Positions 1 through 34,690 of a DNA stretch of 34,690 bases are shown piece after piece. The notes beneath the pieces are model-generated. The model did no database searches. It was not told the DNA's origin and saw nothing but the letters and a program-made list of their open reading frames with translations. A program made the translations under genes and the position numbers. Within the stretch, counting starts at the first letter, position 1. Each line of letters starts with the position of its first letter. Source of the stretch: a virus. The DNA lies in the IMG/VR virus record IMGVR_UViG_3300032116_000718, positions 1 through 34,690 of that record; one strand, 5' to 3'.

Positions 1-522
1 GAGCAGAAGCAGATTTAATTTTTGCTGCTGGTGGAAATAATAGAAGAATGACCATCACCTCAGGTGGCAACCTCCTTGTGGGAACTACGACTGATATTGC
101 ATCTTCAAAAGTAACTATATCATCAACTACACAAGGATTCCTCCCACCTCGGATGACTACTACACAAAAGAACGCAATCGGTACACCTGCTGCGGGTCTT
201 ATTGTATACGACACAGACACTAATAAACTTTGCTGCTATAATGGTAGCACTTGGAATGATTTATTCTAAAATTTAAACAAATATAAAATGGCAAAGAAAA
301 TTGAACCTATCAATGTATGGGTAAATGGCGAAAGCAAATCAGCAGAGTATTTTCAAGTGACTTGCATCAATGACAACTACGAATCAAGTGCTACCAATTA
401 TTGGCAGTTGTTCACTAAAGTGGTAGATGCTGAAGGTGTTGAATCACAAGGTGAGCAAGTTGCTCAAGGTAATCTCACCATTGATGGTGCGGATTACATT
501 GCATGGGGAGATCAACCCGCAA
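1..522. repeat. Diverged direct repeat, left copy
   Basis: This stretch matches 34178-34690 in the same orientation. The first 76 bases are identical to 34178-34253, and the copies then drift through the fibre tip and the start of the following small gene. They are near-identical again at the far edge. It covers the 3' end of a tail fibre gene and most of the small gene at 288. Because the copies differ in sequence and in intergenic length, this is not a plain terminal redundancy. Confidence 0.9.
3..269 (+). CDS. Tail fibre C-terminal tip (5' truncated)
   Basis: The reading frame is open from base 3 with no stop upstream, so this is the last 88 codons of a longer gene cut by the window edge. 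The text resembles the C-terminus of the full fibre gene at 32200-34443: an ITSGGNLLVGTTTD shaft module, then GFLPPRMTTTQKNAI, then a YNGSTW tip. The two tips differ after NAI, where this copy reads GTPAAGLIVYDTDTN and the other SSPAAGLQVYDTTLN. That is where receptor contact would be expected. An internal ATG at 48 exists, but homology continues upstream of it, so it is not the true start. Confidence 0.85.
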   Translation, partial: AEADLIFAAGGNNRRMTITSGGNLLVGTTTDIASSKVTISSTTQGFLPPRMTTTQKNAIGTPAAGLIVYDTDTNKLCCYNGSTWNDLF

Positions 523-587
523 TGGCGATTAACGCTTGGATTTATCAGTGGAGTGCAGATAAACTTAATTTAGTAATTTTACCTTAA
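288..587 (+). CDS. Small fibre-associated protein (unknown)
   Basis: A 99-residue soluble protein with no signal peptide or membrane segment. It lies 18 bases after the fibre stop behind an A-rich leader. A near-identical gene (MAKQISPVTIW instead of MAKKIEPINVW at the start) follows the second fibre copy at 34456. Constant pairing with the fibre tip suggests a fibre assembly or tip-binding role, but no known domain was recognised. Residues about 10-75 are almost invariant between the copies, whereas the first ten differ, as the fibre tips do. Confidence 0.75.
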   Translation: MAKKIEPINVWVNGESKSAEYFQVTCINDNYESSATNYWQLFTKVVDAEGVESQGEQVAQGNLTIDGADYIAWGDQPAMAINAWIYQWSADKLNLVILP

Positions 588-597
588 AATAAATACT

Positions 598-729
598 ATG
601 ACACTTGTAGAAATGAAGGCTGCTGCCTATGACCTGCTCGCTAACTTAGAGTACATTCAAAAGCAACTCCAAGAGGTAAACCAAAAGATTGCAGAAGAAC
701 TCCAAAAAGAGAAAAACGAAAATGGATAA
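598..729 (+). CDS. Small helical protein (hypothetical)
   Basis: A 43-residue protein, mostly charged and helical, with a short coiled-coil-like run (IQKQLQEVNQKIAEEL). It starts 10 bases after the previous stop, and its last 8 bases overlap the next gene's start. The tight spacing supports expression with the lysis operon. Function unknown. Confidence 0.6.
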   Translation: MTLVEMKAAAYDLLANLEYIQKQLQEVNQKIAEELQKEKNENG

Positions 730-997
730 AAAAATTAGTGCATTACCGATTTCATTTGAGCAGTTCAGCAAAGACCCCGTAAAAGGTTTTCTGTTCATTA
801 CACTTATTGCAATTGGTTACTTGTATGTAGACCAAAAGATGCAATACACCGAGCAGATTGAAAGGCAGGGAAGCAAGATAGAAAAGTTAGAAGCAAAAAT
901 TGATGCTCTTGGGATTCAACTCAAGAGGTCTGATTCATTGCTCTCGGCTACAACATCTAAAATCTTAGTCCTTCAAGAACTTGGTAAAATCAAATGA
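722..997 (+). CDS. Membrane-anchored coiled-coil protein, i-spanin candidate
   Basis: 91 residues from the ATG at 722, which overlaps the previous stop; an upstream in-frame ATG at 689 would lie inside the previous gene. One hydrophobic segment at about residues 22-37 (GFLFITLIAIGYLYV) precedes a periplasmic coiled coil (about 45-85). A single N-terminal anchor plus a coiled coil is the Rz (inner-membrane spanin) layout. The next gene overlaps by 4 bases and encodes a small lipoprotein, as Rz1 does. It could instead be a general membrane protein of the lysis operon; the spanin call is inference from architecture. Confidence 0.55.
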   Translation: MDKKISALPISFEQFSKDPVKGFLFITLIAIGYLYVDQKMQYTEQIERQGSKIEKLEAKIDALGIQLKRSDSLLSATTSKILVLQELGKIK

Positions 998-1347
998 AAC
1001 GATTAATTGTATTACTATTTATCTCATCATGTGCCAACCCTGTCAAAGAGGAGAAAGTTCTTTTTGATGGGGTTGACACTATCATTATGCAATCAAGGGA
1101 ACATATTGACACTATTGTAAAGTTCCTCCCAAAAGTTGACAAGCAGATTGAGAAAGCAGAGAAGCAAGTGTTGACCAATGTGCAAAGCATCAAGATGCAA
1201 AATGCTAAACTCAAAGAGGATGCAAAAATAGTCAAGACCATTACAATTAGAGATACCATCATCATTAAGGAAAAGACTAATTTTTGGGGTAGGAAAAAAA
1301 CTTCTACTGATTCCATTACATCAATAGATTCAACAGAACAACAATGA
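994..1347 (+). CDS. Small lipoprotein, o-spanin candidate
   Basis: 117 residues. A short hydrophobic signal ends in the lipobox FISSC, putting the lipidated Cys at residue 13. The rest is hydrophilic with a helical stretch (about 40-75) and no second membrane segment, so an outer-membrane-anchored protein facing the periplasm is expected. It overlaps the TM/coiled-coil gene upstream by ATGA and the holin candidate downstream. Wording after the lipobox (CANPVK) and a later TITIRDTI motif echo the lipoprotein at 1546, suggesting the two are related. It is larger than classical Rz1. Confidence 0.55.
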   Translation: MKRLIVLLFISSCANPVKEEKVLFDGVDTIIMQSREHIDTIVKFLPKVDKQIEKAEKQVLTNVQSIKMQNAKLKEDAKIVKTITIRDTIIIKEKTNFWGRKKTSTDSITSIDSTEQQ

Positions 1348-1562
1348 AGCAATTCTTTTGTGAAGAAAACGGCAGACTATCAATGAAAAGGTTATGCGGT
1401 TTTATCTGCGTAATCATCATCTGCGTAACAATGTATCATAACTCTTTCCATGAAACTGAACCATCAGAGGCATTGGTTTATAGTGTGTCTGCTCTTGCGT
1501 TTGGTTGCCTTGGTTTAACAAGTGCTGAGAAAATATTTAAGAAAGATGAGAACAAAGATTAA
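1344..1562 (+). CDS. Putative holin
   Basis: 72 residues with two hydrophobic segments (about 17-31 and 44-62) joined by a short polar loop and a charged C-tail (KKDENKD). This matches the size and shape of small two-TM phage holins. It sits directly upstream of a spanin candidate and the endolysin. It overlaps the previous stop by ATGA. A holin would permeabilise the inner membrane to release or activate the endolysin. The assignment rests on topology and neighbours. Confidence 0.6.
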   Translation: MKQFFCEENGRLSMKRLCGFICVIIICVTMYHNSFHETEPSEALVYSVSALAFGCLGLTSAEKIFKKDENKD

Positions 1563-2040
1563 TGCACCAAGGTTGTTGTTAATTGCAATTGGATTGCTTT
1601 TTTTATTGCTTTGGGTAACATCTTGCAATCCAGTTAAGCAGGTTCTTCGCAATCAAGAAATGCTTGAAGAAGTCGCAAAGGTTGTGGTCAAGGGGGGATG
1701 GTGTGCGAATGATACTACATTCATCACCAAGACAGATACAATTATTGATGTTGATACCTTGATTGAGATACAAAAAGACTTGGAGGTAGTTACGTTTAAC
1801 GATACTACTTATTTCACCAAGTGGAAAACAAAGACAATTACCAAGACCCTGACCATTCGTGATACCTTGAAATCATACATTGTTGACAATGCTCGTGTAA
1901 GGTTATTACAGACCGATTCAGCACGTTTAAGCAATGAGGTAATAACTTGGGAAGGAAAGGCAAAAAGAAGGCAGTTATGGATATTTGCATTGATTGTAGT
2001 TTGGTTATTAATTAGATACCTAAAAGATAGAATATTATGA
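1546..2040 (+). CDS. Putative u-spanin (lipoprotein with C-terminal TM)
   Basis: 164 residues from ATG 1546; an upstream in-frame ATG at 1522 lies deeper in the holin gene. The hydrophobic signal ends in lipobox VTSC with Cys27. A Thr-rich, beta-prone periplasmic region follows (about 55-130), and then a second membrane segment at about 143-158 (LWIFALIVVWLLIRYL) close to the C-terminus. Outer-membrane lipid anchor plus C-terminal inner-membrane TM is the layout of unimolecular spanins such as phage T1 gp11. It overlaps both the holin candidate and the endolysin. A different envelope protein cannot be excluded. Confidence 0.55.
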   Translation: MRTKINAPRLLLIAIGLLFLLLWVTSCNPVKQVLRNQEMLEEVAKVVVKGGWCANDTTFITKTDTIIDVDTLIEIQKDLEVVTFNDTTYFTKWKTKTITKTLTIRDTLKSYIVDNARVRLLQTDSARLSNEVITWEGKAKRRQLWIFALIVVWLLIRYLKDRIL

Positions 2041-2480
2041 AACTAAACAAAGCAGGTGCAGACCTGATTAAATCTTTTGAGGGGTGCAAACTTAAAGCAT
2101 ACCAATGCTCTGCAATGAAGTGGACTATCGGTTATGGCAATACCTTCTATGAGGATGGCAAACCAGTTATGCCAGGTCACGTTATTACACAAGATAAAGC
2201 AGAGCAACTCTTTGAACTGATTGCTTCAGACTTTGCAGGTAAGGTTGCAAAATTAGTAACGTCAAACGTAACTGATAATGAATTCGCCAGTTTAGTTTCT
2301 TTTGCATATAATTGTGGTGTAGTCAACTTGCAAAAGTCAACACTACTAAAAAAAGTTAATGCCAATCATAATGACCCTACCATTAGGGCAGAGTTCTTGA
2401 AGTGGAACAAGGCAGGTGGCAAGGTTCTTGCAGGTCTTACTCGTAGAAGGGAAGCAGAATCTAATCTTTATTACAAATGA
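2037..2480 (+). CDS. Endolysin, GH24 lysozyme (T4/P21 type)
   Basis: 147 residues, the normal size for a GH24 muramidase that cuts the MurNAc-GlcNAc bond of peptidoglycan. The N-terminal signature IKSFEG gives the catalytic Glu15, and WTIGYG gives Thr30, matching T4 Glu11 and Thr26. The position of T4 Asp20 is Cys24 (AYQC), a substitution known from T4 mutants to remain active. The C-terminal GLTRRREAE motif is also typical. No signal peptide is visible, so export depends on the holin. Start and stop overlap neighbours by ATGA. Confidence 0.92.
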   Translation: MKLNKAGADLIKSFEGCKLKAYQCSAMKWTIGYGNTFYEDGKPVMPGHVITQDKAEQLFELIASDFAGKVAKLVTSNVTDNEFASLVSFAYNCGVVNLQKSTLLKKVNANHNDPTIRAEFLKWNKAGGKVLAGLTRRREAESNLYYK

Positions 2481-3442
2481 CAAAAGTACAAATGTGCGTT
2501 GATTATCGGGAAAGGTTCGGATGGGATATGCCGACCTTAAAACTTGCAAGGATTATTTACCAAGATAATCCTTTACTTTTTGCGTCACTTGATTCAGTGC
2601 GTACTGCCTTGAGAAGCATTGAAGGTAAGGGTGGGGCAAGGGTGGCAATAAGAAAAGAGGTTGAAGATAGACCTAAGAATCCTTATAACCTTCCACAGTC
2701 CGATGAAGCAATTTATGAACCTTATCAACTTGATGCAAAGAGGTTACTGGTATTATCTGACATCCACATTCCATATCATAGCATAGATGCATTAACCTGT
2801 GCTTTTGATTACGCTAAAGATGAGAAACCCGATGCCATTCTTTTGAATGGTGATATCCTTGATTTCTTTGGATTGAGTAGGTTTGCTAAAGACCCAAAGG
2901 CGAGGTCATTTGCACATGAGTTAAAGACTTTTAAGGAGTTTATGGATATCGTTAAAAAGACATTTGATGCCAAGATATATTTCAAAATTGGCAACCATGA
3001 GGAAAGGTACTTCCATTTCCTTTGGATGAAAGCACATGAGATTGTTGGAGTTGAGGAGTTTGAACTTGAGAACATAATTAAATCAAGGGCAGAAGGTATA
3101 GAGATAATTAAAGACAAGAGGATAATGAAAGCAGGTGACTTGAATATTTTACACGGACACGAGTTTGGGGGTTCTGTATTTAGTCCTGTAAACATTGCAA
3201 GGGGTCTATTCTTGAAGGGTAAGGTAAGTGCTATGCAAGGGCATAACCATCAGAGCAGTTCTCATTCTGAGAGCAACATGAACGGGGAAATAACTACTAC
3301 CTGGTCACTTGGTTGCCTATGTGAATTACATCCAGCATACCTGCCCATCAACAAATGGAATCACGGGTTTGCTATTGTAGAAATTGATGGACAAAACTTT
3401 GAGGTAAGAAATAAGAATATACATAAAGGCAAAGTTCTTTAG
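2477..3442 (+). CDS. Calcineurin-like metallophosphoesterase
   Basis: 321 residues. Residues 1-85 form a small N-terminal domain of unknown role, possibly a helix-turn-helix. The phosphoesterase domain shows all the metal motifs in order: SDIH (Asp95, His97), NGDILD (Asp126), GNHEER (Asn173, His174), HGHE (His226, His228) and GHNH (His256, His258). Such enzymes hydrolyse phosphomonoesters or diesters with two divalent metals; the substrate here cannot be told. It overlaps the endolysin by ATGA, so it is probably expressed late. It might act on nucleic acid ends, nucleotides or a cell-wall phosphate. Confidence 0.88.
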   Translation: MTKVQMCVDYRERFGWDMPTLKLARIIYQDNPLLFASLDSVRTALRSIEGKGGARVAIRKEVEDRPKNPYNLPQSDEAIYEPYQLDAKRLLVLSDIHIPYHSIDALTCAFDYAKDEKPDAILLNGDILDFFGLSRFAKDPKARSFAHELKTFKEFMDIVKKTFDAKIYFKIGNHEERYFHFLWMKAHEIVGVEEFELENIIKSRAEGIEIIKDKRIMKAGDLNILHGHEFGGSVFSPVNIARGLFLKGKVSAMQGHNHQSSSHSESNMNGEITTTWSLGCLCELHPAYLPINKWNHGFAIVEIDGQNFEVRNKNIHKGKVL

Positions 3443-3443
3443 T

Positions 3444-3683
3444 ATGGAAGAGGACCTCATTTTAGGAGAAGAAGAAGAGGTTGAATATATTGAGGAAGAG
3501 ATAGGACATTCCTTTCCCGAGTATATATCTTGCTCGGTTGAGGTCCTGACAATGCTTGAAACCGCTAATCCAATGACCCGTGAAGAGGTTGAAAAGATGC
3601 AAGAATTAAAGAAACTTTGTTTAGAAATGCTTGAACATTCAGTAAAATCCATGCACGGAATGCTATTTACTAATGACATTTGA
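3444..3683 (+). CDS. Acidic protein (hypothetical)
   Basis: 79 residues, strongly acidic in the first 25 (runs such as GEEEEVEYIEEEIG) and helical afterwards with several Met and Leu. It starts just after the phosphoesterase stop and is the last gene before a strong intrinsic terminator. DNA mimicry is possible given the charge, but nothing specific supports it. Confidence 0.6.
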   Translation: MEEDLILGEEEEVEYIEEEIGHSFPEYISCSVEVLTMLETANPMTREEVEKMQELKKLCLEMLEHSVKSMHGMLFTNDI

Positions 3684-3714
3684 CTGTGTTTCATTGTGTT
3701 TTTAATGTGATTCT

Positions 3715-3747
3715 CCCCTGATATTTCTATATCGGGGGTTCTTTTTA
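3715..3747 (+). terminator. Intrinsic terminator of the lysis operon
   Basis: A 10-bp stem (3715-3724 with 3729-3738, one T-G wobble) with a TTCT loop is followed by a T-rich tail. It closes the operon from the fibre through 3683. The remaining bases up to 3849 are very AT-rich and hold no clear gene; a TTTG at 3804-3807 could belong to a weak promoter for the early genes. Confidence 0.85.
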
Positions 3748-3849
3748 TGGGTAATCGCAAAAAAATATTTTAAAAAAGATTAAAAAAGTGTTCTTTGTAT
3801 TAAAAAAAGAATTACCTTCACTAAACAATCACACTAAAAAAGCACATTT

Positions 3850-4005
3850 ATGAAAGCAATTATTAAAATTAATTTACTGAATCTTGAAGGAACAATGCAT
3901 AAGGTCCTTAAAGTTGAGGATGGTTTTTATTATATATCTGTCCCATTTTTGGATGATTTTATCACATTAACTTTCTTACCTTCTCAAGTAGAAATATTTA
4001 ATTAA
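3850..4005 (+). CDS. Small hypothetical protein
   Basis: 51 residues (MKAIIKINLL start), beta-prone, with repeated hydrophobic/aromatic strands (DGFYYISVPF). It is the first gene after the terminator at 3715 and has an A-rich leader. There is no recognisable domain. It is likely an early host-takeover protein, by position only. Confidence 0.55.
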   Translation: MKAIIKINLLNLEGTMHKVLKVEDGFYYISVPFLDDFITLTFLPSQVEIFN

Positions 4006-4025
4006 TCACTTCAAAACCAAAAACA

Positions 4026-4202
4026 ATGCAACAAGTAGAAATCACAAAAGGCAAACTTCTTCAGGTATCTCATGGTGGAAAATTTCAATTATGGAGATAC
4101 AAAAGAGTTGAGTATGTTCTGTATGTTCTTGATGGAACGTATATGACAAGGAAGCAAGATGAGATGATGGCAAAAAAGTTAGAACTTACACCAGTATTTT
4201 AA
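4026..4202 (+). CDS. Small hypothetical protein
   Basis: 58 residues (MQQVEITKGK start), mixed strand and helix, basic overall. It starts 20 bases after the previous stop behind the leader AAAACCAAAAACA, which recurs before the gene at 4246. Its stop lies inside the stem of a terminator. Function unknown. Confidence 0.55.
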   Translation: MQQVEITKGKLLQVSHGGKFQLWRYKRVEYVLYVLDGTYMTRKQDEMMAKKLELTPVF

Positions 4203-4225
4203 GGGAGGTAACTCTCCCTTTTTTT
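4201..4225 (+). terminator. Intrinsic terminator
   Basis: A perfect 7-bp stem, AAGGGAG (4201-4207) with CTCCCTT (4214-4220), encloses a 6-nt loop and is followed by TTTTT. It begins on the last bases of the preceding small gene. It may be partial, since genes continue downstream. Confidence 0.8.
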
Positions 4226-4245
4226 CACAATTAAAACCAAAAACA

Positions 4246-4332
4246 ATGAAACCAAAAACTATCATCACTTGGGCAACAATCATCGCAATGCTTTGGGTAG
4301 TCGGTCAGATTCAAGACCAATTTTGCAGATAA
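4246..4332 (+). CDS. Single-TM micropeptide
   Basis: 28 residues with one hydrophobic segment (IITWATIIAMLWVVG), preceded by a Lys-rich start. It shares the exact A-rich leader of the gene at 4026, and its stop overlaps the next start (TAATG). The repeated leader and coupled stop support translation, but a peptide this short carries no functional signature. Confidence 0.45.
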   Translation: MKPKTIITWATIIAMLWVVGQIQDQFCR

Positions 4333-4457
4333 TGAACACTAAGAAAACACTGCAAGCAATATGGGTAAAATGCAGAATTTGCAAATCACTTTACACAATC
4401 ACAATAAAAACACAATCACTATGTCCGAAATGCCACTGCCTAAATGGGGCGACCTAA
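4332..4457 (+). CDS. Small zinc-ribbon protein
   Basis: 41 residues with a CRIC...CPKC pair of Cys knuckles spaced as in a zinc ribbon. It starts on the stop codon of the previous gene (TAATG). An upstream in-frame ATG at 4269 would overlap the micropeptide. The last 37 bases overlap the next gene in another frame. It probably binds nucleic acid or protein; the target is unknown. Confidence 0.55.
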   Translation: MNTKKTLQAIWVKCRICKSLYTITIKTQSLCPKCHCLNGAT

Positions 4458-4609
4458 ACACTTACGAACGCCACAAACTCATTGGCGAGTTAATTGATTC
4501 AATGATTTATAGCGGAGAAGCACTTCAGCACCTTCAAGAAACTATTGAGCAGTTCCGATTGATGGGATACGTTAAGTCTATTATTTTACCTGAAACCAAC
4601 GAAATATGA
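4421..4609 (+). CDS. Small helical protein (hypothetical)
   Basis: 62 residues from the ATG at 4421 (MSEMPLPKWGDL), mostly helical. An in-frame ATG at 4361 would add 20 residues but would run through the zinc-ribbon gene. The bases before 4421 look like the A-rich leaders used elsewhere in this genome. The stop overlaps the next start (ATGA). Function unknown. Confidence 0.55.
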   Translation: MSEMPLPKWGDLNTYERHKLIGELIDSMIYSGEALQHLQETIEQFRLMGYVKSIILPETNEI

Positions 4610-4764
4610 AAACCTGCACATATTGTAAAAAGGAGAAACCTTTAGAGCAATTCAATAAAAACATGGGAACGAAGGATAAACACGCACACAGATGCAAAGC
4701 GTGTGAGAAGGAAATCAAGAGCAATAAAAAAGATATTTACTCGGATTTGTACCGAATTTTTTAA
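4606..4764 (+). CDS. Small zinc-finger protein
   Basis: 52 residues with CTYC near the N-terminus and CKAC about 27 residues later, with Lys-rich text between and after. This resembles the zinc-binding module found beside HNH or endonuclease VII domains, but no nuclease part is present. It overlaps the preceding gene by ATGA. Confidence 0.6.
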   Translation: MKTCTYCKKEKPLEQFNKNMGTKDKHAHRCKACEKEIKSNKKDIYSDLYRIF

Positions 4765-4780
4765 CAATCAAAACAATAAA

Positions 4781-4951
4781 ATGACAAAGGAAGAACTTAG
4801 AAAAACGAGAAGAGCAAAAGAAGTAACGCAGGTAAAGTTGGCAGAACTATCGGGAATCTCACTTGCGACAGTTAACCGAGCAGAAAAGACTGGCAAAGTT
4901 TATTTAAAAACAATGCAAAAATTATTTCAAGTATTGGAAGAAATATCTTAA
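4781..4951 (+). CDS. XRE-family helix-turn-helix regulator
   Basis: 56 residues from ATG 4781; an in-frame ATG at 4703 lies inside the zinc-finger gene and lacks a leader. The text fits a minimal Cro/XRE domain: a first helix (ELRKTRRAKEVTQ), a turn and a recognition helix (LAELSGISLATVNRAEK). It is the only clear HTH regulator seen. With no integrase or lysogeny cassette, it more likely sets early gene timing than lysogeny. A palindromic operator was not identified. Confidence 0.75.
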   Translation: MTKEELRKTRRAKEVTQVKLAELSGISLATVNRAEKTGKVYLKTMQKLFQVLEEIS

Positions 4952-4976
4952 TTTTAAATCAAATCAAATCACAACA

Positions 4977-5258
4977 ATGAAAAAACAAATCACAACAAAT
5001 GTCCGCATACCTGCGGAATGGTTAAAGGTCAGCATCGCAGACATTATGATTATGGTAACCGCTACCATCAACGATGGAGTTGATTACGTTGATGTTCAAG
5101 TTAGGGAAATCATTATCCCAGGGTATCACTGCATCAACATCTTGCCTCAGTTCCATTCAGCATTCTATGAATTAGTTGAGCAGAAGTGTATGGATGCTTT
5201 TACCTTTAAGATGGATAGTAATTATGACCACGAATACTATTCCGACTATGTACTATGA
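4977..5258 (+). CDS. Hypothetical protein
   Basis: 93 residues, predicted mixed alpha/beta, acidic at the C-terminus (DSNYDHEYYSDYVL). It is preceded by the repetitive leader AAATCAAATCACAACA. It overlaps the next frame by 11 bases. No domain was recognised. The early position before the annealing protein suggests a role at the onset of replication, by context only. Confidence 0.6.
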   Translation: MKKQITTNVRIPAEWLKVSIADIMIMVTATINDGVDYVDVQVREIIIPGYHCINILPQFHSAFYELVEQKCMDAFTFKMDSNYDHEYYSDYVL

Positions 5259-5586
5259 CCGCATAGAAATGACCCTTGAGGTCCGTGGCGAAGTCCGAGC
5301 AACTTCATTCCCTTTGAGATGCCACGAATCAATAGAACGCCAACGGCATCAATGGTATTATTTTTACGGGTTAAAGTCCATAAGAGATTGGGAAATCTAC
5401 ATTACCCATAAATCAACGATGGAAAACTCATCACCTTTCAGAATAGAAAAACCTTTTCCTTATCACACAAAATCACAAAATGACACAGAACAAGAATCAA
5501 GACCAGTCAGTCTCTATTGCGAACCAGTTGATATTACAGGGGGACTTATCCAAACTGTCGGCAAACGACAAAGTAAGGTATTATAA
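5248..5586 (+). CDS. Hypothetical protein with long 3' overlap
   Basis: 112 residues from ATG 5248 (MYYDRIEMTLEV); a start at 5269 (MTLEVRGEV) is also possible. The frame stays open 107 bases into the next gene. The first two thirds look protein-like, with a Trp/Tyr-rich strand (HQWYYFYGLKS). The last part has weaker character, so the C-terminus may be unconserved. No known family. Confidence 0.5.
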   Translation: MYYDRIEMTLEVRGEVRATSFPLRCHESIERQRHQWYYFYGLKSIRDWEIYITHKSTMENSSPFRIEKPFPYHTKSQNDTEQESRPVSLYCEPVDITGGLIQTVGKRQSKVL

Positions 5587-6196
5587 CGGGTATTGTGAAC
5601 GTATGGGACTTGACCCATTCACTAAACCATTTGACATCCTTAGACTTAACGGAAAGGAAGTCCTCTACTGCACAAGGTCAGGTACTCAGCAACTTAACAA
5701 ACTGCACAAAGTTTCTCACACCATTACAAGCAGAGATACTAACGCAGATGCAGGGGTTTACATTGTAACATCTAAAGCATCCCTTCCCGATGGGAGGTGT
5801 ACCGAATCAATCGGTGCAGTAAACATCGCAGGACTTAAAGGTGAGGCATACGCTAATGCCATTATGAAGGCAGAAACAAAGGCAAAACGGAGGGCAACCT
5901 TAGACCTCTTGGGATTGGGTGTTCTTGATGAATCAGAGGCAGAAACCATTCCTAATGCATCCGTAGGGGCATTGCAAACAATGGTAGAAGCATTGCCTCA
6001 AATGGAGGTTGAATCGGTAGAGGTTATTGAAGAAGACCCCGAGTTGACCATTGGAAGACTTGCCATAGCAATTAAGAAGGCGAGTAACATTGTAGAACTC
6101 AAGGCGGTCTACGATGCCAACAAGCATAAGATTGAAACCAACACATTTATCAAGGACCAACTAAAAGCAAGAAAAAATGAGTTACTTAAAGGTTAA
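5480..6196 (+). CDS. Single-strand annealing protein (RecT/Bet-like)
   Basis: 238 residues. The text at about 33-80 (YCERMGLDPFTKPFDIL, then GKEVLYCTRSGTQQL) parallels the core of phage Bet/RecT annealing proteins, where a GLDPF motif precedes a substrate strand. A later KAETKAKRRATLDLLGLG segment also fits that superfamily, or Rad52-like Sak proteins. These coat ssDNA and anneal complementary strands in phage recombination. The SSB-like protein and PD-(D/E)XK nuclease just downstream complete a recombination module. The C-terminal 70 residues are acidic and helical. Confidence 0.7.
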   Translation: MTQNKNQDQSVSIANQLILQGDLSKLSANDKVRYYNGYCERMGLDPFTKPFDILRLNGKEVLYCTRSGTQQLNKLHKVSHTITSRDTNADAGVYIVTSKASLPDGRCTESIGAVNIAGLKGEAYANAIMKAETKAKRRATLDLLGLGVLDESEAETIPNASVGALQTMVEALPQMEVESVEVIEEDPELTIGRLAIAIKKASNIVELKAVYDANKHKIETNTFIKDQLKARKNELLKG

Positions 6197-6608
6197 TGAA
6201 ATAAAGGTGGGGGATATTGCTCCCACCAAATTTGGGATTGAGTTAATGGCAGATGCCATCCAAGAGCAGGTTAATGAAGGACTGCTTGACCCTTTAGAGG
6301 TTGCAATCAAGTTCAATAGTTTAGAACAACTGGTTAAATCGGTCAAATCCCGAATAACCGAGAATGTTCTTACAGAACTTATGAAGCATCCTAAAGGTAA
6401 GGCAGAGGTACTTGGTGCATCAGTTTCGCAAATGGATTCGGTAAAGTATGATTTCTCAGACCTACCTGGTTGGTACGAACTTGAAGAGCAGATAATTGCT
6501 TTAAGGTTACAACAGAAGGAGATTGAGGATGTAGAAAAAGAATACCACAAGGGAGACCTACCAATTAAGTCAGTAACTTCAACCTTCAAAATTCAACTTT
6601 CAAAATAA
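6177..6608 (+). CDS. Recombination-module protein (unknown)
   Basis: 143 residues, largely helical, with a C-terminal coiled-coil-like stretch (about 103-125). It overlaps the annealing protein by 20 bases and precedes the SSB-like gene by 8, so the three are translationally linked. No catalytic motif is visible. A structural or accessory role in recombination is inferred from position. Confidence 0.65.
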   Translation: MSYLKVNEIKVGDIAPTKFGIELMADAIQEQVNEGLLDPLEVAIKFNSLEQLVKSVKSRITENVLTELMKHPKGKAEVLGASVSQMDSVKYDFSDLPGWYELEEQIIALRLQQKEIEDVEKEYHKGDLPIKSVTSTFKIQLSK

Positions 6609-6616
6609 AAACAAAT

Positions 6617-6880
6617 ATGCAAAAGTTAATTAGTTTAAACATTGACGTAAGTAAAATTGACTCTAAAAGACTCTACAAGGGTAAAAAAGGACAATATTTG
6701 TCCGCAACATTGTTCCTCAAGGAAGAGGTGGACCAGTATGGGAATAACGGATTTATAGTAGAATCCATCACCAAAGAAGAAAGGGAGCAAGGCAAGAAAG
6801 GTACAATCATCGGGAATGCTAAATTTATGGTAGCAGGTGGACCTTCAAAGCAAGAAGAACCTCAAGACTTGCCATTCTGA
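6617..6880 (+). CDS. Putative single-stranded DNA-binding protein
   Basis: 87 residues. The body is beta-strand rich with basic and aromatic residues (KGKKGQYLSATLF, then a DQYGNNGF turn) compatible with a minimal OB fold. The C-terminus ends QEEPQDLPF, closely matching the acidic DLPF tip by which bacterial SSBs recruit partners. It is shorter than host SSB. Placed between the annealing protein and a nuclease, it probably protects ssDNA during phage replication. The assignment rests on tip and context, not a search. Confidence 0.6.
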   Translation: MQKLISLNIDVSKIDSKRLYKGKKGQYLSATLFLKEEVDQYGNNGFIVESITKEEREQGKKGTIIGNAKFMVAGGPSKQEEPQDLPF

Positions 6881-6891
6881 ATTAATCACAA

Positions 6892-6916
6892 GGGTGGGGT
6901 TGTAATGACCTCACCC
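6892..6916 (+). other. GC-rich stem-loop between genes
   Basis: A 9-bp stem (6892-6900 with 6908-6916, one G-T wobble) with a 7-nt loop. There is no T tract after it, so it is not a standard terminator. It may protect a 3' end, pause polymerase, or control the start of the nuclease gene. An in-frame ATG at 6905 sits in its loop; the start at 6935 is preferred. Confidence 0.55.
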
Positions 6917-6934
6917 ATACTTAAACCAATCGTT

Positions 6935-7399
6935 ATGCAAATCACATTAGACAACTACGAGCAGGAAATAGTCAGAGGCATCTCACTGGCAAGGCACAAT
7001 AACAATATAGATAGAGGAAGCAAGTCCTACAAGATGGGGGGAGGTGATGACCTTCTCATTAACCTTGAAGGCACGGGTGGGGAGTTTGCGTTTTGCAAAC
7101 TAAAAAACATTTATCCCGACATGACAATTGACCATCCTATCCCTTTTGACTGCTATATTAACGGACACGGATATATTGATGTCAAAACAACTAAGAAGAC
7201 AAACGGAATGCTTTTAGTAGGCGTTTGGAAATCAAGGTCAATACCCGACTATTATGCTTTGATGGTGGGAGAGTTTCCTACTTATGAGTTCAAGGGATTC
7301 TTCCCAGGTAATGACTTATTTAATGATGGCAACCTTGTTGACTTGGGACATGGACCAACTTACGGAATACCACAGGACCGATTAAAAATGGACCTATGA
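6935..7399 (+). CDS. PD-(D/E)XK-like nuclease
   Basis: 154 residues from ATG 6935 (MQITLDNYEQ). Candidate catalytic residues are Glu50 in GTGGEFAF, Asp72, and Asp82-x-Lys84 in YIDVKTTKK, in the order and spacing of the PD-(D/E)XK fold. The length fits a single-domain nuclease. It could supply 3' overhangs for the annealing protein upstream or degrade host DNA. It overlaps the membrane micropeptide downstream by ATGA. Confidence 0.6.
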   Translation: MQITLDNYEQEIVRGISLARHNNNIDRGSKSYKMGGGDDLLINLEGTGGEFAFCKLKNIYPDMTIDHPIPFDCYINGHGYIDVKTTKKTNGMLLVGVWKSRSIPDYYALMVGEFPTYEFKGFFPGNDLFNDGNLVDLGHGPTYGIPQDRLKMDL

Positions 7400-7500
7400 G
7401 GGTAGTGCAAATTATTTACTTTATCCTTATCTCTTTACCATTGGCGGTCTGTTTTTATATGGGTGCAACCATTATTTTACTTATAAAACAAAAGTTTTGA
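7396..7500 (+). CDS. Single-TM small protein
   Basis: 34 residues, hydrophobic over most of its length (IIYFILISLPLAVCFYMG). It is coupled by ATGA to the nuclease upstream, and its stop overlaps a TTG start downstream. Likely an inner-membrane peptide; function unknown. Confidence 0.5.
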   Translation: MRVVQIIYFILISLPLAVCFYMGATIILLIKQKF

Positions 7501-7745
7501 GGGACATAACCTATCATCTTGAGAACGCAGTTGAGTATCTTGTTTATGATTTATCTATTGAGGACATTGAAGAACGCAGGGCAAATGCGGTCGCCTATCG
7601 GTCAGGTAAATGCGTTTGTAACTTTATGGGATATCCTCCCAATAAGATTAGCGAAATGAGGCAGATAGGTCGCAAGGTTATAAGCAGAAATGATGGCAAA
7701 ACCTATGCGGTCCGTATAAAGAAAAAATTGCAAGATGTTAAGTAA
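7497..7745 (+). CDS. Hypothetical protein with TTG start
   Basis: 82 residues beginning at TTG 7497, which overlaps the preceding TGA; no ATG lies near enough to be the start. The text is basic at the C-terminus and has a CVCNFMGYPP motif and an RRANAVAYRSG stretch. No known domain was recognised. The next gene starts inside its last codons. Confidence 0.5.
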   Translation: MRDITYHLENAVEYLVYDLSIEDIEERRANAVAYRSGKCVCNFMGYPPNKISEMRQIGRKVISRNDGKTYAVRIKKKLQDVK

Positions 7746-7875
7746 AAAGTTATATTTGGACTACTTGATAGTGGAACATCAAGAGCATTTAAAAATTATT
7801 AATGCCTTAGAGAGATTCGGAGGTTTGCAAGAGCAGACCTGTTCCACCCGAATCTTTTTAAGGTATTTTTTTTAG
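7735..7875 (+). CDS. Small hypothetical protein
   Basis: 46 residues, N-terminal half helical (LDYLIVEHQEHLKII). It overlaps the gene before by 11 bases and ends one base before the replication gene at 7877. No function can be assigned. Confidence 0.5.
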   Translation: MLSKKLYLDYLIVEHQEHLKIINALERFGGLQEQTCSTRIFLRYFF

Positions 7876-7876
7876 T

Positions 7877-8629
7877 ATGAAGAAAGATGCGTTTTATTTT
7901 CCGCATTTTGCAAACTCAAGGAATGATAATAAGATAATGAGATTGCGGTTAGAATTAGGTCTTGAAGGTTATGCTATCTATTTTATGTTACTGGAAGTCC
8001 TTAGAGAACAAAATGACTTCAAATATCCAACAAAGGATATAGATATCCTTGCTCACCAATTTGTTACAAGTGAGCAAAAAGTTCGTGTAGTCATTTGCAA
8101 CTATGGACTTTTTGAGGTAGATTCAGATGAGATGTTTTTTAGCATCAAGCAGATTTACTACCTTCAACCTTACATTGAAAAGACACAAAGAGCAAGAGTT
8201 GCAGCACAAAAAAGGTGGGATAAGGTAGAAGCAGATGCAAATGGAATGCAAATGCATAGCAAATGCAATGCCGATGCAATGCAAATAAAGGAAAGTAAAG
8301 TAAAGGAAACTAAAGTAAAAGAAAGTAAAGTAGGTTTTATACGTCCTGAATTATTTGTAGTTCAGAACTATTTTGAACAAGTAGGTAACCTAACCGAAGC
8401 AGAAGGATTCTTTAACTACTATGAGAGCAATGGATGGAAGGTAGGAAAGAACCCAATGAAAGATTGGCAAGCAGCATCAAGGAACTGGATTAAAAACTCA
8501 AAAAACTATAAACAAAATGGAACAAGCACTAAGTCAAACTTTGACATCTATAATGAGAAACGAAACGAAATCCATGACTACTTCTCCGAGATTGACAGAC
8601 TCAGAGCAACTGGACCTGGAACGTTTTAA
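7877..8629 (+). CDS. Replication protein, DUF4373 (Lin1244/Lin1753-like) type
   Basis: 250 residues. The N-terminus (FPHFANSRNDNKIMRL, then GLEGYAIYFMLLEVLRE) is the hallmark of the DUF4373 domain of phage replication initiators, a DnaD-like winged helix. A linker at about 118-152 is made of near-repeats (KESKVKETKVKESKV) encoded by short DNA repeats. The C-terminal part (FFNYYESNGWKVG, then MKDWQAASRNW) matches DnaT/DnaD-like helicase-recruiting tails. It should bind the origin and recruit the helicase loader; no origin was pinpointed, though the repeats at 8280-8330 are a candidate. Confidence 0.8.
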   Translation: MKKDAFYFPHFANSRNDNKIMRLRLELGLEGYAIYFMLLEVLREQNDFKYPTKDIDILAHQFVTSEQKVRVVICNYGLFEVDSDEMFFSIKQIYYLQPYIEKTQRARVAAQKRWDKVEADANGMQMHSKCNADAMQIKESKVKETKVKESKVGFIRPELFVVQNYFEQVGNLTEAEGFFNYYESNGWKVGKNPMKDWQAASRNWIKNSKNYKQNGTSTKSNFDIYNEKRNEIHDYFSEIDRLRATGPGTF

Positions 8630-9278
8630 ACTTGCAAGAGCATCTGAAAAGTTAAACACTGTAAGCATTGCACTTGTAGTTGATGAACTTATAAGGGGAA
8701 TGCATAAACTTGGCATCAAAGGGGATAAGATACCCAATAAAGAGGAATTATCTGTAATGTATAAGTCAATCGTTGAGGAATACCCTAACATAAAGTTCGG
8801 TGAGTTATCCCTTGCTTTTGATTTAGCAAGTAAGGGGAAACTTGATATGGAAGCAGAAACCTATCAGAACTTTTCAGTATTATATCTGCATAGGTTACTT
8901 AGAGCATTTGCAAGGTATGGGATGCAGAAACTTAATGAGATTAAACCAGTTCAAGAAAGCAGTTGGAATCCAAGATTTGTTACCGATGACGAAAAGATAG
9001 AAACTGCGTTTGATTGTTATAAAAAATTTCGCATTTGGGATAGCATCGTGTTCGGGGTGGATGTGTTCCATATCCTGCATAAGCAAGGCAAAATAATTGT
9101 AGAAGTTGATGATACCTATGATAAGGTTCTAAAGGCAATGAATGAGAAATTATTTGAGGGGTCAAGGCAGGACAAGATAGACATAAGAAACAAGATGAAG
9201 GATGATGACTACATGGAGCATCAATGCTATCGGATGGCGGTAGCAGATTATTTCACTAAACTAATTAACAGAGGATAA
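8517..9278 (+). CDS. Replication-associated protein, possible helicase loader
   Basis: 253 residues, helical, with no Walker motif. ATG 8517 gives a 113-base overlap with the DUF4373 gene; ATG 8574 (MTTSPRLTDSEQ) would cut that to 56. The segment at about 85-140 (FGELSLAFDLASKGKLD, then LHRLLRAFARYG) resembles lambda P-type or other non-ATPase loaders in layout only. It always-follows the initiator in operon order here, which is the main reason for the call. Confidence 0.55.
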   Translation: MEQALSQTLTSIMRNETKSMTTSPRLTDSEQLDLERFKLARASEKLNTVSIALVVDELIRGMHKLGIKGDKIPNKEELSVMYKSIVEEYPNIKFGELSLAFDLASKGKLDMEAETYQNFSVLYLHRLLRAFARYGMQKLNEIKPVQESSWNPRFVTDDEKIETAFDCYKKFRIWDSIVFGVDVFHILHKQGKIIVEVDDTYDKVLKAMNEKLFEGSRQDKIDIRNKMKDDDYMEHQCYRMAVADYFTKLINRG

Positions 9279-10297
9279 TGAAATCTTTCTTATATAATAT
9301 GGACTATGTAAATAGTCAGTCAAAGCAAAATCTTTTTAATGTAGTTTCTTTGTTTGCAGGTGGTGGTGGTTCATCAACTGGTTATCGTTTAGCGGGTGGA
9401 AATGTTTTGGCAATAAATGAATTCATTGAATCAGCACAAGAAACATATCAACAAAATTATCCTGATACACATATATTTAAACAAGATATCAGAGAACTAA
9501 CTGGTAAAATAATATTAGACAAACTACAAATAAAAAAAGGAGAATTGGATATTCTTGATGGTTCACCACCTTGTGCAAGTTTTTCCATTGCAGGAGCAAA
9601 AGAGAAACTATGGGGTGAGGTTAAAAAATACTCAGATACAGAACAAAGAACAGATGACTTATTTTTTGAATTTGCAAGAATATTAAATGAGATACAACCC
9701 AAGGTTTTTGTATGTGAAAATGTTGCAGGTTTAGTATCAGGTGTATCATCAAAATTATTAGGGAATCAGCAATACAATATATTTGGTGAAGAAGAAAATA
9801 CGATATATCACACATTGACAAAGTGCGGTTATTCTGTCAGGTTTAAAGTATTAAATGCCAAGAACTATGGAGTTCCACAAAATAGGGATAGAACAATATT
9901 TATCGGAGTGCGAAATGATATAAAAAATGTCATTACATTTCCAAAGGTATTTCCTGAGATTGTAACAATAGAAGAGGCATTGAATGATGTTGAATATATA
10001 GAAATGAAACGAAAAGCATTTGGAGAATCAACACCAAGAAGAGCAGATAAAAATAGCGTTTGCTTTACAATTACGGCAGATGGACTTGGTGCGACAAGAA
10101 GATATAAAGTAATAAGAACCAATAAAGAAGAAAACAAATTGAGTATTGATGAGTTAAAAATATTAAGTTCTTTTCCGACAGACTACAAGTTGACTGGTTC
10201 ATACAGTAAGCAGTGGGAAAGAATAGGGAGAGCAGTTCCTCCATTGATGATGAAAGAAATTGCAGAACATATTTATAAAACCATATTAAATAAGTAA
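9278..10297 (+). CDS. DNA (cytosine-5) methyltransferase
   Basis: 339 residues with the C5 motifs in order: motif I FAGGGG (about 26-31), motif IV GSPPCASFS with nucleophile Cys99, motif VI ENV (147-149), motif VIII QNRDR (201-205) and motif X GRAVPP (about 317-322). It uses SAM to methylate C5 of cytosine, probably shielding phage DNA from host restriction. No partner endonuclease is adjacent. Hand-counted GC is about 25% at 9481-9540 against 43-45% in nearby genes, pointing to recent acquisition. ATG 9302 is an alternative start. Confidence 0.93.
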   Translation: MKSFLYNMDYVNSQSKQNLFNVVSLFAGGGGSSTGYRLAGGNVLAINEFIESAQETYQQNYPDTHIFKQDIRELTGKIILDKLQIKKGELDILDGSPPCASFSIAGAKEKLWGEVKKYSDTEQRTDDLFFEFARILNEIQPKVFVCENVAGLVSGVSSKLLGNQQYNIFGEEENTIYHTLTKCGYSVRFKVLNAKNYGVPQNRDRTIFIGVRNDIKNVITFPKVFPEIVTIEEALNDVEYIEMKRKAFGESTPRRADKNSVCFTITADGLGATRRYKVIRTNKEENKLSIDELKILSSFPTDYKLTGSYSKQWERIGRAVPPLMMKEIAEHIYKTILNK

Positions 10298-10302
10298 TCA
10301 AT

Positions 10303-10608
10303 ATGGACCTCTCAGTCGGATTAATAACAAAGTTTGCATTAATGAAGTTGGAATCCAAAGGTTACTATGTTTGGCGTAATAACAACTTGTCTGTACCTGG
10401 CAGGAAGTTCATTGGGGAGAGAGGTGTAGCAGATATAACAGGATTCTGCAAGACTACAGGCAAGGCGGTTTATTGCGAGGTTAAAACTATTAAGGATAAA
10501 CTTAGCGACTATCAGATAGTTTTTCTCAATAGAGCAAAAAATGCAGGAGCATTGTGTTACCTTGCAACTGATAACAAGGGCATCCCTGAACTTAACATAT
10601 GGGTCTGA
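10303..10608 (+). CDS. VRR-NUC domain nuclease
   Basis: 101 residues, the size of a stand-alone VRR-NUC domain. It has Asp44 in GVADITGF, then Glu59-Val-Lys61 in YCEVKTIKDKLS and Gln71 in the following helix, which is the family's metal-binding set. Such proteins act on branched or flap DNA. It may resolve replication or recombination intermediates before packaging. It overlaps the sigma-like gene by 10 bases and returns to the genome's usual GC content after the methyltransferase. Confidence 0.85.
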   Translation: MDLSVGLITKFALMKLESKGYYVWRNNNLSVPGRKFIGERGVADITGFCKTTGKAVYCEVKTIKDKLSDYQIVFLNRAKNAGALCYLATDNKGIPELNIWV

Positions 10609-11114
10609 CAAAGAACGATATCATAGCAGGTCTATACACGGACAAGGATATAGACAATGCCATCAAGAAGATGCAACCTTTTGAGTTGCAGGATGACTTG
10701 AGGCAAGAGATGTTTATGGTACTTTGCGAAATGGATGACATAAAGTTTATGTCAATGCATACGGGTGGATTCCTAAAGTTCTACTTGGTCCGCACAATGC
10801 TTTCAATGATTAAATCCGATAGGTCAACTTTCTTTAATAAGTTCCGCAGGGTGTTTACGGAATGGACCGAGAAACACGATGCACCCGATGTAAGTGATAC
10901 CATACAAACCGATGAGATAACTGTAAAACTGAATAATTCTTTAAAGATTCTCCATTGGTATGAACTTGAAATCCTTAGACTATATTCCGAGAATGGGCAT
11001 AACATAATGAGTCTTTCAAGGGATACTGGCATCCCTTATCGTTCCCTTATGAAGACCATTAAGAAGACAAAGACATTACTTAAATATAAAATCAAAAACC
11101 ATGTTACTCCTTAA
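10599..11114 (+). CDS. Sigma-70-like transcription factor
   Basis: 171 residues in two helical blocks. Residues about 25-85 resemble sigma region 2 (ELQDDLRQEMFMVLCEM, then aromatic and basic helices). Residues about 112-165 resemble region 4 with an HTH (YELEILRLYSENGHNIMSL, then GIPYRSLMKTIKKTK). The spacing is that of small ECF-like factors. It probably redirects host RNA polymerase to late promoters; the box at 18427 is a candidate target. The similarity is structural rather than close. Confidence 0.65.
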   Translation: MGLTKNDIIAGLYTDKDIDNAIKKMQPFELQDDLRQEMFMVLCEMDDIKFMSMHTGGFLKFYLVRTMLSMIKSDRSTFFNKFRRVFTEWTEKHDAPDVSDTIQTDEITVKLNNSLKILHWYELEILRLYSENGHNIMSLSRDTGIPYRSLMKTIKKTKTLLKYKIKNHVTP

Positions 11115-11352
11115 AATTGTTATCGCAACGCTTTTCTTTGTTTTTTACATTATTGATATGGCAAGACTTCCCGAGAAGTTAAAGGTCAATTATAAACCAT
11201 TTAACTGCAATATGTGCCTTTCCGTATATATTGCCATCGCTTTGTATTTATTGCCAGTAGTGGTCCTTAATTGCGTTTTAGTGGCATTTGTCGCAGGGGT
11301 ATCTGCTCCACTATTTAGAAACCTTATGAATAACATATTCTTTAAAAAATGA
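11101..11352 (+). CDS. Small membrane protein with CxxC (DUF1360-like)
   Basis: 83 residues with three hydrophobic segments (about 2-18, 40-54, 57-70). The first loop holds PFNCNMCLS, like the NCxxC motif of DUF1360-type phage membrane proteins. It overlaps the sigma-like gene by 14 bases. It probably sits in the inner membrane; function unknown. Confidence 0.6.
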   Translation: MLLLKIVIATLFFVFYIIDMARLPEKLKVNYKPFNCNMCLSVYIAIALYLLPVVVLNCVLVAFVAGVSAPLFRNLMNNIFFKK

Positions 11353-11388
11353 TATTCAAAGACATTAGTCATTAATAAATTAATCACA

Positions 11389-11607
11389 ATGGAATCAGGA
11401 ATCAATTATTTAATCAGTCATGCTTTTTGTCAGAATTGCAGTTACAAATGGACTGCGGTAGTTGAAGTTGAGTACATACAATTGACAGAAAATAAAGAAT
11501 ATAAAATGCCTGAATTTTTAGAATGCCCCGAATGCAAATCTGAGTTTGCTGATTATAGCGGAATAATTACTGATGAACAATTTAAAAATAAATATTTTAA
11601 AAAATAA
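11389..11607 (+). CDS. Zinc-ribbon protein
   Basis: 72 residues with FCQNC near residue 15 and CPEC near residue 48, a two-knuckle zinc ribbon separated by a beta hairpin. The start has the usual A-rich leader (TTAATCACA). It could bind nucleic acid or host polymerase, but the partner is unknown. Confidence 0.6.
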   Translation: MESGINYLISHAFCQNCSYKWTAVVEVEYIQLTENKEYKMPEFLECPECKSEFADYSGIITDEQFKNKYFKK

Positions 11608-11610
11608 ACT

Positions 11611-11811
11611 ATGGCACAACAAACGGCAGTTGAATGGTTGATGGATAGAATAAAGAATCAGCACCTGTATGGTTTTACTCCATTACATGAATTAGAAGAA
11701 CAAGCAAAATCAATGGAGATAGAGCGTTTAGAAGATTGTTGGATTGCTGCTGAACAATCTGAAGATTCACAAACATTTTTTAATTACTACAACGAAACCT
11801 ATAACAAATGA
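11611..11811 (+). CDS. Conserved phage hypothetical protein
   Basis: 66 residues, helical and acidic, starting QQTAVEWLMDRI. Its wording (TAVEWL, then LEEQAKSMEIE) is of a type often met in Bacteroidota phages. No function is known. It overlaps the next gene by ATGA. Confidence 0.65.
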   Translation: MAQQTAVEWLMDRIKNQHLYGFTPLHELEEQAKSMEIERLEDCWIAAEQSEDSQTFFNYYNETYNK

Positions 11812-12110
11812 CACAGGAAGATGAAAAGTTTATTCGTGACAATATCTACAACTTTGAATGTGTAAAGATTGGGTTTATGAAGAACCTTCCCTTGCACATC
11901 TTGGTAGGATATGAGCAGATTTATCGCAGATACCTTGATGGTGGTTTTATCCTGACAAGTTGGTGTGCGAACTGCGTAGCAGACATGATGAAGAGATTGA
12001 GTAACTATTGGGATATTTACCAAGCATCCAAGTTGCTTGATGCAGAAGTTGTACAAGAATTTGTACAAGTACCGAAAAAGAAAGGCAGACCATTTAAAAA
12101 CAAGCAATGA
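11808..12110 (+). CDS. Conserved hypothetical with basic tail
   Basis: 100 residues. The body is helical with a WCANCVADMM segment, and the C-terminus ends VPKKKGRPFKNKQ, an AT-hook-like GRP core in a basic tail. This suggests contact with AT-rich DNA, but that is inference. It overlaps the glycosyltransferase gene by ATGA. Confidence 0.6.
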   Translation: MTQEDEKFIRDNIYNFECVKIGFMKNLPLHILVGYEQIYRRYLDGGFILTSWCANCVADMMKRLSNYWDIYQASKLLDAEVVQEFVQVPKKKGRPFKNKQ

Positions 12111-13108
12111 GAATCATAACAGTTGGTCAAAGAAACTCGGGGGTTTCATTCCATCGGTTGTTCAATCCTTTAATATACTTGCCAAAGGATTACGCAATGA
12201 TGACTGATGTACTAACCGAGGAAGAACTTGAAAAAGGGTATGACATACTTTTTATCAATCGTTACATAGCAGGGATGGAGGTTGATGAGGTTGTAAGATT
12301 AAGGGAGAAGTACGGATTCAAGTTGGTAGTTGATGTGGATGATTATTGGAACTTAGATGCATGGCATATCCTTTACGGCAAATATCCTACTCAAAAGGTC
12401 ATTGACCATATCAAGGTGGCAGACTTGGTAATATGTTCTAACAATGATTTAGCGGTTCAAATTGATGAACTAAACAATAAATGGATAGTTATACCAAACG
12501 CATTACCTTATGGAGAGGACCAGTTCACAGATGTAAAGACCGAATCAGAAAAGGTCCGCTTTGTTTATGCAGGTTCGGTAACACACGAGAAGGACATTGC
12601 AATCCTAAAGAATCCAATGAAAAGAGTTGCAGGGGATTCTATGGTAAAGAATAACTCAAACTTTATCCTTTGCGGATATTCGGAAGATAAGAACGTATCA
12701 GAAGCATGGGGCAGAATGATTAATGATTATATGTGTGGGTTCAAGGTTGATGGGTACATACGGGGTGCGTTACCAGTGGACCAATACATGAACTTTTACA
12801 ATGAGGCAGATGCTTGTCTTGTCCCTTTAGTAGATTCCAAGTTTAACTCAATGAAATCTAACCTAAAGGTCTTGGAGGCAGCAACTAAGAATGCACCTGT
12901 AATCTGTTCCAATGTTAAACCTTATTCCCAATGTAAATATATCATCCCTGTAAACAATCAATCAGATTGGTTCATAAATATTAAAAAAGTTGTCAAAGAT
13001 GCTATTTATAGAAAGGAGATGGGGATTGCAAATGGGGAATGGTGTAGAGAGAACTTTAACTTAGTCAAGGTAAATAAATTAAGAACACAAATATTTAACG
13101 CATTATGA
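12107..13108 (+). CDS. Glycosyltransferase, GT-B fold (GT4-like)
   Basis: 333 residues. The N-terminal half carries an acceptor-domain-like text (VVDVDDYW), and the linker holds VIPNALPY. The C-terminal half begins FVYAGSVTHEKDI, followed by YNEADACLVPL and the sugar-nucleotide-binding NLKVLEAATKNAPVI. These are the landmarks of GT4 family retaining enzymes. The acceptor is unknown; it could be a virion protein, the host envelope or modified DNA. It opens a cassette of sugar-handling genes. Confidence 0.8.
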   Translation: MRIITVGQRNSGVSFHRLFNPLIYLPKDYAMMTDVLTEEELEKGYDILFINRYIAGMEVDEVVRLREKYGFKLVVDVDDYWNLDAWHILYGKYPTQKVIDHIKVADLVICSNNDLAVQIDELNNKWIVIPNALPYGEDQFTDVKTESEKVRFVYAGSVTHEKDIAILKNPMKRVAGDSMVKNNSNFILCGYSEDKNVSEAWGRMINDYMCGFKVDGYIRGALPVDQYMNFYNEADACLVPLVDSKFNSMKSNLKVLEAATKNAPVICSNVKPYSQCKYIIPVNNQSDWFINIKKVVKDAIYRKEMGIANGEWCRENFNLVKVNKLRTQIFNAL

Positions 13109-13347
13109 AAGCAACATTAACCTTTGACCTTGACGATTACGATGATGGCATTGCACATTTAAGATGTATTCAATCATCTGATATATGCATGGTCTTATGG
13201 AACTTTATGAATAACACAAGAGAAGAAGTAACTGAGAAAGCATTAAAAGATGAACTTGATATAGATGATGCAGTTAATTCTGCTTACCATAAGTTATGGG
13301 AGATGTTAGATGAAAAGAGTATTAACATAGATAAACTTGTAGACTAA
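13105..13347 (+). CDS. Conserved phage hypothetical protein
   Basis: 80 residues starting MKATLTFDLDDYDDG, a strand followed by helices. Small proteins with this opening recur in phage genomes without a known function. It overlaps both flanking glycosyltransferase genes by 1 to 4 bases, so it is co-translated with them. Confidence 0.65.
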   Translation: MKATLTFDLDDYDDGIAHLRCIQSSDICMVLWNFMNNTREEVTEKALKDELDIDDAVNSAYHKLWEMLDEKSINIDKLVD

Positions 13348-14129
13348 TGGATAAGGTACTTATCGCAATGGCAGTGCATGACACTGAAGAGAATAAAAGG
13401 TCAGAACTAACTGAAAAGGTCCTAAATGAATTACATTTTCAGCATATCTTTTATGACCATGAGTTTTGGATTATAGATAATAACTCTTGCCAGGCAACAA
13501 AGGATATTATAAAAGAATATGCAGCAGATGGTTTTGTAAATGTAATAACCAATGAAGAAAACATTGGAACGGCAGAAGCGATTAATCTTGCTTGGAAGAA
13601 TCGTAAACCAGGTCAGCACTGCATCAAGATGGACAATGATGTAATCATAGACAATTATGATTGGGTGAAAGATATGGTGGAGGCAATTGAACGTGAACCT
13701 AAGATAGGTATTGTAGGACTGAAGCGGAAAGATTGTTGGGAAGAACCGAATCACGCACTACCTGATTGGAGAAGTGAATTAATTATGCTACCACACTTCG
13801 CAGGTCAGAGATGGATAATAGTTGAGAAGTGCCATCACATAATAGGTACTTGTCAGATGTACTCCTCCGCTTTGCTTGACAAAATAGGTTACCTTTGCCA
13901 ACCTAACCTCTACGGATATGATGATGTCCTTGCATCTCATAGGTCAACAGTTGCAGGGATGTGGAATGTGTTCTTGCCTCATATTGAAATTGAACACATA
14001 GACAAGGGAGAAACGGAATACCAAACGTGGAAGGAGAAGCATAGTGCAGAGGTAACCCAACAGGTAATTAAGATGACCCATGAATACTATCACGGAACAA
14101 GACCAATATACTACAATCCTTTCCAATGA
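13347..14129 (+). CDS. Glycosyltransferase, GT-A fold (GT2-like)
   Basis: 260 residues. It has IIDNNS (about 42-47), NIGTAEAIN (about 72-80) and the metal-binding MDND (95-98), all in GT2 positions. An HHIIGTCQMYS segment and a GYDDVLASHR motif provide the acceptor-side and catalytic-base features of the family. It should transfer a sugar from a nucleotide donor with a divalent metal. It overlaps its neighbours at both ends. Confidence 0.85.
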   Translation: MDKVLIAMAVHDTEENKRSELTEKVLNELHFQHIFYDHEFWIIDNNSCQATKDIIKEYAADGFVNVITNEENIGTAEAINLAWKNRKPGQHCIKMDNDVIIDNYDWVKDMVEAIEREPKIGIVGLKRKDCWEEPNHALPDWRSELIMLPHFAGQRWIIVEKCHHIIGTCQMYSSALLDKIGYLCQPNLYGYDDVLASHRSTVAGMWNVFLPHIEIEHIDKGETEYQTWKEKHSAEVTQQVIKMTHEYYHGTRPIYYNPFQ

Positions 14130-14746
14130 AAGTAATAGTTTCACTTGACAATCCGAATCACGCAGGTTGGTTAAAGTTTGAGGAATCCCTTAAACAACAC
14201 GGATGGTCCTATCATCCAATCGTAAGGGAGTGGAAAGGGTTTGGCACAAAGATAATCGGACTTTACGAGTACCTATGCTCAACCGATATAGATGAATTCA
14301 TTTACTTGGATGCCTACGATAATTATTGCATAGCAAGTCCCCATGAGTTTAAGTTTAAAAAGAAAGTTTACCCAATTATAATATCAAGCGAAAAAGGATG
14401 CTATCCCGACACGCATAAGATGGGAATGTTTCCAGTAGTAAATCACGAATGGAAGTTTCTAAATAGCGGACAGATATACGGCAATAAGGAACACTTCATT
14501 AGTGTTTACAATAGTAATCCTCCGAGGTTTGAGGATGATGACCAAAGATGGTATACCGACAGATTCCTAAATATGAGGTCTACCATAGGACTTGACTATT
14601 GTAATATCTTTCAATCGGTTGCGTTTGAGGTAGAAGGTGACTTTACCCTAACTTACAATAGATTGTACAACAATAAAACACATACCTTCCCTATGTTCAT
14701 TCACGGGAATGGCAAGACTGACATGAGCAAATTTTATCTATTATGA
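14126..14746 (+). CDS. PLOD-like glycosyltransferase
   Basis: 206 residues. Motifs follow the glycosyltransferase domain of procollagen lysyl hydroxylases: YLDAYDNY with Asp62 and Asp65, SSEKGCYPD (87-95), FLNSG (111-115), DDDQRWYTD (137-145), an LDYCNIFQ block, and a terminal HGNG (193-196) that would bind metal and phosphate. The animal enzymes add glucose to galactosyl-hydroxylysine. Here the acceptor is unknown, and only the glycosyltransferase part is present. Confidence 0.72.
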   Translation: MKVIVSLDNPNHAGWLKFEESLKQHGWSYHPIVREWKGFGTKIIGLYEYLCSTDIDEFIYLDAYDNYCIASPHEFKFKKKVYPIIISSEKGCYPDTHKMGMFPVVNHEWKFLNSGQIYGNKEHFISVYNSNPPRFEDDDQRWYTDRFLNMRSTIGLDYCNIFQSVAFEVEGDFTLTYNRLYNNKTHTFPMFIHGNGKTDMSKFYLL

Positions 14747-14919
14747 CACCAAAAGAAAAAGCAGCATACTTGGTATTAAAGTATATGTCAAAAGTTGTAA
14801 GCAAGAATGTCGCAAAAGAATGTGCATTGGTTTGCTGCGATGAAGTTTTAAGTTATATGGGAGCAGATATAGGTACCGAATTTTGGCAAGAAGTTAAAAA
14901 AGAAATAGAAGCAATATGA
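14743..14919 (+). CDS. Small helical hypothetical protein
   Basis: 58 residues, helical, with a Cys-rich centre (AKECALVCCDEVL). It overlaps the glycosyltransferase upstream and the methyltransferase downstream by ATGA. No function is recognised. Confidence 0.6.
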   Translation: MTPKEKAAYLVLKYMSKVVSKNVAKECALVCCDEVLSYMGADIGTEFWQEVKKEIEAI

Positions 14920-15587
14920 TGGAATGGATAGTAAAAGAATACACAGACAAGGTCAACGCAGACCAAGAACTTAAAGAGTATAGGGACTGGATTGAAGCAA
15001 ATGCATTCGGATTCGGGGAAAGATGCTTTATTTGGATGTGGAATGAGATAGTTCAAAAGATGCCTCAAGAGTTCACCTTTATGGAGATTGGAGTCTTTAG
15101 AGGTCAGATTCTCGGATTGATACGGATATTAGCGGATAGACACGGAAAGAAGGTTAGGCGAATAGGGATAACACCTCTTGACACATCGGATGGTCATTGG
15201 GAATCTGACTACGAAGCAGACATTAAGAAACTACATGACACCTTTAAGATTGCCAATGATTATGAAATAATCACATTGGATTCAACTAATCCCGTTGCGG
15301 TGAATCTTGCCTCTCAGAATCCTCCTGATGTACTTTACATTGATGGAGGGCATACCTATGAGGTTGTAATGGCAGACCTCAAGAACTACTTGCCTATTCT
15401 AAAGGTAGGTGGTACACTTGTCATTGATGACTGCAATAACGCAATCCCAATGCCATTTGGTTACTTCGCAGGGATTCAATCGGTATCAAACGCAGTGGAC
15501 CAATTCCTCCCAAGAGAAGGACAAACGGAACAATGGAAGCATGAACTTAACCTGGTACATAACAGAGTATTAACTAAACTAAAATAA
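14916..15587 (+). CDS. Class I SAM-dependent methyltransferase
   Basis: 223 residues. It has the SAM-binding loop FMEIGVFRG (about 55-63) and a DVLYIDGGHTYE motif (about 138-149), then LKVGGTLVIDD, as in the Methyltransf_24 and related sugar or glycan methyltransferases. It sits at the end of the glycosyltransferase cassette, so O-methylation of the added sugar is a reasonable guess. A protein or small-molecule substrate is also possible. Confidence 0.78.
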   Translation: MMEWIVKEYTDKVNADQELKEYRDWIEANAFGFGERCFIWMWNEIVQKMPQEFTFMEIGVFRGQILGLIRILADRHGKKVRRIGITPLDTSDGHWESDYEADIKKLHDTFKIANDYEIITLDSTNPVAVNLASQNPPDVLYIDGGHTYEVVMADLKNYLPILKVGGTLVIDDCNNAIPMPFGYFAGIQSVSNAVDQFLPREGQTEQWKHELNLVHNRVLTKLK

Positions 15588-16816
15588 TGAATCCAATCAC
15601 AGTTAAAATCAGCGAAGTAAAGTCTAACCCGAACAATCCAAGAATTATAAAGGATGATAAGTTCCAAAAGTTAGTCAAGTCAATCAAGGAGTTCCCAGAG
15701 ATGCTTAACATCCGACCAATCGTGGTCAATGCCGATATGGTTGTACTCGGTGGCAATATGCGACTTAGAGCGTGTAAGGAAGCAGGACTTAAAGAGGTAG
15801 CAATAATCAAAGCAGAGGACCTGACAGAGGACCAACAGAAGCAGTTTATTATCAAGGATAATGTCGGGTTTGGAGAATGGGATTGGGAAGACCTTGCGAA
15901 TAATTGGGATGCTGAACAGTTGACAGATTGGGGGTTGGATATACCCGACTTTAAATCTGAAGTCCTTGAAGCAGAAGAAGATGAGTTTGAAGTACCTGAT
16001 GGTGGAATTGATACAGATATCGTTCTTGGGGATTTGTTTGAGATAGGTGAGCATCGTTTACTTTGTGGCGATTCAACAGATAGCGACCAAGTTGCAAAGT
16101 TGATGAACGGAGAGAAGGCAGATATGGCATTTACAAGTCCACCATATAATGCAGGTAAAAGTGAGGCATTGAGTGGTAATACTCACACAACTGACAATAA
16201 ATATAATGAGTACAACGATAATCAAACAAAAGATGCTTATTTAGATTTATTGATAGGATTTACAAATAATGCTTTATTGTTTAGCGAATATTTGATATGC
16301 AATATTCAAAGTTTAGCAGGTAATAAAATTGCATTAATTGAGTATCTTAATGAATATAAGAATCAATTTATTGATGTAGCAATATGGGATAAGGGACACG
16401 GGGCACCTGCAATGGCAGAAAATGTAATGACATCCGCTTGGGAATATATGTTTTTTATTTCATCTAAAGAAAAAGCATCAAGGGCAATACCAAATGCAAA
16501 TTTTAGAGGAACTGTTCCAAATATTTACAGAGGTAAACCAAATAGGAATAATCAATTTTCACACGTTCACGCTGCAACATTCCCAATAGATTTGCCTGAA
16601 TGGGTATTACAATTTACAAATGAAAATAATATTATATTGGACCAATTCTGCGGAACAGGAACAACAATGGTTGCGTCACACCAACTCAAACGCAAGTGCT
16701 ATGGGATGGAACTTGACCCTAAATATTGTCAGGTTATAGTGGATAGGATGATGAAACTTGACCCGACTTTGGAGGTGAAGAGGAACGGGGAGAAGTATAC
16801 TAAAACAATGGACTAA
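15587..16816 (+). CDS. ParB-like/DNA methyltransferase fusion
   Basis: 409 residues. Residues about 1-90 are ParB/Srx-like, with SNPNNPR and LGGNMRLRACKEAG (54-67). The rest is an amino-methyltransferase of beta order: TSPPY (183-187) comes before the SAM motif DQFCGTGTT (352-360). It methylates adenine N6 or cytosine N4; TSPPY does not decide which. GC by hand is about 50% at 15721-15780, 23% at 16201-16260 and 48% at 16741-16800, so the middle, which should recognise the target, looks exchanged. It lies directly before the terminase genes, where such fusions are common. Confidence 0.88.
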   Translation: MNPITVKISEVKSNPNNPRIIKDDKFQKLVKSIKEFPEMLNIRPIVVNADMVVLGGNMRLRACKEAGLKEVAIIKAEDLTEDQQKQFIIKDNVGFGEWDWEDLANNWDAEQLTDWGLDIPDFKSEVLEAEEDEFEVPDGGIDTDIVLGDLFEIGEHRLLCGDSTDSDQVAKLMNGEKADMAFTSPPYNAGKSEALSGNTHTTDNKYNEYNDNQTKDAYLDLLIGFTNNALLFSEYLICNIQSLAGNKIALIEYLNEYKNQFIDVAIWDKGHGAPAMAENVMTSAWEYMFFISSKEKASRAIPNANFRGTVPNIYRGKPNRNNQFSHVHAATFPIDLPEWVLQFTNENNIILDQFCGTGTTMVASHQLKRKCYGMELDPKYCQVIVDRMMKLDPTLEVKRNGEKYTKTMD

Positions 16817-16818
16817 CA

Positions 16819-17199
16819 ATGGCAAAGCGAATCAAGCAACAACACGGAGGCGAAATACAGAATTGGGATAAGGGAGTGTCAGGGAACCCAAACGGAAGAC
16901 CGAGGAAGTATGTATCACTTCTGAAAGAGCAGGGGTATAAGTTAGCAGAGGTAAACGATTGCATCCAAGCAATTATGTCAATGGATATGCAGGAACTTAA
17001 ATCGGTATGGGATAACCCGAAAGCAACTGTATTGGAGAAGACCATTGCAGGGGCATTGAGGAAGTCACTTGAGAAGGGAAGTCTTTATTCAATAGATACC
17101 TTACTTACCAGGGTGTACGGCAAACCGAAGGAAACGGCACACATTACCAATGATGGGAAGATTGAGGTGGTGTTCACTAAGGGTAAAACGATTCTATGA
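16819..17199 (+). CDS. terS: Terminase small subunit
   Basis: 126 residues. The N-terminus holds GVSGNPNGRPRKY, the DUF5681-like motif common at the start of small terminases. A helical body follows. It overlaps terL by ATGA. It should recognise the phage packaging site and load the large subunit. Assignment depends on that motif and on its place before terL. Confidence 0.72.
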   Translation: MAKRIKQQHGGEIQNWDKGVSGNPNGRPRKYVSLLKEQGYKLAEVNDCIQAIMSMDMQELKSVWDNPKATVLEKTIAGALRKSLEKGSLYSIDTLLTRVYGKPKETAHITNDGKIEVVFTKGKTIL

Positions 17200-18353
17200 T
17201 AATTGAACTTCCCGAAGCACATAAGAACCAGGAAACAATAATTGAATCCCCTGCAAGGTTCAGGGTGGTCATGTGTGGTAGGAGGTTCGGCAAGTCTGAA
17301 CTCTCACAGGTAGAGATTATCAAGAATGCCATTGTAGGGCAAACTGTTGCCTATATTACCCCGACTTATAACCTTGCCAAGACTTTCTTTGATAAACTTG
17401 CTAAAGCAGTTCCTTTCGCCTCTAATCGGTCCGATTTGACTATTGAGTTCCCTAATGGAGGTTCGGTTCAGTTCTTTACAGGGGAGAGGTTAGATAACCT
17501 GCGAGGTAGGAAGTTTCACCTGGTTGTGGTAGATGAAGCAAGTTTTATCCCTGACCTTGAGGGGGGTTGGTTAAATAGTATTAGACCTACCTTAACGGAT
17601 TACAAAGGGAAGGCATTATTCCTCTCAACTCCAAAGGGTAAGAACTACTTTTACTCTTTGTTTATGAAAGGAAACGGAGGGGAGGAAGATTGGCAATCGT
17701 TTAAGTTCAGCACCTATGACAATCCATACATAGATAAGTCAGAGGTTGATAGTGCAAGGATGCAACTACCAGAGGTAGTCTTTGAGCAAGAGTACATGGC
17801 AAACCCTGCTGAGAACGCTGCCAATCCTTTCGGGTCTGCTTACATTCGCCAATGCATCTTCCCGATGTCTACCAATCAAGTTGCTTGTTACGGCATAGAC
17901 CTTGCCAAAGCGGTTGACTGGACTGTAGTGATAGGACTTGACAAGAATGGGTCTGTGTGCCATTACGAACGCTTTCAAAGGGATTGGAGGCAGACTAAGG
18001 AGTACATTGTCAATCTACCTAAAGCACCCATCCTGATGGATAGTACGGGGGTAGGTGACCCAATCTTTGAGGATATGCAAAGGGAGGGTCTTGATGTGCA
18101 AGGGTATAAGTTTAGTTCTACCTCAAAACAAATGCTTATGGAAGGTCTTGCATCCGCTATTCACCAAAGGAAGATTACATTCCCACCTGGTCCTATCGTG
18201 GATGAACTTGAGATATTTGAGTATCAGTACACCTCATTCGGGGTAAAGTACTCCGCACCTCAAGGATTCCATGATGACTGCGTGGTTAGTCTGTCCCTTG
18301 CTTGGCAACATCTTCAGAAGAATGTGGGGAGTGGGAGGTATAGTTTTGCATAA
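17196..18353 (+). CDS. terL: Terminase large subunit
   Basis: 385 residues. The ATPase has Walker A GRRFGKS (28-34), Walker B LVVVDEA (Asp113, Glu114) and coupling motif LSTPKG (about 143-148). The RNase H-like nuclease follows with YGIDLAK (Asp235), MDSTGVGD (Asp282) and FHDDCVVSL (Asp360, Asp361). It translocates DNA into the prohead and cuts it. The usual portal gene does not follow; instead the structured region at 18354 does. Confidence 0.95.
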   Translation: MIIELPEAHKNQETIIESPARFRVVMCGRRFGKSELSQVEIIKNAIVGQTVAYITPTYNLAKTFFDKLAKAVPFASNRSDLTIEFPNGGSVQFFTGERLDNLRGRKFHLVVVDEASFIPDLEGGWLNSIRPTLTDYKGKALFLSTPKGKNYFYSLFMKGNGGEEDWQSFKFSTYDNPYIDKSEVDSARMQLPEVVFEQEYMANPAENAANPFGSAYIRQCIFPMSTNQVACYGIDLAKAVDWTVVIGLDKNGSVCHYERFQRDWRQTKEYIVNLPKAPILMDSTGVGDPIFEDMQREGLDVQGYKFSSTSKQMLMEGLASAIHQRKITFPPGPIVDELEIFEYQYTSFGVKYSAPQGFHDDCVVSLSLAWQHLQKNVGSGRYSFA

Positions 18354-18405
18354 TGGGGGGAAGTCGGGGGGAAACTACTTTTTTTAAAATAATCTGCTAA
18401 AAAAG

Positions 18406-18434
18406 TTAGTTATCTAAAATATTTAGTATTTTCG
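18406..18434 (+). promoter_or_regulatory. Candidate Bacteroidota-type promoter
   Basis: TATTTTCG at 18427-18434 matches the -7 consensus TAnnTTTG at seven of eight positions. TTAG at 18406-18409, 17 bases upstream, is a weak match to the -33 element. Transcription would start near 18440, just ahead of the structured RNA. No other gap shows as good a match. Confidence 0.4.
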
Positions 18435-18439
18435 CATAG

Positions 18440-18537
18440 TCAATCCGATTAGGTAGTCTCAGTACATATTCGGGTTTGATTCATGCAACCCGCATAAATT
18501 AGACCCACCTGCTGAGACCAGTGTGGGTTCTTTTTTT
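18440..18537 (+). ncRNA. Candidate pseudoknotted ncRNA
   Basis: About 98 nt between a promoter-like box and an intrinsic terminator, with no coding frame. Three pairings are visible: CGGGTT (18471-18476) with AACCCG (18487-18492); the terminator helix (18503-18511 with 18519-18528); and GTCTCAG (18456-18462), exactly complementary to the terminator's 7-nt loop CTGAGAC (18512-18518). The last pair would form a pseudoknot, or would compete with the terminator during transcription. It is not a tRNA. Start is approximate. Confidence 0.55.
18503..18537 (+). terminator. Intrinsic terminator with complementary loop
   Basis: ACCCAC (18503-18508) pairs with GTGGGT (18523-18528), and CTG (18509-18511) with CAG (18519-18521), with one bulged T. 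The helix is followed by a T-rich tail (18528-18537). The loop CTGAGAC is complementary to 18456-18462. Confidence 0.8.
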
Positions 18538-18542
18538 ACCCT

Positions 18543-18584
18543 AACTTTGGATGACCTGCAAGTAGTTGCCTACCTCTCAAAGTT
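18543..18584 (+). other. Stem-loop AACTTTG/CAAAGTT
   Basis: A perfect 7-bp outer stem (18543-18549 with 18578-18584) encloses a small inner hairpin with two alternative pairings (GCAA with TTGC, or GTAG with CTAC). It lies just beyond the terminator T tract. Its role is unknown. Confidence 0.5.
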
Positions 18585-18613
18585 CTGAATTCAAGGAGTT
18601 TAAATCTGTTAAA

Positions 18614-18645
18614 TGAAAAGAAGGATGTAACTTTTTCCCTTTTCA
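18614..18645 (+). other. Stem-loop TGAAAAG/CTTTTCA
   Basis: A perfect 7-bp stem (18614-18620 with 18639-18645) around an 18-nt loop. It is AT-rich and weaker alone than its neighbours, but it is part of the same series of structures. Confidence 0.4.
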
Positions 18646-18680
18646 GCCGACTAACCCGATTGCCTATGTGACGGAGTAGA

Positions 18681-18732
18681 TGGTCAGTAGTTGTTTCCTA
18701 TTGGGGGTAGGGGGCAACTTCTGTTCTGACCA
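18681..18732 (+). other. Long imperfect hairpin before the tail operon
   Basis: The outer stem TGGTCAG (18681-18687) pairs with CTGACCA (18726-18732). The inner helix of 12 bp (18689-18700 with 18708-18719, three T-G wobbles) ends in a 7-nt loop TTGGGGG. Together that is 19 pairs with small bulges, far more than expected for a random leader. It may be a 5' UTR element of the tail genes, a packaging-site structure or part of a larger RNA. Confidence 0.6.
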
Positions 18733-18808
18733 ACTTCCCTCATAACCTTGTTCGGGAGTAGATTAAGATTACCTTATACACTTAACCACATTTAAACTAT
18801 TTAACATT

Positions 18809-19486
18809 ATGAATTGGTCCAATGTAACAGTCTTCCAATACCAACAGATTAATGAACTCTATGCTAATAGTAAGGACCTTACCGACCTTGATATATCGGT
18901 AAAGGTTGCCTCAATACTAACCAACCAAACGGAGAATCAGATAGATTCACTACCAGTTAAGGAACTTGCACCATTATTGGAATCCATTGCTTTTATTAAT
19001 GAAGAGATTAAACCCGAAGCGGTAAAGGTGCTAAAGATTAATGGCAGAAGGTATAAGTGCGTTTATGATGTGCGGAATATCCCTGCATCAAGGTATATTG
19101 AATCTAAGCACTTTAGTAACGATGTAATGGGTAATCTGCACAAGATAATGGCGTGTATGGTCATTCCTCAAAAGAGGGGATGCTTTGGGTGGAAGGATGA
19201 CAAGTACGATGCAGGTAAACATAGCGACTATGCTCAAGATATGCTTGAAGCACCGATTGTTTCCGTTCTTGGTTCGGTGGTTTTTTTTTATCAAGTATTC
19301 AAACTTTGGATAAAGAATTCAAATGGTTATATGGTCCAACAGATGATGGAGCAGGGAGTGGAGAAGATGAAAGCGGAAGAAGTGCATCAGGTTTTATGCA
19401 CCATTATGGATGGATTTACCAAACCAAACTGGTTGCCGACTTTGAAGGAATCACACTTGACCAAGCATTTAACTTACCTGTCATAA
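18809..19486 (+). CDS. Tail assembly chaperone (gpG-like), zero frame
   Basis: 225 residues, helical. Gene size, position ahead of the tail proteins and tape measure, and an overlapping second frame match the lambda G/T chaperone pair that coats the tape measure during tail assembly. At codon 160 the frame crosses a run of nine T, where a -1 slip would enter the frame ending at 19569. Zero-frame text continues 65 residues more and still looks protein-like (MDGFTKPNWLP). There is no strong sequence motif. Confidence 0.65.
   Translation: MNWSNVTVFQYQQINELYANSKDLTDLDISVKVASILTNQTENQIDSLPVKELAPLLESIAFINEEIKPEAVKVLKINGRRYKCVYDVRNIPASRYIESKHFSNDVMGNLHKIMACMVIPQKRGCFGWKDDKYDAGKHSDYAQDMLEAPIVSVLGSVVFFYQVFKLWIKNSNGYMVQQMMEQGVEKMKAEEVHQVLCTIMDGFTKPNWLPTLKESHLTKHLTYLS
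19282..19288 (+). other. Slippery site for -1 frameshift
   Basis: In the frame of the gene at 18809 the codons read GTT TTT TTT TAT, giving the heptamer T TTT TTT, a standard X XXY YYZ slippery sequence. A slip back by one base gives TTT TTA TCA and continues open to 19569. No clear stimulatory pseudoknot was identified right after it. A sequencing error in the T9 run could mimic this. Confidence 0.55.
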
Positions 19487-19569
19487 ACTTCCTCAATGAC
19501 CTTGCCTACCTTAAAGCGAAGATGGAACATGATAACGAATTAATACGGAAGAGTTATGGCAAAAGTTGA
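19288..19569 (+). CDS. Tail chaperone extension (gpT-like), -1 frame
   Basis: About 93 residues in the -1 frame, to be read as the C-terminal extension of a roughly 253-residue fusion with the gene at 18809. The text (HHYGWIYQTKLVADFEG, then LDQAFNLPVINFLNDLAYL) is protein-like and acidic to amphipathic, as in gpT domains. It overlaps the zero frame for nearly 200 bases. Independent starts at TTG 19306 or ATG 19396 are possible but lack good leaders. It overlaps the next gene by 14 bases. Confidence 0.6.
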   Translation, partial: LSSIQTLDKEFKWLYGPTDDGAGSGEDESGRSASGFMHHYGWIYQTKLVADFEGITLDQAFNLPVINFLNDLAYLKAKMEHDNELIRKSYGKS

Positions 19570-20248
19570 TACGGTTGTAGTAGTAGATGATGCGATAATT
19601 GAATCGGAGGCATTAAAACGTAAAGATTATGCCTCATTAAAGGAATTACCATTCGTTGAGAAGGTAATGATTGCTTATGCTGCAAGATTCATTATTCAGG
19701 TACAGAAAAACTTGATTAATGATAATAAGACCGATACTGGTAGACTTGAAAGGGATATTCAGCAAGGGGACATCATAAAGGCAAACGGGTCTTATCTTAT
19801 AGACATCGGTTATCCTAAAAGTTCAGAGGCAGCGAAATACTATGACTTTGTCAATAAAGGTGTCAAAGGTTTTAAGTCAGGTACACCGAATAGTCCTTAT
19901 CGGTTTAGGTCCGCATATCCTTCTATGAATGGACCAATGGTTACCGCTATCCAAAAATGGGTAAAAAGAAACTCAAAGTTAGCAAGAAGGGAAGACCAAA
20001 GGTATAACCTTTCGGGTCTGCAAAGGAAAAGAAAGTCGGTTTCCGAATTAAACACTGGCAGGACCACTGCTTACCTAATAGCACGGAAGATAAAGCAAAG
20101 AGGTTTACCGAGGACTGGATTCTTTGATGATGCCATTACTCAGGTATTTAATGACCAATTTTATAACAAGATGGCAGAAGCAGTTGGGGGAGATGTGAGG
20201 TTGTACATAAAACAGGCTGCTTCGCTAATTAATGAAGAGAACAAGTAA
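19556..20248 (+). CDS. Tail completion-like protein (HK97 gp10-like)
   Basis: 230 residues. Features of the gp10 and related head-tail joining families are visible in order: TDTGRLERDIQ near the N-terminal third, a strand block (YLIDIGYPKSSEAAKYYDFV), and a late RTGFFDDAI that places a terminal helix. A basic middle (about 140-165) may face DNA. Function as a tail completion or minor tail protein is inferred from those features and neighbours. Confidence 0.55.
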   Translation: MAKVDTVVVVDDAIIESEALKRKDYASLKELPFVEKVMIAYAARFIIQVQKNLINDNKTDTGRLERDIQQGDIIKANGSYLIDIGYPKSSEAAKYYDFVNKGVKGFKSGTPNSPYRFRSAYPSMNGPMVTAIQKWVKRNSKLARREDQRYNLSGLQRKRKSVSELNTGRTTAYLIARKIKQRGLPRTGFFDDAITQVFNDQFYNKMAEAVGGDVRLYIKQAASLINEENK

Positions 20249-20250
20249 TT

Positions 20251-21438
20251 ATGGCAATAACAGTAAATTCAATACCCGAACAATACGCATCCCTTCACGA
20301 TGACCTTTGGTTCGTGGTGGATAGCACAAACAAGGCATCAAGCAATTTTAAGTATGTCTTTGATGTTTATGTAGATGCGGTCTTGGTAGCAAGAATTAAG
20401 CAGTTCCCTGATGTTACAAGCACGAAGGGTATATTTAACGCAGGAAACATTATGCGTAACTATGCTCAATCTTATTTCATACCGAATCCTGCGACTACCC
20501 TATTTAGTGGTTCAAATGATAATATTTATAAGCAATACACCATAAAATATGGGGAAGAGTATGGAGGAACTACCTACACCAATCTCCTTGAGCAGACCTA
20601 TGTAGCATTCAATTTCTATTATCCCGACTTTTATAATCCTGCTCAATCTCCTACCTATTTCAAGTCATATATTAATGAATGGTTGACAAATAGGGATTTG
20701 AGCAATGTGGAATGTGCATTTACCGATAAGTTGCATATCGGTTATATGTTTGCAAGTGGTGTGACTACAAATGTCTACCCATCGGTGCAACTTTACAACG
20801 AGAACGGGACTACAAGCGGAAGTGCTTTAACAACCGCAATAGACCCACAGGAATCATTTAGTCTGCTTGATATCTCACCAACTGCCATCAATGACTGGTA
20901 TGGTTCAACAGTAATCCCACAATCTGCATACTCATACGGCATTAAATTGCACAATGGGGTAGGATTCGGGGATGAGGTAAGGGTTAAACTTGTTTGCAAT
21001 CCTAACTACTCACCAATAGCATTGCACTTCCTAAATCAGTTAGGAGGTTACGATACAATGCACTTCAGATTGGTAAACAAAGAAGCAAGGAACGTGGAAT
21101 CAAAGCAGTACGAAGGCAGTAAATATAGGTACAACGCTTCTGCTACCGCAATGCGGTCCTATGATGATTATAATAGAATCAACCCAGGTGCAACCAAGTA
21201 TGTGGTTGAGCATACCACAATGTATAAACTGAGAAGTAATTACTTAAATGTAAAAGATTACAACTGGTTGGCAGAGTTAATCCAATCACCCGAGGTCTAC
21301 TTTGAGCAAGGAGGGTACTATTATCCCGTGGTCACTATGACAAGTAATTGGGAAGAGAAAAAGAGGATAGCAGATAAGATGTTCAATCTTGAACTTGATG
21401 TGCAGATTGCCAATAAAAAATATAGTCAATTCCGATGA
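20251..21438 (+). CDS. Tail structural protein (unknown family)
   Basis: 395 residues, beta-rich, Tyr/Asn-rich, with no signal peptide. It starts with a WFVVDSTNKASSNFKYVF strand pair of a type seen in Bacteroidota phage tail operons. It overlaps the next tail gene by 4 bases. Likely a tail or baseplate component; no enzymatic motif. Confidence 0.6.
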   Translation: MAITVNSIPEQYASLHDDLWFVVDSTNKASSNFKYVFDVYVDAVLVARIKQFPDVTSTKGIFNAGNIMRNYAQSYFIPNPATTLFSGSNDNIYKQYTIKYGEEYGGTTYTNLLEQTYVAFNFYYPDFYNPAQSPTYFKSYINEWLTNRDLSNVECAFTDKLHIGYMFASGVTTNVYPSVQLYNENGTTSGSALTTAIDPQESFSLLDISPTAINDWYGSTVIPQSAYSYGIKLHNGVGFGDEVRVKLVCNPNYSPIALHFLNQLGGYDTMHFRLVNKEARNVESKQYEGSKYRYNASATAMRSYDDYNRINPGATKYVVEHTTMYKLRSNYLNVKDYNWLAELIQSPEVYFEQGGYYYPVVTMTSNWEEKKRIADKMFNLELDVQIANKKYSQFR

Positions 21439-23462
21439 GGACTGAGATATACATTGATAATTACAGACTTGACTTGACAAAGGAAATCTCCGCAGAGTTT
21501 ACCTATGCAATAGATGAGATTCAAGACTTTGCAACAAGGAACACCTCATTTAGTAAAACCATAATCCTCCCTGGCAATGAAACAAATAATAAGTTATTCG
21601 GTAATATATTTGAGTTCGGAAACTCCAATTTATACAATCCAGCAATCCCAAATGTGGGTTACAACTTCAATGCAACCAAGTCGGTTCCATGTATTATCTT
21701 GGTAGATAAGATACAAATATTTAAGGGTGTACTTAGGATGCTTGAAATCATCATTGATGATAGAAGCATTGAGTATGAAGTTTGTGTGTTCGGTGAGTTA
21801 GGTGGTTTTATCAACGCACTTGGAAATAGTAAGTTAGAAGACATTAACTTTGGGATTGCGGACCAAACGTGGAACGCTACCACGATTGCAAATAGTTGGG
21901 ATAACATTAGCGGGACAGGTGTTTACTATCCTCTCATTGATAACGGGGTAGTATCAACTAATAAAGTAGACTTTTCTTTTGATGCCTTCCGACCTGCTTT
22001 GTTTGTTAAGCAATACCTAACTAAGATACTTGATGGGTCGGGTTACACCTATGATTTCCCTTTACTTAGTACGGCATTAATGAATCGGTTGGTAATACCT
22101 AACAATCAAAAGACATTAACAAAAAATGATACAACTCAATTCATCGCAACTCCGAACAATGCAAACTATCCAATAGCATCAAAAGTTGAATTTACTGCAA
22201 CACAACTTGGACCATTCCTTGTTAATGTTGCAAATAATACTTTCACTTACAATAGTGCAACCACTACAACAATCAATTTCCAAGTGGTTGTTAGCGGTGC
22301 AATCATTGACCCGAATACCACTTTCTTTGATATTGCATTGAGAAAAAACGGGGTAAACATTGCATCTCAAGGTTATGTTCCAAACACATTTGATTACATA
22401 TTTACTGCCGATTTGTCCGTAAACAATATTTCTGTAACAAACACAGACTTCTTTGATATTTTTGTTATATCGGATGCAGGAGGTGGATTTGGTTATGACA
22501 TAACTGGAGATACAATATTGGTGGGAACAGATTTAATTGAGCAAGTAAATATAAGTTATGGAGATACTATTGTAGTAAACGATACAATACCTAAGGGAAT
22601 CTTCCAAAAAGATTTCTTTGCATCCATTGTCAAGATGTTTAACCTCTATGTTTATGAAGACAAGTTGGTAGAGAAGAAACTTATTATAAAACCATTTATT
22701 GACTTTTACGATGGCACTAAGATAGACTGGACCGACAAAGTGGACCGAGGAAGTGTTATGAGGTTGAAACCGATGAGTGAGTTTACTGCACGTTATTACG
22801 ATTACAAGTACAAGCAAGACAATGACTTTTATGCGGAGAACTACCGAAAGAAGTACAATGAGGGATATGGTGATTTGATTTATGATAGTGAGAATGAGTT
22901 TGTTAAGGAAGTTGATAGCACCGAGTTGATTTTTGCATCTACCATACTTTATGAAAAGACTGGAACCGATAAGATTTATTCTGTCATTTATAAACTATCC
23001 AACGAGAACACGAAAGAAGATAAGATGGATTCCGTTATTAGAATCCTTCAAGCAAAGAAGATAACGGGTAGGGCATCTTGGAAACTTAACCATACATCGG
23101 GTCATGATACATACACCGCATACGGATATGCAGGACACTTTGATGACCCATATAACCCACAATCGGATATTAATTGGGGAGCAACTAAGGAACTATTTTA
23201 TAATGCATCATCGGTAACCGCAGCGAATCTGTTTAATGGGTATTGGTCCGAGTACATTGCAGAGATAACCGATAAGGATAGCAAGTTGCTCACCTGTTCA
23301 TTAAAGTTGAATGAGGTGGACATTTATAACCTTGATTTTAGCAAACTGATATACATTGATGGTTCACTTTGGCGGTTGAATAAAGTCTTGGATTATAACC
23401 CTATGGACTTTAACGTGACAAAGGTGGAACTTCTTAAGGTAATTGAATTAACATACGTTTAA
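21435..23462 (+). CDS. Large tail/baseplate protein with inserted beta domain
   Basis: 675 residues. The N-terminal 190 residues (YIDNYRLDL, then RNTSFSKTIILPGN) resemble distal-tail or baseplate hub openings in this phage group. Residues about 240-370 are a Thr/Asn-rich beta region encoded by AT-richer DNA (about 22110-22560), which looks like an inserted Ig-like or carbohydrate-binding domain. The C-terminal half returns to the usual composition and is Tyr/Asp-rich. It probably links the tube to the fibres. It comes just before the tape measure. Confidence 0.6.
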   Translation: MRTEIYIDNYRLDLTKEISAEFTYAIDEIQDFATRNTSFSKTIILPGNETNNKLFGNIFEFGNSNLYNPAIPNVGYNFNATKSVPCIILVDKIQIFKGVLRMLEIIIDDRSIEYEVCVFGELGGFINALGNSKLEDINFGIADQTWNATTIANSWDNISGTGVYYPLIDNGVVSTNKVDFSFDAFRPALFVKQYLTKILDGSGYTYDFPLLSTALMNRLVIPNNQKTLTKNDTTQFIATPNNANYPIASKVEFTATQLGPFLVNVANNTFTYNSATTTTINFQVVVSGAIIDPNTTFFDIALRKNGVNIASQGYVPNTFDYIFTADLSVNNISVTNTDFFDIFVISDAGGGFGYDITGDTILVGTDLIEQVNISYGDTIVVNDTIPKGIFQKDFFASIVKMFNLYVYEDKLVEKKLIIKPFIDFYDGTKIDWTDKVDRGSVMRLKPMSEFTARYYDYKYKQDNDFYAENYRKKYNEGYGDLIYDSENEFVKEVDSTELIFASTILYEKTGTDKIYSVIYKLSNENTKEDKMDSVIRILQAKKITGRASWKLNHTSGHDTYTAYGYAGHFDDPYNPQSDINWGATKELFYNASSVTAANLFNGYWSEYIAEITDKDSKLLTCSLKLNEVDIYNLDFSKLIYIDGSLWRLNKVLDYNPMDFNVTKVELLKVIELTYV

Positions 23463-23463
23463 T

Positions 23464-25113
23464 ATGGCAGAAGAAATAATTGGCATCAAGGTCCAAGTTG
23501 ATGCGAGTGATGTAGGTAAATCGGTTGGTTCATTAAAGAAGCAACTTAGGGAAGCACAGAATGAAGTCACGGCATTGTCTGAAAAGTTCGGTGCGACATC
23601 AAAAGAAGCAATCAATGCAGCAAAGAAGGCAGCACAATTAAAGGATGCCATCGGTGATGCGAAAGCATTAACGGATGCATTTAATCCTGATGCAAAGTTC
23701 AAAGCATTAACGGCATCTTTGTCGGGTGTTGCAGGTGGATTCGCTGCCTTGCAAGGTGCAGTTGGATTGTTCGGAAATCAAGCAGAAGCAGTTGAGAAAA
23801 CATTGTTAAAGGTTCAATCTGCTTTAGCATTGTCGCAGGGTTTACAGGCGGTTGGCGAGAGCATAGACTCATTCAAGCAATTAGGTGCGGTTGTAAAGAC
23901 AGGCGTTTCTAATGCCTTTGGAACGCTTCGTAGTGCTATTATATCTACTGGGATAGGTGCATTAGTAGTTGGTCTTGGTTTATTGATTGCCAACTTTGAA
24001 ACAGTTAAAAAAGTAGTCCTTAACTTCATCCCTGGTCTTGGCAAACTTGCCGACTTTGTAGGTAACCTTGTAAATAAAGTAACCGATTTTGTTGGAATAA
24101 CAACAGAGGCAGGAAGGGCAACTGCAAAACTTATAGAAGATAATAATAAGGCAATTAAGAATAGCGAGAGATTTCTTGAACTAAATGGCGATAAATACGA
24201 TGAATACACGCAACGTAAAATAAAAGCAAACATTGAATTTTTAAAAAAGCAAAATGAGTTTAAAAATGATGAGCAATTATCAGAAGTACAAAAAATTGCT
24301 TTCATTAAACAAGCAAGGGAAAAAGCAAATAGAGAGATAGCAAAAGCAGATGCAGATAGAATTGAAGCATCAAAAAAAGTAAAAAAAGCGGAATTAACAC
24401 AAGAGCAAAAAGAAAACATACAACGGGAAAAGGATTTTAAAGAAGGTCAAGAGTTAATTAGAAGAGAAAAAGAACTTGCTGCGAATCTTACAAAGACTCA
24501 AGTTTTAGGCATAACCGCAGCAGGAAAGGATGCACTTATTCAAACGCAAGTGGTTGCAAAGGGTGTTTCTGATGCCATATTGGTAACTGCTCAACAACAA
24601 GCAGATGCTAAGAAGCAATTAACGGATTACGAAAAGAAACTTGAGCAAGAAAAATTTGATGCTCAATTAAATCTTGCATCTCAATCCTTGTCTATCATTG
24701 GCGGTCTTGTAGACCAAAATAGTGCAGCAGGTAAGGCGATTGCGGTAACTCAAGCAATCATAAACACTTACCAGGGTGCATCTAAGGCATTAGCACAAGG
24801 AGGTATCTTTGGACCTGTGGCAGCAGCAGCGACCATTGCAGCAGGATTGATAAACGTAAAAAAGATTATTAGTACCAAGATACCATCAGCAAAAGGCACT
24901 GGGAATGTTGCCGATTCGGGAGGTGGTTCAATGTCAATGTCTGCTGCACCAATCTCACCATCTGCACCAATTCAAAACACAGTTACCTCATTAAGTCAGC
25001 AATCCATTAACCAAATGGGGTCAGCAGCAGGTAGAGCATACGTTGTGGAATCTGACATCACTAACCAACAAGAAAAGATAATAAGAATAAACCGAGCAGC
25101 AAGACTTGGGTAA
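23464..25113 (+). CDS. Tape measure protein
   Basis: 549 residues. The N-terminus is a long helical coiled coil with Ala/Lys runs (GSLKKQLREAQNEVTALS), then hydrophobic segments at about 160-185 (ALVVGLGLLIANF) and 197-215, then another long charged helix (about 230-400) and an Ala/Gly-rich tail. This is the standard tape measure layout, with the hydrophobic part thought to enter the host membrane during DNA injection. At 549 residues it predicts a rather short tail. The coil encoded by about 24140-24440 is AT-richer than its surroundings. Confidence 0.85.
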   Translation: MAEEIIGIKVQVDASDVGKSVGSLKKQLREAQNEVTALSEKFGATSKEAINAAKKAAQLKDAIGDAKALTDAFNPDAKFKALTASLSGVAGGFAALQGAVGLFGNQAEAVEKTLLKVQSALALSQGLQAVGESIDSFKQLGAVVKTGVSNAFGTLRSAIISTGIGALVVGLGLLIANFETVKKVVLNFIPGLGKLADFVGNLVNKVTDFVGITTEAGRATAKLIEDNNKAIKNSERFLELNGDKYDEYTQRKIKANIEFLKKQNEFKNDEQLSEVQKIAFIKQAREKANREIAKADADRIEASKKVKKAELTQEQKENIQREKDFKEGQELIRREKELAANLTKTQVLGITAAGKDALIQTQVVAKGVSDAILVTAQQQADAKKQLTDYEKKLEQEKFDAQLNLASQSLSIIGGLVDQNSAAGKAIAVTQAIINTYQGASKALAQGGIFGPVAAAATIAAGLINVKKIISTKIPSAKGTGNVADSGGGSMSMSAAPISPSAPIQNTVTSLSQQSINQMGSAAGRAYVVESDITNQQEKIIRINRAARLG

Positions 25114-25137
25114 CAATAGTTTATAAAAAATACAAAA

Positions 25138-26034
25138 ATGGAAAAGAATATACCAATTTTTAACTTAGAAATAACCAATGACCTTGAAGATGATGTGGAA
25201 GTGGATGTCATTAGTTTAGTTGATAGACCTGCCATAGAGCGGTCCTTCCTTGCCTTTACTGAAGATGAGTTTGCTGAATCCTACACAGACTATCCCGAAA
25301 GTGCAAAGAACAACGCACAGAGGGCATTGGATTGGGCAGAGAAAAACGGATGGGGAGAATGTGGCACGGAGGTTGGAAAGATAAGGGCAAACCAAATCGC
25401 AAAGGGAGAACCGATTTCACGTGAAACAATCGCAAGAATTAGCGGATTCAAAAGGCATCAACAGAATAAAGATGTTCCCTATTCCGAAGGATGCGGTGGT
25501 CTTATGTGGGATGCTTGGGGTGGTACTTCCATGATTGAATGGTCAAGTAACAAACTCAAAAAACTTGACAGGCAGAACTTTGTCATCCAAGATGAGGACC
25601 AACAAATCATTAGCGGTCCATTAATGTTAGCAGATACTCCTATTTACCGAAATGACCACAACGGGGAATATTATGTAGTCTTTACAAAGGAAACGATAAA
25701 AAAGATTGCACAGAGGTATTTTAAAAAAGGATATCAAGCAAACGTAAACTTGATGCACGATTCGGGTCAATCCGTTGAAGGTGTGACAATGTTTGAATCA
25801 TTTATCAGCGACAAGGTTAGGGGAATCTACCCGATGAAAGGATTTGAGGATGTACCCGATGGGTCTTGGTTCGGTTCTTTTAAGGTAGACAATCCCGAAG
25901 TATGGGCAGAGATTAAGGCAGGGAATGTAAGAGGATTCTCCGTAGAAGGTCAATTTAATTACAGAAAGACTGGTGATAAAAAGATTGAGCAACTTTGGGA
26001 AAATGTCCTAAAAGTGCTATCTATGGTTAGTTAA
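25138..26034 (+). CDS. Head maturation protease (XkdF-like) with inserted domain
   Basis: 298 residues. The protease part spans the N-terminal 45 and residues about 146-290; the likely catalytic pair is His207 (NLMHDSG) and Ser268 (RGFSVEG). Between them in sequence, residues about 50-145 are an extra domain (ALDWAEKNGWGECG, GKIRANQIAKGEPIS, GFKRHQQN) that recurs in other phage head proteins but has no assigned role. The enzyme would trim scaffold and capsid during prohead maturation. It lies right after the tape measure and is followed by a terminator. Confidence 0.75.
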   Translation: MEKNIPIFNLEITNDLEDDVEVDVISLVDRPAIERSFLAFTEDEFAESYTDYPESAKNNAQRALDWAEKNGWGECGTEVGKIRANQIAKGEPISRETIARISGFKRHQQNKDVPYSEGCGGLMWDAWGGTSMIEWSSNKLKKLDRQNFVIQDEDQQIISGPLMLADTPIYRNDHNGEYYVVFTKETIKKIAQRYFKKGYQANVNLMHDSGQSVEGVTMFESFISDKVRGIYPMKGFEDVPDGSWFGSFKVDNPEVWAEIKAGNVRGFSVEGQFNYRKTGDKKIEQLWENVLKVLSMVS

Positions 26035-26062
26035 GATTAGTACCATAAATTAATTTGATTAC

Positions 26063-26091
26063 GGCGGGTGTTTCCACACCTGCCTTTTTTT
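26063..26091 (+). terminator. Intrinsic terminator after the protease gene
   Basis: A 9-bp stem (26063-26071 with 26076-26084, one G-T wobble) with a TTCC loop is followed by seven T. It separates the protease from the scaffold gene. The rest of the gap to 26136 has no clear promoter. Confidence 0.88.
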
Positions 26092-26136
26092 GTATATGGT
26101 ACATTGGTAAATGCTCACTATTTATTGCTAAAAGTT

Positions 26137-26727
26137 ATGATGACTACTTTAGAAGCAATCAATAAGATTAAACAAATGTTTGCAGAAGCAGGAGAATTGC
26201 CATCTGCAATGCCTCTTCAATCTATGGCGGAATATACGCTAAAGAGTGGTGCAAAGGTTATGATTGATAAGTTTGAAGTTGGTGGTAAGGTTACTCTTGT
26301 AGATGAGGGTGGAAACGAAGTTCCTGCTCCTGTTGGTGACCATGAGTTGATTGATGGTTCTGTAATTACTCTTGATGAGAACTCAATCATCACCGCAATT
26401 AAAGTCCCTGAAGTTGAACTCCCTGAAGTTCCCGAAGTTGAGATTTCTGTTGAATCTAAGAAGGTAGAAGAGGACATGATGAAGAAGAAGATTGAAGAGA
26501 TGCAGAAGCAACTGGATGAGATTAAGATGGCATACGATGCCAAACTTGCCTCTCAAGAAGCAAAGTTTAGCAAGGGCATGAGTGACATTTCTGATGTTTT
26601 GGTTCAACTTTTGAACACACCATCTGCAAATGCAACTGAAGCACCGAAAGAAAAGTTTAATCAGCACATTGAAAAAAAGGAAGATAAGATTAGCAGATTC
26701 CTTGATTTCGCAAAGTCAATTAAGTAA
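26137..26727 (+). CDS. Scaffold protein
   Basis: 196 residues from ATG 26137 (a second ATG follows at 26140); upstream ATG 26068 lies in the terminator stem. Residues about 90-115 are Val/Pro/Glu repeats (PEVELPEVPEVE), then a coiled coil (about 117-150) and a basic C-terminus (KISRFLDFAKSIK) that would bind capsid. This acidic-coil-basic layout and the position between protease and major capsid fit a scaffold that is removed after assembly. Confidence 0.72.
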   Translation: MMTTLEAINKIKQMFAEAGELPSAMPLQSMAEYTLKSGAKVMIDKFEVGGKVTLVDEGGNEVPAPVGDHELIDGSVITLDENSIITAIKVPEVELPEVPEVEISVESKKVEEDMMKKKIEEMQKQLDEIKMAYDAKLASQEAKFSKGMSDISDVLVQLLNTPSANATEAPKEKFNQHIEKKEDKISRFLDFAKSIK

Positions 26728-26757
26728 AAATTTCTCAAACAATAAAAATTAAATAAA

Positions 26758-27708
26758 ATGAGTTTTTCAGTAGGAACATTGGCAGCCTATACAAAAGAGA
26801 ACGAGCAATTACTTGTTGCCTCTTCTGTACTTGGTAGCAAAACCGCCTCTTTAATTAAAGAGCAAGGTAACGTGATGGTAGGTGTTAAGTCTGCCGAAAC
26901 CATCAACATCATGGACACAGATGCTATTTTCCAAGATGGTTCATCTTGCGGATTCAACGCATCAGGTCTGACTTCTTTCACACAAAGGACTGTAACAGTT
27001 GGAAAAATTAAGGTTAACGAAGCATTGTGCTTGAAAGACCTTGAAGCAAAGTACTTGCAGAAAGCACTTCCTGCTGGTTCTATGTATGATTCAATGATTT
27101 ATGCTGAAGAGTATTCTAAGCGTAAAACAGAGAAAATCTCTTCTCAACTTGAGAAAGCACTTTGGCAAGGTAACACATCAAGCGTTGACGTAAACTTGAA
27201 CAAGTTTACAGGTTTGATTTCTTTGATTACTTCAGCAGGTGCATCAGTTGTAAATGCCAATAGCGTAGCACTTCACGGAGTAGTTGAAACCGCCATTACC
27301 GATGCAAACGTAGTTAGCATTTTTGATGATATCTACAAAGCAATTCCTGCTCAAGTAGTTGACAAGGATGATATGGTTATCTTCTGCGGTATGGACACAT
27401 TTAGGACCTACACTGTAAAGTTGAAGTCTTCTAACTTGTTCCATTACAAATACGATGAGGCTGCAAATGGTCAGTTTTTCCTTCCAGGTACAAACGTGCG
27501 TGTAATCGCAGTACAAGGTTTGAATGGTACAAATGACATCGTTGCTGCAAGGATTTCTAACTTCTTCATCGGTACAGACCTTTTGAACGAAGAGGAAAGA
27601 TTTGAAATCTTCTACGCTAAGGAAGCAGACCAAGTTCGTTTTGTTTCTGAGTTCAAAATGGGAATTAACTTTGCTTTCCCTGATGAGATTGTCAAGTTCT
27701 TCATTTAA
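26758..27708 (+). CDS. Major capsid protein (HK97-like)
   Basis: 316 residues, a common size for this family in Bacteroidota phages. It has no cysteine-rich or enzymatic motif. The central part (SRKTEKISSQLEKALWQGN style helix near 120-145) reads as the spine helix, and the C-terminus (DQVRFVSEFKMGINFAF) as the P-domain strands. It lies after the scaffold and before a strong terminator, so high-level expression of a defined mRNA is expected. Fold assignment is from layout and context. Confidence 0.82.
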   Translation: MSFSVGTLAAYTKENEQLLVASSVLGSKTASLIKEQGNVMVGVKSAETINIMDTDAIFQDGSSCGFNASGLTSFTQRTVTVGKIKVNEALCLKDLEAKYLQKALPAGSMYDSMIYAEEYSKRKTEKISSQLEKALWQGNTSSVDVNLNKFTGLISLITSAGASVVNANSVALHGVVETAITDANVVSIFDDIYKAIPAQVVDKDDMVIFCGMDTFRTYTVKLKSSNLFHYKYDEAANGQFFLPGTNVRVIAVQGLNGTNDIVAARISNFFIGTDLLNEEERFEIFYAKEADQVRFVSEFKMGINFAFPDEIVKFFI

Positions 27709-27719
27709 ATAACATTGAT

Positions 27720-27755
27720 GGTGAGGGGTGGTATCCATCCCTTGCCTTCATTTTA
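27720..27755 (+). terminator. Intrinsic terminator after the major capsid gene
   Basis: A 12-bp stem (27720-27731 with 27735-27746, three wobbles) is followed by TTCATTTT. It closes the capsid message. An ATG at 27728 in frame with the next gene lies in this stem and is unlikely to be used. Confidence 0.8.
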
Positions 27756-27766
27756 AATTTTATAAT

Positions 27767-28279
27767 ATGCCGTGTGCTTTAACTCAAGGATATGTACTGG
27801 ACTGTAAAGAGTCCATAGGTGGTATCAAAGCGGTCTGGTTCATTCCATTCGCTGATGTAACTACGATAACAGAGGCATCAGGCGTTGTTACTACTATTAC
27901 AAAGTCAGCAGGCAAGGTGTTCTACAAGTACCAACTTGTAAAGCAAACCTCTTCACTTACCGAGAATATCACTGCCTCTGTTGAGAATGGCACTGTATTC
28001 TATGCACAAGAATTATCTATCATCCTCAATAAACTTCAAGCAAGTACAAGGAACGAAATTTTGCTTCTTGCAAAAAACAATCTCCTTGCAGTGGTTCAAG
28101 ATGGTAACGATAAATATTGGTTGCTTGGTAAGGTAAATGGTGCTGATTTGACTGGTGGCAATGGTGCAACTGGTGTTGCCTATGGAGACAGGAATGGTTA
28201 TACTTTGACCTTTACAGGCAATGAACCTGCACTTGCTCCCGAGGTTTCAAGTTCAATAATTGCAGGTCTTACTGCGTAA
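27767..28279 (+). CDS. Probable major tail tube or head-decoration protein
   Basis: 170 residues from ATG 27767 (MPCALTQGYVLDC), beta-rich and Gly/Thr-rich, ending PEVSSSIIAGLTA. Similar text (ALTQGY, then ASGVVT, KYQLVK and GDRNGYTLTF) is common just after the capsid gene in Bacteroidota phages. It is framed by two terminators, suggesting it is needed in quantity. Tail tube is preferred over decoration, but sequence alone does not decide. Confidence 0.6.
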   Translation: MPCALTQGYVLDCKESIGGIKAVWFIPFADVTTITEASGVVTTITKSAGKVFYKYQLVKQTSSLTENITASVENGTVFYAQELSIILNKLQASTRNEILLLAKNNLLAVVQDGNDKYWLLGKVNGADLTGGNGATGVAYGDRNGYTLTFTGNEPALAPEVSSSIIAGLTA

Positions 28280-28303
28280 ATAGGAAGGTTTAGAATTGAG
28301 TAG

Positions 28304-28331
28304 GGCATCCATATCGGATGCCTTTCTTTTT
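28304..28331 (+). terminator. Intrinsic terminator
   Basis: A perfect 7-bp stem, GGCATCC (28304-28310) with GGATGCC (28316-28322), has loop ATATC and is followed by TTTCTTTTT. It is the third terminator of the head module. Confidence 0.88.
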
Positions 28332-28365
28332 GGGTAAAAGTTAAGGGATTACCTATTTAGACATA

Positions 28366-28743
28366 ATGATACAACTCACACAAGGAGCAACGGAGTTTAT
28401 TTACCTAACATTAACGGAGAAGCAGACACTTGCCTCACCGAATTACTTGTTCCGTTTTGTCAATAGGACCACACGGGATGAGGTTGCTTTTGTGCTTTTG
28501 TTTGCTCTTGATGTATCACCTTTCAAGGATAGGTACAATAAATTTAGCATCAAAGTACCGAAGTATTTTGGATTGGGTAACATTGGAGAGTGGTTGTATT
28601 ATGTATATGAGCAAACAAGTGCATACAATATAGACTATACCCAAGCAACGGGATTGCTTGAAGAGGGAATAATGAAACTGTCACCATCAACCACTTTTGA
28701 ATATACGCAGCACGAGGTTGACAATACATATATAACAAGATGA
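28366..28743 (+). CDS. Conserved virion-module protein (unknown)
   Basis: 125 residues, beta-rich. The opening MIQLTQGATEFIYLTLTEK and the later GEWLYYVYEQ and TGLLEEGIMKL are seen in small proteins near portal genes of this phage group. It may be a head or tail accessory. It overlaps the portal gene by ATGA. Confidence 0.6.
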   Translation: MIQLTQGATEFIYLTLTEKQTLASPNYLFRFVNRTTRDEVAFVLLFALDVSPFKDRYNKFSIKVPKYFGLGNIGEWLYYVYEQTSAYNIDYTQATGLLEEGIMKLSPSTTFEYTQHEVDNTYITR

Positions 28744-30728
28744 ATGATTTAGTAATACTTAATTTCCAAGAAGCAAGGCAACCCGAATATCGGGAGAAGA
28801 GGGGCAAGGGGTATATTGAGTTCGGTGAAAAGAACGATTACCCTAACTATCTTTTATCACTTTACAATAAAAGTGCAAAGCATAACGCTATTGTCAAGGG
28901 CAAGGTTAATTACATTATCGGAAACGGATGGAAGAGTGATGAGGTAGACCCTATTGCGGACCAATTCATTGCACAACCTAATCAGTTTGAATCTTTAAAC
29001 GATTTAACAAGAAAGGTATCTATTGATATTGAAATCTTCGGTGGTGCCTACCTTGAGGTGATTTGGTCCGTAACGGGTGGACAGTTAACCGATGTCTTAC
29101 ACATTGACTATACTAAAATAAGGTCCAACACGGATAATACTCAATTTTGGTATAAGAAAGATTGGAATGAGAGAAAGGATGAGTTAATCCCTATGATGGC
29201 ATTTAACACGAAGGTCAGACAAGGGAAGCAGATACTTTACATTAAGGAATATAGACCAGGTTTAGATACTTATGCTCTACCAGGTTATATGGGTGCATTG
29301 AACTATATTGAATCTGATATAGAAGTCAGCAGACACGTTCTTGGCAATGCCCAAACGGGATTCTCTGCATCCAAACTTATTACACTTCCCAATGGTGAAC
29401 CTTCTCCCGATGAGAAGCGTAACATTGAAAGAAGGTTTACGGATAGATTTAGCGGTAGTGATGGCAAGAAGTTTATTTTATCGTTTACTACTGACCCTGC
29501 ACGAAAACCAATTATTGAGGACCTCGGAGCAAGTGATATTACAAAAGAGGACTTCACGAGGGTTGATTTAATTATTCAGAATAATCTTTTCGCAGGTCAT
29601 CAAATTACATCACCAAGTCTTTTCGGTATTGCCGAACCTGGTCAGTTGGGAAGCAGAACGCAGATAAGGGATTCGTATGAGATATTCAAGAACACTTATG
29701 TAAATGATAAGCAGCAGTTCCTTGAATCAATATTTAATCAACTTGCTACCTTAAAGGGTGCGACTTCTGAGATTACGATTGTACCTGTTGAACCTATCGG
29801 ATTTGAATTAAGTGAACAAGCACTATTGCAGGTTGCTCCTAAAGAGTGGTTATTGGAAAAGGCAGGTATTGATGTTTCTAAATATCAACCAACTGCGGCA
29901 ACTCAACCAAGCATTAATCAAGAACAAGTTGAGGTAAACGATAATTTGAAGAATCTAAGTGGTAGACAATACCAACACTTGATGAGGGTGATTAGGCAAT
30001 TCTCACAGGGTAAGATATCCAAAGAGATTGCAAGTACAATGCTCAAGTCGGGTCTTGGAATGACCGACAATGAGGTTAATGCAATGCTTGGAATAGATGA
30101 TGACCCAATGACAGAAGACCTTAATTTTTCTGCACTTGATGAGGACACTGTTATAGGCTTATTCAGAGAGGTTGGTGAACCGAAAGAGGATTATAACATA
30201 ATTCAATCTAAAGCGGTTTTTAGCAGTCGGGATGCGTTTGCAGAGGGTGATTTGATAGACAAGACACTTGATAAGCAAATCCTTGCCTTGATTGATAAGG
30301 ATAGGAAGATAAGCATTGATGACATTGCAAAGGCGGTAAGGAAAAGCAGAGAGGTAGTACAAGGTCGGTTGAGTTATTTGGTTGAATCGGGTGCAGTAAG
30401 TTATGACCCAAAGATTGAGGAACGTAAACTCACCAAACCATTGAGCAAGTTGGTTGATGATATGGATGTAACAACCTTTGAGGTAAAGTATTCCTATGAG
30501 TGGAAACCGATTGTACCAAGTTCACAAAGAGATACTCCTGCACATCCTTCAAGGACATTTTGCAGAAAGTTAATATCAGAGGATAGACTTTGGAGCAGAA
30601 GCGGAATAGAGTTACTTAGTGCAAGACTTGGTTACTCCGTATTTGATAGGGGCGGTGGTTGGTGGGGAGATTCACCAAGTTGCAGACACGAATGGAGAAG
30701 GAACGTAGTAGTTAAAAAGAAAAAATAA
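28740..30728 (+). CDS. Portal protein with C-terminal extension
   Basis: 662 residues. The first 360 or so read as a phage portal (YIIGNGWKSDE, SIDIEIFGGAYLEVIW, GFSASKLITLPNGEPS, then FAGHQITSPSLFGI). Residues about 500-560 form a winged-helix-like unit (KDRKISIDDIAKAVRKS). The last 80 residues hold PAHPSRTFCRKLIS and a GGGWWGDSPSCRHEWRR block, resembling a minor-head (MuF-like) tail. A separate MuF gene was not found, so the two roles may be fused. It lies well after the capsid gene, not next to terL. Confidence 0.78.
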   Translation: MNDLVILNFQEARQPEYREKRGKGYIEFGEKNDYPNYLLSLYNKSAKHNAIVKGKVNYIIGNGWKSDEVDPIADQFIAQPNQFESLNDLTRKVSIDIEIFGGAYLEVIWSVTGGQLTDVLHIDYTKIRSNTDNTQFWYKKDWNERKDELIPMMAFNTKVRQGKQILYIKEYRPGLDTYALPGYMGALNYIESDIEVSRHVLGNAQTGFSASKLITLPNGEPSPDEKRNIERRFTDRFSGSDGKKFILSFTTDPARKPIIEDLGASDITKEDFTRVDLIIQNNLFAGHQITSPSLFGIAEPGQLGSRTQIRDSYEIFKNTYVNDKQQFLESIFNQLATLKGATSEITIVPVEPIGFELSEQALLQVAPKEWLLEKAGIDVSKYQPTAATQPSINQEQVEVNDNLKNLSGRQYQHLMRVIRQFSQGKISKEIASTMLKSGLGMTDNEVNAMLGIDDDPMTEDLNFSALDEDTVIGLFREVGEPKEDYNIIQSKAVFSSRDAFAEGDLIDKTLDKQILALIDKDRKISIDDIAKAVRKSREVVQGRLSYLVESGAVSYDPKIEERKLTKPLSKLVDDMDVTTFEVKYSYEWKPIVPSSQRDTPAHPSRTFCRKLISEDRLWSRSGIELLSARLGYSVFDRGGGWWGDSPSCRHEWRRNVVVKKKK

Positions 30729-31321
30729 TGAGCAGAAATATACTTTTTATTTCAGTTGATACGATAAAGGACAGAACAGGTTTGCACGTTAACGTAGACC
30801 CTAAGTTGGTCTTTCCTGACATCCTTTATGCCCAAGATGCATACATCCTCCCTGCACTTGGAACTGCATTGTATGAGAAGTTACAAACGGGTATTGAGTG
30901 CGGTGATTTGAACTGTGATGAAGAAACTTTGTTGAATACCTACATAACACCTTGTTTAGTTTACTATGTTATGAGTGAACTCCCAATGGCATTGTCTTAT
31001 CAATTCTACAATAAAGGAGTAGTACGGAAGTCGGGTGATAATCAAACCGAACCGAGTGCATCAGAATTGGCAGATGTTGCCAATCGTTATGGAGCAAGGG
31101 CAGAGTTTTACAAGCAAAGGTTGATTAAGTTCTTAAAGCAAGAATCTCAAGCAAGTGCTAAATATCCCGAATACATAAACCCTGGCACTGGAGTTGATAC
31201 CATTGTTCCCGACAATGATGCCTACACCACTACAATATGGTTGGGAGATTATGACTGCGGAAGGTATAAAACATTTGAAGAAAAATATCAAGGAGACATA
31301 AATCGTTGTTGTGGCGAATAA
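30728..31321 (+). CDS. Head completion protein (DUF6712-like)
   Basis: 197 residues, helical, with VDPKLVFPDILYAQDAYI near the start and YYVMSELPMALSY in the middle. These are landmarks of the head-completion-type proteins found after portal or MuF in Bacteroidota phages. The C-terminus carries three Cys in short order (YDCGRYK, RCCGE). It would join the portal ring. The start overlaps the portal stop. Confidence 0.65.
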   Translation: MSRNILFISVDTIKDRTGLHVNVDPKLVFPDILYAQDAYILPALGTALYEKLQTGIECGDLNCDEETLLNTYITPCLVYYVMSELPMALSYQFYNKGVVRKSGDNQTEPSASELADVANRYGARAEFYKQRLIKFLKQESQASAKYPEYINPGTGVDTIVPDNDAYTTTIWLGDYDCGRYKTFEEKYQGDINRCCGE

Positions 31322-31469
31322 AACATACACTAAAAAGAACCAAGAGAAACTCCGTGTTTATCTTGAAAAAATAAAAAAGGATGACCCTAAACAATCTGAT
31401 AAAGACAATAGAAGACTTGGGAAATGCCCATCAACAAATCAAGACAACCTTTTACGGAAACGCTTTTGA
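31311..31469 (+). CDS. Possible small basic protein (GTG start)
   Basis: 52 residues from GTG 31311, basic and Lys-rich (NKTYTKKNQEKLRVYLEK). It fills the 59-base gap before the next gene and then overlaps it for 89 bases in another frame. The N-terminal half looks protein-like and the C-terminal half does not. It could be a real small gene or only the leader of the next one. Confidence 0.35.
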   Translation: MANKTYTKKNQEKLRVYLEKIKKDDPKQSDKDNRRLGKCPSTNQDNLLRKRF

Positions 31470-31827
31470 TTTTTTGAGTAAGGGTACGGACAATGTCTAT
31501 CCTGCTTTATTCTTTGACCTAACGGGTGCATCCATCAATGGTAAAAGTTCAACTATCAACTTCACCATGTTTTTCTGTGATAGGGTACTTCCCGAGCAAT
31601 CAAATGAGCAAGAGGTTCTATCGGACCAATTACTCACTGCTCAAGATATTATTGCACAGTTGCATTATAACGATTACGATTTCGTTCTTCAAGATGCGGT
31701 TACGCTTGATTTCTTTACGGAAGACACACCCGAATACTTAGCAGGAGTTAGTGCAACTATTGCACTTGATTTACCATACTTACAGAATAGGTGTGAAGTT
31801 CCAACAGACTACACTTATCCATCATAA
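31381..31827 (+). CDS. Tail terminator or connector protein
   Basis: 148 residues, alpha/beta. The start (MTLNNLIKTIEDLGNAH) and the conserved-looking VYPALFFDL, then VLSDQLLTAQDI, fit the tail-completion/terminator class that caps the tail tube. It follows the head completion gene, as expected for the last connector. No enzymatic motif. Confidence 0.62.
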   Translation: MTLNNLIKTIEDLGNAHQQIKTTFYGNAFDFLSKGTDNVYPALFFDLTGASINGKSSTINFTMFFCDRVLPEQSNEQEVLSDQLLTAQDIIAQLHYNDYDFVLQDAVTLDFFTEDTPEYLAGVSATIALDLPYLQNRCEVPTDYTYPS

Positions 31828-31848
31828 ACCTATTTAAAGAAAAAGAAA

Positions 31849-32196
31849 ATGGCATCAGATTTCAGACCAGGGAAACTTGATATTCAAATTTGGAGAAATG
31901 ACACTTGGCAGCAGGTGTTTACTCTTTTGGCAGATACTACACCAATAAACTTATCAGGTGCAACAGTTTATATTCAGGTCCGCAAAGGGTGTGCAGGTAC
32001 TCTTGCATTGACTTTGACTAATGGAAGCGGTGTAACTATCGGAGGTGTGAGCAATAACCAAATCACAGTAAACAAGTTGGTTAATATAGACAAGGGAAAT
32101 TATGTGTGGGATATGCAGGTTACTTTTACAGACTTGACTGTTAAGACCTACCTTGAAGGTGATTTTATTGTGTATGATGATGTAACTAAACCATAG
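31849..32196 (+). CDS. BppU-like baseplate upper protein
   Basis: 115 residues, all beta. The text (IQIWRNDTWQQVFTL, LSGATVYIQVRKG, then GNYVWDMQVTFTD and TYLEGDFIVYDDVT) closely follows the N-terminal BppU domain that carries receptor-binding proteins in siphophage baseplates. It is separated from the fibre gene by 3 bases, so the two probably assemble together. Confidence 0.78.
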   Translation: MASDFRPGKLDIQIWRNDTWQQVFTLLADTTPINLSGATVYIQVRKGCAGTLALTLTNGSGVTIGGVSNNQITVNKLVNIDKGNYVWDMQVTFTDLTVKTYLEGDFIVYDDVTKP

Positions 32197-32199
32197 AAG

Positions 32200-34443
32200 A
32201 TGAGCATTGATGTAAACGTAACGAATGATTTAGTAGTAGTTACAGAGAGCAGTGAAGATATAACGGTTAACGTTAGTAATGCCCCTGGTCCTGCGGGGCA
32301 AGGTGTTCCTGTTGGTGGAACTGCTGGTCAGGTATTAAAGAAACTTAGCAATACCAATTACGATACTTTTTGGACTTTAGATGGTGTTGGTGTTCCATAT
32401 ACGGGTGCAACGGGTGATGTCAATTTGGGAGCGTTTAATTTAACCGCTACATCAATCATCAAAAGCGGTGGCACATCTTCTCAATTTCTCAAAGCGGATG
32501 GTTCGGTTGATTCAACTACTTACCAACCATTACTCACTAATCCCGTAACGGGTACAGGTGCAACGGGACAAGTTGCATATTGGAACGGAACGAATAGTCA
32601 GACGGGTTCAAACAATCTGTTTTGGGATGCTGCGAATAGTAGGTTGGGGGTATTTAACTCATCACCACTTTATAATTTAGAGGTAGGAAGTGTTTCAAAA
32701 ACTACAAATAGCATTGTAAATACCGCAACTGACAATCCACGAAGGGCAGGATTTTCTGTTGATAATGGTTCAGAGAATAGATTTTTTGCAGGATATGTTG
32801 GTTCTACTACTTTTAATGAAGCTAATTCAGAAGTATATATAGGAAGTCCAGCTGGTTATAAATTAGCATTTGGAACAAGTAATACTATAAAGGCAAAAAT
32901 ATTTAATACAGGCAACCTTGTCCTCCAAAACGGAGGCACATTTTCCGATGCAGGTCAGCGTTTGCAAGTACAGGGTGATGCGTTTATAAAGGGGAGTGGG
33001 GCAACGAGTGGGACAATAGGATTACAAGTTCAAGATAGTGGTGGGGCAAATATGTTAAGATTGCTGAATGACACTACTTTAAAAATAGGAAGTCAAAATG
33101 TTGATATATTCCCAACCGCAAATGGTAGTTCAGTTTCTAATGCAGGTAGAGGTTTAATTATTTCAACAGGTGCAGGAAGTCAAGGAACGGGTGCATTGAA
33201 AGTGGTTGGAACATCACTTGATGCAAGTGGGAATAATTGGTCATTGTGGTTATCTCATACCTTTGGTGCATCATCGGGAACTGCAACTCATAGTGGGTTA
33301 TTATTAAATCAAACCATCAACCAAACAGGCGGTGCAAACGGCATCACTCGTGGTCTATATGTCAATCCCACCCTTACCGCTGCTGCTGATTGGAGAAGTA
33401 TTGAATGGTCAAACAATAGCGGTTGGGGATTGTATGGGGCAGGAACTGCGAATAATTATTTGGGGGGCAGACTATCTATAGCAACAACAAATACACCGAG
33501 GAGATTAAATATAGAGCAAGCGAATGGAAGTACCGCAGCTTCAATTGGATTATATTCAAGTGGAACATTGGTATCTGTTATTGGTATAGATACTGCAAGT
33601 ACAACTGATTTGCAAATAGCGACTGCACAAAGCATAAGATTCTATGCAAGTTCAACTATTGGAAATATTGTTACCGAACCTACTAATGAAAAAATGCGAC
33701 TCACCGCAGCAGGGCGATTGCTTTTGGGAACAACAACCGAATCAACATTCATACTTGATGTCAACGGAACTGCGAGGGTGAGCGGGGATTTATTTGGCAG
33801 TTCTTATTTTCTTAATAGAACAAATAGTGGTGGTTATTATTCAGGAACATCGGATAACTTTGGATTTTGGTATACTGGTAGTGTAGGTAACATAAGTTTA
33901 GCAAACGCACAACCTATTGTTTTTTCTACGGCAAATACAGAACGCCTCCGCATCACAAGTGGGGGGAATTTACTTGTGGGAACTACGACTGACGCAGGGC
34001 AGAAGTTGCAAGTGGTGGGAACGACTATATCAACGGCAACAAATATACCTTTCCAATCTGTTGTTACAAGTTCAGAAATGTATAATTCATTTTTTGTAAA
34101 TACATCAACCTTAATTGGGTATATTGGTAATGGCGATGGTATAATAACTAATGGTGGTACTAATAATTTTGGGATAAGAGCAGAAGCAGATTTAATTTTT
34201 GCTGCTGGTGGAAATAATAGAAGAATGACCATCACCTCAGGTGGCAACCTCCTTATCGGAACTACAACTGATATTGCATCTTCAAAAGTAACTATATCAT
34301 CAACTACACAAGGATTCCTCCCACCTCGGATGACAACCACACAAAAGAACGCAATCAGTAGTCCTGCTGCAGGTCTGCAAGTGTACGATACAACATTAAA
34401 TCAAATGTCATATTACAATGGCACAACTTGGGTAAACTTTTAA
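32200..34443 (+). CDS. Tail fibre / receptor-binding protein
   Basis: 747 residues. The N-terminus has a beta strand and a short collagen-like GPAGQG (about residues 30-36), then GTSSQFLKADGSVDSTTY and other repeats of shaft type. The shaft repeats modules of the form ITSGGNLLxGTTTD (around 33952 and 34228). The tip has GFLPPRMTTTQKNAI and ends YYNGTTWVNF. No S74 chaperone domain is present. Low-GC stretches near 32700-32960 and 34021-34210 alternate with richer ones, which suggests module exchange. The C-terminus is duplicated at the window start. Confidence 0.88.
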   Translation: MSIDVNVTNDLVVVTESSEDITVNVSNAPGPAGQGVPVGGTAGQVLKKLSNTNYDTFWTLDGVGVPYTGATGDVNLGAFNLTATSIIKSGGTSSQFLKADGSVDSTTYQPLLTNPVTGTGATGQVAYWNGTNSQTGSNNLFWDAANSRLGVFNSSPLYNLEVGSVSKTTNSIVNTATDNPRRAGFSVDNGSENRFFAGYVGSTTFNEANSEVYIGSPAGYKLAFGTSNTIKAKIFNTGNLVLQNGGTFSDAGQRLQVQGDAFIKGSGATSGTIGLQVQDSGGANMLRLLNDTTLKIGSQNVDIFPTANGSSVSNAGRGLIISTGAGSQGTGALKVVGTSLDASGNNWSLWLSHTFGASSGTATHSGLLLNQTINQTGGANGITRGLYVNPTLTAAADWRSIEWSNNSGWGLYGAGTANNYLGGRLSIATTNTPRRLNIEQANGSTAASIGLYSSGTLVSVIGIDTASTTDLQIATAQSIRFYASSTIGNIVTEPTNEKMRLTAAGRLLLGTTTESTFILDVNGTARVSGDLFGSSYFLNRTNSGGYYSGTSDNFGFWYTGSVGNISLANAQPIVFSTANTERLRITSGGNLLVGTTTDAGQKLQVVGTTISTATNIPFQSVVTSSEMYNSFFVNTSTLIGYIGNGDGIITNGGTNNFGIRAEADLIFAAGGNNRRMTITSGGNLLIGTTTDIASSKVTISSTTQGFLPPRMTTTQKNAISSPAAGLQVYDTTLNQMSYYNGTTWVNF

Positions 34444-34690
34444 AATAAAATAAAAATGGCAAAACAAATCTCACCCGTTACAATATGGGTAAATGGCGAA
34501 AGCAAACAAGCAGAGTATTTTCAAGTGACTTGCATCAATGACAACTACGAGAACAGTGCTACCAATTATTGGCAGTTGTTCACCAAAGTTGTAGATGCTG
34601 AAGGTGTTGAATCTCAAGGTGAGCAAGTTGCTCAAGGCAATCTAACCATTGATGGTGCAGACTACATCGCTTGGGGAGATCAACCCGCAA
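34178..34690. repeat. Diverged direct repeat, right copy
   Basis: It corresponds to bases 1-522. Identity is complete for 34178-34253 and high elsewhere, with differences concentrated in the fibre tip (about 34355-34443), the intergenic gap and the first codons of the next gene. The copy is cut by the window end. Confidence 0.9.
34456..34690 (+). CDS. Small fibre-associated protein (3' truncated)
   Basis: The first 78 codons of a gene cut by the window end; it is the counterpart of the complete gene at 288-587. It differs at the start (MAKQISPVTIW) and at a few later positions (SKQAEYFQ, YENSATNY). It follows the fibre stop by 12 bases behind an A-rich leader. Confidence 0.75.
   Translation, partial: MAKQISPVTIWVNGESKQAEYFQVTCINDNYENSATNYWQLFTKVVDAEGVESQGEQVAQGNLTIDGADYIAWGDQPA

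Follow-up and report, generated by a model that had tools for sequence, protein, structure and literature searches.

What is the role of a short RNA encoded behind terL in a phage, when the loop of its own terminator hairpin is complementary to a segment farther upstream in the same RNA? This question is raised by positions 18440-18537 of a 34,690-base virus record, the whole of which is called the window here and provides the coordinates used below. A first-pass annotation had read the stretch as a small independent transcript in which the two segments pair, either as a pseudoknot or as a switch. The transcription unit and its surroundings comprise the following features.

18406-18409, plus strand: TTAG, a weak candidate for a -33 box.
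18427-18434, plus strand: -7 promoter box TATTTTCG, with one mismatch to the Bacteroidota sigma-A consensus TAnnTTTG.
18439-18537, plus strand: the RNA element (ncRNA1) of ∼98 nt, reaching from the inferred transcription start through the T tract, based on alignment A1 (41 distinct copies), structure counts and 61 IMG/VR contigs.
18542-18549, plus strand: possible second -7 box TAACTTTG before the module.
18552-18767, plus strand: structured non-coding module of type A (ncRNA2), with a 21-sequence alignment and 49 predicted pairs, nine of which show double-sided changes.

The element was found in 52 IMG/VR contigs using a pattern built on its conserved ends and in 61 using a relaxed pattern, and a covariance-model search gave one strong copy per contig. 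Most of the 61 contigs belong to the phage group of the window (∼35 kb); the remainder, fragments or contigs no longer than 64 kb, have almost no proteins in common with the window and constitute a second (50-60-kb) group. Alignment A1 contains the 41 distinct copies that align cleanly. Judged by sequence comparison, the element is a real and previously undescribed RNA family of Bacteroidota phages of freshwater type. It is filed under no known family, as first supposed: in Rfam 15 no family reached the gathering threshold for the window, and relaxed E-values for the element, its relatives and the modules gave below-threshold matches only. The isolated-phage records of INPHARED contained no DNA match beyond chance to the window or to L103, a contig of the second group, and the covariance model found no true match in host chromosomes (395 Bacteroidota and 398 same-order genomes) under strict filters that may miss weak relatives. 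Several candidates were discarded on reading: one weak host-chromosome match (L142) is a terminator-like hairpin only, the weak model matches L135-L138 in relatives contain no element, and the pattern matches L143 and L144 sit in apparent coding sequence. The window contains no tRNA or tmRNA.

In flavobacteria, the sigma-A -7 box TAnnTTTG lies at -12 to -5 (PMC9723704). A box of this type, ending four bases 5' of the element, occurs at the same distance in 52 of 53 loci with one mismatch or none, and it is exact in 28/36 copies of the window group and 16/17 of the other group, 15/17 of which also have a -33 TTTG-like box. Because the -7 box sits at -12 to -5, the first conserved base, the G at 18439, would be position +1. 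At the other end, the terminator stem (18502-18511 with 18519-18529) is followed by T7 at 18531-18537, and every aligned copy retains the U tract. A generic promoter and terminator scan picked neither the promoter box of the element nor its terminator; both are conserved in homologues. The promoter-like box and T tract seen at first pass are thus borne out, and their conservation supports a putative small independent transcription unit.

Behind the element, and oriented like it, comes a module of 215-400 nt that contains no long reading frame; at least five sequence types (A-E) of this module were distinguished, which look unrelated. Types B-E occur downstream of the element, for example, in L012, L028, L094 and L123; covariation has been shown for type A, the type of the window, only. 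The type-A copy of the window is not unusually stable by itself (z = -1.2). In scans for the modules with four patterns (A, B/D, C and E), the element lay just upstream at every locus but one, which is cut off by the contig end. The modules have no Rfam match; their presence suggests that further unrecognised structured RNAs exist in Bacteroidota phages. In two units (L093 and L128) a tRNA-like sequence lies between the element and the module, with an acceptor arm, a T arm and a long insert in the anticodon region; ARAGORN calls no tRNA there.

The structure of the element was resolved into the following parts, in which cells are counted over the alignment.

18440-18479, plus strand: hairpin 1 (P1), with 5' arm 18440-18455 and 3' arm 18463-18479; 96.5% of cells paired, three pairs with double-sided changes.
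18456-18462, plus strand: loop L1, GTCTCAG, complementary to L3; 7/7 pairs with double-sided changes, complementary in 51/51 distinct copies.
18483-18495, plus strand: small hairpin P2 with an AACCC loop; the pairs at columns 45-68, 46-67 and 57-64 covary.
18499-18506, plus strand: segment b, TTAGACCC; 326/328 cells paired with the alternative partner.
18502-18537, plus strand: intrinsic terminator hairpin and T7 tract; stem 99.1% paired, three pairs with double-sided changes.
18512-18518, plus strand: terminator loop L3, CTGAGAC; 7/7 loop-loop pairs with double-sided changes, complementary in 51/51 distinct copies.

The two 7-nt segments are exact reverse complements, and CTGAGAC is the complete apical loop of a terminator hairpin that carries T7 3' of its stem and is conserved in every aligned homologue. 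As a single sequence, the 98-nt segment folds more stably than its shuffles (z = -3.7, with 1/200 shuffles as good). Over the 41 copies, 97.7% of the cells of the named structure are paired and 16 pairs show double-sided changes; cells with such changes number 133, compared with 37 in shuffles (0/500), and the covariation score of P1, P2, the terminator and the loop-loop helix together is 0.295, compared with 0.110 for shuffled alignments (0/500). The loop-loop helix is both the most variable and the best supported helix, with 98.6% of cells paired, changes on both sides in all seven pairs (0/500 shuffles) and 18 different loop pairs among the 41 aligned copies. Furthermore, in every one of the 51 distinct copies 6 nt or more of the hairpin-1 loop are perfectly complementary to the terminator region, and loop length covaries, a 6-nt loop 1 being accompanied by a 6-nt terminator loop. 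The comparison of homologues that was proposed at first pass has therefore favoured the pairing: the 7+7 complementarity is preserved while its sequence changes.

Other pairings fared less well. The separate hairpin that had been placed between the two segments (18471-18492, CGGGTT/AACCCG), in which the 3' arm of hairpin 1 would pair with the AACCC loop as a third pairing, has 90.7% of its cells paired but no double-sided changes; it is kept as a possibility only, and P2 at 18483-18495 is better supported. A helix P0 between the 5' end and the segment 3' of the T tract is not claimed, since several copies of the window group form it only weakly, although it is strong in the 50-60-kb group. Resemblance of L3 to an anticodon loop, judged by eye, is inconsistent at position 33.

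The turnover of the loops was followed in 26 unit pairs whose modules are no more than 3% divergent. Of these, 22 differ in their loop pair, and mean divergence over the 26 decreases from the loop (0.32) through the rest of the hairpin-1 apex (0.26), the P2 segment (0.21) and the promoter spacer (0.10) to the module (0.016). Loop pairs differ even between phages with an identical neighbouring RNA module, yet stay complementary; in L130 and L155 the downstream 223 nt are identical and the loop pairs are different. The element, with its loops first, changes faster than its flanks, which fits both selection for diversity and recombination. The hypervariability of the loops is weakened as proof of diversifying selection, since P2 and the rest of hairpin 1 also evolve fast. 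The same fast divergence beside nearly identical modules could be taken to indicate an ordinary terminator in neutral compensatory drift, the complementarity only stabilising the 3' end and the diversity of the loops being meaningless. However, this explanation is very improbable: perfect complementarity of at least 6 nt is kept in all 51 copies across no fewer than 18 sequence pairs, loop pairs differ between units whose modules are up to 100% identical (as in L130/L155 and the 22 close pairs) and an alternative pairing of the stems is retained.

This alternative pairing follows from the fact that hairpin 1 is the reverse complement of the terminator hairpin in its stem as well as in its loop. 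The 5' arm of hairpin 1 (a, AAUCCG) pairs with the 3' arm of the terminator (b', UGGGUU) in 246/246 cells, and its 3' arm (a', GGGUUUGA) is paired in 326/328 cells with the region that extends to the terminator 5' arm (b, UURRACCC). Segment b, TTAGACCC, contributes its 3' part to the terminator 5' arm in one fold, and the whole of b pairs with GGGTTTGA (18472-18479) in the other. Since a can pair equally well with b', and a' with b, each hairpin is the antisense of the other. Fold 1 would thus consist of P1 (5'-a L1 a'), P2 and the terminator (b L3 b') with its U tract, leaving the loops free to kiss, and fold 2 would be a single rod composed of a.b', L1.L3 and a'.b, without a terminator.

The average energy gap between the best terminator fold and the best fold containing the nested loop helix is 0.8 ± 2.9 kcal/mol, and in 32/41 copies it stays within 3 kcal/mol. 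Of the 41 natural copies, 12 have a fold that beats the terminator fold by more than 1 kcal/mol, compared with 8/370 when terminator loops are swapped between copies. In addition, column heterozygosity is 0.027 in the columns with two partners (20/24 invariant), 0.160 in those belonging to P1 or the terminator only and 0.369 in the loops. Such frozen two-partner columns match the prediction for a strand-exchange switch, but columns may be invariant for other reasons as well. The second fold rests on the retention of pairing and on the energies, because neither of the alternative helices (a.b' and a'.b) has double-sided changes, their invariance being neutral, and because the loop pairing fits a kissing complex equally well. 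Conserved, mutually exclusive terminator and antiterminator folds, as in an attenuator, are found here with invariant antiterminator stems and with covariation in the loop helix only. Both pairing schemes are retained alongside the conserved promoter box, terminator and loop pairing, and for an undescribed RNA family of phages the evolutionary evidence for a loop-loop interaction and two conserved folds is unusually clean. Pairing of the loops, whether as a kissing complex or pseudoknot or as a switch, is supported, and the switch gains most from the existence of two conserved, mutually exclusive and near-isoenergetic folds.

If the two folds are physical states, the element most likely works as a bistable transcription attenuator, a reading to which we give a probability of about 0.5 and which is drawn from sequence and predicted energies. 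The controlled output would probably be the second structured RNA and the gene behind it. A TAnnTTTG box between the terminator and the module is present in 17/36 window-group copies and 0/17 copies of the 50-60-kb group. Because of its absence in the latter group, read-through from the promoter of the element or from one upstream is the obvious route to the module, and the module is probably reached by read-through in at least this one group; this is what chiefly favours attenuation over a stand-alone RNA. However, the box past the terminator in about half of the window-group copies means that the module may have its own promoter there, promoters farther upstream could also transcribe it, and a simple terminator with a kissing loop also fits the covariation.

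A rival explanation is a stand-alone small regulatory RNA: the T tract would always stop transcription, the kiss of L1 and L3 would lock a compact shape, and one of the loops or the AACCC loop would act on a host or phage target. Its own promoter at a conserved fixed distance, its strong conserved terminator and its compact conserved structure suit this explanation, as do the protein genes alongside, which differ between the phage groups and so offer no fixed gene partner. It is nevertheless considered unlikely, since a structured module always lies 3' of the element, without a recognisable promoter of its own in one phage group, and since a purely structural kiss needs no cross-complementarity of the stems.

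The genomic setting was examined in 80 loci with a related terL. The element lies downstream of terL in many close relatives, sometimes behind an inserted gene, whereas in L006 (a 33.2-kb contig with a 97% identical terL), L025 and L026 the site that separates terL from the next gene is short and empty, and most other relatives are without the element. When the complete contigs of 20 relatives with no element at terL were searched with a covariance model, the matches were all weak and none was convincing on reading. In the second group the element is found beside other genes than in the window group: in L103 and L108 the unit lies between a gene for a 616-aa helicase/ATPase-like protein and terL, in L110 and L123 a terL-like gene is also downstream, and in L092, L094 and L095 the unit is near genes for dNMP kinase-like and ERF-type annealing protein-like products (neighbour names in this group are readings of the sequence by eye and not database matches). 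The large-terminase-like protein of L103 is a distant (about 27%) relative of those of Flavobacterium 'elemo' and Cellulophaga phages.

These observations bear on two roles named at first pass. As an attenuator of the tail operon, the element is suitably placed in the window group, where it precedes the operon at 18809-34443; in other phages it is followed by other genes. A packaging-related RNA tied to terL is disfavoured by the same differences in neighbours, and an essential one is unlikely owing to the empty sites and the lack of a convincing copy in the 20 contigs, which may be incomplete. A related proposal is that of a self-assembling RNA, in which L1 of one copy kisses L3 of the next to form rings or chains that serve as a scaffold or in packaging, as in phi29 pRNA or ROOL/GOLLD. 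Two apical loops of equal length, fully complementary, free in sequence and fixed in pairing are the pattern of the interlocking loops of pRNA (PMC5340915) and of the intermolecular kissing loops of ROOL (PMC12286853), and in the window group the element sits between terL and the next late gene. This proposal appears improbable, however, for an accessory element that is not beside terL in the second phage group and for which an intramolecular rod is near-isoenergetic.

Some further features of these genomes were recorded. The site behind terL (18354-18808 in the window, and the same site in L004, L005, L008, L011, L013 and L021) resembles an insertion hot spot, at which relatives carry short genes with their own TAnnTTTG-type promoters or, by eye, HNH-endonuclease-like genes. 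Genes for tRNAs lie within a few kilobases of the element in L090 (Ala), L094 (Trp), L105 (Trp) and L013 (Gly). In the window, 15587-16816 encodes a fusion-like protein matching ParB-like and DNA methyltransferase PHROG families. Two regions of a Pollutibacter soli genome (L082 and L083) encode a terL 60-61% identical to that of the window, and no element was found in them; given these relatives, the phage group of the window probably has a temperate branch.

For the bistable attenuator, the following order of events may be envisaged. L1 would grip L3 once L3 leaves the polymerase and before b' exists, and strand exchange would then compete with closure of the terminator, so that either an RNA of ∼98 nt is released or transcription reads through into the structured module and the gene. 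Given that the element is antisense to itself, natural candidates for shifting this balance would be released copies or a loop-binding factor. A more specific and tentative version, suggested by the complementarity, is a self-antisense attenuator with private specificity, in which the released 98-nt RNA binds a nascent copy in trans and sets its own termination. If this were true, the RNA would gauge its own dose, in the manner of a plasmid copy-number control brought together in a single transcript, and co-infecting relatives would be prevented from regulating one another by the diversification of the paired loops, which would amount to 'incompatibility groups' of phages or RNA-based superinfection exclusion. 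The question that this opens is whether phages control their own transcription, or shield it, through allele-specific RNA-RNA pairing.

Among known systems, the trpB motif (Rfam RF04312) has a similar layout of hairpin, linker and terminator, but its weak match (29.5 bits, E = 0.041) is far below the gathering score of 59 and is not counted as one. The put RNA of HK022, compared by description, is likewise a phage RNA with a cis effect on termination (PMC9378689), but acts on later pauses and terminators, whereas the element holds its own terminator. ROOL, a phage RNA with covarying intermolecular kissing loops (PMC12286853), and GOLLD resemble the element as phage-encoded structured RNAs without a known protein partner, and the tRNA-like insert in two units here adds to the likeness; however, they are much longer RNAs, and their covariance models matched neither the element nor the modules, even at relaxed E-values. 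The pRNAs of the phi29 family have two complementary interlocking loops that differ in sequence between phages (PMC5340915), and complementary loops of free sequence are found in the element as well. Unlike pRNA, which is not matched by the element in Rfam, the element is accessory, as far as the empty sites in contigs that may be incomplete indicate, rather than present throughout its phage lineage; it occurs in single copy, is not always near terL, and has an attached terminator and other helices.

Kissing loops also serve in plasmid antisense RNA control, for example, in RNAI/RNAII of ColE1. In such plasmid pairs the sense and antisense RNAs come from opposite strands of one region, whereas both hairpins and loops of the element lie on one strand of one unit and one transcript, and no replication gene is regularly found behind it. 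The RNA1/repA leader system of pSA564 nevertheless shares with the element kissing apical loops of 6-7 nt, a terminator hairpin that doubles as a kissing hairpin and mutually exclusive ON and OFF folds of the leader, and in that plasmid an altered kissing loop leads to a higher copy number and weaker incompatibility (PMC8129170).
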